Below, piece after piece: positions 1-64,000 of a stretch of DNA of 64,000 nucleotides; position 1 is the first letter of the stretch; every line of letters starts with the position of its first letter. The translations under genes and the position numbers were made by a program. The DNA lies in assembly GCF_003326015.1 (NCBI RefSeq), contig NZ_CP023860.1, forward strand, positions 1,612,001-1,676,000, read 5' to 3'. This DNA is from Candidatus Thioglobus sp. NP1. GTDB lineage: Bacteria > Pseudomonadota > Gammaproteobacteria > PS1 > Pseudothioglobaceae. The notes beneath the pieces are model-generated. The model saw only the letters and a list, made by a program, of their open reading frames with translations. It ran no database searches and was not told where the DNA came from.

Positions 1-327
1 ACACTCTCCACCCTGGTCACATATAGGACAATCCAGTGGATGATTAATTAATAAGAATTCCATAACTGCTTTTTGAGCAGTTTTTGCTTTATCATTTTTT
101 GTATGAATTTTCATACCATTTGCCACTGGAGTCGAGCAGGCTGGTTGAGCCTTAGGAACTCCCTCGACATCTACTAAACACATGCGACAGTTTGCAGCCA
201 CTGACAATTTTTTATGATAACAAAAACGAGGCACTTCTATACCCTCTCGATCAGCAATAGAGATGATAGAGTCTCCCGGGTTAGCGGTTACTAAAGAGCC
301 ATCAATTTCAATTTCAATTTCAGACAC
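1..327 (-). CDS. nuoG: NADH-quinone oxidoreductase subunit G, N-terminal part (cut by window start)
   Basis: Only the first 109 codons are present; the gene continues beyond base 1. NuoG is the large iron-sulfur subunit of the complex I peripheral arm. The reading frame starts at a GTG at 327-325 and opens [12 protein letters not shown]. It then shows the [2Fe-2S] ferredoxin-like cysteines (FCYH, NCRMC, then PACST) and the beginning of the next cluster motif, [10 protein letters not shown], at the window edge. The GTG start overlaps the nuoF stop by 8 nt, as expected for a translationally coupled operon. No ATG fits the conserved N-terminus better. Identity is clear from cysteine spacing and operon order; the rest of the protein cannot be seen. 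Confidence 0.93.
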
Positions 328-1621
328 TCGCCTCTTCCTCAATAAGCTGATGCTCTTCTTCTACAATACTTCTTCCATGTTTGATATAGTATTCAAACTC
401 AGGTCTAAAATGCCTAATAAAGCTCTCAACAGGCGTAGCAGCAGCATCACCAAGAGCACAAATAGTATTACCACTAATTTTCCCTCCAACTGAAACTAAT
501 AAATCTAAGTCTTCATTTTTGCCATTACCATCTAAAATACGTTGTAACATCCGATATAGCCAACCTGTACCTTCCCTGCAAGGAGTACACTGGCCACAAG
601 ATTCATCATAATAAAAATGAGCTAATCGTGTTAAGGTTTTAACCATACAAGTAGTATCGTCCATTATGATCACTGAACCTGCACCAAGCATTGAGCCTGC
701 ATTAGCAATACTGTCATAATCCATTGTCATGTTCATTGCGGTCTCTGCTGACAATAGGGGTGTTGAAGAACCACCTGGAATAACTGCCTTAAGTGTTCTG
801 CCTTCCTTAAGTCCTCCAGCTAACTCTAATAATTTAGAAAAAGGGGTACCCATTGGCACTTCAAAATTAGAAGGGTTCTGTACATTACCTGTCACTGAAA
901 AACATTTCGTTCCACCAGAATTTTCAACTCCTAAATCAGCAAACCATTTCCCACCTTTAGTAAGAATTTCGGGAACGTTAGCAAACGTCTCAGTATTGTT
1001 AATAGTGGTCGGCTTTCCAAATAGCCCTACATTGGCTGGAAAAGGAGGTTTAAATCTGGGCTGACCTTTCTTGCCCTCAAGTGACTCTAATAATGCTGTC
1101 TCCTCTCCACAGATATAAGCGCCTGCACCTAAATGTGTGTATAAATCATAACTGATATCACTGCCATTAATGTTCTTACCAAGCAAACCTGCATCATATG
1201 CATCTTTAAGAGCCTCTTCAAAGCGATAATAGGGCTCCATAAACTCACCACGAATATAGTTATAACCAACTGTCGCATTCATTACGAATCCTGCAATAGC
1301 CATACCCTCTATAACTGAGTGTGGGTTATATCTTAATATATCTCTATCATGACAAGTTCCAGGCTCACCTTCATCAGAATTACAGACTACATATTTTTGA
1401 CCTTCTTGATTACGCGGCATAAAGCTCCACTTTAATCCAGTTGGAAAGCCAGCACCACCTCGGCCTCTTAATCCCGATGTTTTTAACTCTGCAAGAATAT
1501 CTTCAGGAGACATCTCACCATTAAGAATTTTTCTCCAAACTTTATAGCCACCAGTTGACTCATAGGTTGCAAAACTTGCTGGATTTTCTTTATCTAAATT
1601 TTTAAAGCAGACTTCATTCAT
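320..1621 (-). CDS. nuoF: NADH-quinone oxidoreductase subunit F (NADH/FMN-binding)
   Basis: 433 aa, normal length. NuoF oxidises NADH through FMN and hands electrons to the iron-sulfur chain of complex I at the cytoplasmic face of the inner membrane. The glycine-rich FMN/NADH segment [10 protein letters not shown] lies at 53-62, a second conserved stretch [21 protein letters not shown] spans 169-189, and the N3 [4Fe-4S] ligands are C342, C345 and C348 (SCGQCTPC) with C388. The start ATG at 1621 overlaps the nuoE stop (ATGA), so the two are translationally coupled. Nothing unusual in length or motifs. Confidence 0.97.
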
Positions 1622-2091
1622 TTTAAATTATCCAAAATATCATCAATTTTTTTTGTAGTTAAATGCTCATAATATTGGTCACCAATCTGACACATTGGAC
1701 CCCCAACACAGGCACCCAAACATTCAACTTTCTTAACACTCACTAAACCATCCTTACTTACCTCACCTGTCTTTACTTCTAACTTTTCTTCTAGATATGA
1801 GATTAGCTCATCAGAGCCATTTAACATACAAGATATATTGTGACAAAAGCGAATAATGTTTTTACCAACTGGTTTGTGGTTATAGTTTTCATAGAAAGTA
1901 GCGACTTCTTGCACACTAATTGTAGGCATTTGAAGATGATCAGCAACATCTTGCATTAGCTCACCTGTCAAACTTCCACCATTTTCATTCTGCACAATTG
2001 TAAGCGCCTGCATTACAGCTGAACTTTCTCTCCCTTCTGGATATTTTGTTATCCAAAAATCAATCTCTTTTTTTGCTGCATCTGAAATCAT
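1618..2091 (-). CDS. nuoE: NADH-quinone oxidoreductase subunit E (2Fe-2S)
   Basis: 157 aa, thioredoxin-like [2Fe-2S] subunit of the complex I NADH-dehydrogenase module, partner of NuoF. The cluster ligands are visible as C83 and C88 (RFCHNISC) and C124 and C128 ([11 protein letters not shown]). The helical N-terminal part with [16 protein letters not shown] is typical. It overlaps nuoD and nuoF by 4 nt each (ATGA junctions), so it sits in a tightly coupled operon. Confidence 0.97.
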
Positions 2092-3341
2092 CTATCAACC
2101 TCACCAAAAACAATATCTTGAGTACCAATAATGGTTACAACATCAGAAAGCATGTGGCCTTTAGACATTTCATCCATCGATGCAAGATGTGGAAAACCTG
2201 GCGCTCTAATTTTAATTCTATAAGGCTTATTAGCACCATCTGAAACTATATAAACTCCAAACTCCCCTTTGGGAGCCTCAACAGCTGTATAACTCTCACC
2301 CTCTGGCAAGCAGAATCCTTCAGTAAATAATTTGAAGTGATGAATCAATGACTCCATATCATCTTTCATATCCTCACGATTTGGTGGAGTTACTTTATGA
2401 TCATCAGACATAACTGGCCCAGGATTAGACTTTAACCAGGCAACACATTGACTAATAATCTTAGTAGATTGACGCATCTCTTCCATTCTTACTAAGTAGC
2501 GATCATAACAATCTCCAGTTACCCCAACTGGTACATCAAATTCCAACTTATCATAAACTGAATAGGGTTCATTTTTTCTAATGTCCCATTCAACTCCAGA
2601 ACCTCTTAGCATTGCGCCAGTAAAACCCATTTGTTTCGCTCTTTCAGGTGAGACAATTGCAATGTTCACCAGTCTTTGTTTCCAAATCCTATTATCAGTT
2701 AATAAATCAGAATACTGCTGAATACTTTTTGGAAATTTATTTGCAAAATCTTCAATAAAATCTAGTAACGAACCTTGTCGATTTTCATTAATCTCTTTAA
2801 GCTTTTTGTCGCTTCTTAATTTTGAATCAAGGTATTGAGGCATCTTGTCTGGCAAGTCTCTATAAACGCCGCCAGGACGGTAATACGTTGCATGCATTCT
2901 TGAGCCACTAACCGCTTCGTAACAATCAATTAAAGTTTCACGCTCACGAAAAGCATATAAGAAAACACTCATAGCTCCAACGTCTAAGGCATGTGTTCCA
3001 AGCCACATAAGGTGATTCATAATGCGTGTTATTTCATCAAACATTACTCTAATATATTCAGCTCGCTCAGGAACCTTGAGACCTAACATTTTTTCAATTC
3101 CCATAACATAGGCATGCTCATTACACATCATCGAGACATAGTCCAGACGATCCATATAGCCAATAGATTGGTTGTATGGTTTGGACTCAGCAAGCTTTTC
3201 TGTTCCGCGATGCAGTAGGCCAATATGAGGGTCTGCCCGTTCTACAACCTCTCCATCCAATTCAAGTATTAATCTAAGAACACCATGAGCAGCAGGATGT
3301 TGCGGGCCAAAATTAAGTGTGTAATTTTTCATTTCAGACAT
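2088..3341 (-). CDS. nuoD: NADH-quinone oxidoreductase subunit D (49 kDa)
   Basis: 417 aa, the separate (not NuoCD-fused) 49-kDa subunit that helps form the quinone pocket of complex I. The N-terminal [21 protein letters not shown] and the following [12 protein letters not shown] are diagnostic and include the conserved quinone-site His residues. The C-terminal [16 protein letters not shown] is also conserved and the protein ends in the usual DIVFGEVDR. Two bases separate it from nuoC. Separate nuoC and nuoD genes differ from the enterobacterial fusion and fit many other proteobacteria. Confidence 0.97.
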
Positions 3342-3343
3342 AA

Positions 3344-3958
3344 TTACTTCCTTATAACTCGAGGAACATTTACATTAGGCTCAATGCTTACAGGCTCATA
3401 AACCACCCTACCTAATTCTTCATCGTATCGCATCTCGACTTCACCAATCATTGGAAAATCCTTTCTAAGTGGATGTCCTACAAAACCATAGTCGGTTAAT
3501 ATCCTCCTGAGATCATTATGGTTTTCAAATAAAATACCGAATAAATCAAAAGCCTCTCTTTCATACCAATCAGCACAATTCCAAATTTTGGTAACAGAAT
3601 TAATCATTAAATTATCTGAAGAAAGCAAAGCTTTAACTCTCAATCTCTGATTATCTGAGACAGAAAGCAAATGATAAACAACACCAAAACGTTGTTCTTT
3701 TTTATTTTCAGATTTTTGAGCTTGACGGGCTCTACCAAAACCTGAAGAACTCGCATTTCCATTCCAATCAGATTCACCATAGGTCATATAGTCAATCCCA
3801 CATAGATCAATCAGCGTATCAAAATTAAAATCATCACGCAATTGCTCACATACTTCGATAATATCATCACTATTAATAACAAGTGTGAGCTCATCAAAAG
3901 ATTCACTCAAATTATCTTTACCAAAAGCATTAGCTAATTTTTTCTTTAGTTCATTCAT
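3344..3958 (-). CDS. nuoC: NADH-quinone oxidoreductase subunit C (30 kDa)
   Basis: 204 aa, 30-kDa subunit of the complex I peripheral arm. Conserved signatures are [10 protein letters not shown] in the middle, then [13 protein letters not shown] and the C-terminal [21 protein letters not shown] Ser/Gly/Lys-rich segment at about 68-90 ([20 protein letters not shown] region) before RFGVVY is a flexible insertion. It lies between nuoB and nuoD with 2-3 base gaps. The start ATG at 3958 sits 3 bases after the nuoB stop. Confidence 0.96.
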
Positions 3959-3961
3959 ATC

Positions 3962-4441
3962 TTATGTTCGAGCAATTGTGTTGGTTCTGCGAATTTTGTC
4001 TTGCAATTGAAGAATTCCATATAACAGAGCTTCTGCTGTAGGAGGACACCCAGGAACATAAACATCCACAGGGACAATACGGTCACACCCCCTAACAACA
4101 GCATAAGAGTAGTGGTAATAACCGCCTCCATTTGCACATGACCCCATTGATAATACATACCTTGGTTCAGGCATCTGGTCATAAACTTTACGAAGGGCAG
4201 GAGCCATTTTGTTTGTTAACGTTCCTGCAACGATCATTAAATCAGATTGGCGGGGAGTTGGACGAAAAACCACACCAAATCGATCAAGATCATAACGTGA
4301 TGATCCTGCCTCCATCATCTCAACTGCACAACAAGCTAGACCAAAAGTCATTGGCCATAGTGAGCCTGTTCGAGACCAGTTAATAACTTTGTCAAGTGAT
4401 GTTGTTACAAAGCCTTCCTTCATTAACCCTTCTATTGCCAT
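3962..4441 (-). CDS. nuoB: NADH-quinone oxidoreductase subunit B (N2 cluster)
   Basis: 159 aa, normal length. NuoB carries the terminal [4Fe-4S] cluster N2, which reduces quinone. Ligands are visible as the tandem C37-C38 (ACCAVEMM), C102 (GSCANGGG) and C132 ([14 protein letters not shown]). The gene is 12 nt downstream of nuoA. An overlapping ORF on the same strand (3955-4182) is a shadow in another frame. Confidence 0.97.
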
Positions 4442-4453
4442 ATTAAATCCTTA

Positions 4454-4810
4454 TTACTCCCATTCAAGAGCACCTTTCTTCCATTCAAAAATAAACCCTA
4501 CAACTAATAAGAGTAGAAATATAGACATGGCAAAAAATCCAAACCACCCTAACTTGGCCTGGACAACTGCCCATGGAATAAAAAATGCAACCTCCAAATC
4601 AAAAAGTACAAATAAAATAGCTACTAAATAGTATCTAATATTAAAGTGCATCCTGGAATCATCAAACGCTGGAAAACCACATTCGAACTGGGAGTTTTTC
4701 TCATCATCTGGATTGCTTGGACCGAGAAGATAGCCAACTACTGTTAAGCCTACTCCAAAGGCTATTCCTAAGAATATAAAAACGATAATTGGTAAATAAT
4801 TCTCGAGCAC
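4454..4810 (-). CDS. nuoA: NADH-quinone oxidoreductase subunit A
   Basis: 118 aa membrane subunit of complex I with three predicted transmembrane helices (about 6-30, 61-83 and 88-109). The conserved QFECGFPAFDDSRMHFNIRYYLVAILFVLFDLEVAF region is complete (roughly 41-76). The start is a GTG at 4810-4808, preceded on the minus strand by a good GAGGA Shine-Dalgarno sequence about seven bases upstream. It is the first nuo gene; the tpiA-secG-tRNA genes that often precede nuoA in proteobacteria are absent here and tldD lies upstream instead. Confidence 0.96.
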   Translation of the reverse strand: MLENYLPIIVFIFLGIAFGVGLTVVGYLLGPSNPDDEKNSQFECGFPAFDDSRMHFNIRYYLVAILFVLFDLEVAFFIPWAVVQAKLGWFGFFAMSIFLLLLVVGFIFEWKKGALEWE

Positions 4811-4836
4811 TGTTTATCCTCATTTAAACAACGAAT

Positions 4837-4845
4837 ATTATACCA
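4837..4845 (-). promoter_or_regulatory. extended -10 promoter candidate for the nuo operon
   Basis: On the minus strand TGGTATAAT (4845-4837) is a perfect -10 hexamer with an upstream TGn extension. The first transcribed base would fall near 4830, about 20 nt before the nuoA GTG and just upstream of its GAGGA ribosome-binding site. No good -35 is seen at 16-18 bp, which is normal for extended -10 promoters. It lies in the 92-nt gap between tldD and nuoA. Confidence 0.5.
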
Positions 4846-4902
4846 GATTATCGTAAAACCGCTAGAAAAAACTGTCTTTAAATCCTAATATGAAGGATAA
4901 AT

Positions 4903-6327
4903 TTACCTATGAAGCTGAGTACCGCCAACAGTTAACATGTCAACTTTTAAGCTCGGCTGGCCAACTCCAACAGGAACACTCTGACCATCTTTTCCACAAA
5001 CTCCTACTCCAGGATCCAATTTTAAGTCATCACCCACCATAGAAATTTGATGGAGTACCTCATCTCCAGAGCCAATTAAAGTTGCTCCTTTAATAGGTGT
5101 GGTTATTTTTCCATTCTTAATTAAGTAAGCTTCATTTGCAGAAAAAACAAACTTTCCTGATGTTATATCAACCTGACCACCATCAAAATTTTTCGCATAT
5201 ATCCCATTTTCCACGGATGAAATCATATCTTTAAATTTATCTTTGCCATTTAGCATATATGTGTTTGTCATTCTTGGCATTGGGATATGTGCATATGATT
5301 CTCGCCTTCCATTGCCCGTACTAGATTTACCCATTAACCGAGCATTAAGCTTATCCATCATATAGCCCTTTAATACACCATTTTTTATTAGTGTAGTTTC
5401 TTGAGTTGGAGTGCCCTCATCATCAATTGTAAGGCTTCCACGGCGATTACTAATTGTGCCATTATCAACAATAGTACATTTTTCACTAGCAACTTTTTCA
5501 CCTACTTTGCCACTAAAAACAGAACTACCCTTACGATTAAAGTCCCCTTCCAGTCCATGACCTATAGCTTCATGCAAAAGAACTCCAGGCCAACCTGAAC
5601 CTAGAATGACAGGCATTTTTCCTGCAGGAGCATCTTTAGATTCTAGAGCAACCATTGCAAGACGAAGTGCCTCTTTAGTATATGCTTCAACAAGTGAATT
5701 ACTCTCAAAATATCCATAATCATAGCGACCGCCGCCTCCACTTGAAGCTTGTTCAGTTCTGCCATTATGTTCAACAATTACTGAAACACTTATTCTAACC
5801 ATAGGTCTGCAATCTATTTGATAAACACCATCAGTTGATGCTATAAGAACTTCTGTATATGCACCAGAAAGAGATGCACTAACTTGAACAACTTTTGGTT
5901 CCTCTCTGGCAATTGCATTAATTTGTCTAAGTAAGCCAACTTTTTCTTTAGAAGTTAGGCTTCCTAGGGGGCTTAATGCTGGGTACTTAATTGGATAATC
6001 TATTGTCTTTAAAATTTTTGAGCTTGAATTAGCCTTACTATCAGATATACCTTTTGCAAAATTTACCGCACCCTCAATTGCTTTAATATTGAGATCATCT
6101 GAGTATGAAAAACCAGTTTTATCTCCTGATACGCATCGAGCACCAACACCATGACTTATATTGTATGAGCCATCCTTGACAATTCCCTCATCCAGGACCC
6201 AAGACTCAGCTACTGAATGTTGGAAATATAAATCTGAATATTCAGACCCTGTATCAGAGAGTGAATTTAGCATATTAAATATTTCGCTCTCATTAATTTT
6301 GTGATCACTAAGTAATTCATTAATCAT
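4903..6327 (-). CDS. tldD: Metalloprotease TldD
   Basis: 474 aa, full length. TldD pairs with TldE/PmbA to form a Zn protease that degrades unfolded or modified peptides in the cytoplasm. The metal/catalytic motif [11 protein letters not shown] is at 252-262 (H252, E253, H257), and the third zinc ligand is probably C444 in [13 protein letters not shown]-terminal features such as [16 protein letters not shown] are conserved. The start overlaps the yhdP stop (ATGA), reproducing the yhdP-tldD linkage known from other gammaproteobacteria. No tldE/pmbA is in this window. Confidence 0.95.
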
Positions 6328-8843
6328 AAAACTTTAACTCCATCTAATTTCTCAATAATAGGATTAGACCATGGCCCTGAAATAACAAATGTTATTTCAA
6401 CAACATTATCTAATAGCTCTCCAAAAACTTCACCACCAAAAAGCACCTTATCAGCAGCCCAAACTCCTAAACCGGCTAAACCTCCCCCAGCAAGGTAAGT
6501 TGCAAGAGGAACTGTATCTGCGATAGATGGCTGAACATTTGCTGCTAAATTATAGTCTTGTTTTATGAGATCTACAAAGCCAGTTAGTTCGATATCACTT
6601 TCCTCACTCTCAACGAGAAAATAATCTACTTTAGCTACCCCATCATTAAATAAAAAATTGGCATTGATTTGATCATAAACATAGCCCTGGTCTCTAAGTT
6701 CAGTTCTGGATAAGCTTAATCTATCTGCTATCGACTCAAGATTGATATATGAAAGAAGTTTTAATAAATTAGGATCTTGGTTTGTAAAAACGCCCTTTTC
6801 AACTTTTGCCTTCATAAAGCCACTAACTTTTTTTGTTGAAACTTCCCAAGGCTCACAATCACAATATAATCTTAAATCTGCATTAAATGCTCCGCCTATA
6901 ACAGGCTCATTAACCTTAAATTTAAGTAAAAAATCAGATAAATTATTATTTGTTGCCTTAGCTCGTAAAATTGTTCTTCCATTGAACCAGCTCCCATTAA
7001 AGACCAAATCATCATTACTAAGACCTATGTTTTCAAAAGTTAGATTCTTAATTTCCATTACATTATCGTGACTTATTAAGTTTACATCAAAATTTGGAAT
7101 AGTCTTGCCATTAACTTTAGCATCTGAAGAGTTTAAATGGAAACTAGGAAAAAAATCAGGATAAAGCTTCCAATTATTAATGCCTTCAAGGTTTAAAATT
7201 TTAGAATCAGTTAACTGAACCTCATAACTTCCATCTTTCTCGATAACTAAATTAATATTAGATTTAAGAATGTCAGAATCAATAATAGTATGCCATTCAT
7301 TAATTGACTTTTTAGCAATATAGGCATCAGTCTTAGTCTCTAAATGGCTTAACTTAAGTTTAAATTTAGCATTTTCATCCGTTATCCAATCCTTTGGATT
7401 TAGGGATAACTGAAATAAATCATTACCTATTAATCCCTTTCCTTTAGTTTGGATTAACCCATTATTAAAAGAAATTTGTGAATTAAATTCATTAATTAAT
7501 AGTGACCCATTTAATAAACTTAATTTATTATCAGATGCATACATTTCAAAAGTAATTTTTGGATTTTGATTACTATTATTTTTAAGTGGCACTACTAGAT
7601 TAAGATTTCCCCAAAGGCGCCCTTCAAGTTCGAACTCATTTAAATAATTTTTAAACCTGGATGGAACATTAGACTGTTTGATAAATTCAGAAACTTTTTT
7701 ACTCTGAGAGTTAAATCTTGTATTAACTGATAACTCAGATCCTTCCATATTAAAATCTTTTAAGGTGATACTTAAATAGCTCAAATCAATGCCATCTATC
7801 TGAGCCTTATTTGATGTCAGCCGAAGATAATCATTTGAAAAATTAACCTTTGCATTTAAATCACTTATAGAAGGCCATTTAGAATCAAGATTTAGATTAG
7901 CATTACTAAGATTAGCTGAAAATTTTGTATTAGGACGATCTAAATCCCCTGACATATTAAATCGAGTTGTTAGACTAATATCAGTCAAGAATCCTTTATC
8001 AATAACTTGATCTAACCATAAGGCAGCTGCTGTATTGGCTAATGCACTAGGTAGATTTTGATTAATTTTTGATACCTCAATCTCATCAATATAACTTTCA
8101 AATTCAAGATACACCCTGTCTTGTTGATTAAAAATCTTAAGTTGGGCAGAGAGGTTAAAATCTTCATTTTTAAGCGAAAAAGGAATCACTGCAACTCTAT
8201 CCTCTGTAGCCTTAGTAACGTCAATAGTTGTGTTAATATTTAATGCACTCCCAAGTTTTGGAATTTGTGAGTTACTAAAAAGAGATTGATCTCTCATTGA
8301 TAATGTTAATCTTTCCTTATTTCTTTTTAGTTCAATTGCAGCGAGCTCTAACGACTGGTCTCCAATTAGTCTTGTTTTATCAATTGAAAGAGATTTAAGT
8401 GCTAGTAGTCTCGTTAACCCAATACTTGAAAGAATATTATCTGTATTAATGATTGAAACATAATTATTAATTGAAGAAACATCAATAATTAACTCATTGA
8501 TATCTATATGCCCTGGTATTTCAATACCCTGATATAACGCCAATAAATCAACATTCCATCTTAATACATCAATTGATGCAATGGGCTCAAGATCTTTAGA
8601 GCTAATCTCTAAATTTTTTACAGCCAGAAGAAGTTCATTATCCTGGAACTCCAAGGAAAGCTTATCTATTTCAACATCTAAACCAATTACTTGAGAAAGT
8701 TGATCTTCAAGTGAGCCTTTTATGGTTTGTGGAAACATTACAAAAAAAGCAATAACTAATAATATAGCTAGAGCAATAAATGCTGTTATCCAGGTACTAA
8801 TTTTTAGTATATTAAGACTTCGATGGAGAGTTTTTTTAAGCAT
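6324..8843 (-). CDS. yhdP: YhdP family AsmA-like phospholipid transport protein
   Basis: 839 aa. An N-terminal transmembrane anchor (about 15-37, [20 protein letters not shown]) is followed by a long, beta-rich periplasmic region typical of DUF3971/AsmA-like proteins. The C-terminal part has the conserved [25 protein letters not shown] and [13 protein letters not shown] patterns. The family bridges inner and outer membranes for glycerophospholipid transport. It is clearly shorter than enterobacterial YhdP (about 1266 aa), so the repeat-like bridge may be shorter. Adjacency and overlap with tldD support the call. Confidence 0.85.
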
Positions 8844-8869
8844 ATTTTTGTTGCAATCAACTGCAACTT

Positions 8870-8889
8870 ATTATAACCAAATGTATAAT
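8870..8889. promoter_or_regulatory. divergent promoter region between yhdP and cytochrome c5
   Basis: A plus-strand TATAAT lies at 8884-8889, with a poor -35 (CTGCAA) 17 bp upstream. It would start transcription about 30 nt before the cytochrome gene, whose AAGGAAGG ribosome-binding site is at 8914-8921. A minus-strand TATAAT lies at 8875-8870, pointing to yhdP. The two -10 boxes are only 8 bp apart, so the promoters probably compete. Assigned by eye only. Confidence 0.4.
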
Positions 8890-8924
8890 ATCTCGGAATT
8901 TAATCTGTTCTTCAAGGAAGGTCA

Positions 8925-9386
8925 ATGAGTCAAGCTTCTAAAACTTCTACAAAATTAATGCTTTTCGTTTGGTTAATAGCTATGATTTTTATCGGTATCA
9001 AAGCCCTTAACTCAACTAATGGAGAGTCTAATGTTAGTGAAAATATGATTGATAATGCAGCTCTTGAGAGGATTAAACCAATAGGAATGGTTGCTATTGA
9101 TACTGCAATAGCCGAAGCATCTGCTAAACTTCAGGATAAAGCTGAGCGTTCTGGTGAACAAATATATAATGCAAATTGTATGGGTTGTCATAATTCAGGT
9201 GTTTTAGGATCTCCTAAGTATGCTTCATTAGAAGATTGGGCACCTAGAATTGGACTTGGTGTTGATAAACTTACTGCATCAGCTATTGCTGGTAAAGGGG
9301 GAATGCCTGCAAAAGGAACCTGTATGGACTGCTCTGATAATGATATAAAAATCACTGTCCAATATATGTTGGATAGCTTAGAGTAA
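8925..9386 (+). CDS. Membrane-anchored cytochrome c5 family protein
   Basis: 153 aa with an uncleaved N-terminal membrane anchor (about 11-28). It has one haem c site CMGCH (C85, C88, H89) and the class signature GKGGMPAKGTCMDCSDND, in which M127 is the probable axial ligand and C133/C136 form the usual c5 disulfide. It is a periplasmic electron carrier, probably delivering electrons to a terminal oxidase. Monocistronic, with a strong AAGGAAGG Shine-Dalgarno, and convergent with the asparaginase-like gene 16 nt downstream. Confidence 0.92.
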   Translation: MSQASKTSTKLMLFVWLIAMIFIGIKALNSTNGESNVSENMIDNAALERIKPIGMVAIDTAIAEASAKLQDKAERSGEQIYNANCMGCHNSGVLGSPKYASLEDWAPRIGLGVDKLTASAIAGKGGMPAKGTCMDCSDNDIKITVQYMLDSLE

Positions 9387-9402
9387 ATCTTTTATTTTCG
9401 AT

Positions 9403-9894
9403 TTATGATTCTATGTATTGAAAGACTCCAAGAGCTCTATTTTTTTCTACGTCATCCCAAGGTAAGACTCTTCCATTCATTGCAACATATACTCCAGATT
9501 CTAATAGTTGAAGAGAGCCCAAAGCACAGCCAAAATTAAATAGGGCATCCGAATTGCTAACTGCATATGGCACCATAGCGCCAAAAAGAACAATAGTCTT
9601 ATCTATATCACTTTCACCAATCAATCTAGCTGTGTCACACATAGTATCAGTGCCGTGAGTAATCAAGATAAAATCCTCCTCACAACTCCTACAGCTATCG
9701 ACAATAAAATCTCGCTCTTTGTCCACCATATCTAAACTGTCTAATAACATTATTTCCTCTAAAGTCAAATCTACCTCAACTCTAGATCGCTTAACCATCT
9801 CAGGAAAATGAGTCTTATCAAATTCAAGCTCACCATTAGATTGGTTATAGACCTTATCAATTGTTCCACCTGTAATAAGTAATCTAACTTTCAT
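9403..9894 (-). CDS. Short asparaginase-domain protein
   Basis: 163 aa, covering only the N-terminal domain of type I/II L-asparaginases (usually about 330 aa). The first active-site loop TGGTID (8-13, nucleophile position T11) and the second HGTDTM (80-85, T82-D83) are intact. The C-terminal dimerisation domain is absent and no frameshift or downstream remnant is visible, so it appears to be a stand-alone short family rather than a broken gene. The catalytic Lys seen in full enzymes is not obvious. Substrate unknown; amidase or asparagine hydrolysis is possible. Confidence 0.75.
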   Translation of the reverse strand: MKVRLLITGGTIDKVYNQSNGELEFDKTHFPEMVKRSRVEVDLTLEEIMLLDSLDMVDKERDFIVDSCRSCEEDFILITHGTDTMCDTARLIGESDIDKTIVLFGAMVPYAVSNSDALFNFGCALGSLQLLESGVYVAMNGRVLPWDDVEKNRALGVFQYIES

Positions 9895-9919
9895 ATTTTC
9901 ATCTTAATATTAAATTTAA

Positions 9920-10563
9920 TTAATTATAACTTCTCTTACCAAAAATATCAGTTCCAACTCTAACAAATGTAGCACCTCTTTCTATTGCTAATTCGAGGTC
10001 TGCTGACATTCCCATTGATAATGAATCAAGATAAGAAAATTTTGAAACTAATTTCGCCATTTCACTAAAACTAGCTGCAGAATTTTCAGGGTTAGGGATA
10101 CACATGAAACCTCTTAAAGCAATATTAGGTAATTCTTTAACCTCAGAGATGATCTCTGGAATATCCTCAATAAGTAATCCAGATTTTGTTTCCTCTTTGT
10201 CAATATTTATCTGCATAAGGATATTAAGTTGGCCTAAATTTGGATCTCTTTGAGAACTTAGTCTTTTTGCAATCTTCAGCCTATCAACACTGTGGACCCA
10301 ATCGAAATTCTCTGCAATACCTGCAGTTTTATTTGCTTGAATTGGACCAATAAAATGCCAAGTTAAATTACTATTTTTAAGTGATGATATTTTTTCTAAA
10401 GATTCTTGTAAATAATTTTCACCAAAATGAAACTGTCCTGCATCAATCGCTTCTTGAATTTCTGAAATCGATCGAGTTTTACTAACCGCAATTAACTCTA
10501 CCTCCTGATCATGTTTTACAGATTCTATCCGGGACTTTACAAAATTTAAGTTATCCGAAATCA

Positions 10564-10564
<1 letters not shown>
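9920..10564 (-). CDS. yggS: PLP homeostasis protein (YggS/PLPBP family)
   Basis: 214 aa, a single-domain fold-III PLP-binding protein that buffers pyridoxal phosphate in the cytoplasm and has no known catalytic activity. The PLP lysine is K29 in IAVSKTRS. HFGENYLQE, WHFIGPIQANKT, the LGQLNILMQIN stretch and the C-terminal LSMGMSADLELAIERGATFVRVGTDIFG are all diagnostic. It overlaps pyrK by one base (TAATG-type junction), so the two are co-transcribed. Confidence 0.95.
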
Positions 10565-12304
<1,740 letters not shown>

Positions 12305-12339
12305 TTAAAAACTAGATAAGATTTTACCAGTCAACTCGA

Positions 12340-12765
12340 TTAGTGACAGGATTTACCTAATTTTTTTAATCGCCAGTAATTGAAGGGCCAAGGCGTTATA
12401 AAACCAAAAAATAACGCAATTGGTAATACCCAAAGCTTAAATATAGCTCCACCAGTTAATAAATAATCAACTAAATTCATTGCTAATTCCATTGAAATCA
12501 TTGAAATTAAACTCATTCCTAATGCAGTTTTTATAGCACTTGCAAAATCAAATGATTGACGCATCAACATATAGGTTTCCAACAATATACTTGCAATAAT
12601 TCCATTAATCATTGCAAGTCCAAAAATGTAAATGGTTGGCCAACCACTATCTTGCAATAAAGCGATTGTTCCAAAATCACCAATAGCGCAACCAATTAAG
12701 CACCATTTAGTGTTATTTGCACTTTGGCGCCAAGTATGTCTGCATGTCCAAAAATCATCAATCAT
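12340..12765 (-). CDS. DUF4396 family membrane protein
   Basis: 141 aa, probably four transmembrane helices. Recognisable DUF4396 patterns are CLIGCAIGDFG near the N-terminus, GMSLISMISMELAMNLVDYLLTGG in the middle and a C-terminal GFITPWPFNYWRLKKLGKSCH ending in Cys-His. The conserved Met, Glu, Cys and His residues suggest metal or copper handling, but the function is not established. It is separated from argB by 50 nt and from hemW by 77 nt of AT-rich sequence in which I see nothing clear. Confidence 0.75.
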   Translation of the reverse strand: MIDDFWTCRHTWRQSANNTKWCLIGCAIGDFGTIALLQDSGWPTIYIFGLAMINGIIASILLETYMLMRQSFDFASAIKTALGMSLISMISMELAMNLVDYLLTGGAIFKLWVLPIALFFGFITPWPFNYWRLKKLGKSCH

Positions 12766-12842
12766 TTTATTACCTATTTTTATTTTGTTATCATTTGGCC
12801 ATAGTCTTTAAATATAGTCAAGCAAAGGCTCTGCTAATTTTA

Positions 12843-13967
12843 TTAAAGAAAGATCTCTTGCAAATTATTAAGAAAATTAAAGCCTTTCTTACTTGGTTTT
12901 ATTTGTCTATCTTTTTTTGTAAGCAATCCTAAATTTATAGCTTCATCTATTTGAGGGCCTATAATCTCTATTGACTTTCCAGTCCGACATTCAAATAAAT
13001 TAGTATTAATGCCTTGCTTAAGTCTGAGCCCATTAAGCATGAACTCAAAAGTAACATTTTCAATGTTTTTTATAGTAGTTTTTTCAACATTTTTTTGAAA
13101 TTTTTTTAAATAGTCATTTGGAGATTTTGGTTTCAATGTTCTAAAAATATTTTTTGAATTCATATCAGTTATTTTTCCATGAGCACCCGCCCCAATTCCT
13201 AAATAGTCGCCAAACTCCCAGTAATTTATATTATGATGAGATGGTCTACTACTGTATGCAGAGACCTCATACTGATTAAAGCCTTGGCTTTGAAGTAACC
13301 CCGCCCCCTTATCTCCCATATCCCATATATGTTCATTATTTGGAAGCCTTGGAGGAAATTTTGCAAATAAGGTATTTGGCTCTAGTGTTAACTGATAGAA
13401 AGATATATGACTAGGACTCAGATTAATTGCTTTTAATAGATCTTCTTTAGATTGTTGGATATTTTGATTTTTAAGTCCATACATAAGATCAATATTTATA
13501 TTATCAAAGCCTACTTTTTTCGCTTCATATATTGCATTAACTGCCTCCTCTCCACTATGGATTCGTCCAAGGAATTTTAATTGATCATTATTAAAAGATT
13601 GAACTCCTATTGAGAGACGATTTATTCCAATCTCTCTAAAATTAGCAAATTTTTCAATTTCAAATGTTCCAGGATTTACCTCAAGAGTAATTTCAATATC
13701 TTTAGATATTGGAAGCCTCATCTTAAGCCCATTAAATAATTCTTTAGCATCATTAATACTCATAAGGCTGGGTGTGCCGCCTCCAATAAAGATTGAATGA
13801 ATATATCGATTTTGAAGGTACTGAAGATCATTATCTAAATCTTTTAATAATGCCTTAATATAACCAGATTGAATTTCTCCATCATGAGAATTGAAATCAC
13901 AATAGGGGCATTTCTTGACACACCAAGGATAGTGAATATATAGAGAAATTGGAGGTAATTCTAACAA
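12843..13967 (-). CDS. hemW: Radical SAM haem chaperone HemW
   Basis: 374 aa. The radical-SAM [4Fe-4S] motif is C16-x3-C20-x2-C23 within YPWCVKKCPYCDFNSH, and the fourth conserved Cys typical of true HemN is absent, which supports HemW (haem insertion chaperone) rather than coproporphyrinogen dehydrogenase. HHNINYWEFGDYLGIGAGAHGKI is the HemW signature. The start is a TTG at 13967-13965, which gives the expected N-terminus LPPISLYIHYPWC; no ATG is available upstream in frame before rdgB. The rdgB-hemW pairing is widely conserved. Confidence 0.92.
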   Translation of the reverse strand: MLELPPISLYIHYPWCVKKCPYCDFNSHDGEIQSGYIKALLKDLDNDLQYLQNRYIHSIFIGGGTPSLMSINDAKELFNGLKMRLPISKDIEITLEVNPGTFEIEKFANFREIGINRLSIGVQSFNNDQLKFLGRIHSGEEAVNAIYEAKKVGFDNINIDLMYGLKNQNIQQSKEDLLKAINLSPSHISFYQLTLEPNTLFAKFPPRLPNNEHIWDMGDKGAGLLQSQGFNQYEVSAYSSRPSHHNINYWEFGDYLGIGAGAHGKITDMNSKNIFRTLKPKSPNDYLKKFQKNVEKTTIKNIENVTFEFMLNGLRLKQGINTNLFECRTGKSIEIIGPQIDEAINLGLLTKKDRQIKPSKKGFNFLNNLQEIFL

Positions 13968-13971
13968 GTTA

Positions 13972-14556
13972 TTATGATGATATGAGATGTCTTAAAAGTT
14001 CATTAAGTGCCTGACCTCGATGTGATAAGAGATTTTTCTTTTCAGGCTCTAGCTGAGCTGATGAACATTGCAAGTCTGGCAAATAGAAAATAGAATCATA
14101 ACCAAAACCATTATTTCCTATTGCCTCTCGTAATATCTCACCGTTCCAGTATTTTTCAATAATTATGGGTTTAGTATCTTCTGCATTTTCAACAAAAACC
14201 ATTGCACAACAAAAACGTGCTGATCGATTTTGATGTTGCTCCATATTTGAGATAAGCTTTGAAATATTATCTTCATCAGTTGCCTCCTCACCAGCATATC
14301 TGGCGGAATAGATGCCTGGATCTCCATCAAGTGCCTCTACTTCTAGACCAGAATCATCTGCTAATGCTGGGAGATTAGTCTGAAATGATGCATTTCTTGC
14401 TTTTATTAAAGCGTTTTCGATAAAAGAGCTTCCTGTTTCAGGAACCTCCTCCACTTGTAAATCTTTTTGCGAGACAATAATGTAATGACTTTTTAGCATT
14501 GCATTTAACTCTCGCACCTTACCTTGGTTGCCAGTTGCAAGGATTATTTTTTTCAT
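13972..14556 (-). CDS. rdgB: dITP/XTP pyrophosphatase
   Basis: 194 aa, HAM1-family enzyme that hydrolyses dITP, ITP and XTP to monophosphates and so keeps non-canonical purines out of nucleic acids. Motifs are [11 protein letters not shown] (7-17), [31 protein letters not shown] near the C-terminus and LSHRGQAL at the end. It reads into hemW with a 4-nt gap and is divergent from rpiA, whose promoter lies at or within the rdgB 5' end. Confidence 0.96.
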
Positions 14557-14560
14557 CGTG

Positions 14561-14566
14561 TATAAT
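14561..14566 (+). promoter_or_regulatory. -10 element candidate for rpiA
   Basis: A perfect TATAAT hexamer at 14561-14566 lies 27 nt upstream of the rpiA ATG, within the 37-nt gap to rdgB. A TTGCAA at 14535-14540 could serve as -35, but its 20-bp spacing is long. The GGAG ribosome-binding site at about 14585-14588 supports the ATG at 14594. Confidence 0.4.
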
Positions 14567-14593
14567 TATTTTGAATTGAAAGATGGAGATCAA

Positions 14594-15265
14594 ATGACTC
14601 AAGATGAATTAAAAAATGAAGTTGCAAAAACCGCACTTAAGTATATTACTCCCGAAACCATTATAGGCGTTGGAACAGGCTCTACAGCAAATTTTTTTAT
14701 TGATCATTTAGCCACTATTAAAGACTCTATTAAAGGTGCAGTTGCAAGCTCTATTGATACTGCAAATAGACTTAAAAAAAATGGTATACGAGTTGTCAAC
14801 CTTAATGATGTTGATGAGATTTCAGTTTATATTGATGGCGCAGATGAATCAGATCATAATCTCAATCTCATTAAGGGTGGAGGGGGTGCATTGACCCGAG
14901 AGAAGATTGTTGCTGCAGTCTCTAATCAATTCGTATGCATTGCTGACGAATCTAAACTTGTAGAATCCCTAGGAAAATTTCCTTTACCAATTGAGGTTAT
15001 TCCAATGTCAGCTAATTATGTAAAACGTCAAATTATTGAATCAATTGGAGGAAGTCCAATTCTAAGGGAAGATTTCATCACAGATAATGGAAACCTTATT
15101 CTTGACATACACAAACTTGAAATTATTGATCCACAAAATCTTGAAAATTATCTTAACAATATTGTTGGAGTAGTCACTAATGGATTATTTGCAAATCGAG
15201 GCGCTGATATTCTTCTGATAGGCTCTCCAAATGGTGTTAATATTTTGTCTCGTAACAAAAATTGA
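14594..15265 (+). CDS. rpiA: Ribose-5-phosphate isomerase A
   Basis: 223 aa from the ATG at 14594, chosen over an in-frame upstream start at 14528 because [10 protein letters not shown] matches the known N-terminus and is preceded by GGAG. RpiA interconverts ribose 5-phosphate and ribulose 5-phosphate in the pentose phosphate pathway. Visible motifs are [47 protein letters not shown] and the C-terminal [14 protein letters not shown]. Divergent from rdgB. Confidence 0.97.
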
Positions 15266-15323
15266 GAAGACCTTATTATTCTAAGTTTTCTGATTATCTC
15301 AACATACGTTTATTTCTTTAAAA

Positions 15324-15345
15324 CTAATAATTCTGTTATTATTAG
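15324..15345. repeat. 8-bp perfect inverted repeat in rpiA-yeeE gap
   Basis: CTAATAAT (15324-15331) and ATTATTAG (15338-15345) form a perfect inverted repeat around a 6-nt TCTGTT loop. It lies in the 123-nt gap between rpiA and the YeeE gene. It is AT-rich and not followed by a T-run, so an operator is as likely as a weak terminator. Chance occurrence in AT-rich DNA is also possible. Confidence 0.35.
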
Positions 15346-15388
15346 GTTCTATTTGAAACATAATTAATAATCTTGGGTACGTATCATA

Positions 15389-15820
15389 ATGCATAACTTC
15401 ACACCTATTAGCGCCCTTATTGGTGGAATAATTATTGGCTTATCAGTTGTATTTTATTTCTATACTACTGGGAGGCTAGCTGGAATAAGTGGTATTTTTG
15501 AGAATGCAATTACTAAATCTAGCAACAGAATATCAAACGTATATTTCTTATTGGGCTTAGTAATTGGTCCTCTAATTTACTACAATATCATATTACCTAG
15601 TGAAGATATTGCTTTCACCATAACTCATTCTTATGGCTTAATTATTTCTGGTGGTCTTCTTGTTGGTCTTGGAACAAGACTTAGCAAAGGGTGTACATCT
15701 GGTCATGGAATATGTGGAATTGGACGATTATCTTTAAATTCGATGTTAGCAACTGTAATTTTTGTAGCTGCTGGCATGCTTACTGTAACAATACTTCAAC
15801 AATATGGAATTCATTTATGA
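15389..15820 (+). CDS. YeeE/YedE family membrane protein, first half
   Basis: 143 aa with about four transmembrane helices. The signature RLSKGCTSGHGICGIGRLS in the last third contains the conserved Cys residues of the YeeE/YedE sulfur-transport family, thought to move thiosulfate or other reduced sulfur across the inner membrane. The coupled next gene (4-nt ATGA overlap) encodes the other half, so the functional transporter is probably a heterodimer. The following tusA-like gene supports a role in sulfur supply. No clear Shine-Dalgarno sequence is visible before the ATG. Confidence 0.85.
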   Translation: MHNFTPISALIGGIIIGLSVVFYFYTTGRLAGISGIFENAITKSSNRISNVYFLLGLVIGPLIYYNIILPSEDIAFTITHSYGLIISGGLLVGLGTRLSKGCTSGHGICGIGRLSLNSMLATVIFVAAGMLTVTILQQYGIHL

Positions 15821-16227
15821 ATGATAAATTTATCTCACTTGTAAGTGGAATTATCTTTGGAATAGGTCTTGTAATTTCTGGGATGACAAATCCAGAAAAA
15901 GTTATAGGTTTTTTAAGCATTACTCATAACTGGGATGCCTCCTTAGTATTCGTAATGGGAGGGGCAATACTAGCTTTTACACCATTCTTTTTCTTACTTA
16001 AGAATAAAGAAGTTTCGGGGCTTGGAAATAGAGTTGAACTACCTACTAAACAACAAATGGATAAAAAACTAGTCATAGGTGCAAGCCTATTTGGAGTAGG
16101 CTGGGGTCTTGTTGGTCTGTGCCCTGGACCCGCAATTTCTGCATTAGCAGTTTTTGATCCTATAGTAATTATTTTCTTGATTTCAATGGCTATAGGCGTT
16201 TTAATTAACACAAATATACTGAAATAA
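15817..16227 (+). CDS. DUF6691/YeeE-like membrane protein, second half
   Basis: 136 aa from the ATG at 15817, which overlaps the preceding stop codon as ATGA; an in-frame ORF extends upstream inside the first gene but that part is a shadow. About four transmembrane helices. The LVISGMTNPEKVIGFL segment and GWGLVGLCPGPAIS with a conserved Cys are typical of the DUF6691 partner of small YeeE proteins. It probably forms a two-component sulfur transporter with the upstream product. Confidence 0.82.
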   Translation: MNDKFISLVSGIIFGIGLVISGMTNPEKVIGFLSITHNWDASLVFVMGGAILAFTPFFFLLKNKEVSGLGNRVELPTKQQMDKKLVIGASLFGVGWGLVGLCPGPAISALAVFDPIVIIFLISMAIGVLINTNILK

Positions 16228-16275
16228 AAGTTACAGTTAATTAAAATAACAATAGATATCTTTTGAGAAGAGTTG

Positions 16276-16500
16276 ATGCCAAATAAAACTTTAGACATGA
16301 GTGGTTATGACTGTCCAATGCCTATTTTAAAAACAAAGCAAGCGCTTTCAACAATGAATTCAAAAGAAATAATTGAAGTTATTTGTACAGATCAGGGCTC
16401 AAAAAAAGATTTTGCTGCTTTCTGTAATCAATTAGGACATAAGTTAATTTCTCAGAGAGATGAAGGTAATAAGATAATCTTTAATATTGAAAAAAACTAA
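16276..16500 (+). CDS. TusA-like sulfur carrier protein
   Basis: 74 aa from the ATG at 16276 (a TTG lies one codon earlier). It has the SirA/TusA fold with the sulfur-accepting Cys in the DMSGYDCPMPILKTKQAL motif. TusA-like proteins bind persulfide sulfur and pass it to tRNA thiolation, to selenium or molybdenum cofactor chemistry, or to sulfur oxidation. Placement 48 nt after the two YeeE-type halves suggests it accepts sulfur imported by them. Which downstream acceptor it serves cannot be told here. Confidence 0.85.
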   Translation: MPNKTLDMSGYDCPMPILKTKQALSTMNSKEIIEVICTDQGSKKDFAAFCNQLGHKLISQRDEGNKIIFNIEKN

Positions 16501-16605
16501 TATCTATAGTCTTTCAAAGGTTTTTTATCAATGACATAGACTTATTTATTTATAGACTTATCTTAATTTTGCGAAAAAATCTAACAAAGCTTAATTTATA
16601 TAAAT

Positions 16606-17262
16606 TTATCGCCAATCAACTAACTGCCATCCATGCTTTTTTGCCTTTGTAATCAATATTTCATCAGCATTTACAGCAACAGCATTATCAACTAACTCAA
16701 GCAGTGGGATATCATTATGAGAATCAGAGTAAAAAAAAGAACCCTCTAAAGTTTCATCATTTTGTCTCATCCAAGGCATCAGATTATCAATCTTTCCTGA
16801 CTGAAAACATGGGATCCCTAAAATCTTTCCAGAGTACCTCCCTGATATCATCTCTGGCTGAGTTGCTAATAAATGATCTATTCCATAGCGCTTGACAATA
16901 GGTTCAGTAACAAAAGTGTTTGAAGCTGTAATTACAAGCACAGTATCACCATTTGCTTTATGATTATTTATACAGTTTTGAGCCTTATCTAAAATAATTG
17001 GCTCAATTTTTAATTGCATAAATTTGTGATGAAGATGCTCTAATTCTTTAATGGAATATTTTGCCAGTATCTCAAAACTAAACTCAGCCCAGGCATATAT
17101 ATCCAGTGATCCTAATTCATATTGTCTGTAGAAATAATCATTCTTTTTTTCAAATGCTTGTCGATCAAAAATAATTCCTTCATCGCATAAAAACTCACCC
17201 CATAAGTGATCACTATCACCACCAATCAGGGTATTGTCTAAATCAAAAATTGCTAAAGACAT
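16606..17262 (-). CDS. HAD-IB family phosphatase
   Basis: 218 aa. HAD motif I FDLDNTLIGGDSD has the nucleophile D6 and acid/base D8, motif II is VITASN, and motif IV SDSHNDIPLL provides Mg ligands. The helical cap, with FYRQYELGSLDIYAWAEFS, resembles the HAD-IB/CicA or SerB-like histidinol-phosphatase group. Substrate unknown, presumably a small cytoplasmic phosphomonoester. The start overlaps the end of the upstream LOG-family gene by 10 nt. The 105-nt convergent gap to tusA holds a short direct repeat (ATAGACTTAT, twice) and nothing else clear. Confidence 0.85.
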   Translation of the reverse strand: MSLAIFDLDNTLIGGDSDHLWGEFLCDEGIIFDRQAFEKKNDYFYRQYELGSLDIYAWAEFSFEILAKYSIKELEHLHHKFMQLKIEPIILDKAQNCINNHKANGDTVLVITASNTFVTEPIVKRYGIDHLLATQPEMISGRYSGKILGIPCFQSGKIDNLMPWMRQNDETLEGSFFYSDSHNDIPLLELVDNAVAVNADEILITKAKKHGWQLVDWR

Positions 17263-17855
17263 ATTTCTTTTTCCACAACATTTACAATTTCTTCTATAGA
17301 GTCAACTATTGTTAATAGTTCAAAATGTTTCTGATTAATGTAAGATTTTTCAACAGCTTGCTTAATCCATAATAATAGAGGCTCCCAAAAACCAGAGTCA
17401 TACAATATTATTGGAACCTGATCCATTTTATTTGTTTGCATCAGAGTTAAAACCTCCATCAGCTCGTCAGCAGTTCCATAACCACCTGGAAAGTAAATAC
17501 ATGCACTAGAGTACTTAACAAGCATAACCTTTCTTGAAAAAAAGTAGCCAAAAGTAAACTTTTCATCAAGATATGGATTACTATCTTGCTCTTGAGGTAG
17601 CTTGATATTGAGTCCTATACTTTTTGACTTACCCTCATAAGCTCCCTTATTTGCAGCACTCATAATGCCTGGACCACCACCAGTAAAGATGTTATAACCG
17701 CCGTCTGATAATGCCTTTCCGAGCTCATAAGCATCTTGATATAAGGGATCTGATGACTTAATCCTTGCTGAACCAAATACTGTAATATTATTTTTATAGG
17801 GTGATAGGCGCTCCTTTGCAGCTAATAATTCAGCCCCAACAGTTACTAGGCTCAT
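17253..17855 (-). CDS. LOG family protein (nucleotide 5'-monophosphate phosphoribohydrolase)
   Basis: 200 aa, Rossmann-fold LOG/TIGR00730-type protein. The signature [17 protein letters not shown] and the active-site [18 protein letters not shown] (PGGxGTxxE) are complete. Such enzymes hydrolyse nucleotide monophosphates such as AMP, or cytokinin ribotides, to base plus ribose 5-phosphate. It overlaps hemL by 4 nt and the HAD gene by 10 nt, so the three are probably one transcript. Confidence 0.88.
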
Positions 17856-19135
17856 ATCACCGCAAACGCAGCTGAAGCAGCGCTAATAGTTTTATCTAAA
17901 TCTTCATCAGTATGGGCATTAGAAAGGAATCCAGCTTCATATGCAGAAGGTGCCAAGTACACTCCTTGCTTTATCATTTCCTGGAAAAATTTCTTAAATA
18001 ATTCAATATTACAACTAGAAGCTTGAGAGAAATTTGTAACCTTTTCTTCATTGCTAAAAAACATACCAAACATTCCACCAACGCAGTTACTTGTCATCTG
18101 AATATCTCTAGCTTTTGCTTCAGAAATTATCCCTTGAACCAGGTATTCTGCTCTTCTTCCTAAGTTTTTATAAAATGACTTATCTTCTTCTAAGGCAGTT
18201 AACATTGCCAAGCCAGAAGCCATAGAAAGAGGATTTCCTGACAGTGTCCCAGCTTGATAAATAGGCCCGATGGGAGCAATTTGATTCATAATATCTCGCC
18301 TACCTCCAAAAGCTGCAACTGGAAGGCCTCCACCAATCACCTTACCTAAAGCAGTAAGATCAGGTGTAACATTATAAACTTCCTGAGCTCCTCCTAAGGC
18401 AACCCGAAAACCTGTCATTACCTCATCAAAAATTAGAACAGTTTCATACTTATCGCATATCTTTCTTAGACCTTCAAGAAATCCCTCTTTAGGGGGTATA
18501 CAATTCATATTTCCAGCAATTGGCTCAACAATAATACATCCAATTTCTTCTCCCATCTCTAGGAATAGATCTTCAACAACTTCTAAATTATTATATTCAA
18601 GTGTCAAAGTATGCTTTGCTAAATCACTAGGCACACCAGGAGAAGTTGGAACACCTAAAGTTAGTGCTCCTGAACCAGCTTTAACTAATAATGAATCAGA
18701 ATGTCCATGATAACAACCCTCAAACTTTAAAATTTTATCACGCCCAGTAAAACCCCTAGCTAGACGAATAGCACTCATTGTTGCCTCTGTGCCCGAACTT
18801 ACCATTCTCACAAGCTCTATTGAAGGAACAATCTGACAAACTTTTTTTGCAAGTGAGGTTTCAATTTCCGTAGGTGCTCCAAAACCAAGACCTTTGTCTA
18901 ATACAGCTTTTACAGCATCAATAATGATAGGATTTGCATGACCCAAAATCATTGGTCCCCATGAGCCCACATAATCAATATATTTGTTACCATCCACATC
19001 ATAAAGATAGGCGCCTTCTCCATAATCAAAAAAAATAGGATCACCTCCTACTCCATTAAACGCTCTAACTGGTGAGTTAACCCCTCCAGGTATAAAATCT
19101 TTAGCTTCATTGAATAAAGTTGTCGAACGATTCAT
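17852..19135 (-). CDS. hemL: Glutamate-1-semialdehyde 2,1-aminomutase
   Basis: 427 aa, fold-I PLP enzyme that converts glutamate-1-semialdehyde to 5-aminolevulinate in the C5 haem pathway. The PLP lysine is K265 in [15 protein letters not shown], exactly at the position known for E. coli HemL. Other diagnostic stretches are [40 protein letters not shown] and [11 protein letters not shown]. It overlaps holB by one base. Confidence 0.97.
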
Positions 19136-20175
19136 TAAATCTCCTGAATATTAGTAATAGTTGGGTATTTTTTTAAGTGAGTAATATGTGACCAAACAAT
19201 AAGTATATTATCCAATAATAATTTCATATTTACAGTAGTTTGTGACAATGAAATTGCACGGCTAGTGTCATCTAATAATTTAAATAGGTAATCACTTGGC
19301 GCTTTCTCTATTACCCTATTAAGCTCTATATTTCCACCATCATGTTTTACAACTTTTAGCTTTATACCCTCTGTAATTAAATTTTGCAAACAACTTAATA
19401 CTTGAACCTCATTTCCATCAAATATTTCAGTTTCAATGGCTTTTATAGGATGATTGGCAATTTCGAGTAAGAGGTTCTGCCAACCTTGATACTGAAAAAA
19501 GTAATCACCCTTTAACTCTTCAATTACCTTTTGAGGAACACCATGAGCACCTTCTAAAAGCTGCATTGCATCATAATCAGCGCTCACATTCTCATCAATA
19601 TGATTTGAAAGCCAAACCGCACTTTCTTTTTCGTAAGTTGGATTAATATGAATAGACTGACATCGAGATAGAATAGTTGCTGGAAGAGAATTGATATTAT
19701 GAGCAAGCAAAACAATAAGAGTATTTTTTCTTGGCTCTTCTAGAGTTTTTAAGAGGCTATTGGCCGCATTGGCATTCATTTGATCAGCATAAAAAATTAC
19801 TCCAATTTGAAGTGCGTCGGCAGTCTTTCCTAAAATTTCACAAAATGTTCGCACTTGATCAATTCGGATTTCTTTAGACATTGAGCCAGAATCATTAATC
19901 TCAGTTCGACAATAAATTAGATTAGGATAATGAGATCTTCGAATTAATGCACTATAGCCAAGGTCTTCTTTCGGATTATCCTTCTTTAAAGATAAGCAAA
20001 GTTCACATTCTCCACAAGATTGGTTCTCACAAAGAAGTATTTTTACAAGCTCTTGCATCAAAGCAAACTTACCAATCTTTTCAACGCCAGTAATAAGTAA
20101 GGCATGAGGAACATGATTTAAATCAATCATTTTTTTAAGCTTTGAGAAAGCACTCTTATGCCAAGGCAATATCAT
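19135..20175 (-). CDS. holB: DNA polymerase III subunit delta prime
   Basis: 346 aa clamp-loader subunit. Visible are the degenerate P-loop GVEKIGK (30-36), the zinc-binding cysteines [12 protein letters not shown] (C49, C54, C57, C60), the [25 protein letters not shown] sensor region and the SRC motif (ATILSRCQS). Delta prime lacks ATPase activity but forms part of the loader. It overlaps tmk by 4 nt (ATGA) in the conserved pabC-mltG-tmk-holB order. Confidence 0.92.
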
Positions 20176-20789
20176 AGCAACTCTATTATTGATTGAATTT
20201 GAGTTTGGATTTCATCAACAGATCTTTCAGCATTGATTAATTTAATTCTATCTGGATAAATTTTTGACCTTTCAATAAAGACTGATCTAACCCTTTCAAA
20301 AAAAGCCCTTTCTTCCTGCTCTATTCGATCTTTTGCATTCCTAGCCTCAACTCTAGTCATACCAATCTCAACACTAATATCAAGCAAAAACGTTAGATCT
20401 GGTTTAAAAGAACCCAGAACCCAATTTTCTAGCTTAGCAATCCGATCTAAACTTAGCATTCTGCCACCACCTTGATAAGCAAATGAAGCATCTGTAAAAC
20501 GGTCACTCACAACCCATTTACCATCATTCAAAGCAGGAATAATTTTATTTTGAATTAACTCATTACGAGAACTAAACATTAATAGAAGCTCAGTATCACT
20601 ATGCATTTCTTTATTATCTACATCAAGCAATACAGAACGAATTTTTTCTCCTATATCAGTACCTCCAGGCTCTCTAGTTCTAACAACTTCAATACCTTTT
20701 CGATGCAAATAGCTACAAATAAGCTCAATTTGGGTACTTTTACCAGCACCTTCAACACCATCAATTGTAATAAATTTTCCTTTATTCAT
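20172..20789 (-). CDS. tmk: Thymidylate kinase
   Basis: 205 aa, phosphorylates dTMP to dTDP. The P-loop DGVEGAGKSTQIELI spans 9-23, the TREPGGTDIGEKIR stretch and the DR(F/Y) motif VSDRFTDASFAYQGGGR are intact, and the lid region EARNAKDRIEQEERAFFERVR is of the bacterial type. It sits between mltG (16-nt gap) and holB (4-nt overlap). Confidence 0.97.
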   Translation of the reverse strand: MNKGKFITIDGVEGAGKSTQIELICSYLHRKGIEVVRTREPGGTDIGEKIRSVLLDVDNKEMHSDTELLLMFSSRNELIQNKIIPALNDGKWVVSDRFTDASFAYQGGGRMLSLDRIAKLENWVLGSFKPDLTFLLDISVEIGMTRVEARNAKDRIEQEERAFFERVRSVFIERSKIYPDRIKLINAERSVDEIQTQIQSIIELL

Positions 20790-20805
20790 AGTTTGTAATT
20801 TTAGA

Positions 20806-21789
20806 CTAGTTCTGATTTAAGTACTTCTTGATATTTTCTTTATGTTCTTTATAGTTAGGTGCAAACGCATGACTACCATCCTTCTTCGAGACAAAATATA
20901 GTGCTTTACCGTTATCAGGATGAAGAGCAGCAAATAAAGATTTGTAGCCAACAGATGAAATCGCACCTGGTGGAAGACCTTTATTTCGATATGTATTGTA
21001 CAAACTATCAATTTTTAAATCACTTTTCTTAAGAGGAGGCATGTAACTATCACCCAAAGCATAAATAACTGTCGGATCAGTTTGCAATCTCATTCCAGAA
21101 TTTAATCTTCGAATAAATACACCAGAAATTAGTGTTTTTTCATTATCCAGTGCGGTTTCATTTTCTATTAATGATGCTAAAATAATTGCCTCATATGGTG
21201 ACTTAAGGGGAATACTTTTATCCCTTTTTATCCATAATTCATTTAGGTTTTTTTGCATTTCTATGTGTGCTCTTTTTAATACATTTTCAACACTATCGCC
21301 ATAATTAAATTGGTATGTTTCAGGGAAAAACCATCCATCATAGGGCTTTTTAATTCCAATTGACAGCATAATCTCATCAAGAGAGCCACTCGATTCCAAA
21401 GTTGGGTCAGAGTCAAGTTGATCGAAATAATACTCAATAGTTTTTCCTTCGATTAAAGTTATTTTGGTCGATAAAACAGTGCCATTTGAAATATTTTTTA
21501 AAAAAGTTAAGATACTCATCTTTGGAGTAACTAGATAATAGCCAGACTTTAATTTTTGATTAGCTCCAATTAATTTACTAAGTGAAATGAAATATAGCTG
21601 AGATTTAATTAGATTTTTCTGTCTTAGCTCATCAGCAACATTCCCCATAGAAGAGCCATTTTTAACTTGAAAGATTAATTCATTTTTCGTTGTCATATCT
21701 TTTGAAGTTAAAACCCAAGAAGAAACTATTAAGAAAATTGCTATAACCAATAATCTTGAATATTTTTTACTCTTATCTCCTACAAGCAT
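20806..21789 (-). CDS. mltG: Endolytic murein transglycosylase MltG
   Basis: 327 aa, YceG family. One N-terminal transmembrane helix (about 12-28) anchors a periplasmic LysM-like and catalytic region. The active-site segment ILASLIENETALDNEKTLISGVFIRRL carries the conserved catalytic Glu, followed by LQTDPTVIYALG and YNTYRNKGLPPGAISSVG. It cuts nascent glycan strands and sets their length. It overlaps pabC by 10 nt. Confidence 0.95.
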   Translation of the reverse strand: MLVGDKSKKYSRLLVIAIFLIVSSWVLTSKDMTTKNELIFQVKNGSSMGNVADELRQKNLIKSQLYFISLSKLIGANQKLKSGYYLVTPKMSILTFLKNISNGTVLSTKITLIEGKTIEYYFDQLDSDPTLESSGSLDEIMLSIGIKKPYDGWFFPETYQFNYGDSVENVLKRAHIEMQKNLNELWIKRDKSIPLKSPYEAIILASLIENETALDNEKTLISGVFIRRLNSGMRLQTDPTVIYALGDSYMPPLKKSDLKIDSLYNTYRNKGLPPGAISSVGYKSLFAALHPDNGKALYFVSKKDGSHAFAPNYKEHKENIKKYLNQN

Positions 21790-22613
21790 GTCCAGGAATT
21801 ACTCTCATTTATCTTAGCTTCATATGAAGATTTAATTATTGCAGTTAAGGGGTTATTGCCAAAACTACATTCCTCAATAGAGCTCACAGATTGAATACCA
21901 ATTACACTATTTGAGATAAATACTTCGTCAGCTTGTCTTAATTTATCACTAGAAACCAAGCATTCTTCTGTATCGATTCCTAAAGATCTTGCTAAATCCA
22001 TAATAAGAGACCTTCGACTCCCCTCTACTCCACATCGGTCCAATTTAGGAGTAAGTAACTTGCCATCACAAATTAAGTATATGTTGCCTTGAGAGACAGA
22101 GATAACATTTCCATTTTCATCTTGCATAATAGCCTCATCACTTAATAAATTAGATCGAGCTAAAATTTGTTCAAGTCTATTACAATGTTTTATTCCTGCT
22201 AAGTTTGGATTTGAGTAGAAACCACTATCAGAAAACTCTAGACTAAATAAATCATGATCTACTGATTTCTTCTTTTCTGAAATAATCACAATACGAACTG
22301 GTGTTATATCTTTCTTATAACCATAACCTCGTAAAGAATCTCCACGTGAAAGAATAATTTTAACAATACAGTCATCTACTGAAGATAAAGCAAACGCTTT
22401 TTTAAGATCACTTTTCCAAGCTAATTCTTGGACTTTCTTAATATCTAATCTTTCACAGCCAAGGTTAAGACGATCTAAATGTCTTTGCCAAAAAAGAATT
22501 TTATTTTTTTTAGAGATACAAGTTTCAAATAACCCATCACCATATTGCACGTTTCGGTTAAAGATACTAATCTTTGATTGCTCTTCACCATCAATTAAAA
22601 TAACTGGATTCAT
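21780..22613 (-). CDS. pabC: Aminodeoxychorismate lyase
   Basis: 277 aa, fold-IV PLP enzyme that releases pyruvate from 4-amino-4-deoxychorismate to give p-aminobenzoate for folate. The PLP lysine is K142 in IKHCNRLEQILARS, matching the KH-NRLEQ signature. NVQYGDGLFET near the N-terminus and EVFISNSVIGIQSV near the C-terminus also fit. Branched-chain aminotransferase relatives are the main alternative, but the operon with mltG, tmk and holB supports pabC. The 97 nt upstream (22614-22710), before pepA's stop, hold nothing I can name. Confidence 0.9.
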   Translation of the reverse strand: MNPVILIDGEEQSKISIFNRNVQYGDGLFETCISKKNKILFWQRHLDRLNLGCERLDIKKVQELAWKSDLKKAFALSSVDDCIVKIILSRGDSLRGYGYKKDITPVRIVIISEKKKSVDHDLFSLEFSDSGFYSNPNLAGIKHCNRLEQILARSNLLSDEAIMQDENGNVISVSQGNIYLICDGKLLTPKLDRCGVEGSRRSLIMDLARSLGIDTEECLVSSDKLRQADEVFISNSVIGIQSVSSIEECSFGNNPLTAIIKSSYEAKINESNSWTCL

Positions 22614-22710
22614 TTCATAGGTTTTTTCTTAATTTCTAAAAAAAGGTCAGTGTGAATCATTAATAATAACTTACTAAAAATCTTACTAAGAGTTTAAAAA
22701 AATAACTGAG

Positions 22711-24144
22711 CTAGCTCTTAATTTGATCCAAAACATATTGAGTTAGAAGTGGCACAGGCCTACCTGTAGCACCTTTTTTAGCACCTCCAAGCCATGCAGT
22801 TCCAGCAATATCGATATGAGCCCAAGAATAATTCTTAGTATAACGTGCTAAAAAACATGCCGCAGTTACAGTACCTGCCTCTCTTCCACCAATATTTGCC
22901 ATATCTGCAAAATTTGACTTCAGTAACTCATCATACTCATCATCAAGAGGAAGCTGCCAAACTGTATCCATTGCTGACATACCTGAATTTTTGAGACTAT
23001 CAGCTAGATTTTGGTCATTTGACATGACACCAGAGTGATGCTTACCTAGTGCAACAATAACTGCACCAGTAAGTGTTGCAACATCAATAACAACCTTAGG
23101 ATTAAATTTTTCACAGTAAGTAAGGGCATCACAAAGAATCAATCGACCTTCAGCATCTGTATTTAGAATTTCTATAGTTTGACCCGACATGCTTTTCACT
23201 ACATCACCTGGTCTGGAAGCATTATGAGCTGGCATATTTTCAACTGTTGGAACTACCACAGTTAAATTAACTTTAAGGCCCATTTCTGCTACAGCACTCA
23301 TAGTTCCTAGTACCGAAGCAGCGCCACACATATCATACTTCATCTCATCCATTCCAGAGCCTGGCTTTAAAGAAATACCTCCACTATCAAAAGTTACCCC
23401 TTTTCCAACTAATACAATTGGATCTTCTTTTCCACCATTAGAGTAATTCAAACTAATAAGTTTTGCAGGTTGTGCTGATCCTAGAGAAACCGAAAGTAAT
23501 GAATTCATCCCCAAGGTTTTCATATCTGATTCCTCTAAAATCTCACACTTCAGGTTATATTTTGATGCTAATAATTGAGCTCTTTCAGCTATGTAAGTTG
23601 GCGTACATATGTTAGGTGGTAAATCACCTAACTCTCTTGCCAGCGCCATACCGTTAGCCGTAGCAACTCCTTTTTTAATATCATTTATGCCATTATCTTT
23701 AGAAAAAATATTTACAGCTTCTAGGAAAGTTGTATTTTTTTCTTTTTTTATACCAACCTTATCGATTTTATAGCTTGCATTTTTTAATTCACGAGCTATT
23801 GTCGATTGAATCCATGAATCATCATAGCCATCAACATTAATATCAGGAATTACAACATTTTTGACCTTAGCACTCTCCATTACTGAACTCAGTAATTTAA
23901 GCGCTTTTAAAAATCCTTTATTTGAGAGTGGAGCTTCCCCCAAACCCATTACTAAGACTCGCTTTGTCTTATAGCCATCAACCTGGCTAAGCATTAGAGT
24001 GTCACCCTCACTAGCTTCAAACCGATTAAGCTCAATCAAGCTTTGAAGAATTCTATTTTCATTAATTGTATCTTTAAAAGCAAAAGCAACTGCACAGTCT
24101 CCACTGTAATGATCTGCTGTCTGATGAGTAACAAAAAAATCCAT
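22711..24144 (-). CDS. pepA: Cytosol (leucyl) aminopeptidase
   Basis: 477 aa from the ATG at 24144. A longer frame starting with TTG at 24183 exists, but a TATAAT at 24165-24160 lies inside that extension, and MDFFVTHQT aligns with the usual PepA N-terminus, so the shorter start is preferred. M17-family dimetal peptidase: LVGKGVTFDSGGISLKPGSGMDEMKYDM and the signature NTDAEGRLILCDALTY supply the metal ligands and catalytic Lys/Arg. C-terminal ESNFADMANI-like (KSNFADMANIGGREAGT) and GTAWLGG segments are conserved. Cytoplasmic peptide turnover; some PepA proteins also bind DNA. Confidence 0.95.
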   Translation of the reverse strand: MDFFVTHQTADHYSGDCAVAFAFKDTINENRILQSLIELNRFEASEGDTLMLSQVDGYKTKRVLVMGLGEAPLSNKGFLKALKLLSSVMESAKVKNVVIPDINVDGYDDSWIQSTIARELKNASYKIDKVGIKKEKNTTFLEAVNIFSKDNGINDIKKGVATANGMALARELGDLPPNICTPTYIAERAQLLASKYNLKCEILEESDMKTLGMNSLLSVSLGSAQPAKLISLNYSNGGKEDPIVLVGKGVTFDSGGISLKPGSGMDEMKYDMCGAASVLGTMSAVAEMGLKVNLTVVVPTVENMPAHNASRPGDVVKSMSGQTIEILNTDAEGRLILCDALTYCEKFNPKVVIDVATLTGAVIVALGKHHSGVMSNDQNLADSLKNSGMSAMDTVWQLPLDDEYDELLKSNFADMANIGGREAGTVTAACFLARYTKNYSWAHIDIAGTAWLGGAKKGATGRPVPLLTQYVLDQIKS

Positions 24145-24159
24145 GACATTTCTCACAAA

Positions 24160-24165
24160 ATTATA
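24160..24165 (-). promoter_or_regulatory. -10 element candidate for pepA
   Basis: A minus-strand TATAAT at 24165-24160 would place the transcript start near 24153, only about ten bases before the pepA ATG at 24144. No convincing -35 is present. It helps decide the start codon because the alternative TTG start lies upstream of it. Confidence 0.35.
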
Positions 24166-24224
24166 ATCTCGGTATTCTACCAAATAACTGTAAAATTTAC
24201 TTCTTTAATGATCAATTTTTCACT

Positions 24225-24944
24225 ATGAATAGATTACTTTTATTAATATTATTAATTTTTGCTAATTCCACTTTTGCTAATGTTGATATTGTTATTGATA
24301 AATTAAAGCCATTCTTCCCTAACTTAAGTTCTGAAAGTATCAGCTTATCAGAGTTAAATGGCTTCTACCAGATTGTAATTACTGACCCTCAAATTGATAT
24401 TTTGTACGTTTCATTCGATGGTAGGTATGTAATTCAGGGAGCAGTAACTGATTTAGAGTTAATGGCTAATATTTCAACAACACCTATTAATTCGGAGCGT
24501 AAAAAAATATTAGATAGTATTAGTGAGGACGAGAAAATTATATTTAAAGCTGAAAATGAAAAATATATTGTCCATGTTTTTACCGATGTTGATTGCCCCT
24601 ATTGCGCAAAACTTCATGCAAATATGCAGGGAATGAATTCTTTGGGTATTACAGTTAAATACTTAGCCTCCCCACTAGAAGAACTTCATCCTAATGCTCA
24701 AAGTGCTATGGAAAAAATATGGTGTGCAGAAGATAAAGCTATTGCAATTCATAATTATAAAACTGAGCGATATTTGCCAGATAGTCCAAATTGTATTAAT
24801 CCAGTTGAAAAGCAACTTGCAATCTCAAAACAATTAGGCGTCAATGGAACCCCCTCCATATTTTTTGAAAATGGCTTAAATGTTCCAGGCTATCTTGAGC
24901 CTAATGAACTTTTAAATAGCTATTTAAAAACCATTGCTCAATAA
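24225..24944 (+). CDS. dsbC: Thiol:disulfide interchange protein DsbC
   Basis: 239 aa. The N-terminal signal peptide (about 1-18, MNRLLLLILLIFANSTFA) is followed by a dimerisation domain and a thioredoxin-like domain with the redox motif C124-P-Y-C127 (DVDCPYCAKLH). The cis-proline loop is GTPSIFFENG. Periplasmic disulfide isomerase, probably kept reduced by DsbD. The stop overlaps the TTG start of rsmB by 11 nt, so expression of the two is coupled. Divergent from pepA. Confidence 0.92.
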   Translation: MNRLLLLILLIFANSTFANVDIVIDKLKPFFPNLSSESISLSELNGFYQIVITDPQIDILYVSFDGRYVIQGAVTDLELMANISTTPINSERKKILDSISEDEKIIFKAENEKYIVHVFTDVDCPYCAKLHANMQGMNSLGITVKYLASPLEELHPNAQSAMEKIWCAEDKAIAIHNYKTERYLPDSPNCINPVEKQLAISKQLGVNGTPSIFFENGLNVPGYLEPNELLNSYLKTIAQ

Positions 24945-26211
24945 ACAAAGTGCTAGGGTTCTTGCACATAAAGCTATTTGTTTAATAGCTTTAGAGAAGA
25001 AATCCTTATCAGAATCTCTTTTTTCAAATGCAGAAGCTGACTTAGCATTTGCAAAATCTTTAGTGTTTGGATCAATTCGTTTTTATCATCACCTTAATGA
25101 TATTATTACACCTCGAATTAAAAAACCACTAGATAAGGAAAACCTTGATCTGCATTGTTTATTAGTTTTAGGAGCTTATCAGATCATCTATACAGATATT
25201 TCTAGACATGCAGCTATAAATGAAACTGTTGAGGTTGCAAAGATAATTGGTAAGCCATGGGCCAAAGGATTTATTAATGCAATACTTAGAGGTATAGATC
25301 GTGATCAAAAAGTAATACTTGAGTCAACTCATTATTCTCACCCAAGTTGGTTTTTAAAAAAATTAAAAAAAGATTATCCAGATAATTACCAAAATATTTT
25401 AATAGAAAATAATAAAAAAGCTCCTATGTCGATAAGGATTCATCCATCAATTGACAGAAAAAAATTTCAAAAGAAACTTGAAGAAAAAAATATTTTAAGT
25501 ACGATTTCTGATATTGCACCTCAAGCACTCATCCTTTCTGAAGCAGTCAATGTCTATAAATTGCCAGACTTTGAGAAGGGCTCATGTTATGTTCAAGATA
25601 TCTCCGCACAATTATCAGCCCAACTAATCTCTCCACAAAAGGGAGATTATATCCTTGATGCTTGTTGCGCTCCTGGGGGGAAGACAACTCACATTGCCGA
25701 GCTTTGTTCAGAGGCAAATGTTATCGCATTAGATAATGATGAAGATCGAATAACAAAGGTTCATGAAAATATTAATCGACTTAATGTAGAAAACGTAAAA
25801 GTTATTCTAGGAGATGCCTCTAAAACTGACTGGTGGGACAAAAAACTTTTTGATAAGATTCTAATTGATGCTCCCTGCTCAAGCACTGGGGTTATTCGAA
25901 GACATCCAGATATAAAGTTACTAAGAAAAGGCAAGGATATTAATCAGATTACTAAAATTCAAGCCAGAATTCTAGATAATCTTTGGGCTCTATTGAAGCC
26001 TGGTGGGATTATGGTATATGCAACTTGTTCAATCTTAAAAGATGAAAATGAAAACCAAATTATTAACTTCCTTAAAAGATTTAATAATGCGAAAAATCAA
26101 GAGATTCAAATTTCATGGGGTGAGGGCACTATTGGAAAGCAGCAACTACCAAAGCATAATTATGATGGCTTCTATTATGCAAAAATTTCAAAAAAACTAA
26201 ATAGAAAATAA
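24934..26211 (+). CDS. rsmB: 16S rRNA m5C967 methyltransferase
   Basis: 425 aa. An N-terminal NusB-like RNA-binding domain (about 5-130) is followed by a SAM-dependent methyltransferase. The SAM loop is LDACCAPGGKTTH (241-253), motif IV IDAPCSSTGVIRRHPD has C315, and motif VI YATCSILKDENE has the catalytic C365. The start is a TTG at 24934 inside the end of dsbC. An in-frame TAA at 24925-24927 rules out any earlier start, so the non-ATG start is well supported. Convergent with lon, with one base between the stops. Confidence 0.93.
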   Translation: MLNKQSARVLAHKAICLIALEKKSLSESLFSNAEADLAFAKSLVFGSIRFYHHLNDIITPRIKKPLDKENLDLHCLLVLGAYQIIYTDISRHAAINETVEVAKIIGKPWAKGFINAILRGIDRDQKVILESTHYSHPSWFLKKLKKDYPDNYQNILIENNKKAPMSIRIHPSIDRKKFQKKLEEKNILSTISDIAPQALILSEAVNVYKLPDFEKGSCYVQDISAQLSAQLISPQKGDYILDACCAPGGKTTHIAELCSEANVIALDNDEDRITKVHENINRLNVENVKVILGDASKTDWWDKKLFDKILIDAPCSSTGVIRRHPDIKLLRKGKDINQITKIQARILDNLWALLKPGGIMVYATCSILKDENENQIINFLKRFNNAKNQEIQISWGEGTIGKQQLPKHNYDGFYYAKISKKLNRK

Positions 26212-26212
26212 T

Positions 26213-28552
26213 TTACTCTTTCTCAAGAGCAATATCTAAAACCTGATCAATCCACTTAACCTTTATAATTTCGAGTTTACTTTTAATTTTTTCAGGTACT
26301 TCTGAAAGCTCTCTTTCATTATCTTCAGGAATAATAACTGTTTTTATCCCTCCTCGCATAGCAGCTAGTAGTTTTTCTTTGAGACCTCCAATAGGCGTGA
26401 TTTCACCTCTAAGAGTTATCTCGCCAGTCATCGCAACAGCAGCTTTAACTTTACGGCCTGTTAAAACTGAAACTAGAGCGGTACACATTGCTGCTCCTGC
26501 GCTAGGGCCATCCTTTGGAGTTGAGCCATCAGGAACATGGATATGAATATCAAGCTTTTCATGGAAATCATTTGATAATCCCAAAGATTCTGCACGAAGC
26601 CGAGTTACTGACATTGCGGCTTGGATAGACTCTTTCATAACATCACCAAGTTGGCCCGTATAATTAAGCTTACCTTTACCCTTATATGAAGAGGCTTCAA
26701 TTGTAAGAAGATCACCACCAACTGAAGTCCATGCCAATCCAGTAACTTCACCAATTTGATTATGTTCTTCAGCAAGACCAAAGCGAAATTTCTTCATTCC
26801 CAAAAATTTTGGTAGGCTCTTTGAATTAATAATTGCCCTTGCTTTACGCTTCTTAAGTGTTACATCTTTTACAACTTTTCTACATATACTTCCTATTTCA
26901 CGATCAAGGCTTCGAACGCCTGCCTCACGTGTGTAGTAGCGAATAATATCCATTATTGCAGAGTCCTTGAAAACAATCTCAGAATCCTTAACACCATTAT
27001 TTTTCATTTGTTTTGAAATTAAGTGCCGTTTTGCAATTTCAAGCTTCTCATCCTCGGTGTATCCAGAGATTTGAATGATTTCCATTCTATCAATTAATGC
27101 CTCAGGAAGGTTTAATGAGTTTGCAGTTGCAACAAACATAACTTGTGAAAGATCATAATCAACTTCTAAATAGTGATCATTAAATGTATGATTTTGCTCT
27201 GGATCCAGAACTTCCAACATAGCAGAACCTGGGTCTCCCCTAAAGTCTGAAGCCATCTTATCAATCTCATCAAGAAGAAATAATGGATTTTTAACATTTA
27301 CTTTTTGCATTTTTTGAACGATTGATCCTGGCATAGCCCCTATATATGTTCTCCTATGTCCCCTAATTTCTGCCTCATCTCTTACACCACCAAGAGCCAT
27401 ACGAACATATTTACGATTGACTGATTTTGCAATTGATTCACCAAGAGAGGTTTTACCTACTCCAGGTGGTCCAACTAAACATAGAATATTTGCCTTATTA
27501 TGAGTAACTCGACTTTGCACTGCCAAGTGCTCCATAATTCTTTCCTTAACCTTATCCAACCCATAGTGATCTTCATCAAGTATTTTTTTTGCTTTGAGTA
27601 AATCTTGATTTGTTTTTGTTTTTTTACTCCAAGGTACAGAACATAAATTTTCAATATAAGTTCTTATAATAGATGCATCTGATGATTGGGAGGACATTCT
27701 CTGTAGTTTATTCAACTCACTTTGTGCTTTTTTCTTAGCCTCTTTAGGCATTTTTGCCTTATTGATACTTGACTGTAAATCTTCAATCTCATTCTCATCA
27801 TCAAGAGTACCTAACTCTTTTTGAATAGACTTCATTTGCTCATTCAAATAGTAGTCGCGCTGATTTGATTCCATTTGCTTACGAACACGATTCTGTATTT
27901 TTTGTTCTGCACCTAGCACGTCAAGCTCACCTTCAAGTATTGAAAGTATTTTTTCTAATCTATCCCTTGCTTGTTCGCTCTCAAGTAATAACTGCTTCTC
28001 TTCTACCTTAAGACTAAGATTTGCAATAATGACATCACTAAAACGTTCAACATCTGTTATTTCTTTAAGGACTTTGTAAACTTCTTCAGGAATTTTTTTA
28101 CTTAGCTTTATATATTTCTCAAAATTTTCCAAGGCTAAGCGCATCATGGCTTTGATTTCGGTGTCATCATCAAAATTTAGAGTGCACTCACTTAAAATTA
28201 CTTCGGTATGCTCACCTAGGTCAACAAATTCTTCAATCTTTGATCTTTTAACACCTTCAACTAAAACCTTAATAGTTCCATCTGGAAGTTTAAGTAATTG
28301 AAGAATGGTTGCTAGAGTACCAACTTTGTGAAGCTCATCATTATTTGGTTCTTCAATAGCCTCATCTTTCTGAGTAACTAAAAAAACATTTTTATCTGCT
28401 TCCATAGCCTGAGTGATAGCATTTACAGAAGATTTCCTTCCAATGAAAAGGGGCATTACAGTATGCGGAAATACTACTACATCTCGAAGAGGTAGAAGGG
28501 GTACCGATTGTTTTTCTATACCATTTGACTCTGTTGTGATTTCTGTTCCCAT
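26213..28552 (-). CDS. lon: ATP-dependent protease La (Lon)
   Basis: 779 aa. It has an N-terminal LON substrate domain (VPLLPLRDVVVFPHTVMPLFIGR), a coiled-coil middle, an AAA+ module with Walker A GPPGVGKTS and Walker B FLLDEIDKM, and a C-terminal serine-lysine protease. The catalytic Ser lies in PKDGPSAGAAM and the Lys in GGLKEKLLAAMRGG. Degrades misfolded and regulatory proteins. Its ATG start lies 37 nt inside the 3' end of hflX; no later in-frame start would leave the LON domain intact. No sigma-32-type promoter was identified. Confidence 0.97.
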   Translation of the reverse strand: MGTEITTESNGIEKQSVPLLPLRDVVVFPHTVMPLFIGRKSSVNAITQAMEADKNVFLVTQKDEAIEEPNNDELHKVGTLATILQLLKLPDGTIKVLVEGVKRSKIEEFVDLGEHTEVILSECTLNFDDDTEIKAMMRLALENFEKYIKLSKKIPEEVYKVLKEITDVERFSDVIIANLSLKVEEKQLLLESEQARDRLEKILSILEGELDVLGAEQKIQNRVRKQMESNQRDYYLNEQMKSIQKELGTLDDENEIEDLQSSINKAKMPKEAKKKAQSELNKLQRMSSQSSDASIIRTYIENLCSVPWSKKTKTNQDLLKAKKILDEDHYGLDKVKERIMEHLAVQSRVTHNKANILCLVGPPGVGKTSLGESIAKSVNRKYVRMALGGVRDEAEIRGHRRTYIGAMPGSIVQKMQKVNVKNPLFLLDEIDKMASDFRGDPGSAMLEVLDPEQNHTFNDHYLEVDYDLSQVMFVATANSLNLPEALIDRMEIIQISGYTEDEKLEIAKRHLISKQMKNNGVKDSEIVFKDSAIMDIIRYYTREAGVRSLDREIGSICRKVVKDVTLKKRKARAIINSKSLPKFLGMKKFRFGLAEEHNQIGEVTGLAWTSVGGDLLTIEASSYKGKGKLNYTGQLGDVMKESIQAAMSVTRLRAESLGLSNDFHEKLDIHIHVPDGSTPKDGPSAGAAMCTALVSVLTGRKVKAAVAMTGEITLRGEITPIGGLKEKLLAAMRGGIKTVIIPEDNERELSEVPEKIKSKLEIIKVKWIDQVLDIALEKE

Positions 28553-29847
28553 AATAATGAAACACCTTGCTTATCTAGTAATCTTTCTAGATAGTGACTA
28601 GTTACATTAATTTCAAGTAGCCATTGGCCAAATTCATTCATTATTTCTTTTTGAATAAAACCAACTTTATGGATTTCACTTCTTATATATGCTGACTGCA
28701 CATCAAGCTTTATTCTAGCAAAAGTCATCATCCCGCTTAAACTTTGAGATAAAGCTTTATAAAGTAAATCAATCCCCTCTCCCGTATTAGCAGAAAGCCA
28801 TACCCTATAAATATTTCCCTGATCATCTATGTCTAATCTTGGAGAAAAACCACTAATCTCATCTATCTTATTCATCACAATAATACTTGGAATATCTTGC
28901 GCCTCAATTTGCTCAATAATTTCTTGTACTTGATCGATCTTGTCTCTATTGTTCATATCGGATGCATCAACAACATGAAGAAGGACATTAGCTTGCCGTG
29001 TTTCCTCTAAAGTAGATTTAAAAGCCTCTACAAGTTCATGAGGTAAATCCTGGATAAACCCAACAGTATCAGCAATGACAGCTTCTCCAGCTGCTGGAAG
29101 AATAACTCTTCGAATAGTTGAATCAAGAGTTGCAAATAATTTATCATCTGCATATACTTCTGATTTAGTCAGGCGATTAAAAAGGGTTGATTTTCCAGCA
29201 TTGGTATAACCAGCAAGTGATATCATTGGCAGTTCATTTTTAATTCGTGCTTTACGACCTAAATCGTGCTGCTTATGAACCTTATGCAGACGCTTGTTAA
29301 TATTTTTTATACGAATTGAAATTAAGCGCTTATCAGTTTCAAGCTGAGTTTCACCAGGGCCACGAAGCCCAATTCCACCCTTTTGTCTTTCTAGGTGTGT
29401 CCAACCTCTTACTAATCTTGTAGAAAGATGCCTTAATTGAGCCAATTCAACTTGCAATTTACCCTCAAATGAACTAGCTCTTAATGCAAAGATATCTAAT
29501 ATTAAGCCTGTTCGGTCAAGCACCTGACATTTTAAGACTTTTTCTAAGTTACGCTCTTGTGAAGGTGATAATGCAAGAGAAAATACAACTAAATCAATTT
29601 TCTTATCATCTACAATTAATGCTAATTCATCAACTTTTCCTGTGCCAATAAAAAATTGGGCTTTAGTGAAGCTTAATTTAACTTGGACTGTATCTATGAT
29701 ATCTAATCCAGAGGATTCTGCTAATTGCTTAAACTCATCTAAACTATTAGGTATTTGTTTACCTGTAGTAAGTTCAATGTAAACCAATATGGTTCTTTCA
29801 CCCTTACCAACGGCATCTTTTTGACGATCAAACAAGTCTGAAGACAT
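28516..29847 (-). CDS. hflX: Ribosome-associated GTPase HflX
   Basis: 443 aa. The N-terminal HflX domain (VYIELTTG, KVDELALIV) and the conserved linker GGIGLRGPGETQLETDKRLI precede a G domain with Walker A AGYTNAGKSTLFNRL, switch DTVGFIQDLP and NKID. HflX splits stalled ribosomes after heat or antibiotic stress. Its location between clpX and lon is unusual; in enterobacteria it lies with hfq. The long overlap with lon suggests coupled translation of these stress functions. Confidence 0.94.
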   Translation of the reverse strand: MSSDLFDRQKDAVGKGERTILVYIELTTGKQIPNSLDEFKQLAESSGLDIIDTVQVKLSFTKAQFFIGTGKVDELALIVDDKKIDLVVFSLALSPSQERNLEKVLKCQVLDRTGLILDIFALRASSFEGKLQVELAQLRHLSTRLVRGWTHLERQKGGIGLRGPGETQLETDKRLISIRIKNINKRLHKVHKQHDLGRKARIKNELPMISLAGYTNAGKSTLFNRLTKSEVYADDKLFATLDSTIRRVILPAAGEAVIADTVGFIQDLPHELVEAFKSTLEETRQANVLLHVVDASDMNNRDKIDQVQEIIEQIEAQDIPSIIVMNKIDEISGFSPRLDIDDQGNIYRVWLSANTGEGIDLLYKALSQSLSGMMTFARIKLDVQSAYIRSEIHKVGFIQKEIMNEFGQWLLEINVTSHYLERLLDKQGVSLLWEQKSQQSQMV

Positions 29848-29880
29848 TAATTAGACTTTAGCATATTAAAGTTAAAATAA

Positions 29881-31146
29881 TCAACTTGCTTTTCGAATAT
29901 TGTTTATCTTTTTATCTGATACGTGAAGAACGATAGGCTGTTTTTCAGTTTCTACAACTGCTTTATCAATAATAACCTCTTTAACACTTGATGAGGATGG
30001 AATTTCATACATTGTATCTAGCAAAAGGTCCTCTAGGATAGCCCTTAAACCTCTTGCACCTGTTTTCCTTTTAATAGCTAGTTTGGCAATTGAAATAAGT
30101 GCATTTTTTCTAATTGTTAGTTTTACTCCTTCAATTGCAAAGAATTGTTGGAACTGTTTGACGACAGAATTTTTTGGTTTAGTAAGAATTTCAACCAAAG
30201 CATCTTCATCCAATTCATCTAAAGAAGTATGGACTGCTAAACGACCAACTAGCTCAGGAATTAATCCAAACTTAATCAGATCATCCGGCTCAAGAAACTT
30301 ATAAAGTTCAGTCAATGTTTTTTCATCATTTTCATCTTTTACATTTGCAGAAAAACCAATTCCAGAAGCTTTTTCAACCCGCCTATCTATAACTTTTCCA
30401 AGGCCATCAAAAGCACCACCACATATAAATAAAATTTTAGAAGTATCAACATCAATTGTCTCTTGATTAGGATGTTTTCTTCCACCCTGAGGAGGAACTG
30501 AAGCAATTGTTCCTTCAATTAATTTGAGCATTGCTTGCTGCACGCCCTCTCCAGAAACATCTCTAGTTATTGAAGGTGAATCAGAACGACGAGAAATTTT
30601 ATCGATCTCATCAATAAAGATAATTCCTTGCTCTGCCCTTTCAGGATCAAAATCACATTTTGCTAAAAGACTTTTGATGACATTTTCTACATCATCACCA
30701 ACATATCCAGCTTCAGTAAGCGTCGTTGCATCAGCAACTGCAAATGGAACATCTAAAAATCTAGCTAAAGTTTGAGCAAGAAGAGTTTTTCCACTTCCAG
30801 TTGGTCCAATTAGTAAAATATTTGACTTATCTAACTCGACCTTATTAGAGACATAATTTGACTTTAATCGCTTGTAATGATTATAAACTGCAACAGAAAG
30901 AACTTTTTTTGCATGAGACTGTCCAATAACATACTCATTTAAAAAATTAAATAATTGCTTTGGTGTGTAATTCCAATCTTGATGCTGTTCTTTTTTATCT
31001 TTAGCTGATTGCTCCTGAATTAAGCTATAGCATGACTCTATGCATTCATCACAGATATAAACGCCAGGCCCGGCTATAAGGCGACCAACCTCATCTTTAT
31101 TTTTTGAGCAAAAAGAACAACTAAGATCTTCAGTATTTTGAGCCAT
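29881..31146 (-). CDS. clpX: ClpXP unfoldase ClpX
   Basis: 421 aa. The N-terminal zinc-binding domain has C10, C13, C32 and C35. The AAA+ core has Walker [16 protein letters not shown], Walker [11 protein letters not shown] and sensor residues. The IGF loop that docks ClpP is SGIGFSANV. It feeds substrates to ClpP and lies 14 nt downstream of clpP in the conserved tig-clpP-clpX order. Confidence 0.97.
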
Positions 31147-31160
31147 AGGTCAATTGAATA

Positions 31161-31757
31161 TTATCGTTTATTTATTACCTTATCAATGAGTCCATATTTA
31201 GCAGATTCACTCGCTGACATGAAATTATCTCTATCAGTATCCTTTTGAATATTTTTCAAGCTTTGTCCAGTATGATTCTTTAGGATTGTATTCAAGTTGT
31301 CTCTAACTTTTAGGATCTCTTGAGCATGAATATCGATATCACTTGCTTGGCCTGAAAAACCACCTAAAGGCTGGTGAATCATGCATCGAGCATGCGGAAG
31401 TGCAAAACGCTTACCCTTTGCTCCAGCAGTTAATAAAAGGGCACCCATACTTGCTGCTTGTCCGATACATAGTGTTGAAATATCTGGCTTAATAAATTGC
31501 ATTGTGTCATAAATTGCAAGGCCTGCTGTAACAGAACCACCAGGGGAATTAATATATAAATGAATATCTTTATCAGGATTCTCAGACTCTAAAAAAAGAA
31601 GCTGAGCAACTACTACATTTGCGGTGTAATCTTCTACTGGTCCTACCATAAAGATAACTCGCTCTTTAAGAAGTCTTGAATAGATATCATAAGCTCTCTC
31701 ACCTCTTCCAGAGCTCTCAATCACCATAGGAATTTGATTTAAGTTTTGAATTGTCAT
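31161..31757 (-). CDS. clpP: ClpP protease subunit
   Basis: 198 aa serine protease forming the ClpXP barrel. Catalytic S103 lies in [14 protein letters not shown] and H128 in [10 protein letters not shown]; the Asp of the triad is in the C-terminal part ([12 protein letters not shown]). [15 protein letters not shown] is the oxyanion region. Cytoplasmic. It is one base from the tig stop and reads into clpX. Confidence 0.97.
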
Positions 31758-31758
31758 A

Positions 31759-33063
31759 TTAATTTTGTGGATTCATAATTTCTAAAAATGTCTTTTCAGT
31801 GGATTTTACTTTTGCCTGACCTGCAACATGTATAGCTACAAGATCTTCCACAACCATAGACTCAATATTTGCCATTCTAGATGGATCAGTGTTATACCAA
31901 TCGATCATTTGCTGTGCACTTTCACCATACTGGAGGGACATTTCGTTAAGTTTAGCATCAACTTGCTCTTTTTCTGGCTTTATTTCGCTATCAGTTGCTA
32001 TTTTATTTATAAGCAATCCAAGCTTAACTCTTCTCGAGGCCTCCTCTTGAAACATCTCTGTAGGAAGCTTACTTTTAGAATTAGTTGGCATACCTTGTTG
32101 CTCCATTCTAGACTCCATATCTTGTTGGAGCTTTAATGCCTCTTCATTTACAGTTGCCTCAGGCACATCAAAATCATTTGCAGCTAACAATGCGGAAAAA
32201 GCAGTTTCTTTATTTTGCTGAACTAAACGAGAGCTTAATTCCATTTGCATCTGATTACTCATACGAGATTTCATTGAATTAAAATCTTTTTCACCATATT
32301 TTTTTGCAAACTCATCATCGCGTTTAACTTCAATTGGCTCTCCAACCTCATTTACCTTGACTTTAAATATCGCCTCTCTTCCAGCTAGGTTCTCAACATG
32401 ATAGTCCTCTGGAAAAGTTGCATTAATTTCTACTTTCTTATCTGAAGAGACATCGATGAGACCTTTTTCAAAGCCTTCAATCATTGTACCTCTTCCTAAA
32501 ATAATTTCAAAGCCCTCAGCAGCTCCTCCTTCAAATGATTCACCATCTAACAATCCTTCAAAATCAATAAGGAGACGATCTCCATCCTTAGATTTTCTCT
32601 TAACACTCTTGTATTCTGCAGATCTATCTTGTAAATCTTGCAAAGCACGCTCTTCATCTTGCTCAGTTACTTTTGCATTTACCTGGTCCATACTTAAGCT
32701 GGATAATGATCCAACTTTAATTTCAGGATAGACTTCAAATTCAATAGTATAAATAAAGCTATCTGCATTATCTGTATCTATATTTGTTAAAGATGGTTGG
32801 GCAGCTGGAGTAATATCAGCACCAGTTAGCGCCTCAACTAGGGTTTCACTAACTATCTCATTTATAGCATCTGACCTTGCACTTGCTCCAAAACGCTTTC
32901 TCAGAATTGAAGAAGGAACCTTACCTTTTCTAAAGCCATCGACTTTAGCTTGTTTGGAAAGATTTTCAATAATCTTATCTGTTTTTTGGTTAAAAGTGTC
33001 TATTGGTAATTCCACTTTAAGGGATCTTTTTAAGCCCTCAAGTGAGGTTAATATGGTCTTCAT
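31759..33063 (-). CDS. tig: Trigger factor
   Basis: 434 aa ribosome-associated chaperone with peptidyl-prolyl isomerase domain. The ribosome-binding signature GFRKGKVP is near residue 42, the FKBP-like domain spans about 150-245 ([20 protein letters not shown]) and a helical C-terminal cradle follows. It is the first gene of tig-clpP-clpX-hflX-lon. A perfect minus-strand TATAAT is found about 35 nt upstream. Confidence 0.96.
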
Positions 33064-33096
33064 CTAGTAAATCCGTAACTTATTAAAAAAAAAGAA

Positions 33097-33102
33097 ATTA
33101 TA
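33097..33102 (-). promoter_or_regulatory. -10 element candidate for tig operon
   Basis: Minus-strand TATAAT at 33102-33097, with a TTTAAT at 33125-33120 as a possible weak -35 at 17-bp spacing. The transcript would start near 33090, about 27 nt before the tig ATG. It lies in the 102-nt gap after the sugar operon. Confidence 0.45.
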
Positions 33103-33122
33103 CAGGATTTTATATTGTAATT

Positions 33123-33140
33123 AAAAAGGCAGTTTGCTTT
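33123..33140 (-). terminator. weak terminator candidate at end of the sugar operon
   Basis: On the minus strand AAAGCA, AAC and TGCCTTT can form a short hairpin (with one bulged C) followed by a T-rich run. It lies 26 nt beyond the stop of the last gene of the catabolic operon and just before the tig promoter. The stem is short, so this is only a candidate. Confidence 0.25.
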
Positions 33141-33165
33141 GAATTGATGAAGAGAATTAGAATAT

Positions 33166-34275
33166 CTAAAAACGAGATCCCGAATAACTCACTTTATACT
33201 TAGACTGAGTTAGCCACTCTGGATTAATCTCAATGCCCCAGCCTGGTTTTTTTCCTATTTGAAGATGGCCATCAATAATCTTAAAGCCTGGAGAAAATAA
33301 ATTATCTTGCCATGGATAGTAGTCAAGCCCCTCTATTGAGTATTCTAAATATTTTCCAGCATTCTCAATAGAGCCCATAATATGAGCAGAAAAAAGTGTA
33401 ACTAAGGATAAATTTGCAGAATGTAAAGTAACTGGTAAATTTGCCTCATTTGCCATCTTTGCTACTTTTAGAGTTCTGGTAACACCCCCCATATAACAAA
33501 CATCTGGCTGAACAATATCTACCACCTTAGTATCTATCATATGCCTCCAAATTCTCATATCATTATCTTGCTCACCTCCACTAACATCTATCTCTAATGC
33601 ATCTTTAACCTCTCTTGTCCAGTCTGGCTTCCAATAAGGACAAGGTTCTTCAAAATGACTTACACCGAAGTCTTGTAACATATATCCAACTTCAATAGCC
33701 TTAGATGGTGTGAATGCGCTATTAGCATCTACTAACAAAGAAACCTGATCACCTAAAACCTTACGAACCTCTTTAATAATTGCCTCAGTTCGCCCAGGCC
33801 ATTGGTCAACATCATGTCCACACTCCTTACCGATTCTGAATTTAAATGCAAAATAACCATGCTGTTCCTTCAGTGAAAGTAGCCTTTCAGCTTCTGCTTC
33901 AGGAGATATCTCTCTCTGCATACTTGAGGCATAAACAGGAATAGAATTGGATTCACCTCCTAGCAACTGACAAACACTTTTATTTTTACGCTTAGCCTTA
34001 ATATCCCATAAAGCCGTATCAAGACCACAAAGGGCTCTATATAAATATGTACCTGGAAACTTATGTTCTCTTTCTAGAACCTCTCTATTTAAGTCTTCAA
34101 TATCTAGTCCATTTAGTCCTAAAATATGAGGAGCAACCTGTCGATGAACAACCTGGGCAGTAATATCAGAATTATAGGTGGAGGTTTGACCCCAGCCTTC
34201 ATCTCCCTCGTCAGTCCTGATACGAACCAATCCAATATACTCATTAGTGAAAGTCTCTATACTTATTATCTTCAT
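33166..34275 (-). CDS. Enolase-superfamily sugar acid dehydratase (mandelate racemase subgroup)
   Basis: 369 aa. The capping domain (about 1-110) is followed by the (beta/alpha)7-beta barrel. Metal ligands are D183, E209 and E235, and the His-Asp dyad is D258 and H285; the spacings 26, 26, 23 and 27 are those of mandelate racemase. The second-strand motif is K145-F-R147 (KxR) rather than KxK. Members with this arrangement dehydrate aldonic or aldaric acids to 2-keto-3-deoxy acids. Substrate cannot be read from sequence. It is the last gene of the large minus-strand operon, 4 nt after the GMC oxidoreductase. Confidence 0.82.
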   Translation of the reverse strand: MKIISIETFTNEYIGLVRIRTDEGDEGWGQTSTYNSDITAQVVHRQVAPHILGLNGLDIEDLNREVLEREHKFPGTYLYRALCGLDTALWDIKAKRKNKSVCQLLGGESNSIPVYASSMQREISPEAEAERLLSLKEQHGYFAFKFRIGKECGHDVDQWPGRTEAIIKEVRKVLGDQVSLLVDANSAFTPSKAIEVGYMLQDFGVSHFEEPCPYWKPDWTREVKDALEIDVSGGEQDNDMRIWRHMIDTKVVDIVQPDVCYMGGVTRTLKVAKMANEANLPVTLHSANLSLVTLFSAHIMGSIENAGKYLEYSIEGLDYYPWQDNLFSPGFKIIDGHLQIGKKPGWGIEINPEWLTQSKYKVSYSGSRF

Positions 34276-34279
34276 CTTT

Positions 34280-35902
34280 TCAAATATTTACCTTATCTTG
34301 TAAAATTAAGTCCGAAGCCTTTTCACCAACCATAATTGTTGCTGCGTTAATATTACCACATACGAGCTGAGGGAATATCGAAGCATCAGCGACCCTTAGA
34401 CACTCAATACCGTGAACTTTAAGACTACTATCAACAACATTATTTTTTGTATTAGGTCCCATCTTACAGGTACTAGAAGGATGAAAAACAGTCCAAACTG
34501 TGTCCTTGATATGTTTAATCATTTGCTCATCAGTTTGGCATTGTGGGCCAGGACGAAACTCCTCTCCAATAACCTCTCTAAAACTATTGGTTTTGGCTAA
34601 TTTTCTCAAAACCTTTACACCCTCTAATAAATTCTTGAGGTCTTCTTTATTAGAAAGATAGTTTGGTTCAATAACTGGATGTTCTAATGGGTTGTTACTT
34701 TTAATTTGAACTCGTCCACGTGAATGAGAACTGCAATTTGAAATTCCAAATAACATCGCTGAAAAAGGATCTGGGCTCATCATTGCTCTTTTATCTGGAG
34801 ATTCTAATGAATAACTTACGGGGGAAAAATATAATTGAATATTTGGCTTTTCCAGACCTTCACGGGTTTTAATAAATCCACCTGATTGATTAACACTTAA
34901 ACTTAGTGGTCCAGCTCTAGTAAAAATATACCTAAGACCCTGATAAATCTTTCCTAGAAATGGCCTTAATTCATCATTTAGAGTTGGTACCTTACTTTTA
35001 TAAAAATAACTAACTCCAAGGTGATCTTGCAGATTTTCTCCAACGGCAGGACTATCATGAATTACAGGGACTTTAGCTTTATCTAAAAGTGCTTTTGGAC
35101 CAACTCCAGAGAGCTGTAGGAGTTGAGGAGAATTGATTGAACCTGCACTTAATATCACTTCACAACTAGCTATTTTTTGATACAACTTACCTGACTTCAA
35201 ATACTCAACACCATAAGCTTTTTTATTTCTTATTAATATCCTTGTAGCCAAAGCGTTTTTAATAATTGTTAGATTTTTTCGACCCTTTATTGGCCACAAG
35301 TAGGCCCTTGAGGAAGACATGCGCTGACCCCCATGAGTAGTTATTTGATAGTTTCCAACTCCTTCTTGATATTCACCATTCATATCACTATTTTGATTAA
35401 TACCAATTTCTTCTGCTGCAGAAAGAAAATTCTTGCATAAAGGGTGCAACTGATCTGATACTTCTGAGACATTTAATGGGCCATCACCACCTCTAAAATT
35501 ATCAGCACCATTCTGCCAAGATTCCATTTTCTTAAAATAAGGTAAAACATCATTATATGACCAGCCTGGATTACCCATATTAGCCCACTGGTCAAAATCT
35601 TTGTGATTGCCTCTGACATAAACCATTGCATTAATTGAGCTCGATCCACCCATCACTTTTCCTCTAGGCCAATAACTTGGTTTATTATCAGCATCAGGAC
35701 TTGGTTCTGTCATATACATCCAGTTGACAGCTTTTTGGTGATATGTCACACCATATCCAATTGGCATTTGAATGAAGAAACGACGATCTGAACCACCAGC
35801 TTCTATAAGGAGAACTTTATTAGATAGGTCCTGACTCAATCTATTAGCGAGAACACATCCAGCTGAGCCAGCTCCTACAATTATATAATCGTAATCAGAC
35901 AT
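34280..35902 (-). CDS. GMC-family FAD-dependent alcohol/sugar oxidoreductase
   Basis: 540 aa, cytoplasmic in appearance (no signal peptide). The FAD-binding motif IIVGAGSAGCVLANRLS is at 7-23, the second GMC signature is GKVMGGSSSINAMVYVRG, and the active-site pair is His474 (VFHPSSTCKMG) with Asn517 (CGNINAATIM). Annotation pipelines usually call such proteins choline dehydrogenase, but within this sugar operon oxidation of a polyol, sugar or lactol is at least as likely. The 76-nt gap upstream is the largest within the operon; no clear promoter was found in it. Confidence 0.82.
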   Translation of the reverse strand: MSDYDYIIVGAGSAGCVLANRLSQDLSNKVLLIEAGGSDRRFFIQMPIGYGVTYHQKAVNWMYMTEPSPDADNKPSYWPRGKVMGGSSSINAMVYVRGNHKDFDQWANMGNPGWSYNDVLPYFKKMESWQNGADNFRGGDGPLNVSEVSDQLHPLCKNFLSAAEEIGINQNSDMNGEYQEGVGNYQITTHGGQRMSSSRAYLWPIKGRKNLTIIKNALATRILIRNKKAYGVEYLKSGKLYQKIASCEVILSAGSINSPQLLQLSGVGPKALLDKAKVPVIHDSPAVGENLQDHLGVSYFYKSKVPTLNDELRPFLGKIYQGLRYIFTRAGPLSLSVNQSGGFIKTREGLEKPNIQLYFSPVSYSLESPDKRAMMSPDPFSAMLFGISNCSSHSRGRVQIKSNNPLEHPVIEPNYLSNKEDLKNLLEGVKVLRKLAKTNSFREVIGEEFRPGPQCQTDEQMIKHIKDTVWTVFHPSSTCKMGPNTKNNVVDSSLKVHGIECLRVADASIFPQLVCGNINAATIMVGEKASDLILQDKVNI

Positions 35903-35978
35903 ATTTCTATTATGAATAATTCATCAATCAAAATGATGGAGTTTATACTTTAAAAAAGATAAAAATAAAAACTTTACT

Positions 35979-37103
35979 TCAAGCATTTGATAAAACTAGA
36001 TACTTATTAACTGTATCAAAATTAAGTGGGCCTCCAATTCCATAGTCATTATTAATGTGTATTTTTCCATTCTCAATGTTTAGTTCATTCTTCAATACAC
36101 TTGTTCTGAGTGGATTTATATTAATATCAGTCTCTAAATAAGCAGAAGGGTTAATGGCAGCCATAATGTGGGCAGATGTTAATAATCCAACACTACCACC
36201 TAAAAAATGAAGCCATATCTTATTATTCTGAATTTTTTTTGATAAATTATTAATTAAAGAAATTCCACCATATTTAGTAAGATCAGGTTGAATATATTTA
36301 GATTTATTATTCTGACTAAGAGAAATAAATTCATCAAAGCTAGTAATGTTCTCACCAAATGCTAAATCACAACTAGTTGACTTAATAATATTTTTAATTT
36401 CAGCTTGGCTAGATAGTGCAGAAATAGGCTCTTCAATCCAAGAAAAATTATAATCCTCCAATATTTTTAAATACTTTGCAGCTTCTTGAAAATTCCATCC
36501 TTGGTTTACGTCAAGCATCATCATTTCATCATTAGTAAAATAATTATCTAAAGACTCTAATAAATCAATATCTAGTGAGTGATTAAAGCCTATTTTTACT
36601 TTAAATGCTTTTATTCCCATTGATTTTGCAACTGCTATTTGCTCATGAGATTGACTTGGATTTATCCCGCTGGCATAAACAGAAATATCATTCTTTGAAT
36701 CAGGATTTAATAATTTATTAAGGGGTAATTTTTGATTCTTAGCAAACAGATCCCAGATGGCGCAATCAAGTCCTGAATTAATATTATAGAATGAGCCCAT
36801 ATCGCCAGACTGCACAAAAAGAGTTTTAAATTTTTCAGTAATTCTTTCTATGAAATTGTCTGGATTGGAAAACTCACAACCCACAATATTAGAATGATAA
36901 ACATTGTTAAGGAGATTGAATCTATAGGTAGCACCATCACTCGGAAAATTACACCAAATTTCACCATACCCAATATTGTGATGATAGTCCTCTAGTTCAA
37001 TTATTATGCATGGTCTTGACTTCATAACTCCAAATGAAGTTAAGACAGGATCTACCAATGGAAACTCTAGATAATAAGACCTTAAGGACTTAATCTTAAT
37101 CAA
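35979..37103 (-). CDS. Enolase-superfamily protein, second copy
   Basis: 374 aa, clearly divergent from the other enolase-superfamily gene of the operon. The barrel has K168-V-K170 on strand 2, metal ligands D198, E224 and E251, then D274 and H299 as the His-Asp pair (IWLHFLGG). With both KxK and His it could abstract a proton from either face, as in racemases and acid sugar dehydratases. The start is a TTG at 37103 that lies 8 nt inside the upstream gene; an ATG is not available. Product or substrate unknown; a sugar-acid dehydratase, lactonising enzyme or epimerase are the options. Confidence 0.75.
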   Translation of the reverse strand: MIKIKSLRSYYLEFPLVDPVLTSFGVMKSRPCIIIELEDYHHNIGYGEIWCNFPSDGATYRFNLLNNVYHSNIVGCEFSNPDNFIERITEKFKTLFVQSGDMGSFYNINSGLDCAIWDLFAKNQKLPLNKLLNPDSKNDISVYASGINPSQSHEQIAVAKSMGIKAFKVKIGFNHSLDIDLLESLDNYFTNDEMMMLDVNQGWNFQEAAKYLKILEDYNFSWIEEPISALSSQAEIKNIIKSTSCDLAFGENITSFDEFISLSQNNKSKYIQPDLTKYGGISLINNLSKKIQNNKIWLHFLGGSVGLLTSAHIMAAINPSAYLETDININPLRTSVLKNELNIENGKIHINNDYGIGGPLNFDTVNKYLVLSNA

Positions 37104-37983
37104 GGTTATTACTTTTCTTTACAAAATTAAACATAGCAGTCCAATCTAAATCTTTGTACTCAGTATCCATTGCCTCTTCATAGACATTCACAACACTTTT
37201 CCCTGAAGTTAGATCGATCCCTTCAGATTCTCCATGCTCAATAGCTAAACGCAAGTCCTTCAAAGCCAGGACATTTTTAAAGCCAGGGCCTATATCATCA
37301 ATCAAAACCTTTTTAGGATAACTGAAATTCATATGTCCTTTTCCAGCAGCCGTAGTTGACATTAAATCAATAGCTAGCTTTTGATCTATCCCTGATTTAT
37401 GGACCAGAGAGAGTGTCTCAGCTGTCACAATGTTTGAAACAATAGCCATATAATTATTAATTATCTTCATTTTGCTACCTGAGCCTATAGGTCCACAATA
37501 AACAACATCACTTCCCATACATTTTAAAATCTCTTCAATCTTAGAGAAGTCTTTTAAGGAGCCTCCTACCATAATAAGTAAAGTACCATCAATTGCATTG
37601 TTTACAAGACGAGCTACTGGTGCATCAAACATTTGAATGTTTTTTTCAAGCATCTTTTTGCTAACTTCAATAGTATCAGCTGGTAATATTGTGCTCATAT
37701 CAATGTAGATTAAATCGGTATTTTCTTGATTAATAATGCCACTCTCTCCAAGCGCAACATCTTTTACATTCTCTCCAATTGGGAGCATAGATATAACAAA
37801 ATCTTTACCATTACATAAGTCTGCAATATTTTTATTTTGTTTAGCACCAACTTCAGTTAAAGTTTGAATAGTCTTTTCATTTGCAAAAGGATCATAAAAA
37901 GAGAGCAAATGCCCATTTTTTACTAAATTTAAAGCCATGGGAAGGCCCATTGTTCCCACCCCTATAAAACCTATATTTTTCAT
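37096..37983 (-). CDS. Beta-hydroxyacid dehydrogenase, YihU/HIBADH-like reductase
   Basis: 295 aa. The N-terminal Rossmann domain starts GFIGVGTMGLPMA (5-17); the probable catalytic lysine is K173 in KMKIINNYM. The substrate loop reads DAPVARLVNNAIDGTL instead of the usual DAPVSGG, and together with TAAGKGH and a C-terminal DWTAMFNFVK it resembles, as I remember it, sulfolactaldehyde reductase YihU more than true 3-hydroxyisobutyrate dehydrogenase. It probably reduces a three- or two-carbon aldehyde formed by the operon's aldolase, or oxidises a hydroxyacid. Cytoplasmic, NAD(P)-dependent. The link to YihU is from memory, not an alignment. Confidence 0.78.
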   Translation of the reverse strand: MKNIGFIGVGTMGLPMALNLVKNGHLLSFYDPFANEKTIQTLTEVGAKQNKNIADLCNGKDFVISMLPIGENVKDVALGESGIINQENTDLIYIDMSTILPADTIEVSKKMLEKNIQMFDAPVARLVNNAIDGTLLIMVGGSLKDFSKIEEILKCMGSDVVYCGPIGSGSKMKIINNYMAIVSNIVTAETLSLVHKSGIDQKLAIDLMSTTAAGKGHMNFSYPKKVLIDDIGPGFKNVLALKDLRLAIEHGESEGIDLTSGKSVVNVYEEAMDTEYKDLDWTAMFNFVKKSNNLD

Positions 37984-37999
37984 AATTCCTCTCTGTTAA

Positions 38000-39424
38000 T
38001 TAAACGATATTAATATTCTTTTTATGGATAAAGGAATAGATTGCATCGATTCCGCCCTCATAACCAATCCCACTCTCTTTAATTCCCCCATAAGGAATTT
38101 CAGGATGCATTGGAGAAGCAGTATTGATGGAAACACCTCCAGCAATAATCTCTTTAGCCATCTTTTCCTGCAAAACTTCACTAGTTGTATAAACATATGA
38201 CGCAAGTCCATAATTTAAAGAATTAGCCTTCTCAATAACATCGTCATAATCATTGAATTTAAATAATGCAAGAATAGGACCAAAAATTTCTTGAGTCATA
38301 ATCTTTGAGCCTTCATGAATATTTTCAATAAGAGTTGGCTCCCAAAAATACCCTTTATCTTGATGTCTAGTCCCACCATAAATTATATTTGAACCATTTT
38401 TAACAGCATCATCTATGAAATCTTTCATCGCATCAACTCTCCTTGAGTTCGATAAAGGCCCCATTGATATGCCATCATTTAATCCATTACCTAAAGTAAT
38501 ATTCTTTATTCTCTTTAAAAATCCATCTTTCACCTGTTCATATATATTTTCATGAACATAAAAGCGACTAGGTGCAATACAAACTTGTCCAGAATTTCGA
38601 AATTTAAATCCAGTTAAAGTATCTAACGTTGTTTCAATATCAGCATCTTCAGCAATAATTGCTGGAGAATGTCCTCCCAATTCAAGAGTACATCTTTTTA
38701 GTGATTCTGCTGATTTCTTTGCTAAAAGTTTTCCGACAGGAACTGATCCAGTAAAACTTACTTTTTTAACTTCATCTCTACTGAGTAGATAATCTGAAAT
38801 TTCATGAGGAACACCAAATACCAAGTTAATTACATCCTTTGGAAGACCTGCCTCCTGAAATATTTTAATAACCTCAATAGCTGTTCCTGGGGTTTCCTCT
38901 GAAGGTTTTATAATTACCGAACACCCAGCTGCAAGAGCTGGAGCAATTTTTCGAATAACTAAAGCAATTGGAAAATTCCAGGCCGTAAGACACAAACAAA
39001 CTCCAAGAGGCTGAGGCTTAATTAAAGTTTTGAGTCCATTATCTCGATCTGCCACAACCTCATCTTTAATTAATTTTGCATTTTCTCCATTAAATTTTAA
39101 AATTGCAATGGATTGATTGATTTCACCAGCAGACTCAGCAAGAGGTTTACCTTGCTCTAGTGTCATAACCTCAGATATAGATGAAATCCTTTCAGACAAA
39201 ATATCTGCAGCTTTTAAAATAACTCTGCTTCTGACTTCAGGATCTGTATTTCTCCACTCATCAAAGCCCTTTTCTGAGGATTTAACGGCATCATTTAAGT
39301 CACCTTCAGTTGCATGAGGCAGCCACCCCAAAACACTTTCATCAAAAGGATTTAAGACATCCTCACCCTTTTTTGCCTCATATATCCACTTTCCACCAAT
39401 AAATAATCCAAGTTTTGTATACAT
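38000..39424 (-). CDS. Aldehyde dehydrogenase (SSADH/GabD-like)
   Basis: 474 aa, full-length NAD(P)-dependent aldehyde dehydrogenase. The catalytic Cys is C282 in NSGQVCIAPSRF, the general base E248 lies in LELGGHSPAI, and the cofactor motif is SFTGSVPVGK. EIFGPILALFKF is also present. A GGAGA ribosome-binding site precedes the ATG. In this operon it most likely oxidises the short aldehyde released by the aldolase (for example glycolaldehyde, lactaldehyde or sulfolactaldehyde); family similarity to succinate-semialdehyde dehydrogenase does not fix the substrate. Confidence 0.88.
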   Translation of the reverse strand: MYTKLGLFIGGKWIYEAKKGEDVLNPFDESVLGWLPHATEGDLNDAVKSSEKGFDEWRNTDPEVRSRVILKAADILSERISSISEVMTLEQGKPLAESAGEINQSIAILKFNGENAKLIKDEVVADRDNGLKTLIKPQPLGVCLCLTAWNFPIALVIRKIAPALAAGCSVIIKPSEETPGTAIEVIKIFQEAGLPKDVINLVFGVPHEISDYLLSRDEVKKVSFTGSVPVGKLLAKKSAESLKRCTLELGGHSPAIIAEDADIETTLDTLTGFKFRNSGQVCIAPSRFYVHENIYEQVKDGFLKRIKNITLGNGLNDGISMGPLSNSRRVDAMKDFIDDAVKNGSNIIYGGTRHQDKGYFWEPTLIENIHEGSKIMTQEIFGPILALFKFNDYDDVIEKANSLNYGLASYVYTTSEVLQEKMAKEIIAGGVSINTASPMHPEIPYGGIKESGIGYEGGIDAIYSFIHKKNINIV

Positions 39425-39442
39425 ATTTCTCCAATAAAAATA

Positions 39443-40390
39443 TCAATTATCAATTATTACATTTTTTAATTTTTGAACTCGTTGTTTTCCTTCTAAATTT
39501 ATCCAATCCATAAAACTATCTTGGCCAGATTTACAGAAAATATCAATCGAATCTTGCCATATTGACCTTCCACACAAAAAACCTAAAAAATCTATTTTTG
39601 AACTCTTAGCAATCTCCAAACTATGTAAAAAATTATTAAATTTCATCCCTGCACTCAGAAAAACAAATGGTATTTTGCTATTCCCAAAGCATTCTCTCAT
39701 TATTTCAGAGCAATTTTCATAGCTATAAATTGATGAAATGCCATCGTTTTCAAATCCATTTACTTGAGCCTCATTAAAAGGGAATTCAATCTTAATAATA
39801 TCGATTTGATATTCCTCTTTAGAAAATTCCTTATAAAGGTATTTAATATAGACTGGTTTTTTTAATAAATAACTTTGATAATCGATTTCAGTCCCTTCAT
39901 CATAGTAGAGAAGTGGTTCAAATAAATAAGGTATATCTAGACTTTTACAGATTTGGCCAACGTGCTGAATTACCTTAAATTTTTTATTATTAATGATTGG
40001 ATCAGAGTCTGGATTAAAGTACATAAAAAATTTAATAGCAGAAAAATCTTTTATGATTTCATCGTTATGATCCAATATTTTTGGCAGCAAGGTAATGCGT
40101 GATTTATTATCTATATTGTATGCATCATCTTCGTATGCAATTATTTTAGAAGTCTCAAAACTTCTAAAGCAAGGGTCACTCAAGTATGTATCATAATCAA
40201 ATAAAACAGATGAAGCATCGATTCCAAGATTCAAAATTATTTGCTTCTTAAAAAGAAAATAGTCTGCAGTTGTAAACGACGCACCTTTACTCTCTTTAAC
40301 AATATCTTTTAAGCTAGTTCCTTGATCAATTGCTAGTGCAGCAAATTTTCCATTCTGCAAAAGTTGATTGAAATGATCTCGCTTACTCAT
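39443..40390 (-). CDS. LacD/YihT-type class I aldolase
   Basis: 315 aa. The N-terminal segment KFAALAIDQGTSLKDI matches the tagatose-1,6-bisphosphate aldolase / sulfofructose-phosphate aldolase family. The Schiff-base lysine is K200 in DIIKIEFPFNEAQ, close to the family positions, and K120 (SAIKFFMYFNPDSD) corresponds to the phosphate-side segment. It probably cleaves a ketose 1-phosphate into DHAP and an aldehyde. It directly follows dhaK (1-nt overlap) and precedes the aldehyde dehydrogenase, as the proposed order of reactions would require. The true substrate is unknown. Confidence 0.8.
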   Translation of the reverse strand: MSKRDHFNQLLQNGKFAALAIDQGTSLKDIVKESKGASFTTADYFLFKKQIILNLGIDASSVLFDYDTYLSDPCFRSFETSKIIAYEDDAYNIDNKSRITLLPKILDHNDEIIKDFSAIKFFMYFNPDSDPIINNKKFKVIQHVGQICKSLDIPYLFEPLLYYDEGTEIDYQSYLLKKPVYIKYLYKEFSKEEYQIDIIKIEFPFNEAQVNGFENDGISSIYSYENCSEIMRECFGNSKIPFVFLSAGMKFNNFLHSLEIAKSSKIDFLGFLCGRSIWQDSIDIFCKSGQDSFMDWINLEGKQRVQKLKNVIIDN

Positions 40391-41388
40391 TACAGATGAA
40401 AATATGGTGCCGAACTTGGTGAGGCCCAGAGATTCCTCATTTGTTCATTTGAGTTTAGTAAAGATATTGAAAACCCAGCACTTTCTTGTGTTGTTATATA
40501 TTCATTTACTAGAGGCTTAAAGCATTTAATTTTATATTGGGCAAGATACTCCTCAACGTCATTATAAATCACTAATAGTTCCATCAAAGTGGTTGCACCA
40601 GATCCATTAATAAATGGAATCACAATATCTCCATCTTTGTAATGAAAATCATCAAATATTTTATCCATCATAAACTTAATAGTTTTTTTCGATGAAGAGA
40701 TTTTTTGTCGCCCATATCCAGACTCTCCATGAACGCCCATACCAATAAAAACTTCATCGTCATCTAAGTGAAATATTTTTTCTCCAGATATTGGTGAAGT
40801 ACCAGAATCAATTGCAATTGATAGTGTTCTAGTTTGATCTCTTACATTTCTACCTAAACTTAATAGAGTATCTTTTTCTTCTCCCTCCTCTGAGAGAGCA
40901 CCCAAAATTTTATAAATAAAAGTAGTTCCAGCTCCACCTCTCCTCTGATCTTCACTCCCTTTGGGGGCAGAAGCAATATCGTCATACATCAATAATAAAT
41001 CAGCATTAATATTATCTTCTTTGGCCAATTCAATAGCCATCTCACCGTTCATGACGTCACCTGCATGGTTAGATATTAAAAGAATACAACCAAAATTTTT
41101 CTTAAAGATTTCTATACCTTCAAAAATTAAATCTCCAGATGGGGCAGCAAAAATATCTCCAATAATATTTGCATCTAAAAGCCCTTCACCAACCCAGCCC
41201 ATAGCAATTGGCTCATGGCCTGAGCCATTACCAATCAAAATGGCAGTTTTATCAACACTCTTTGGATGGCTCCTTAAAATAATTCTTTTACTATTTTGAG
41301 AAAATTTAACTCTATCACTATTAGCCTTTGTATAGCCACTTAGCATGTCATCAACTATCTTATCTTTATTATTTATAATTTTTTTCAT
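40390..41388 (-). CDS. dhaK: Dihydroxyacetone kinase-like protein, DhaK subunit
   Basis: 332 aa. The substrate-binding subunit of dihydroxyacetone-type kinases. GNGSGHEP has H58, the GDVMN motif has D111, and H220 in GMGVHGESG is the residue that forms a hemiaminal with the ketose carbonyl. RRGGAGTTFIYKILGA is also conserved. The protein lacks a fused ATP-binding domain, which is supplied by the adjacent dhaL (4-nt overlap). In context the substrate may be a longer ketose or ketotetrose phosphorylated at C1 rather than dihydroxyacetone itself. No DhaM or PTS component is present. Confidence 0.87.
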   Translation of the reverse strand: MKKIINNKDKIVDDMLSGYTKANSDRVKFSQNSKRIILRSHPKSVDKTAILIGNGSGHEPIAMGWVGEGLLDANIIGDIFAAPSGDLIFEGIEIFKKNFGCILLISNHAGDVMNGEMAIELAKEDNINADLLLMYDDIASAPKGSEDQRRGGAGTTFIYKILGALSEEGEEKDTLLSLGRNVRDQTRTLSIAIDSGTSPISGEKIFHLDDDEVFIGMGVHGESGYGRQKISSSKKTIKFMMDKIFDDFHYKDGDIVIPFINGSGATTLMELLVIYNDVEEYLAQYKIKCFKPLVNEYITTQESAGFSISLLNSNEQMRNLWASPSSAPYFHL

Positions 41389-41996
41389 AGTACCGAATCG
41401 AAAAACTCTCGAAGAATAATTTCAGTTGATCTAGCGCCTGGATCAATACAACCAAGCCCTCGATTTTCTAAAAATTTAGCTCTACCAACTTGCGCTTTCA
41501 TATCTTTTGTTTTCGATAATGAAAGTGAAAGGATTTCATTGATTTCATCTTTCTGAATTTTTGAATCAGAATTTTGCTTTAAGAACTCTAAAACTGGAAC
41601 ATAAATATCAAGAATACTTTTATCTCCCGCCTTAACTTTTCCTCTTTTCATAATCTTATCTATCGATTTCGAAAAAATATCAATCATCGATTGATTTAAA
41701 TTGGATTCACTAATTTTTCCAGATTCATCAAAAAATATAGACATTAAAATTCCAGATGCACCTCCCATTTCAATACGCATTCGCTTTGAAACGATAGCCA
41801 TTGAATCATCAATTGCAGAATCCATATTATTTAAATATAAATCTTTTGCAATTTTTAAGCCTTTTAAAATTGTAGATCCATGATCGCCATCACCAACTAT
41901 TTGATCTAATTTATTTAGTTCAATATGCTCAATTTGAATCTTATTATATGAATTAACGATCCAATTTTTATAAGCGTTATGCATCCAAATACTCAC
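41385..41996 (-). CDS. dhaL: Dihydroxyacetone kinase-like protein, DhaL nucleotide-binding subunit
   Basis: 203 aa from a GTG at 41996-41994; an ATG five codons in, at 41984, is an alternative and leaves an 8-nt rather than 20-nt overlap with the upstream gene. The Mg-nucleotide site LDQIVGDGDHGSTI carries D31, D36 and D38. EMGGASGILMSIFF and the C-terminal GRAKFLENRGLGCIDPGARS are typical of DhaL. Without DhaM in sight, ATP itself is probably the phosphate donor. Partner of the next gene product. Confidence 0.86.
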   Translation of the reverse strand: MSIWMHNAYKNWIVNSYNKIQIEHIELNKLDQIVGDGDHGSTILKGLKIAKDLYLNNMDSAIDDSMAIVSKRMRIEMGGASGILMSIFFDESGKISESNLNQSMIDIFSKSIDKIMKRGKVKAGDKSILDIYVPVLEFLKQNSDSKIQKDEINEILSLSLSKTKDMKAQVGRAKFLENRGLGCIDPGARSTEIILREFFDSVL

Positions 41997-42822
41997 TTAA
42001 AAAATTAAATGATCTTGAAATTGCTTCGTAAGGATCATCTTCTATATTTCTCCAAGTGAATAAATCTTTACTCGTATCGACATTTGCTTGAATAAACATT
42101 TCTAAGGAGACAAATCCTTCATAGTTAATTTTTTTTAAGGTATTAAAAATTTTTGGCCAGTTTAAGGAACCAGACCCAGGAACACCTCGATCATTTTCTG
42201 CAACTTGAAAATGAAATATTCTATCCCCAGCTTTTTCAATTGATTGGCACATATTTTTCTCTTCAATATTCATATGATATGCATCTAAAAGAAGGCCTAC
42301 ATTGGGGTGATCAATTAGCTCACATAGCCTTATTCCTTCATCAACTGTATTAATAAAATCTGACTCATATCTATTGAGTGGCTCTATCCCCAATTTGATA
42401 TTTTTTTCACTTAACAAGCTTGTAATTTTTTTAATAGAATGGGATGAATTTTTAAATTTATCTTCCTTATTTTTACCCATACTATTACTGATACCCCAGG
42501 CAGCATGTACAACCCCAGTAAGCAACTTAGCCTGCATAATTGAAGTCATATCAATTGCCCGTTTAAGCGCTTCAACTCCATTTTGTTGAGTGACCGGATC
42601 ACTGCTACTAATATCCTCTTCATTTGAAAGACCAGTCGTGCAGGTGATAGAAATATTTAAATCATTAGCTAGTTTTGCAATTTCTTTTGCACCTGAAGGA
42701 GTCTGCCCTAAAAGAGAAACCTCTACAGATTTATATCCAGCTTTTTTACATAAGTAGATATAAGGCTTGACATCTTCATGCCAGTTTTTTACAAAAGTTG
42801 CTGAATGTACCCCTAAAATCAT
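41977..42822 (-). CDS. Sugar epimerase of the D-tagatose 3-epimerase TIM-barrel family
   Basis: 281 aa. The metal ligands fit the ketose 3-epimerases: E147 (GIEPLNRYE), D180 (LLLDAYHMN), H204 (IFHFQVAEN) and E241 (FVSLEMF); GVVHAAWG is the substrate-side loop. Such enzymes epimerise C3 of free ketoses by deprotonation-reprotonation. L-ribulose epimerases and erythrulose-phosphate isomerases belong to the same fold, so the exact substrate is open. It overlaps dhaL and the nucleoside hydrolase-like gene, so it probably supplies the ketose for DhaKL. Confidence 0.82.
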   Translation of the reverse strand: MILGVHSATFVKNWHEDVKPYIYLCKKAGYKSVEVSLLGQTPSGAKEIAKLANDLNISITCTTGLSNEEDISSSDPVTQQNGVEALKRAIDMTSIMQAKLLTGVVHAAWGISNSMGKNKEDKFKNSSHSIKKITSLLSEKNIKLGIEPLNRYESDFINTVDEGIRLCELIDHPNVGLLLDAYHMNIEEKNMCQSIEKAGDRIFHFQVAENDRGVPGSGSLNWPKIFNTLKKINYEGFVSLEMFIQANVDTSKDLFTWRNIEDDPYEAISRSFNFLSEYLDA

Positions 42823-43928
42823 TTTAATTTATCTATTTTTATAAAAAAATCATGGAATATTGCATCCCTATTAACCCCATATGCCTCTCTCATTGGGTAA
42901 GATTCAGTATCTCTTCTCCAGTAAAGCTCATTATTTAAGACAGGAGACGATACAACATGTGATGGAACCCATGAAGGATCAATCATCCAAGCAATATTGA
43001 TAACATCCCAAATAACCCAAGTTCTCCATGTCTGATCGGTCACCCCTCTTTGCTTATGCAGAGGGTTATTTGTATATAGCTCATAAAGATAATTACCAAT
43101 ATCTCCTCTACCTTTGACAAATTCTTTCATGTCAGGAAGAGATAAAGTTAATTGTGCTCCAACGTGATATCCTGGAAGATACACATGTGCAACACCACAC
43201 TCAAAAAGTAATTGTGAAGATAATACATCCTGAACTAAATTTAAAGAATTAGTATTATTATTGATGCTGTGAGTCGGAAATCCAGATGTCCAAACTACCA
43301 CTAAATTATTAATAATTTTTGGCTCTATCAATAGGGCAGAGGCTATATTTGTCAGACAACCAATCGCACAAACATAAATTTTTTCGTTAGGATATAAGAG
43401 ACATGAATCAACAATAAACTTACTAGATTCAGTAATTAAAGGCTCATCAAAACTACTTAAGTATTGATATGAACCCCTAAATACTTTTCCTTCATAAGGC
43501 ATGTTTAATTTATCGAATATTTTTATTATTTCTTGATAGCTTTTTTCCACTCCTTCTTCAGGGCTATCAAAATATATATCATTGGGATGCTTGTTGGTAT
43601 CAATTAGCCCATTCACCCAGTCCCTATAATTATTAACTAAGTTGATTTTGTCTTTAGAAATATTCTCATTTTCATTTATTATATTGTAGGCCTCTAAAAG
43701 CTCTTCCTGATGATGTTGAAAAGAGTAGGGCTCAGCTGTGACTCCCAATAAATCAATTTTATCTTCAGATAACAAGGCCCATGCCAAGGCAAACTGATCA
43801 TCAATTTCGTTAGCAGTATCAGTATCAATTATTAGTTTATTTTTACCAATAGGATTAGATAGATTAAGTAATAACTGCTCATTAGAAAGTTTTGGAAATT
43901 TATTTAATACCTCTATAGGGACTGTCAT
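42819..43928 (-). CDS. Nucleoside hydrolase family protein (IUNH-like)
   Basis: 369 aa. The N-terminal calcium-binding cluster IIDTDTANEIDDQFALAWAL (D35, D37, D43, D44) is the signature of inosine-uridine-type N-ribohydrolases. An Asp-rich C-terminal segment (WVIWDVINIAWMIDP) fits the last ligand. These enzymes release the base or another leaving group from ribosides. It is longer than typical nucleoside hydrolases (about 310 aa) because of an N-terminal leader. In this operon it may release a pentose from an unusual glycoside. It overlaps the epimerase and GntR genes by 4 and 1 nt. Confidence 0.82.
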   Translation of the reverse strand: MTVPIEVLNKFPKLSNEQLLLNLSNPIGKNKLIIDTDTANEIDDQFALAWALLSEDKIDLLGVTAEPYSFQHHQEELLEAYNIINENENISKDKINLVNNYRDWVNGLIDTNKHPNDIYFDSPEEGVEKSYQEIIKIFDKLNMPYEGKVFRGSYQYLSSFDEPLITESSKFIVDSCLLYPNEKIYVCAIGCLTNIASALLIEPKIINNLVVVWTSGFPTHSINNNTNSLNLVQDVLSSQLLFECGVAHVYLPGYHVGAQLTLSLPDMKEFVKGRGDIGNYLYELYTNNPLHKQRGVTDQTWRTWVIWDVINIAWMIDPSWVPSHVVSSPVLNNELYWRRDTESYPMREAYGVNRDAIFHDFFIKIDKLK

Positions 43929-44641
43929 TACTCCAACTCCTGGTCTAGTTTAATTGTATTAAATGTAATATTTTTATCAACCAAAATTAATTCATTAGTA
44001 TGATTAAATAAAAGACACTCATGAGCCAAACATGGTATTCCAGAGTCTTTATTTAAAACCAATGAGTCGTCTGAAGACAAGGTTTCTGCACAAATAAATT
44101 GTGAGTTTTTCTTAAAATCAATATCAAATTTCTCATTTAAGATAAATATAATTGACTGATTTGAGCCATCTTCTGAGAAATAATTTTTACTCAAACCAAA
44201 AGCATGTTTATATGACACGAAGGCGTTACTAATCAAATATGGCTTATCATTAACTTTTCTCAGTCGCTTTACAAAATATAATTTTTCCCCTTGATTGAAG
44301 TGATTAGTATGATTATCATTAGTTATTTTTTGAAAATCTAAGATAATGGATGAAGGGATATCTCCATTCTGAATAATTTTTTGTGTTAATGATTCAAAAC
44401 AATTTTCTGCTTGAGGCATTGAACTGGTGACCACTGTTCCTTTGCCTCTTTTTCTGACAATTAATCCATCATCAGAAAGCAACCTTAGAGCCGATCTTAC
44501 AGTTATCCTGCTAACATTAAAGTAATCTACTAAATCATTTTCTGAAGGGATTGTCCCTCCCAAAGGCCACTTTTCAGAAGAAATAAAGCCTCGAATCTGA
44601 GTGTAGACATCTTGATATTTAGTCGTTGCACTATTTGCCAT
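43928..44641 (-). CDS. GntR family regulator, HutC/UTRA type
   Basis: 237 aa. The N-terminal winged HTH (about 10-75) contains PSENDLVDYFNVSRITVRSALRLLSDDGLIVRKRGKGTVV. The C-terminal part (about 90-235) is a UTRA effector domain, with LYFVKRLRKVNDKPYLISNAFVS. UTRA regulators usually repress and respond to a pathway sugar phosphate. It lies inside the operon, after the two E1 genes (11-nt overlap), so it is probably autoregulatory. The palindromes in the divergent intergenic region (46636-46647 and 46772-46782) are candidate operators. Confidence 0.88.
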   Translation of the reverse strand: MANSATTKYQDVYTQIRGFISSEKWPLGGTIPSENDLVDYFNVSRITVRSALRLLSDDGLIVRKRGKGTVVTSSMPQAENCFESLTQKIIQNGDIPSSIILDFQKITNDNHTNHFNQGEKLYFVKRLRKVNDKPYLISNAFVSYKHAFGLSKNYFSEDGSNQSIIFILNEKFDIDFKKNSQFICAETLSSDDSLVLNKDSGIPCLAHECLLFNHTNELILVDKNITFNTIKLDQELE

Positions 44642-45650
44642 AATAAAGCTTCTTAATTGCTTGAGTTATTTTTTCTGTGGATGGTATATAAAAATCTTCC
44701 ATAGTAGGACTAAAGGGAACAGGAGTATGTGGAGCAGTTATTTTAATGACTGCAGCCTTTAAATCATCAAAACATTTTTCTGAAATTAATGAAGTAATTT
44801 CAGATGCTAAAGAACATTTAGGATTTGATTCATCAACAACAATTACTTTTCCTGTTTTTCTAACTGATTCGAAAATCAACTCTTCATCAAGTGGTGAATA
44901 GGTTCTTGGATCAATAATTTCACAGTCTATATCTTCTTTAGCCATTTGCTCTGCAGCTTCCTCAGCAAAGAGATTCATTCTTTGTATTGCTATAATAGTG
45001 ACATCCTTTCCTGGTCGCCTTATTCTTCCTTTACCTAAGGGAATTGGCTCCATATCTTCAGGAACATGGCATTTTTTCATATACAATCTTTTATGCTCCA
45101 TAAAAATTACTGGGTCATCATCCTGTATTGCAGATAATAATAAACCCTTAGCATCATAAGCGTCATATGGAGCTACAACTTTAAGTCCAGGTATGTGGGT
45201 ATAAATACTATAAAGTGTTTGCGAGTGCTCACTTCCTGCCCTAAAACCTGCCCCTACAACTGTTCTAACAACCATTGGAACATGCATCTTGCCACCAAAC
45301 ATATATCTCATTTTGGCAGCTTGATTCATCAACTGGTCAAAACAAACTCCTAAAAAATCAACATACATTAATTCAACAATAGGTCTTAGTCCAGTCATAG
45401 CAGCTCCAACTGCTGCACCAAAAAAACCAGCCTCTGTAATAGTTGTATCCCTTACACGCTCAGGACCAAACTTAGTCAATAAACCTTGGGTAACACCAAA
45501 GGGTCCACCCCAGCTATCTTGAGTGCCAGGATACTCTTCTCTTCCCTTACCACCAGCAATATCTTCTCCCATCAAAATTACATTTTTATCATTTTGAAAT
45601 GATTCCATAAGGGCTTCATTGATAGCATCTTTTACAGTTAATTCCCTCAT
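44631..45650 (-). CDS. 2-oxoacid dehydrogenase/acetoin dehydrogenase type E1 beta subunit
   Basis: 339 aa, transketolase-like pyrimidine-binding subunit. EDIAGGKGREEYPGTQDSWGGPFGVTQGL, ITEAGFFGAAVGAAMTGLRPIVELMYVDF and the C-terminal HTPVPFSPTMEDFYIP are typical of E1 beta of acetoin or pyruvate dehydrogenase complexes. It overlaps E1 alpha (4 nt) and the GntR gene (11 nt). No E2 acyltransferase or E3 is in the operon or the rest of the window, so it may use the housekeeping E2/E3 or work as a stand-alone TPP lyase or ketolase. Confidence 0.85.
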   Translation of the reverse strand: MRELTVKDAINEALMESFQNDKNVILMGEDIAGGKGREEYPGTQDSWGGPFGVTQGLLTKFGPERVRDTTITEAGFFGAAVGAAMTGLRPIVELMYVDFLGVCFDQLMNQAAKMRYMFGGKMHVPMVVRTVVGAGFRAGSEHSQTLYSIYTHIPGLKVVAPYDAYDAKGLLLSAIQDDDPVIFMEHKRLYMKKCHVPEDMEPIPLGKGRIRRPGKDVTIIAIQRMNLFAEEAAEQMAKEDIDCEIIDPRTYSPLDEELIFESVRKTGKVIVVDESNPKCSLASEITSLISEKCFDDLKAAVIKITAPHTPVPFSPTMEDFYIPSTEKITQAIKKLYYGK

Positions 45651-46627
45651 ATCAGTAGCTCTCTAGGATAGTTGACATATACTTCTTCTAAAGCATCTTC
45701 TGGCTTTGGCCAAGGCTGAGTTTCAGCAAAATCAAATGCTTCATTTACCTCTTTTAATGCATCAGCCTGGATTCTTTTAACTTCATCAAATGAAAGATTA
45801 TATTGAGCGGCCATTTCAATTGATTTTTTAATTGGATCATTTTTTTTAGCCTCCTCAATCTCTTCTAGTGGCTGATATAACTGAGTATCTCCCTCATATT
45901 GACCTGAAAACCTATAGTTTTTAAATTCTAGAAAAATTGGAGTATTTTTAGCTTTCGATTCAATAATTGCATCTCTTGTTATTTGGTGCACTTCAAAAAC
46001 ATTATTACCATCGCCTTGATATGAAATCATATCATAGGCTCTCGCAATATCTTTAAGCTCCTTAGTGTTTATATGCCAATCTGTTGCAGTAGCTTCTGCA
46101 TAACCGTTATTTTCACAAACAAATAGCATTGGAACATCCCAAAGTTTAGCCAATCCTGCAGCCTCATGAAAGGCTCCATTATGTATTGCGCCGTCACCAA
46201 AAAAAGTAGCGGACATCTTATCACCACCATTAATTTTTTCCTGAAGTGCTGCCCCTAACACAACTGGCGGGCCTGCAGCAACTATTCCAAAAGAACCAAG
46301 CATTCCTTTATCAAAATCATTGATATGCATACTTCCACCTCTACCTTTACAGATACCAGTACTTCTTCCATAAATTTCTGAAGTTATCTCTTTTAATTCA
46401 CAATTTTTTGCAATTGAGTGGCCATGATTTCGATATGTACTTGAAATCCAGTCATCATCGCCTAAGGCAGCCATAACTCCTACACAAATAGCTTCTGATC
46501 CAATACATGTATGTAAATATCCAGGGACTGATTTTTCCTTAGCAATCTTTTTAATTCTCTCTTCAAATGACCGAATTGTAAAAAGTTTTTTATAAATCCA
46601 ATGTAGCTTATCTGCATTAATATCCAT
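45647..46627 (-). CDS. 2-oxoacid dehydrogenase/acetoin dehydrogenase type E1 alpha subunit
   Basis: 326 aa, TPP-binding subunit. The TPP motif runs GDGAIHNGAFHEAAGLAKLW to CENN (144-174), and CKGRGGSMHI (93-102) precedes it. First gene of the long minus-strand operon. It catalyses TPP-dependent decarboxylation or C-C cleavage of a keto compound with E1 beta. No ribosome-binding site is evident and a 12-bp palindrome ends 9 nt upstream of the ATG, so translation initiation may be unusual or the leader very short. Confidence 0.86.
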   Translation of the reverse strand: MDINADKLHWIYKKLFTIRSFEERIKKIAKEKSVPGYLHTCIGSEAICVGVMAALGDDDWISSTYRNHGHSIAKNCELKEITSEIYGRSTGICKGRGGSMHINDFDKGMLGSFGIVAAGPPVVLGAALQEKINGGDKMSATFFGDGAIHNGAFHEAAGLAKLWDVPMLFVCENNGYAEATATDWHINTKELKDIARAYDMISYQGDGNNVFEVHQITRDAIIESKAKNTPIFLEFKNYRFSGQYEGDTQLYQPLEEIEEAKKNDPIKKSIEMAAQYNLSFDEVKRIQADALKEVNEAFDFAETQPWPKPEDALEEVYVNYPRELLI

Positions 46628-46635
46628 AATATAAG

Positions 46636-46647
46636 TTGTTATAACAA
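46636..46647. promoter_or_regulatory. 12-bp perfect palindrome, operator candidate for the E1 operon
   Basis: TTGTTATAACAA is a perfect 12-bp palindrome directly upstream of the E1 alpha ATG. The half-site TTGTTATA occurs again at 46692-46699. It probably binds a dimeric regulator, with the operon's own GntR protein as first candidate, although it is also AT-rich enough to need testing against chance. Confidence 0.45.
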
Positions 46648-46762
46648 TTCCTATATAAAAAATAATTATTATCTATGATAACCTAAAAACATTGTTATAT
46701 AGCTTATTTTTTTAGTTCAAAATTAAAATAGTTAAAAAAGTATTTATTATAACTTTAGTATG

Positions 46763-46782
46763 TGATATGATACCAATTTGGT
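46763..46782 (+). promoter_or_regulatory. extended -10 promoter and ACCAATTTGGT operator candidate for the isomerase/ABC operon
   Basis: TGATATGAT (46763-46771) is an extended -10 (TGn plus TATGAT, 5 of 6). It is followed directly by the palindrome ACCAATTTGGT (46772-46782), which would overlap the transcription start. A repressor bound there would block initiation. The -35 at 16-18 bp is weak. The 184-nt gap (46628-46811) between the divergent operons contains both this site and 46636-46647. Confidence 0.45.
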
Positions 46783-46811
46783 TCTTAATTAAACTCGGAT
46801 AAATTAAGTAA

Positions 46812-48242
46812 ATGACGATAAAGCTAAACCTTGGATACGTTGCTACGGCTATTGCCCCATACTATTCAAATGAATATAAAGTTAGAGAGAAATCAGAAAT
46901 TGCTCTAAAAAAAATACTCGATAATTTTGATGTAAATTTTATTCCATTCCATAAAACAATCTTTTCAACTAAAGATTCAGAAGAGGCAGAAAAATTTTTT
47001 AAGAATAAGATTGATTTCTTACTCCTTCAAACAAGTTCATGCAGTGCAGGTGAGCAATTGTATCCACTATGCAACATTACAGACAAAATAGGTGTGTGGG
47101 CAGTCCCAGATATTGAAACAGAAGGTGATGTTAAATTACACTCTTTAGTTTCTACAAGTCATTATTTAGCAATGATAAAAAAAGTTTTATTTAATAAAGA
47201 TATTACAACGAAATGGTTTTACAATTATGCAGATACTGATGAGTTTATAAATAAGTTTTCTGTAACAATTAGATCTTTAGTTGCCTTAAAGAAAATGAAA
47301 CATACCAAAATAGGCCTTGTAGGAGGTATATCTCCTGGCTTTGATAATATGAAGGTTGACCAATCAATTATTAAGAAAAATATTGGAATATCAGTTGAAG
47401 AGTCAACAATCAAAGAACTAGTCAAGATTGCTGATAGTTTTGATCAAAAAATTATTGATAGTGAGGTTATAAAAATTAAAAGTGCAGCCTCTAGTATTTC
47501 AGTATCTAATAACGATTCATTTAATAAGGTAACACGTATTTACTTTGCTTTAAAAAAAATGAAAGAAGATAATAACTGGGATTCTTTAGCAGTTCAATGC
47601 TGGTCCCAAATGCAAGAATTATATGGAGTGGCTCCATGCATGGCTTATGGCTGGTTGGGTAGTGAAGATGGGATTGCAGTATCATGCGAAGGAGACGTGC
47701 AAGGGTCTATGAGTATGCTTCTTCTAAACTACATCTCAAGTGCTGAAAAATCATCTACATTATTAGACTTAGCAACATTTGATAAAGAAGCAGATGCTGT
47801 GCAAATGTGGCATTGTGGTGTATCGCCAAGACATTTTTCAAACGAAGATGGTATTAAGTGGGTTGATCATACAACTCTTGGTAGAAAAACTGATAAAAAA
47901 TATGGTGTTGCAGGCGATCAAGTGTTTGCTCCTCAAGAAACCACAACTACATACATAAGCAACAATGCTGAAAGAATATTAGTATTGAATTCAAGTATTT
48001 TTGAACATACGAACAAAGGCTTTGATGGAACCAGGGGATGGTTTAAAAATATCCATTTAAATCGAAAAAAAATAACCTCTGAAAATTTAGTAAACACCTT
48101 AAATATGGTTGGTCATGAACATCATTATGCAGTTGGCCAAGGTGATTATAGTAAAGAATTAATAGAATTTGCGGCTTGGAATAAATTAAAGCTAATAAAA
48201 GAAATTCCCTTGGTAGATTACTTATCACCAATGGATGACTAA
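46812..48242 (+). CDS. L-fucose/arabinose isomerase-like protein
   Basis: 476 aa, no signal peptide. The fold is that of L-fucose isomerase relatives: TSSCSAGEQLYPL and GLVGG in the N-terminal domains, then the metal/substrate segment GIAVSCEGDVQGSMSMLLLNYISS with the conserved Glu and Asp, and AVQMWHCGVSPRHF near the C-terminus. Such enzymes interconvert aldoses and ketoses using Mn. Shorter than E. coli FucI (591 aa). First gene of the plus-strand operon, followed after 53 nt by the transporter. Likely turns the imported or released aldose into a ketose for the epimerase and DhaKL. Related proteins also serve sulfoquinovose isomerisation, so the substrate is open. Confidence 0.75.
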   Translation: MTIKLNLGYVATAIAPYYSNEYKVREKSEIALKKILDNFDVNFIPFHKTIFSTKDSEEAEKFFKNKIDFLLLQTSSCSAGEQLYPLCNITDKIGVWAVPDIETEGDVKLHSLVSTSHYLAMIKKVLFNKDITTKWFYNYADTDEFINKFSVTIRSLVALKKMKHTKIGLVGGISPGFDNMKVDQSIIKKNIGISVEESTIKELVKIADSFDQKIIDSEVIKIKSAASSISVSNNDSFNKVTRIYFALKKMKEDNNWDSLAVQCWSQMQELYGVAPCMAYGWLGSEDGIAVSCEGDVQGSMSMLLLNYISSAEKSSTLLDLATFDKEADAVQMWHCGVSPRHFSNEDGIKWVDHTTLGRKTDKKYGVAGDQVFAPQETTTTYISNNAERILVLNSSIFEHTNKGFDGTRGWFKNIHLNRKKITSENLVNTLNMVGHEHHYAVGQGDYSKELIEFAAWNKLKLIKEIPLVDYLSPMDD

Positions 48243-48264
48243 TCAAATAAATTGTTTATTTGAT
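48242..48264 (+). repeat. 10-bp inverted repeat after the isomerase stop codon
   Basis: ATCAAATAAA (48242-48251) and TTTATTTGAT (48255-48264) can form a 10-bp stem with a 3-nt TTG loop, starting at the last base of the isomerase stop. No T-run follows, so full termination is unlikely. Intercistronic hairpins of this kind before a binding-protein gene often protect the downstream mRNA or limit upstream expression. The binding protein has its own GGGAGA ribosome-binding site. Confidence 0.45.
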
Positions 48265-48295
48265 AATTTGATAACTAAAAAATGGGAGATTTAAG

Positions 48296-49546
48296 ATGAA
48301 TAATAAAATTAAAATAATATCCATTGCCATAGTTAGTTTATTTTTTTCAAAATTAGTTTCAGCTGAAGTTGCTCCAGGATTTAATTCTTGGGATGATGTT
48401 AAAGCTGCTGCTAATGGTGGACAAGTAAACGTATATATGTGGGGTGGTTCCGACGCAATTAATGGTTTTGTGGATGACTTCTACGGAGTACCATTAAAAA
48501 ATGATTACAACATTACTTTGAACAGAATGCCTTTAGCAGGAACTGTTGATGCTGTTAATCAGGTGTTAAGTGAAAAAGAAGCAGGTGTCACAGGAGATAA
48601 TGGAAACATTGACTTAATTTGGATCAATGGTGAAAACTTCTGGACCTTAAAACAAGCAGACCTTCTTTATGGTCCTTTTGCTGCTGGATTACCAAATAGT
48701 AAATTTGTTGCATGGGATAACCCTGCAGTTAACTTAGACTTTGGAAGACCAGTAGATGGTATGGAAAGTCCATGGTCTAGTGCACAATTTCATTTCATGT
48801 ATGACTCAGCTAGAAATAACTATGATGATATGCCAAGAAATTATGGATTTCTAACTAAATGGATTTCTGATAACCCAGGTAGATTTACATATATCAGACC
48901 AGGAAAAGGTGGATTTGTTGGAACTAGATTTGTTAAGCAAATTTTCTTTGAACTTAGTGGCGGTCATGATCAATGGGTTGGACCATACAATGAAGAACTT
49001 TATAACAAGTGGGCTCCACATGTATGGGCTCTGTTAAATTCTTGGGAAGATGATCTTCATAGGGGTGGTGAAACTTATCCAACTAATAATGCTGAAATGC
49101 ATGCATTATTTGCTAATGGTGAAGTTGATATGAGTTTTACTCAATCGCCAAGAGGTGCAGGACCAACAAACTCTGCTGGAACAACTCCACCTACTTCTAG
49201 AGCTTTTGCTTTTTATGACAACATGATTGGAGATTTCAATTATTGGGCGATCCCATATAATGCTCCTAATAAAGCAGCAGCACTAGTTTATGCTGACCTA
49301 GTTCTAAGACCTACTTTGCAAGCTGCTCAAGTTCAACCTGCAAATGGTTTTTGTTGTGGTTGGGGAATCAGCACTGCAAGAGTAACTAGCTCTGAAGGTG
49401 TTGCGGCAATTCAAGATGCTCAAAATAATCTTGGTGATGCTGCAGAAGATCAAGGAATATTAGCGCGAGCTCTTGTTTCAGATATTGCTGCAGAATATCA
49501 AGATAAGATTGAAGCAGATTGGCAAGCAAATGTTCTCCTGAAATAG
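48296..49546 (+). CDS. YnjB-like ABC transporter substrate-binding protein
   Basis: 416 aa with a clear signal peptide (cleavage after about A23, LVSA-EVAP). Residues NIDLIWINGENFWTLKQADLL and VYMWGGSDAINGFVDDF closely resemble E. coli YnjB, a type of binding protein related to the polyamine/iron group whose ligand is unknown. Aromatic-rich segments (WGGSD, WGISTARV) could form a sugar or quaternary amine pocket. Strong GGGAGA ribosome-binding site, as expected for a highly expressed binding protein. It is followed by permeases and an ATPase of the same system. Confidence 0.85.
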   Translation: MNNKIKIISIAIVSLFFSKLVSAEVAPGFNSWDDVKAAANGGQVNVYMWGGSDAINGFVDDFYGVPLKNDYNITLNRMPLAGTVDAVNQVLSEKEAGVTGDNGNIDLIWINGENFWTLKQADLLYGPFAAGLPNSKFVAWDNPAVNLDFGRPVDGMESPWSSAQFHFMYDSARNNYDDMPRNYGFLTKWISDNPGRFTYIRPGKGGFVGTRFVKQIFFELSGGHDQWVGPYNEELYNKWAPHVWALLNSWEDDLHRGGETYPTNNAEMHALFANGEVDMSFTQSPRGAGPTNSAGTTPPTSRAFAFYDNMIGDFNYWAIPYNAPNKAAALVYADLVLRPTLQAAQVQPANGFCCGWGISTARVTSSEGVAAIQDAQNNLGDAAEDQGILARALVSDIAAEYQDKIEADWQANVLLK

Positions 49547-49555
49547 GAGATATGA

Positions 49556-50431
49556 ATGGGCGGAGATAGATTAAAAATTGTACTTTCTCTTACTCCGCCC
49601 CTTTTAATAATTGGTACATTATTTTTTGGGGGGATACTTTATGGATTTCTTCAAAGCCTTGGCTATCAGCCAGCAATTCAAAAATATGACATAAGTTTTG
49701 ATGCATACTATAACGTCATGTTCTCTGAGAGATATGCGAAATTATTTTGGACAGGCCTAGGTCTAAACTTATGGGTTAGTTTTGTCAGCACTTTTTTAGC
49801 AGCTGCATTCGCTTTATTTGGTGCTTTAACTATCAGAAAAACTTTTTTTGCAAAAAAAATATGTAATTTTATCTTTTCCTTAAATTTACCCATGCCACAC
49901 TTAGTAGTTGCAGTAGGGATGATTTTTGTTTTCTCTCAAAGTGGATTATTAGCTAGATTTTTTACTCAGATAGGATTTATTGCATCACCAAGTGAATTTC
50001 CAATCTTGGTTAAAGATAAATATGGCCTAGGAATTATCTTAGCCTACATTTGGAAAGAAGCTGCATTCTTTTTTATTATTTTAATGTCAGTTCTTCAATC
50101 TCTTGGAGAAAATTTTGAAGAATTAGCACAGAGCTTGGGTGCTAACAAATGGCAAAGATTTAGATACGTAATTCTTCCACTGGTAATGCCAAATTTATTT
50201 TCTGCATCAATAATTGTTTTTGCATTCAGCTTTGGAGCATATGAAGTTCCAGCAATCCTTGGTGTTAACTATCCACAAATGCTTCCAGTTATGGCATTTG
50301 AGTTTTTCCTAAACCCTGATCTCAATGCAAGAAGTGAAGGAATGGCGCTTAGTATGATTATTGCGCTAATAGTTATGATTTTAGTTGTTATATATTTCCG
50401 TCTTACGCAAAGCAAAATTAGAAAAGATTAG
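49556..50431 (+). CDS. ABC transporter permease (YnjC-like, first)
   Basis: 291 aa with about six transmembrane helices. The EAA-type loop ELAQSLGANKWQRFRYVILPLVMPN lies in the C-terminal half and contacts the ATPase. It starts 9 nt after the binding protein stop. In E. coli YnjC the two permease halves are fused; here they are separate genes. Inner-membrane component of the import system. Confidence 0.87.
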   Translation: MGGDRLKIVLSLTPPLLIIGTLFFGGILYGFLQSLGYQPAIQKYDISFDAYYNVMFSERYAKLFWTGLGLNLWVSFVSTFLAAAFALFGALTIRKTFFAKKICNFIFSLNLPMPHLVVAVGMIFVFSQSGLLARFFTQIGFIASPSEFPILVKDKYGLGIILAYIWKEAAFFFIILMSVLQSLGENFEELAQSLGANKWQRFRYVILPLVMPNLFSASIIVFAFSFGAYEVPAILGVNYPQMLPVMAFEFFLNPDLNARSEGMALSMIIALIVMILVVIYFRLTQSKIRKD

Positions 50432-50436
50432 TTTTT

Positions 50437-51300
50437 ATGGAAAATAATTTAAAGAAAACAAATATTTATGCAGTTTATTTAGGGGCGTTCATTCTAATTC
50501 TTCCCTTAATTGCTTTTTTTATAAATGCATTTTCATTTAGATGGTTTTATCCCCAACTTATTCCTAAGGAGATTAGTTTACAAGCTTGGGTAAGACTTAA
50601 ATTAATTCCAAAAGAAGGCTTCAGATCACTTGATGGGTTCCTAGATTTATGGCTATCCAATCCTACAATTATTAAAGCACTAGTTAATAGCGTAACAATT
50701 GGTGTCATTGTTACTATTGTCTCAATAATTATTGCATTACCCGCAGCCAGAGTCTTAGGGTTACTGAATTTTAGATTTAAAAAGATTATTATTTTCATCA
50801 TGGTTTCTCCTACCATATTACCTCCAATAGCATTTGTTCTTGGATTAAACATTAACTTTATTTCATGGGGATTTTCAGGCAGTTTCTGGGGTGTTTGTTT
50901 AGTGCATTTAGTTCCAATAATGCCTTATGTAGTTCTAACAATGACAGGAATTTTTGCTAACTATAACCCTGACTTTGAACATCAAGCTAGAACATTAGGT
51001 GCTAATAAATTCAGAACCTTCTATTTGATTACACTTCCAGCAATTGCGCCAGGAATGGTGGTGGCTGCTTTATTTGCCTTCTTGGTTTCTTGGAGTCAAT
51101 ATTTATTAACTTTCTTAATTGGAGCAGGAAAGATTATGACACTTCCACTTCTTGTATTCTCAACAGCCTCATCTGGAAATCCAGCATTAACGGCAGCAAT
51201 ATCAATCGTATTTATTTTTCCAGCGATAGTAATTTTATTCTTTACCTCTAAATTCGTCTCAGGAGATTCTTCTGCAACGTCTGGATTTGGAAAACTTTAA
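50437..51300 (+). CDS. ABC transporter permease (YnjC-like, second)
   Basis: 287 aa with about six transmembrane helices and the EAA loop HQARTLGANKFRTFYLITLPAIAPG. It starts 5 nt after the first permease. The first helix (about 12-32) is followed by a large periplasmic loop with WFYPQLIPKEISLQAW. It forms the translocation path with the preceding protein. Confidence 0.87.
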   Translation: MENNLKKTNIYAVYLGAFILILPLIAFFINAFSFRWFYPQLIPKEISLQAWVRLKLIPKEGFRSLDGFLDLWLSNPTIIKALVNSVTIGVIVTIVSIIIALPAARVLGLLNFRFKKIIIFIMVSPTILPPIAFVLGLNINFISWGFSGSFWGVCLVHLVPIMPYVVLTMTGIFANYNPDFEHQARTLGANKFRTFYLITLPAIAPGMVVAALFAFLVSWSQYLLTFLIGAGKIMTLPLLVFSTASSGNPALTAAISIVFIFPAIVILFFTSKFVSGDSSATSGFGKL

Positions 51301-51327
51301 TTAACAATATAAAAGGCTAGTTAAAAA

Positions 51328-52386
51328 ATGAGTGATTTAAAAATTTCAAATTTATACAAAAGCTTTCCTGGAATGGACAGACCTGCAGTTAACAATGTTA
51401 GCTTAGATATTAAAACAGGGGGATTAATTGCCTTTTTAGGGCCATCTGGCTGTGGGAAAACAACAATTTTAAAAATGATTACAGGGTTATTTCAACCTGA
51501 TAGCGGTGATATTTCCTTAGATAACGAATCCTTATTACCAATTGCAACAGAAAAAAGAGGGGTGGTAATGGTCTTTCAAAACTATTTATTATTTCCGTAT
51601 ATGAATGTTAGTGAAAATGTTGGCTTTGCTCTTAAAATGAAAGGTATTGATAAAGATGAAATCAATAAAAAAGTAAAGGATATGCTTGAATTAGTTAAAC
51701 TCCCTGACATTGGAGACAGAAAACCTAAGCAATTATCAGGTGGTCAACAACAAAGAGTTGCGTTAGCAAGAGCTTTAATCTCAAAACCAAACCTTTTATT
51801 ACTAGATGAGCCATTAAGTAATCTGGATGCTCATTTAAGAGATGAAATGAGAGAGCTCATTGTCACAATTCAACAGAAGCTGAATGTAACAACTGTTTTT
51901 GTAACGCATGATCAAGAGGAAGCAGTTTTATTAGCAGATAAAATAGCTTTAATCTTTGATGGAGAACTGCAAAGCTACGCATCACCAATTGAATACTATG
52001 AGTCGCCAATTAATGAAAGAGCTGCAAAGTTTTTTGGTGGTGTTAACTTTTTAAAATCTTCAATTAATAAGTCAAATTTTGAAACAGAGATAGGTCCAAT
52101 TATTTACAACCAAAAAAATAAAAAAGGTTTATCAAAAAATCATTTACTTACAATTAGGCCTGAAAATATTGAAATATCAAAAACCAACATATTTAAAGAA
52201 AATAATTTTTCAGGAATTGTTACTTCGATTGTTTTTTCAGGAACAAATACAAGATATAAAATTCAGATTAAAGATACTATCCTAGAATGTTCAGTTCAAT
52301 CAGTAGGAAAAAAAGAAATATCTAAAAATGATAAAGTTTTTATTCATTTGCCTCAGGAAAAAATATGGGCAATGAACAATGAGTAA
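51328..52386 (+). CDS. ABC transporter ATP-binding protein (YnjD/PotA-like)
   Basis: 352 aa. Walker A GPSGCGKTT is at 38-46, the signature motif is LSGGQQQRVALARAL, Walker B LLLLDEPLSNLDAHLRDEMR and the His switch VFVTHDQEEAVL. A C-terminal TOBE-type domain (about 240-350) is present, unlike E. coli YnjD, and may bind a regulator or sense substrate. Powers the two permeases. It overlaps the GH51 gene by 8 nt, so glycoside import and hydrolysis are translated together. Confidence 0.93.
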   Translation: MSDLKISNLYKSFPGMDRPAVNNVSLDIKTGGLIAFLGPSGCGKTTILKMITGLFQPDSGDISLDNESLLPIATEKRGVVMVFQNYLLFPYMNVSENVGFALKMKGIDKDEINKKVKDMLELVKLPDIGDRKPKQLSGGQQQRVALARALISKPNLLLLDEPLSNLDAHLRDEMRELIVTIQQKLNVTTVFVTHDQEEAVLLADKIALIFDGELQSYASPIEYYESPINERAAKFFGGVNFLKSSINKSNFETEIGPIIYNQKNKKGLSKNHLLTIRPENIEISKTNIFKENNFSGIVTSIVFSGTNTRYKIQIKDTILECSVQSVGKKEISKNDKVFIHLPQEKIWAMNNE

Positions 52387-54322
52387 GCAAAAAAATAAGA
52401 TTCAATTTCATACTGAAAATAGCATAGGGGAGCTTTCTCCTCATATGTTTGGTGCAAATCTTGAGCATATTGGTGAAGCAATATATAAAAATGGTGTTTG
52501 GGCTGAAGTCATTGAAAATAGAAAATTTTGTGGTGCAGATAAATTTATTTGGGAGACAGGAGTCAAAGATGATCATTTAGATTTTGGAATTATAAGACCC
52601 TGGAAAGGCTTTAATCCTTCAGCAAAGCATGTAATGTATGCTCATTCAAACTCTGAATATATCGTTAAAGGTGATGAACAAATAAATAGATTTGGAAGTG
52701 GCAAACAATCTCAACAAATCACTATAAGAGAAAATAGTGAAATAAATCGAGGCATCAAACAGTCTATAAACATAAATTTTGTTGATCAAGAACATAGATT
52801 TAGCATAATGTTAAAAGGAACAGGGCAAAAAGTCTATATCCAAATTGGAGAATTAAACTTTGTTATAAAAAGTCGAACTAAATGGTTTGAATTTAAAAAA
52901 AATATAAAGTTTACTGATAATAAAACTACAAAAAACCTGTCAATTTCAATTAATAGTGATGAAGTATTTATTGCAAATTGCTCCTTAATGCCAAAAAGTA
53001 CTATCTATGGCTTTAGAAAAGATATAACTAAATTAATAAAAGAATGGGTTCCTAGTTATTTAAGATGGCCTGGAGGAAATTATTTATCTGGTTACAATTG
53101 GATTCATGGAATTGGTGATAAAAACTATCGACTACCCTTTTATGATTTTGCATGGTATGAATGGGAAAATAATGATGTTGGAACTGATGAGTTCATGCAA
53201 TGGTGTGAGTATATTGGAAGTGAACCAATGATAACAATAAATACTGGTAATGGAACTCCTGCAGAGGGAGCAGCATGGATTGAATATTTAACAGGATCTG
53301 TCAAAACAAAATATGGCAAACTTAGAAAAAAAAATGGAAGGAGTCAGCCATACAATCTTAAAACAATTTTTATAGGTAATGAAATGTTTGGGGGATGGCA
53401 AATTGGGCATACTGATGCTAAAACTTACGCCTTAAAATATGATAAGTTTGTCAAAGCAATTAAAAAAGTTAATCCAAATTTAAGATATATTGCGGTTGGA
53501 GCTTGCATGGATCACTTTGGACATTGGAATGAAATTGTGTTGAAAAATATTAAAGAACGAATTGATGAACTAAGTATTCATTATTATTCAATTAGAACTG
53601 AAAAAGATAAGATTCACCCACATTACACCTCAAGATATATTCCCACTGTTGCAGCATCTACTGAAGTTGAATCGATGCTTGATAAGACCATAGCAGAGAT
53701 AAAAAATAATACAAAAAAACCTATTACTATAGCGTTTGATGAATGGAATACATATGTAGAAGCTGAACATCCTAATTATATTGAAAATTATAATATTGCA
53801 GATGCTTTATATGCAGGCTCATTACTTAATGCTTGTATCAATAGGGGCGATATGATTACTAATACAGGGATATATCATCTAATAAACGTAATGGGTAATT
53901 ATAGGATTGATGGTCAAAAAATTTGGAAAACTCCAACGACGTTAATTTTAGAATTATTCACTAAATATCATAAAGGGAAAATTCTAAAAACTTCTGTAAA
54001 TAGCCCTACTTTTGAGTCTCCTAAAATTGGCAAACAACCCATTTATAAGAAAAATAAATTAATAGATGCTTCAGCTACTTATCATAAGAATCAGATATGT
54101 CTATCAGTAGTAAATAAATCAGAAAAAGAAAGTCTAATAATTTCTATACCTACACATAAAAAAGTAAGTAGCAATTATTTAGTTAATGGAAACTCACCAA
54201 CAGATATAAATGATAAAAAAAATCTTGAAAAAGTTTCTATTAAAAAAAATAAATTAGAATGTGGCAAAGATTATATTAAGGTTCCTCCTCACTCATTCAG
54301 CTTATTTTTAATAAAAGTATAG
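52379..54322 (+). CDS. GH51 alpha-L-arabinofuranosidase-like glycosidase
   Basis: 647 aa, with no signal peptide, so cytoplasmic. The catalytic barrel has RWPGGN (229-234), acid/base E335 (FIGNEMFGGW), the SIHYY motif (399-403) and nucleophile E455 (IAFDEWNTY), all in GH51 order; a C-terminal beta-sandwich domain follows (about 500-647). Retaining exo-furanosidases of this family hydrolyse alpha-L-arabinofuranosides and related furanosides. Its coupling to the importer suggests it cleaves a small furanoside taken up intact. Several positions differ from the common arabinofuranosidases, so the sugar may not be arabinose. Confidence 0.83.
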   Translation: MSKQKNKIQFHTENSIGELSPHMFGANLEHIGEAIYKNGVWAEVIENRKFCGADKFIWETGVKDDHLDFGIIRPWKGFNPSAKHVMYAHSNSEYIVKGDEQINRFGSGKQSQQITIRENSEINRGIKQSININFVDQEHRFSIMLKGTGQKVYIQIGELNFVIKSRTKWFEFKKNIKFTDNKTTKNLSISINSDEVFIANCSLMPKSTIYGFRKDITKLIKEWVPSYLRWPGGNYLSGYNWIHGIGDKNYRLPFYDFAWYEWENNDVGTDEFMQWCEYIGSEPMITINTGNGTPAEGAAWIEYLTGSVKTKYGKLRKKNGRSQPYNLKTIFIGNEMFGGWQIGHTDAKTYALKYDKFVKAIKKVNPNLRYIAVGACMDHFGHWNEIVLKNIKERIDELSIHYYSIRTEKDKIHPHYTSRYIPTVAASTEVESMLDKTIAEIKNNTKKPITIAFDEWNTYVEAEHPNYIENYNIADALYAGSLLNACINRGDMITNTGIYHLINVMGNYRIDGQKIWKTPTTLILELFTKYHKGKILKTSVNSPTFESPKIGKQPIYKKNKLIDASATYHKNQICLSVVNKSEKESLIISIPTHKKVSSNYLVNGNSPTDINDKKNLEKVSIKKNKLECGKDYIKVPPHSFSLFLIKV

Positions 54323-54412
54323 CTTTCATTTCAAAGTAATTTCTCCAAAAAAGTATTTAGTTAAATTTAATATAATTCAACTTGCACTGAAATTTTATAT
54401 ATACTAAAAATC

Positions 54413-54435
54413 AATCCTTATATTTAATAAGGATT
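54413..54435 (+). terminator. hairpin before proX, weak terminator candidate
   Basis: AATCCTTAT (54413-54421) and ATAAGGATT (54427-54435) form a 9-bp stem with a 5-nt loop, followed by TTGTT. It lies 91 nt beyond the GH51 stop and 26 nt before the proX start. It may terminate the sugar operon or act in the proX leader. The run of T is short. A TATACT at 54400-54405 is a possible proX -10. Confidence 0.35.
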
Positions 54436-54460
54436 TTGTTATAAAACCTAAGGAGAAAAA

Positions 54461-55477
54461 ATGAAACTAATAAATAAACTATTAGCTATCTCAGCTATTA
54501 CAGTTGCTCTAATGCCAGGAGTTGTTGCTGCTGACTGTGGTAAGGCAAGATTAGCTGATTTTGACTGGAGTAGTGCTAATATTCATACTGCTATTGCTGG
54601 CTTTATCTTGGAGCATGGCTATGGATGTGATGTTAGTATAACAAAAGGAAGTACAACACCTATTATGGCTGCACACTATGATGGACAGCTTGATGTAGTT
54701 ACTGAGCTTTGGTATGACAACATAAAAGATACTTATGATAGTCATGAAGCTGCAGGAACAGTAAGAAACCTAGGAATTAATACTCCTGACTCTCAGCAAG
54801 CATTCTATGTTGATAGAGCAACTGCTGATAAGTACAATCTTACAAATGTTCTAGATATGAATAGTCCAGAAATTGCTGCCTTATTCAGTGATCCTGAAAA
54901 CCCATCAATGGGAAGAATGACTAGTTGTATCGGTGGCTGGACTTGCTACACAATTAACCTTGTTAAACAAAAAGCTTATGGATTAGATAAGTACTACACT
55001 AACTTTGATCCAGGTTCAGGTGGTGCACTTGATGCAGCAATCGCAGGTGCGTTTGCCAAAAAGCAGCCAATCTTTACTTATTATTGGGCGCCAACTGGTT
55101 TAATGGGCAAAGTTGATTTAGTTAGATTAGCTGAACCACCATTTAACGCCGAGTGCTGGGCATCAATGCAAGTTGTTGTTGAAGACATCAAAGCCAATGG
55201 TACAGATGCTTGGCAGCCAACTTGTGGAGTTGAGTACAGAGACATGTCACTAGACAAGTCAGTTCTTGCTGAATGGGCTGATTCACACCCAGCTGAGACT
55301 GCATTCATTGAAGCATATAGCATACCAACTGCGCAAGTTAATAGACTTCTTGCATTCTATGAAGATGAGTCAGATGGTGATATGGAGCTAACTGCAATGG
55401 AGTACTTAGCTAATGACGATACATGGAAATCTTGGGTACCGGCAGATGTTGCTGCTAAAGTATCTGGAGCTCTCTAA
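54461..55477 (+). CDS. Glycine betaine/quaternary-amine ABC transporter binding protein
   Basis: 338 aa, signal peptide cleaved near VVAA (about residue 24). The mature part is an OpuAC/ProX-type periplasmic binding domain: ARLADFDWSSANIHTAIAGFILEHGYG at the start, and Trp/Tyr-rich segments (WTCYTIN, YYWAPTG, ECWASM) that could form the cation-pi cage for a trimethylammonium group. Strong AAGGAG ribosome-binding site. Followed by a terminator-like hairpin, then proW and proV homologues. Whether it binds glycine betaine, carnitine or a sulfonium compound cannot be decided, but the neighbouring carnitine-type genes make carnitine or butyrobetaine attractive. Confidence 0.85.
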   Translation: MKLINKLLAISAITVALMPGVVAADCGKARLADFDWSSANIHTAIAGFILEHGYGCDVSITKGSTTPIMAAHYDGQLDVVTELWYDNIKDTYDSHEAAGTVRNLGINTPDSQQAFYVDRATADKYNLTNVLDMNSPEIAALFSDPENPSMGRMTSCIGGWTCYTINLVKQKAYGLDKYYTNFDPGSGGALDAAIAGAFAKKQPIFTYYWAPTGLMGKVDLVRLAEPPFNAECWASMQVVVEDIKANGTDAWQPTCGVEYRDMSLDKSVLAEWADSHPAETAFIEAYSIPTAQVNRLLAFYEDESDGDMELTAMEYLANDDTWKSWVPADVAAKVSGAL

Positions 55478-55491
55478 GTTATTTAAATAAT

Positions 55492-55522
55492 AAAAAAGAG
55501 CTCACTTGTGGGCTCTTTTTTT
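55492..55522 (+). terminator. intra-operon terminator/attenuator after the proX-like gene
   Basis: AAAAAAGAGC (55492-55501) pairs with GCTCTTTTTT (from 55512), giving a stem of about ten pairs closed by a short loop, with a T-run at the end. It lies 15 nt after the binding-protein stop and 13 nt before the proW-like start. Partial termination here would give more binding protein than permease, a common arrangement in ABC importer operons. Confidence 0.75.
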
Positions 55523-55535
55523 CATATAAATCATT

Positions 55536-56537
55536 ATGACAAGAAAACTTCTTACATATTTAACCTTCCCAATAATCTTTGTATGGCTTTTAGTTGTAAG
55601 TTATAACTCATCAAAAAGAAAGCCTGATAGTGTTATGGAGCTTTTTACTGATTTAAGTTGGCTTTATGATTGGCCTAAATGGTTAGACATTCCACTAATG
55701 AAATGGATTAATGATGGTTTTAAGGTCTTTAATGAAAAATATGGCGTTTACTTTGAAGTAATCAATGATTTTCTTCTTGGAGCAATCCTTTCTCTAAAGA
55801 AATTTTTAATTGTTCTCCCATGGCCAGTAGTTATTGCACTCGTTGTTGCAATTGTTTTCTTCTCAAGTGGTAGAAAAGTAGGTACTACTATCTTTGTTGG
55901 ATTTTGTACATTTTTTATTGGCTTCCTGCATCCAAAATTTTGGGATAAAGCCATAGAAACAACTTCTATCATGATTATTGGAATTATTATTTGTATTATT
56001 ATTGGTATTCCATTGGGCATTGCAATGTCTCGAAATAATAAAGTTCGAAACGCCATACTACCAGTTCTTGATTTAATGCAAACAATCCCAAGTTTCTGTT
56101 ACCTGATTCCAGGGATTATGCTTTTTGGATTAGGCGCAGTTCCAGCAATTATTGCAACCGTTATTTATGCTGTTCCACCTTTGGTTAGATTAACTGATCT
56201 TGGAATCACTCTAGTTGATACAGAAGTTATAGAGGCTGCTGAAGCATTTGGAGCAAGCAAAAAACAAAAATTACTTGGAGTGCAGTTACCTCTTGCTCTG
56301 CCTAACATTATGCAAGGAATCAACCAGTGCACAATGATGGCATTGGCCATGGTTGTTATTGCCTCAATGATAGGAACTAGAGGGCTTGGTGATGAAGTCC
56401 TTCTTGGACTTCAACAGCTAAACGTTGGAAAGGCTACTGAAGCTGGTCTTGCAATTGTACTATTAGCAATTGTGTTAGATAGAATTACACAGGCTTATGG
56501 TAAAAAAATACAAGATAGAAACAAACCACCTGAATAA
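55536..56537 (+). CDS. Glycine betaine/quaternary-amine ABC transporter permease (ProW-like)
   Basis: 333 aa. An N-terminal extension with one helix is followed by a core of about six membrane helices, with the EAA-type motif EAAEAFGASKKQKLLGVQLPLALPNIMQGINQ. QTIPSFCYLIPGIMLFGLG is typical of ProW/OpuAB. No Shine-Dalgarno sequence is visible before the ATG. It follows the terminator hairpin and precedes the ATPase by 8 nt. Confidence 0.9.
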   Translation: MTRKLLTYLTFPIIFVWLLVVSYNSSKRKPDSVMELFTDLSWLYDWPKWLDIPLMKWINDGFKVFNEKYGVYFEVINDFLLGAILSLKKFLIVLPWPVVIALVVAIVFFSSGRKVGTTIFVGFCTFFIGFLHPKFWDKAIETTSIMIIGIIICIIIGIPLGIAMSRNNKVRNAILPVLDLMQTIPSFCYLIPGIMLFGLGAVPAIIATVIYAVPPLVRLTDLGITLVDTEVIEAAEAFGASKKQKLLGVQLPLALPNIMQGINQCTMMALAMVVIASMIGTRGLGDEVLLGLQQLNVGKATEAGLAIVLLAIVLDRITQAYGKKIQDRNKPPE

Positions 56538-56545
56538 AATCCATT

Positions 56546-57580
56546 ATGTCAAAAATTGAAATTAAAAATATTTATAAAATATTTGGTTCTAATCCTGAGC
56601 AAGTATTACCAATGGTTAAAGATGGGGCGAGTAAAGAACAAGTTATGGAGGAGACAGGTCATACTGTTGGTCTAGATAATGTCTCGCTATCAATTAAAGA
56701 AGGTGAAATTTTTGTTTGTATGGGACTTTCTGGTTCGGGAAAATCAACCCTAATTAGGCATATCAACAGGCTTATTGACCCTACTGCAGGGGAGGTAATA
56801 GTTAATAATGTTGATGTATGTAGTCTTAATGAAAAAGAAATTCTAGAGTTTAGAAAAAAAACTATGAGTATGGTTTTTCAGCGCTTTGGACTTTTCCCTC
56901 ATAAAACTATTATTGAAAACGTAGCATATGGCCTTGAAATTCAAGAAGTGCCAGAAGATAAAAGAAAGGAAATTGCCCAAGGGCAAATTGATGCTGTAGG
57001 TCTGCAAGGATTTGAAAATCAATACCCAGCTCAATTATCTGGAGGTATGCAACAAAGAGTTGGACTGGCAAGAGCTCTTGCAACTGACCCTCAAATTCTT
57101 TTAATGGATGAAGCCTTTAGTGCCTTAGATCCTCTTATTAGAAGTGAAATGCAAAGTCAGCTAATGGATCTTCAGTCTAAATTAAAAAAAACAATTGTCT
57201 TTATTACTCATGATCTTGATGAATCTCTTAAGTTAGGGGATCACATTGGAATACTCAATGGTGGAAGACTAGTTCAAGTTGGTCGTCCAGAAGATATTAT
57301 TTTAAATCCTGCAGATGACTATGTAAAAGCATTTGTAAAAGATGTTAATCGCTCAAAAGTTTTAAGAGCTAGAACTATAATGACAAAAATAGATAAGTTT
57401 GATAAATCAAGTATTAACCCATCATCAATATATAAATATGATGGAGATACAGTCCTTGAAGAGCTTGTTCCTAAAGTATTAAAAGATAGGTGTACTATAG
57501 AGGTCATTGATAAATCAGAAACTACTATCGGTTATATTTCAGCTGATGAGCTTTCTGAAGCTCTTGATAAAACTTTTTAA
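56546..57580 (+). CDS. Glycine betaine/quaternary-amine ABC transporter ATPase (ProV-like)
   Basis: 344 aa. Walker A GLSGSGKST is at 60-68, the signature LSGGMQQRVGLARAL, Walker B ILLMDEAFSALDPLIRSEMQ and TIVFITHDLDES. The C-terminal extension (about 260-344) is the region that carries CBS domains in ProV/OpuAA, here short. GHTVGLDNVSLSIKEGEIFVCMG is diagnostic of the OpuAA group. It ends with a 1-nt overlap (TAATG) with the dehydrogenase gene. Confidence 0.93.
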   Translation: MSKIEIKNIYKIFGSNPEQVLPMVKDGASKEQVMEETGHTVGLDNVSLSIKEGEIFVCMGLSGSGKSTLIRHINRLIDPTAGEVIVNNVDVCSLNEKEILEFRKKTMSMVFQRFGLFPHKTIIENVAYGLEIQEVPEDKRKEIAQGQIDAVGLQGFENQYPAQLSGGMQQRVGLARALATDPQILLMDEAFSALDPLIRSEMQSQLMDLQSKLKKTIVFITHDLDESLKLGDHIGILNGGRLVQVGRPEDIILNPADDYVKAFVKDVNRSKVLRARTIMTKIDKFDKSSINPSSIYKYDGDTVLEELVPKVLKDRCTIEVIDKSETTIGYISADELSEALDKTF

Positions 57581-58368
57581 TGTCTAAGAGTAATTTCGTT
57601 ATTAAAAATATAGTTATTTCAGCATCAGCTGATGGAATTGGTTGGTGCATTGCTAGTTTTTTTATAGAACAGGGTCATACGGTTTTCTTGTCTGATATAA
57701 ATCAACAAAAAATAAATGAAATTAAGAAACACCCTCTATTTAATAAAAGAATATTTATAGAAAATATTAATGCCAGTGATCCTGTCTCTGTGAAAAAATA
57801 CTTTGAATCTCTAACTAATAAGCTCTCAAGTATTGATGCACTTATTAATAATGTTGGTATTGCTGGACCAACAGGAGTGATGGAAGATTTATCAATTGAT
57901 GATTGGAAGCAAACAATTGATATTAATTTAAATAGTCATTTTTATTTCACTAAATTTGCAATACCGCTTTTGAAAAAAAATCAAGGTGGCTCCATAATTA
58001 ATCTCTCCTCTACTGCTGGACTCTTTGGATTTCCATTGAGGACTCCATATGCAGCTTCTAAATGGGCAATTATTGGCGTTACAAAATCGCTTGCAATGGA
58101 ACTTGGTAAATTTAATATTAGAGTAAATGCTATATGTCCTGGTTCAGTTTCTGGGGATAGGATTGATCGAGTTATTGCAGCAAAAGCTTCATCACTTGGT
58201 ATTAGTGAAAGAGAACTGAGAGAAGATTTTGAGGGAATGGTCTCACTTAAGACTTTTGTAGATAAAGAAGATATTGCTAATATGGCAACATTCCTAGTAT
58301 CTGAAGAGGCTAAGAAAGTATCTGGTCAGATTATGACAGTAGATGGTCATACTGAGAGAATGGACTAA
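57580..58368 (+). CDS. Short-chain dehydrogenase/reductase
   Basis: 262 aa classical SDR. The nucleotide motif reads SASADGIG (14-21), a variant of TGxxxGIG with Ala in place of the first Gly. NNVGIAG (90-96), active-site S143/S144, Y157 and K161 (SSTAGLFGFPLRTPYAASK) and the C-terminal VSGQIMTVDGH are intact. Co-translated with the ProXWV-type importer, so it probably acts on the imported compound or a product. Substrate unknown; carnitine itself is normally oxidised by another enzyme family. Confidence 0.85.
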   Translation: MSKSNFVIKNIVISASADGIGWCIASFFIEQGHTVFLSDINQQKINEIKKHPLFNKRIFIENINASDPVSVKKYFESLTNKLSSIDALINNVGIAGPTGVMEDLSIDDWKQTIDINLNSHFYFTKFAIPLLKKNQGGSIINLSSTAGLFGFPLRTPYAASKWAIIGVTKSLAMELGKFNIRVNAICPGSVSGDRIDRVIAAKASSLGISERELREDFEGMVSLKTFVDKEDIANMATFLVSEEAKKVSGQIMTVDGHTERMD

Positions 58369-58402
58369 TAATTTACAAACAAATAGATAATTAAATTTAC
58401 TA

Positions 58403-59041
58403 TTAATGCAGTCCAGCAATATATTGAGCTAGTGCATCAATCTCTTCATTTGTAAGCCCTTTAGCAACACTATTCATCATCGCGTTAACCCTGTAAACAT
58501 CAGTAGAACCTGTCTGCTCATTAATAGAGTATTGACGAAATGCCTTTAACTGAGAAGCAGTGTAGTCAGCATGCTGATAACTAAGTGCTGGAAAGCCTGC
58601 AGTTGGAATTCCCAAACCTTGAGGTCCATGACAAGCAATGCAAGCTGTAACTTGAGCATCCATTTTGCCACCAACATAAATCTTACGGCCTAGTTCAATT
58701 GTTTCAGCATCACCTTTGGCACTATTTTCGCTTGTAGTTTGAATAGAATAGTATGCTGCGATATCCATCATATCTTGTTCAGATAATAATGATGCAACCC
58801 CAGCCATCATTGCGTTATTTCTTTCACCTGATTTGAAATACTGAAGCTGCTTAATAAGATATGACTCACCTTGGCCAGCGAGCTTAGGGAAATTTGGAAT
58901 AGTACTATTACCTGCTAGACCATGACAACCCATACATGTTGCAGATTTTACTTGCCCAGCTTCTGCATCACCTGCAGCAATAATGGGACTACTGAAAGAA
59001 GCCAGTAGGAGTGAAAATAAAATAATGATGGTCTTATGCAT
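58403..59041 (-). CDS. Dihaem cytochrome c4
   Basis: 212 aa with a signal peptide (about 1-23). Two haem c sites are CMGCH (C36, C39, H40) and CIACH (C134, C137, H138), each with its own domain and downstream Met ligand region (RNNAMMAGVAS and VNAMMNSVAKGL). Periplasmic electron carrier between bc1 and oxidase. Convergent with the SDR gene after 34 nt. The 85 nt upstream hold nothing clear. Confidence 0.95.
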   Translation of the reverse strand: MHKTIIILFSLLLASFSSPIIAAGDAEAGQVKSATCMGCHGLAGNSTIPNFPKLAGQGESYLIKQLQYFKSGERNNAMMAGVASLLSEQDMMDIAAYYSIQTTSENSAKGDAETIELGRKIYVGGKMDAQVTACIACHGPQGLGIPTAGFPALSYQHADYTASQLKAFRQYSINEQTGSTDVYRVNAMMNSVAKGLTNEEIDALAQYIAGLH

Positions 59042-59126
59042 TCTTAAACTCCGAAAAATTCAAGGAAATTATACGTGAAAATTAACGTTTTCGTATTGCT
59101 CTATTAGCATTGATTTATAGAAAAAA

Positions 59127-59438
59127 TTAGTTTTTATAACTTTGGCTAAATAAGTACTCAGCAATAGATCGCTCGAATCCTTCAGCCATTGGTGCCATTG
59201 CATTCATATAAGAATTCTGACGCTCACCTGACTGAAAATATTCTAATTGAAGTATGATCCATTCAACATCCTTTCCAGCCAAAGAAGGAATATTTTCATC
59301 TGTTGATTTTCCACCTTGTCCATGACAACTGGCACAGCCTAAAGCTGAATACATTGCCTCTCCTTCACTATTAGCATTAGCTGTAAATGCAAGGGTAATT
59401 GAGGTAGTCAAAAGTAATGTTTGAAAAAATAATTTCAT
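59127..59438 (-). CDS. Small class I cytochrome c (c4/c553-like)
   Basis: 103 aa with a signal peptide (about 1-22, LAFTANA). One haem c site CASCH (C35, C38, H39), then QLEYFQSGERQNSYMNAMAPMAEG, which resembles one half of cytochrome c4, and Met ligands in that segment. Soluble periplasmic electron carrier. It lies upstream of the dihaem cytochrome on the same strand with an 85-nt gap. Confidence 0.88.
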   Translation of the reverse strand: MKLFFQTLLLTTSITLAFTANANSEGEAMYSALGCASCHGQGGKSTDENIPSLAGKDVEWIILQLEYFQSGERQNSYMNAMAPMAEGFERSIAEYLFSQSYKN

Positions 59439-59516
59439 TAAATAGAATTGTTAATAAAAACTCAAATATAAATTATACAGGCATCTTTTTTTTAATAATG
59501 TGAGTATCAAACATCA

Positions 59517-60302
59517 TTAATCTCCCTTCCAAATTGGCATACGTTTTTCAGCAAAAGCTTTTGGCCCTTCTTTAGCATCATTCGATTGAAGCATCTTTTG
59601 ATAAGGCTTTATAGAACCCGAACGCATTAATTCATATGCTGACTCAAGATTCATTTCTTCTGTCTCTCTAACTACTGCTTTTATTGCAGCCAATGAAAGA
59701 GGGGCTGATTCAGCAATCTCATGTGCCCAGGCTATTGCCTGACTTTTCAAATCTTTTAATAGACAACTTCGGTTTACTAAACCATAATGTTTCGCCTCAT
59801 CAATAGCCATTCGTCGTCCAGTCATCAACATCTCCATAGCAATTGCGCTTGGCAATCGCCGCGGCAATCTTAAGACACCGCCACTATCAGGAATAATTCC
59901 TAAAGTTGCTTCAGGAACAAAAAATTCTGCAGAATCTGATGCAATGATAAGATCAGCCGCAAGAGCCAATTCAAAACCACCACCCGCAGCCAAGCCATTA
60001 ACAGCAGCGATAACTGGTTTATTTAGGTTCCATAACTCTGTAAGTCCCGCAAATCCACCAGGTCCAAAATCTGCATCAACTGCTTCTCCTTCAGATGCAG
60101 CTTTTAAGTCCCATCCACCACAAAAAAATCTTTCACCCGCACCAATAATTATTGCTACCCGTAAATTATCATTATCCCTAAAATCAATAAAAGCTTTCCC
60201 AAGCTCATGACTTGTAACAGCATCAATCGCGTTAGCTTTTGGCCTATTAAGTGTTATCAAAAGAACTTTATCATGAGTCTCACAAGTAACGCTTTTATTC
60301 AT
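59517..60302 (-). CDS. caiD: CaiD-like crotonobetainyl-CoA hydratase (crotonase family)
   Basis: 261 aa from the ATG at 60302, which is preceded by GAGGA; a TTG five codons upstream is part of that ribosome-binding site. Length and catalytic glutamates E111 and E131 coincide with the positions I recall for E. coli Cai[23 protein letters not shown] and the C-terminal AFAEKR-PIWKG are shared with that protein. It hydrates crotonobetainyl-CoA to carnitinyl-CoA. Cytoplasmic. The neighbouring CoA ligase, acyl-CoA dehydrogenase and thioesterase fit a carnitine or butyrobetaine pathway. Similarity was judged from memory. Confidence 0.8.
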
Positions 60303-60340
60303 AAATTTTTTCCTCAAAAAGTAAGGTTTATCATTTGCAT

Positions 60341-62392
60341 TTAGTTTAACTTAATTAGAGCATCAACAGCTACTACTCCTTGTCCACTATCCATTACTAA
60401 TAATGGATTTATATCCAGCTCAGCAATATCATTGGCAAGTATCAGTTCAGCAATAGATAGAACACTATCAATTATTGCCTCGATATCACCTCCTGATTTT
60501 CCACGATAGCCTTGAAGTATTGGATAAACCTTTAGTTTTGAAAGTCTATCTAAGATATCTTTTCTCTTAAGTGGAAGCAATAAAGAGCAAGAGTCTTGCA
60601 ATAATTCAACTAGAACTCCTCCACTGCCAATAACTATAAATTTACCAAAAATAGGATCATGGTTCATACCTATTATTAATTCAGCTATAGAACCTTGAAT
60701 CATTTTTTCGACTAATAGCAATGGTCCAATCTTTAATAAATCTTTACATGCAGTCTCTAACATTTCAGAATTACGAATATTAATTCTAACTGCATTCAAT
60801 TCTGTTTTATGAGCTAATGTCTCACTTGAGATTTTTACAGTTACTGGATAGATTAATTTTTCAGCTACTTTATGCGCTTCATCATAACTAGATACAATTG
60901 AGCCTTCAGGAACCGAAATTCCATACTTACTAATAAGACTTTTAGCTTCATACTCGGTTAAAAGCTTATTTTTTGATTCACCTCTTAAAAGTCTTGAAAC
61001 TTTTAAAGGTGGCAATTCACTTCTTTTAAACGAAAGTCCAATATTATATGAATGATTTAGAGATTTTAAGCAAGAGTCCAATCCAATCATTGGCACAATT
61101 CCATAGTCATGGCATTGTTCGATAATCCTTTTAGGCATGCAATCTGCCATAGATGATAAAACTATAGCCTTCTCTCCTGAATCTTTAATAGCATTACATA
61201 ATGCTAAAAATGTTTTATCCCAATCTTGTTGCTGTCCCACATCAGTTTTTGGCCAATCTAATAACAACATCGTTGCAGCAAACCCTCCACTTATCATTTC
61301 CTTAAAACATGCAGAAGTCTTTTCAAGGTTGCCCCAAATAAAAGTATGATAATCCAAAGGGTTATCAACTTCTACATATTCATTAAGTGTAGCTCTAACT
61401 CTTCGTTTATGATCTTCATCAAGGCTTTTAAAAGCTATATCCAAACCATCAATTAAATCTGCCATCATCCCAGCCTCTCCTCCAGAACAACTCATTGATG
61501 CAACTCCATTATGACTAATTGGACCAATAACACTAAGTAACTTTAGTGTTTCTAAAAACTCTGGAACTGTTTCAACTCTTGCTATTCCTTGTCGCTCAAA
61601 GAATGAACTAAATAACTCATCTGAACCTGACATTGAACTTGTGTGGCTCAGTGCAATTTTTGCTGAAGACTGCGTTCGACCAGATTTGATTGCTACTATT
61701 GGAATTTTTTTATGAAGCGCTCTTCGAGTAGCATCATCAAATGCCTCAATATCATTAATACCTTCAATATGAATACCAATTGCATTAACCCTATCATCAT
61801 CAAGCATCGCATGAATAATATCTGAAATACTGGTATTAGTCTGATTGCCAACAGTAAACATATAGGCTATTGGCAGGCCAATAGATTGCATAGTCATATT
61901 TAATCCAATGTTGCCACTTTGGGTAATTATTGCAACACCTTTTTTTAACGGCTCACATCCTTGAACATCTGGCCACAAAGCTACTCTATCTAAACTATTG
62001 ATAAAGCCATAGCAATTTGGTCCAATTATAGGAAGGCCATCAGCAGCTTCAATTAGTTTTTGGTTCCTTATAACTCCAGATTCACCAACCTCTCCAAATC
62101 CAGATGCATATAAAACTGCTCCACCCCCTCCAATAAACTTCAAATCAGCAACAACATCTATTGCAGTATCTGCATTTACGGCTATGAAAGTAGCATCTGG
62201 AGCTTCTGGAAGATCCCTTACGTTTTTATAACAAGTTATCCCTTCGATTACCTCTAAGGTTGGATGAATTGCCCATATTTTTCCAGTAAAACCGAGTTTT
62301 TTACTTTCTCTAATTGCAAAGTCTGCCCCCCTATTTCCAACAACAGCAATAGATTTTGGAGCAATCAAACGATTCAAGTTAACTTTATTCAT
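60341..62392 (-). CDS. ADP-forming acyl-CoA synthetase (acetate-CoA ligase family)
   Basis: 683 aa. The N-terminal CoA-binding domain (IAVVGNRG), a succinyl-CoA-synthetase-like middle with the probable phospho-His in [17 protein letters not shown], and a C-terminal ATP-grasp domain (about 460-683, [43 protein letters not shown]) are present. It makes an acyl-CoA from a carboxylate with ATP going to ADP and phosphate. In the CaiD-type operon it probably activates carnitine, butyrobetaine or a similar acid. E. coli uses the unrelated AMP-forming CaiC for this step. Confidence 0.85.
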
Positions 62393-62401
62393 GAAAGTTT
62401 T

Positions 62402-63559
62402 TTATTCGTGAGGCCTTAGTAGGGATCTTGAAATAATATGGCGCTGGATCTCACTGGTTCCATCCCAGATTCTTTCAACTCTATGGTCTCGCCATATTCT
62501 TTCTAAAGGTAATTCATCCATTAAGCCCATTCCACCTAATATTTGTATAGCCTCATCTGAAACCATAGCCAAGGTTTCAGTAGCCTTAAGTTTTGCCATT
62601 GCAGCATCACTATTAGTCATTTCTCCTTTAGTATCTTTCCAAGCAGCTCTTAAAGTTAATAGCTCTGCAGCATGTAATTCAGTTGACATATCAGCTAGCT
62701 TAAAAGAGACACCTTGAAATTTTCCAATTTTCTGACCAAATTGCTCTCTAGTTGCGGCCCATTCTGTAGCAATTTGTAATGCTCTCTCTGCTCTTCCAAG
62801 GCACATTGCAGCAACAGATAATCGAGTGGCTCCTAGCCACTCATTCGCTACATCAAATCCATGGTCAACCTCTCCTAGCACTTGAGATTTATGTACTTTA
62901 CAGTTATCAAAGTTAAGAACAAAGTTATGATATCCACGATGGGAAACACTTTTATATCCAGGTTCTATAGAAAAGCCTGATGTACCTTTATCAACCAAAA
63001 AACTAGTTATCTTTTTCCTAACACCTTTTACAGTCTCCTCTGTTCCTGATGCAGCAAACAAAATAACATAATCTGCTACATCAGCATGGCTAATAAAATG
63101 TTTAGAGCCATTAATAATAAAAAAATCACCTTCTTTATCAGCACGACACTGCATTGAACGAACATCAGAGCCTGCATTAGGCTCAGTCATTGCTAAGCAC
63201 TCAACCTTTTTGCCATTAATAGTTGGTACTAGGTAGTTTTCAATTTGCTCACCTTTGCATGCAAGCAAAATATTGCTAGGCCTTGCAACAATATATTGCA
63301 GTCCAAAATTTGCCTTACCTAACTCCTTTTCGATTAAACATAAAGTTAGAGTATCTAAACCACCACCACCATGCTTAATAGGCATATTAGTGGCATACAA
63401 CCCTAAATCAATTGCTTTTTTCTTAATACTTTCAGCTAAAGTTTCATCAATATGATTACTCTTCTCCACTTCGTTTTCATAGGGATACAACTCCTGTTCT
63501 ACGAAGCTCTTAACTGAATCAATTATCATCTCTTGTTCATTTGAAAGACCAAAGTCCAT
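62402..63559 (-). CDS. Acyl-CoA dehydrogenase
   Basis: 385 aa, FAD-dependent. ECLAMTEPNAGSDVRSMQC is the first family signature, ATREQFGQKIGKFQG the FAD/CoA segment and QILGGMGLMDELPLERIWRDHRVERIWDGTSEIQR the C-terminal part. At the position of the usual catalytic Glu (YEGT) it has D366 (WDGT). In context it may oxidise gamma-butyrobetainyl-CoA to crotonobetainyl-CoA, the step before CaiD. Other acyl-CoA substrates are possible. It precedes the CoA ligase by 9 nt. Confidence 0.88.
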   Translation of the reverse strand: MDFGLSNEQEMIIDSVKSFVEQELYPYENEVEKSNHIDETLAESIKKKAIDLGLYATNMPIKHGGGGLDTLTLCLIEKELGKANFGLQYIVARPSNILLACKGEQIENYLVPTINGKKVECLAMTEPNAGSDVRSMQCRADKEGDFFIINGSKHFISHADVADYVILFAASGTEETVKGVRKKITSFLVDKGTSGFSIEPGYKSVSHRGYHNFVLNFDNCKVHKSQVLGEVDHGFDVANEWLGATRLSVAAMCLGRAERALQIATEWAATREQFGQKIGKFQGVSFKLADMSTELHAAELLTLRAAWKDTKGEMTNSDAAMAKLKATETLAMVSDEAIQILGGMGLMDELPLERIWRDHRVERIWDGTSEIQRHIISRSLLRPHE

Positions 63560-63580
63560 TTTTTTTCCTCTATCTAATTA

Positions 63581-64000
63581 TTATTTTTTTGGAATACTCA
63601 TCACACTTCCTTTTTGCTTAGGTGAAAGTATTTTTTGATGAAAATTCCAAATTTTTTCAAGTATTTGTAATGGTCCAGTCTCAATTTCACAAGCCTTCGA
63701 TTTTTTCATATCAACATGGACTAACATCTGCTCAGTTGTTGCAAGCAACTCTCCAGTCTCAGCATGCAGCATTTGGTGAAAAAAATGAAGTCGCTTTTTA
63801 TCCAAGCCAAGTAATTGAGTTGTAAAACTTAATAATTCTCCTTTAGAAACTTCTAAATAAAAGTTTATATGTGTTTCAACTGTATAAAAAGACTTTCCAG
63901 AAGTTCGATAATTATCATCAATACCAACATACTGGAAAAGAGCATCAGAAGCATCTCCAAATGCATAAAGATAAAAAGATTCACTCATATGATCATTGTA
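63581..64000 (-). CDS. Hotdog acyl-CoA thioesterase (betainyl-CoA thioesterase-like), cut by window end
   Basis: 140 codons visible, and the gene runs past base 64000. An ATG at 63988 looks like a start but is internal: upstream codons are open to the window edge and complete the family active-site motif YNDHMSESFYLYAFGDASDALF (DYNGHM-type). Later segments SFYTVETHINFYLEVSKGE and LLGLDKKRLHFFHQML fit 4HBT-fold thioesterases linked to carnitine dehydrogenase, which release betaine from betainyl-CoA. The operon context supports this, but the substrate is an inference. Confidence 0.75.
   Translation of the reverse strand, partial: YNDHMSESFYLYAFGDASDALFQYVGIDDNYRTSGKSFYTVETHINFYLEVSKGELLSFTTQLLGLDKKRLHFFHQMLHAETGELLATTEQMLVHVDMKKSKACEIETGPLQILEKIWNFHQKILSPKQKGSVMSIPKK

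Follow-up and report, generated by a model that had tools for sequence, protein, structure and literature searches.

Four genes on the minus strand at the end of the window (the whole 64,000-nucleotide stretch of Candidatus Thioglobus sp. NP1 DNA analysed here) very probably encode a CoA-dependent route from gamma-butyrobetaine to L-carnitine, which a second locus in the same genome would carry on to glycine betaine. The operon (59517–64000) consists of a 4HBT_2 thioesterase (63581–64000, partial; PF13279, 84 bits), an acyl-CoA dehydrogenase with Pfam acyl-CoA dehydrogenase domains (62402–63559), an NDP-forming acyl-CoA ligase (60341–62392; PF13380, PF13607 and PF13549) and a CaiD-like crotonase (59517–60302 when counted from an ATG; the TTG start in the list of open reading frames lies at 60317). 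We propose that these act, respectively, as L-carnitinyl-CoA thioesterase, gamma-butyrobetainyl-CoA dehydrogenase, gamma-butyrobetaine:CoA ligase and crotonobetainyl-CoA hydratase. Based on the gene coordinates, the genes are separated by 21, 9 and 38 bases, bearing out the preliminary description, which had placed a dehydrogenase, a CoA ligase, a thioesterase with a YNDHM motif and a crotonase in one operon. That description had also expected the pathway to run on past base 64000, but this operon does not: the thioesterase (176 amino acids in full, with the C-terminal 139 inside the window) starts at window-equivalent position 64111, 111 bases past the window, and is the first gene of the operon, and its neighbor beyond, a ysxC-type GTPase by eye, is divergent.

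Gene order was compared across 40 related loci, with enough upstream sequence in 35 and enough downstream sequence in 35. The dehydrogenase lies directly upstream of the ligase in 35/35 loci and the thioesterase upstream in 27/35, while CaiD lies directly downstream in 30/35; the five loci in which CaiD does not directly follow the ligase and dehydrogenase are of Oceanospirillaceae type or related. Because the order is conserved across these loci, the four-gene grouping is not due to chance. Scans returned 13 promoter-like sites (shuffled mean of 18.6) and four terminator-like sites (2.7 in shuffled sequence), and these sites carry no weight in our reading.

The crotonase is 61.5% identical to Escherichia coli CaiD over 260 residues, with glutamates 111 and 131 present in both and in register, in agreement with its first description as a CaiD-like protein carrying E111/E131. 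In a tree, it forms one group with E. coli CaiD (100/100 support) to the exclusion of ten other crotonases, so that alignment and tree both favor the CaiD subfamily. The best match among 73 families was NF002936 (CaiD) at 384.7 bits; because this misses the curated cut-off of 500, we named the protein CaiD-like and did not file it as an equivalog. In a DNA search of plasmids, short matches fell on CaiD genes and on a few genes for acyl-CoA dehydrogenases, and a protein search of phage records gave mainly distant crotonases plus two Salmonella CaiD-like entries at 60%. Crotonases are common in fatty acid oxidation operons, and the dehydrogenase resembles short-chain acyl-CoA dehydrogenases, both of which would suit an operon that simply oxidizes short- or branched-chain fatty acids. 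We rejected this explanation as highly improbable: the four operon proteins include neither a thiolase nor a 3-hydroxyacyl-CoA dehydrogenase, the crotonase belongs to the CaiD clade and the neighboring genes in relatives are carnitine genes.

The dehydrogenase itself is 61% identical to the dehydrogenase of the Rhizobium etli carnitine cluster and 29% identical to E. coli CaiA, scoring 195.8 bits against NF002885 (CaiA; curated cut-off of 540). Genes for ETF were found in the genome. The full thioesterase matches the C-terminal thioesterase part of the carnitine 3-dehydrogenase model NF005716 (159.4 bits), and a tree places this free-standing protein in a separate group, TE1, beside the fused thioesterase domains. 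Its motif is YNDHM; in an alignment with 10 related free-standing thioesterases, 9 of these have YNGHM.

The second locus lies about 200 kb from the operon, at 187–189 kb of the 1.69-Mb contig, where a BKACE gene is followed by an adjacent gene for a carnitine 3-dehydrogenase–thioesterase fusion. These two enzymes had been predicted just beyond the window; they are indeed in the genome but not next to the operon. The carnitine 3-dehydrogenase scored 713.1 bits against NF005716, above the curated cut-off of 592. The BKACE scored 314.1 bits against PF05853 (gathering score of 24.8) but fell under the cut-offs of all four NCBIfam models listed for it, so its substrate is assigned from the neighboring gene. 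Because of the distance, the operon and the second locus are linked in this host by content only. Among 83 genomes of the host’s family, 21 have both the ligase and the carnitine dehydrogenase, 4 and 5 have one without the other and 53 have neither; co-occurrence is confined to 2 of 11 genera. Outside the family, we examined loci from Rhizobium, Sinorhizobium, Shinella, Thioclava, Nisaea and Aestuariispira. In 7/7 plasmid-collection loci examined at 38–44% ligase identity (including one from Thioclava and one from Shinella), a ligase homologue shared a cluster with acyl-CoA dehydrogenase, CaiD, BKACE and carnitine dehydrogenase, compared with BKACE in 0/10 examined at 25–30%; the Aestuariispira and Nisaea loci have this cluster too.

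The ligase is a single chain with CoA-binding, Succ_CoA_lig and ATP-grasp domains, which places it in the NDP-forming superfamily, and its candidate phosphohistidine, H250, aligns with H292 of the DMSP lyase DddX. Its nearest solved relative is also DddX (7cm9), both by sequence (230 bits) and by the fold of a structure model (TM 0.87; pLDDT of 86.2, dropping to <50 at residues 246–256 around the phosphohistidine). These matches are what would be expected if the operon served DMSP breakdown, with a DddX-type ligase that forms DMSP-CoA and splits it into DMS and acryloyl-CoA, the dehydrogenase acting as an acryloyl-CoA reductase, the crotonase hydrating acryloyl-CoA and a DmpX-like importer bringing in DMSP. 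Acryloyl-CoA reductase is the best NCBIfam match of the dehydrogenase, at 279.1 bits and under its cut-off of 640, and a pairwise alignment sets D390, an acid, opposite the catalytic E432 of DddX and the ligase’s own W391 opposite F433. E432 faces a gap in the MAFFT alignment, as does F435, which faces K393 in the pairwise one, and the sulfonium- and DMSP-binding W391 of DddX corresponds to H349 in both (roles of DddX residues from the available part of PMC8163506). Furthermore, the carnitine-linked ligases form one branch (100/100) apart from DddX and ten other NDP-forming ligases, although the long branch of DddX makes its exact place unsure.

The importer (54461–57580, plus strand; PF04069, PF00528 and PF00005) is an OpuAC/ProXWV-type ABC system related to DmpX, made up of a binding protein (54461–55477), a permease (55536–56537) and an ATPase (56546–57580). 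An SDR-family dehydrogenase gene (57580–58368, plus strand; PF13561/PF00106) has an ATG that overlaps the stop of the ATPase gene, and it adjoins the importer genes in many relatives. The ATPase passes the cut-off of TIGR01186, a betaine/proline/choline family (368.3 bits against 326.6), upholding the betaine-type label given to the importer earlier. The binding protein has as its best solved relative 7yle, the DMSP-binding protein DmpX, and keeps six of eight RnDmpX pocket residues (E113 is replaced by Q and A153 by T). It is 31% identical to DmpX, compared with 38% for another protein encoded elsewhere in the genome. The proposed supply of substrate to the operon is thus unproven, and we regard import of carnitine or butyrobetaine as possible. 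Overall, the DMSP explanation is weakened by the ligase tree, the replacement of W391 and the gene neighborhoods, in which carnitine dehydrogenase and BKACE accompany the module in relatives; given also the grouping of the crotonase with CaiD and the closer DmpX relative elsewhere, we consider it improbable.

The direction of the pathway was a further consideration. CaiD-type hydration is reversible, and the operon could in principle convert crotonobetaine or D-carnitine to L-carnitine, or carnitine to butyrobetaine as in E. coli. One protein of the genome resembles gamma-butyrobetaine dioxygenase (448.9 bits, cut-off of 414.75); it passes a phosphonate dioxygenase cut-off too, and it could already cover gamma-butyrobetaine. 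Nevertheless, such reverse use or isomer interconversion has little probability: the dehydrogenase is distant from CaiA, the downstream oxidative route is present and no class III (CaiB-type) CoA transferase was found in the genome. CaiB-type activation is therefore not available, and we ruled out CoA transfer by such an enzyme.

The analysis shows which genes are present, how they are ordered and related, which clades they belong to and where they co-occur; from the protein families and known pathways, we infer the following reactions and step order for the conversion of gamma-butyrobetaine to glycine betaine. The NDP-forming ligase would use ATP, through a phosphohistidine, to turn gamma-butyrobetaine into gamma-butyrobetainyl-CoA, which the acyl-CoA dehydrogenase would oxidize to crotonobetainyl-CoA with electrons passing to ETF. 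The crotonase would add water to give L-carnitinyl-CoA, and the free-standing thioesterase would release L-carnitine. The operon route would need no oxygenase and would have one enzyme per step. The carnitine dehydrogenase at 188 kb would oxidize L-carnitine to 3-dehydrocarnitine, from which BKACE, using acetyl-CoA, would make betainyl-CoA and acetoacetate. The thioesterase domain that forms part of the dehydrogenase fusion would then yield glycine betaine, a possible substrate for demethylation by MttB-family methyltransferases. The first proposal for this DNA, that the module makes and hydrates crotonobetainyl-CoA, is supported by the CaiD clade and the partner genes; its suggestion that the operon releases betaine is not, as the end product is probably L-carnitine. 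The assignment to carnitine and butyrobetaine is well supported by sequence comparison because of the 100/100 CaiD clade, the finding that this genome also encodes BKACE and carnitine dehydrogenase, and the linkage of those two genes to the module in other bacteria. Against it, the crotonase and dehydrogenase both miss their Cai cut-offs, and the dioxygenase-like protein would make the CoA route redundant.

The chemistry is already known in other bacteria, and what is new is mainly the host lineage, whose relatives are of Thioglobus/SUP05 type and for which no published description of the pathway was found in the searchable literature. Also mainly new is the set of aromatic residues peculiar to this ligase clade; W140, Y348, W353 and W391 of the ligase are the candidates for a proposed aromatic cage. 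A wider proposal is quite possible, if short of probable: that Thioglobus/SUP05-type free-living bacteria have an oxygen-independent route from gamma-butyrobetaine through carnitine to glycine betaine beside an oxygen-dependent dioxygenase, with a single-chain DddX-fold ligase bearing a clade-specific aromatic trimethylammonium cage and a free thioesterase that shares a recent common origin with the thioesterase domain of carnitine dehydrogenase and later became tuned to carnitinyl-CoA. In the sea, glycine betaine and related molecules matter as nitrogen and carbon compounds, and a complete route would add a testable substrate to the diet of small free-living marine gammaproteobacteria. DddX-type DMSP lyases and butyrobetaine ligases have a common fold and could be confused in annotation; a sequence marker drawn from the ligase branch with its aromatic signature would tell likely butyrobetaine users from such lyases.

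Among the closest known systems, the Lonza HK4-type conversion of gamma-butyrobetaine to L-carnitine is alike by route (available part of PMC2131755). The E. coli cai operon (caiTABCDE) shares CaiD and the acyl-CoA dehydrogenase and CoA ligase functions. It differs in its CaiB-type transferase, its divergent CaiA and its CaiC, to which the ligase had no significant match (E 0.07), and the direction in the host is likely oxidative. DddX shares the NDP-forming ligase fold and the conserved phosphohistidine; unlike it, the host ligase falls in the carnitine-linked branch and lacks the DMSP-binding W391. An Arctic SAR11 genomic island is a similar marine gene set, for using carnitine and butyrobetaine and producing glycine betaine. 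It carries carnitine dehydrogenase, BKACE and, in contrast to the host operon, gamma-butyrobetaine dioxygenase; the available part of that report mentions no CoA ligase module (PMC12421898).

Rhizobium/Sinorhizobium-type clusters run from a GlxA-type regulator through BKACE, carnitine 3-dehydrogenase, acyl-CoA dehydrogenase, NDP-forming ligase and CaiD to an ABC importer. Unlike these, the host has its genes in two separate loci, and its four-gene operon lacks a regulator and includes an additional free-standing thioesterase. The dehydrogenase–ligase–CaiD order is the same, the host genome also has BKACE and the carnitine dehydrogenase fusion, and across seven loci the dehydrogenase is 58–62%, the ligase 38–44% and CaiD 46–52% identical. 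Sinorhizobium meliloti has a gamma-butyrobetaine:CoA ligase, BcoAB, used with ATP and CoA (available part of PMC8364193). The ligase of the S. meliloti record takes the form of two open reading frames within the carnitine cluster, and the replicon searched gave no other ligase match; this type of cluster probably includes BcoAB, whose name would stand for the two parts.

Four closely spaced genes on the minus strand (64000 to 59517) encode a thioesterase, an acyl-CoA dehydrogenase, an NDP-forming acyl-CoA ligase and a crotonase, and the preliminary description had placed these in one operon, as found here. The best explanation from sequence comparison is that the operon would convert gamma-butyrobetaine to L-carnitine, which would feed a second locus elsewhere in the genome, ending in glycine betaine; the core idea of that description, a carnitine/butyrobetaine module, was right. 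The window covers bases 1612001–1676000 of a single 1,689,404-base contig (estimated completeness, 99.94%), and sequence read beyond it placed the start of the thioesterase gene, the first of the operon, 111 bases past its edge. The adjacent gene has the opposite orientation and, judged by its sequence, presumably encodes a ysxC/engB-type GTPase. Because the thioesterase gene is first and its neighbor divergent, the operon consists of four genes and extends no further, contrary to the earlier expectation of a pathway running past base 64000, upstream of which carnitine dehydrogenase and BKACE genes were to be sought; that pair sits at 187.1–189.5 kb of the contig.

The crotonase had been called CaiD-like, with glutamates 111 and 131, and this is borne out by 61.5% identity to Escherichia coli CaiD over 260 residues, with both glutamates at the same positions. 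It scored 384.7 bits against the crotonobetainyl-CoA hydratase model (next family, 239.4), which is below that model's curated cut-off of 500. In a maximum-likelihood tree (n = 27), it falls in one group of 17 with CaiD and carnitine-linked homologs (support 100/100), apart from ten other crotonases drawn from other loci.

At the second locus, a BKACE enzyme (314.1 bits) directly precedes a carnitine 3-dehydrogenase to which a thioesterase domain is fused (712.7–713.1 bits; cut-off, 592). The BKACE protein falls below the cut-offs of all four NCBIfam models listed for it, so its substrate is assigned from the neighboring gene. Conversion of carnitine to betaine by carnitine dehydrogenase, BKACE and a thioesterase is outlined in the summary of PMC12482172 and matches general knowledge. 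The genome also encodes two ETF genes, four MttB-family methyltransferases and three OpuAC-type binding proteins; a search of it for class III CoA transferases at E 0.001 returned none. A gamma-butyrobetaine dioxygenase-like protein (contig 482578–483618 of the genome, G000; 1165–2205 of its locus L075) scored 448.9 bits against a cut-off of 414.75, and also exceeded the cut-off for trimethylaminoethylphosphonate dioxygenase (410.8 versus 400); a trimethyllysine dioxygenase-like protein scored 277.7 bits (cut-off, 268.3). Alongside the operon, there may thus be an oxygen-dependent conversion of butyrobetaine to carnitine; this small genome would then have two ways of making carnitine, and the argument from need for the operon is weakened.

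We surveyed the gene neighbors of the ligase at 40 loci in the genome collection. On each side, 35 loci had enough sequence: the dehydrogenase lies directly upstream of the ligase in all 35, CaiD directly downstream in 30 of 35, and the thioesterase is found upstream in 27 of 35. At two of the 40 loci (Aestuariispira and Nisaea), carnitine dehydrogenase and BKACE stand in line with the ligase. CaiD is not directly downstream at five loci (L025, L029, L038, L044 and L046), which belong by title to Oceanospirillaceae, Pseudomonadales or unplaced gammaproteobacteria; their substrate may be a different betaine.

In the plasmid collection, 474 records had a ligase match, of which we examined 17 hand-picked from the lists rather than at random. 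All seven loci with 38–44% ligase identity (five of them Rhizobium or Sinorhizobium) carry BKACE, carnitine dehydrogenase, the dehydrogenase and CaiD. Among the ten with 25–30% identity, BKACE was found in none, weak carnitine dehydrogenase matches (27–29%) in two and distant crotonases (28–39%) in nine. At locus L050, a series of ORFs on the opposite strand immediately ahead of BKACE (260–7919) is possibly a separate pathway; by eye, we take them to be cupin, SnoaL-like, SDR, LacI-type regulator, histidinol dehydrogenase-like and ABC ATPase genes. Across 83 genomes of the window's family, counted by hand, 25 carry the ligase and 26 carry carnitine dehydrogenase; the two occur together in 21, the ligase alone in 4 and carnitine dehydrogenase alone in 5, and 53 genomes have neither. 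Of the nine discordant genomes, seven are <80% complete and the other two 91 and 93%. Because the presences are confined to two of 11 genera, this co-occurrence is a lineage pattern rather than many independent events.

The dehydrogenase shares 61% identity with its counterpart from the carnitine cluster of Rhizobium etli and 29% with E. coli CaiA; its best NCBIfam model, acryloyl-CoA reductase, gave 279.1 bits, far below the cut-off of 640. The thioesterase aligns with the thioesterase region at the C terminus of the carnitine 3-dehydrogenase model. It is 39% identical to the fused domain in this genome's fusion protein and 44% identical to the R. etli domain. Its tree group has support of 83/79, and the nearest outside sequence, the Aestuariispira fused domain, joins it at 96/99. 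A different thioesterase, from group TE2, lies near the dehydrogenase and ligase at L029, L038, L044 and L046. At the related locus L033, an MttB-family gene and a homocysteine methyltransferase-like gene also occur.

The importer (54461–57580, plus strand) had been proposed as betaine-type and as the source of the pathway's substrate. The first part stands, with its ATPase above the cut-off of the betaine/proline/choline family; the second is one possibility, as the binding protein is also related to DmpX. An importer ATPase with at least 50% identity occurs in the flanking sequence covered at 17 of 40 ligase loci. An SDR dehydrogenase gene (57580–58368), whose start overlaps the ATPase stop, is kept with the importer in many relatives, and its substrate may hint at the cargo. 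The stretch 49556–54322 holds another ABC transporter, judged by eye to comprise an ATPase with two permeases, followed by a 647-residue ORF that is presumably an arabinofuranosidase-type glycoside hydrolase. The best solved relative of the binding protein is 7yle, an entry named in PMC10030565 that we take to be its RnDmpX, as numbering and residues agree. Six of eight RnDmpX pocket residues are kept, including all four tryptophans and Tyr200; over the part compared, a different protein encoded in the genome resembles RnDmpX more closely (38% versus 31% identity). The same paper describes DmpX of Ruegeria pomeroyi as DMSP-specific, binding betaine, choline or carnitine only poorly, and reports DmpX in Candidatus Thioglobus. 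The cargo may be DMSP, betaine, carnitine or butyrobetaine.

The ligase is a single chain with CoA-binding, Succ_CoA_lig and ATP-grasp domains, and its nearest named relatives are from Candidatus Thioglobus and SUP05-type gammaproteobacteria (best, 75% identity). DddX, the ATP-dependent DMSP lyase, is both its closest solved structure by sequence and the closest solved fold to its model (TM-score, 0.87; mean pLDDT, 86.2). In a tree of 32 sequences, 21 carnitine-linked ligases, a label assigned here to the window's ligase and those of 20 chosen loci, fall on one side of a branch (support 100/100), with DddX and ten other NDP-forming ligases outside; long branches were flagged, including that of DddX, whose exact place outside is unsure. 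Several aromatic residues, among them W140, Y348, F/Y351, W353, W/F380 and W391, are invariant or almost invariant across the 21 and seldom occur in the other 11; we propose that some form a putative cage around the trimethylammonium group. In DddX, the residue proposed as catalytic base, E432, stands opposite a gap in the MAFFT alignment and opposite D390 in the pairwise alignment.

Published work describes the cai functions of E. coli and the HK4 route (PMC2131755), a genomic island of Arctic SAR11 that carries carnitine dehydrogenase, BKACE and butyrobetaine dioxygenase (PMC12421898) and, from Thioglobus, the glycine betaine demethylation gene mtgC (PMC12478193). BcoAB of Sinorhizobium meliloti is reported as a gamma-butyrobetaine:CoA ligase used with ATP and CoA (PMC8364193). 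In S. meliloti CP090106.1, the ligase homolog is two overlapping ORFs in the carnitine cluster (7983–10045 of locus L051), which would fit the two-part name, BcoAB being compared by name rather than sequence. The homolog is unannotated in that record's table and matched as a single piece of almost equal length in three related Sinorhizobium records; the record is titled pSymB, yet is 3.7 Mb long. In the literature on carnitine, butyrobetaine or betaine, of which our search covered few subscription papers, we found no description of the four-gene operon in Thioglobus or SUP05. The chemistry is already known, and what would be new is mainly this host lineage. Compared with DddX, the ligase shares the fold and the phosphohistidine (H250), whereas W391 of DddX, described in PMC8163506 as binding the sulfonium group, is replaced by H349 in both the MAFFT and pairwise alignments.
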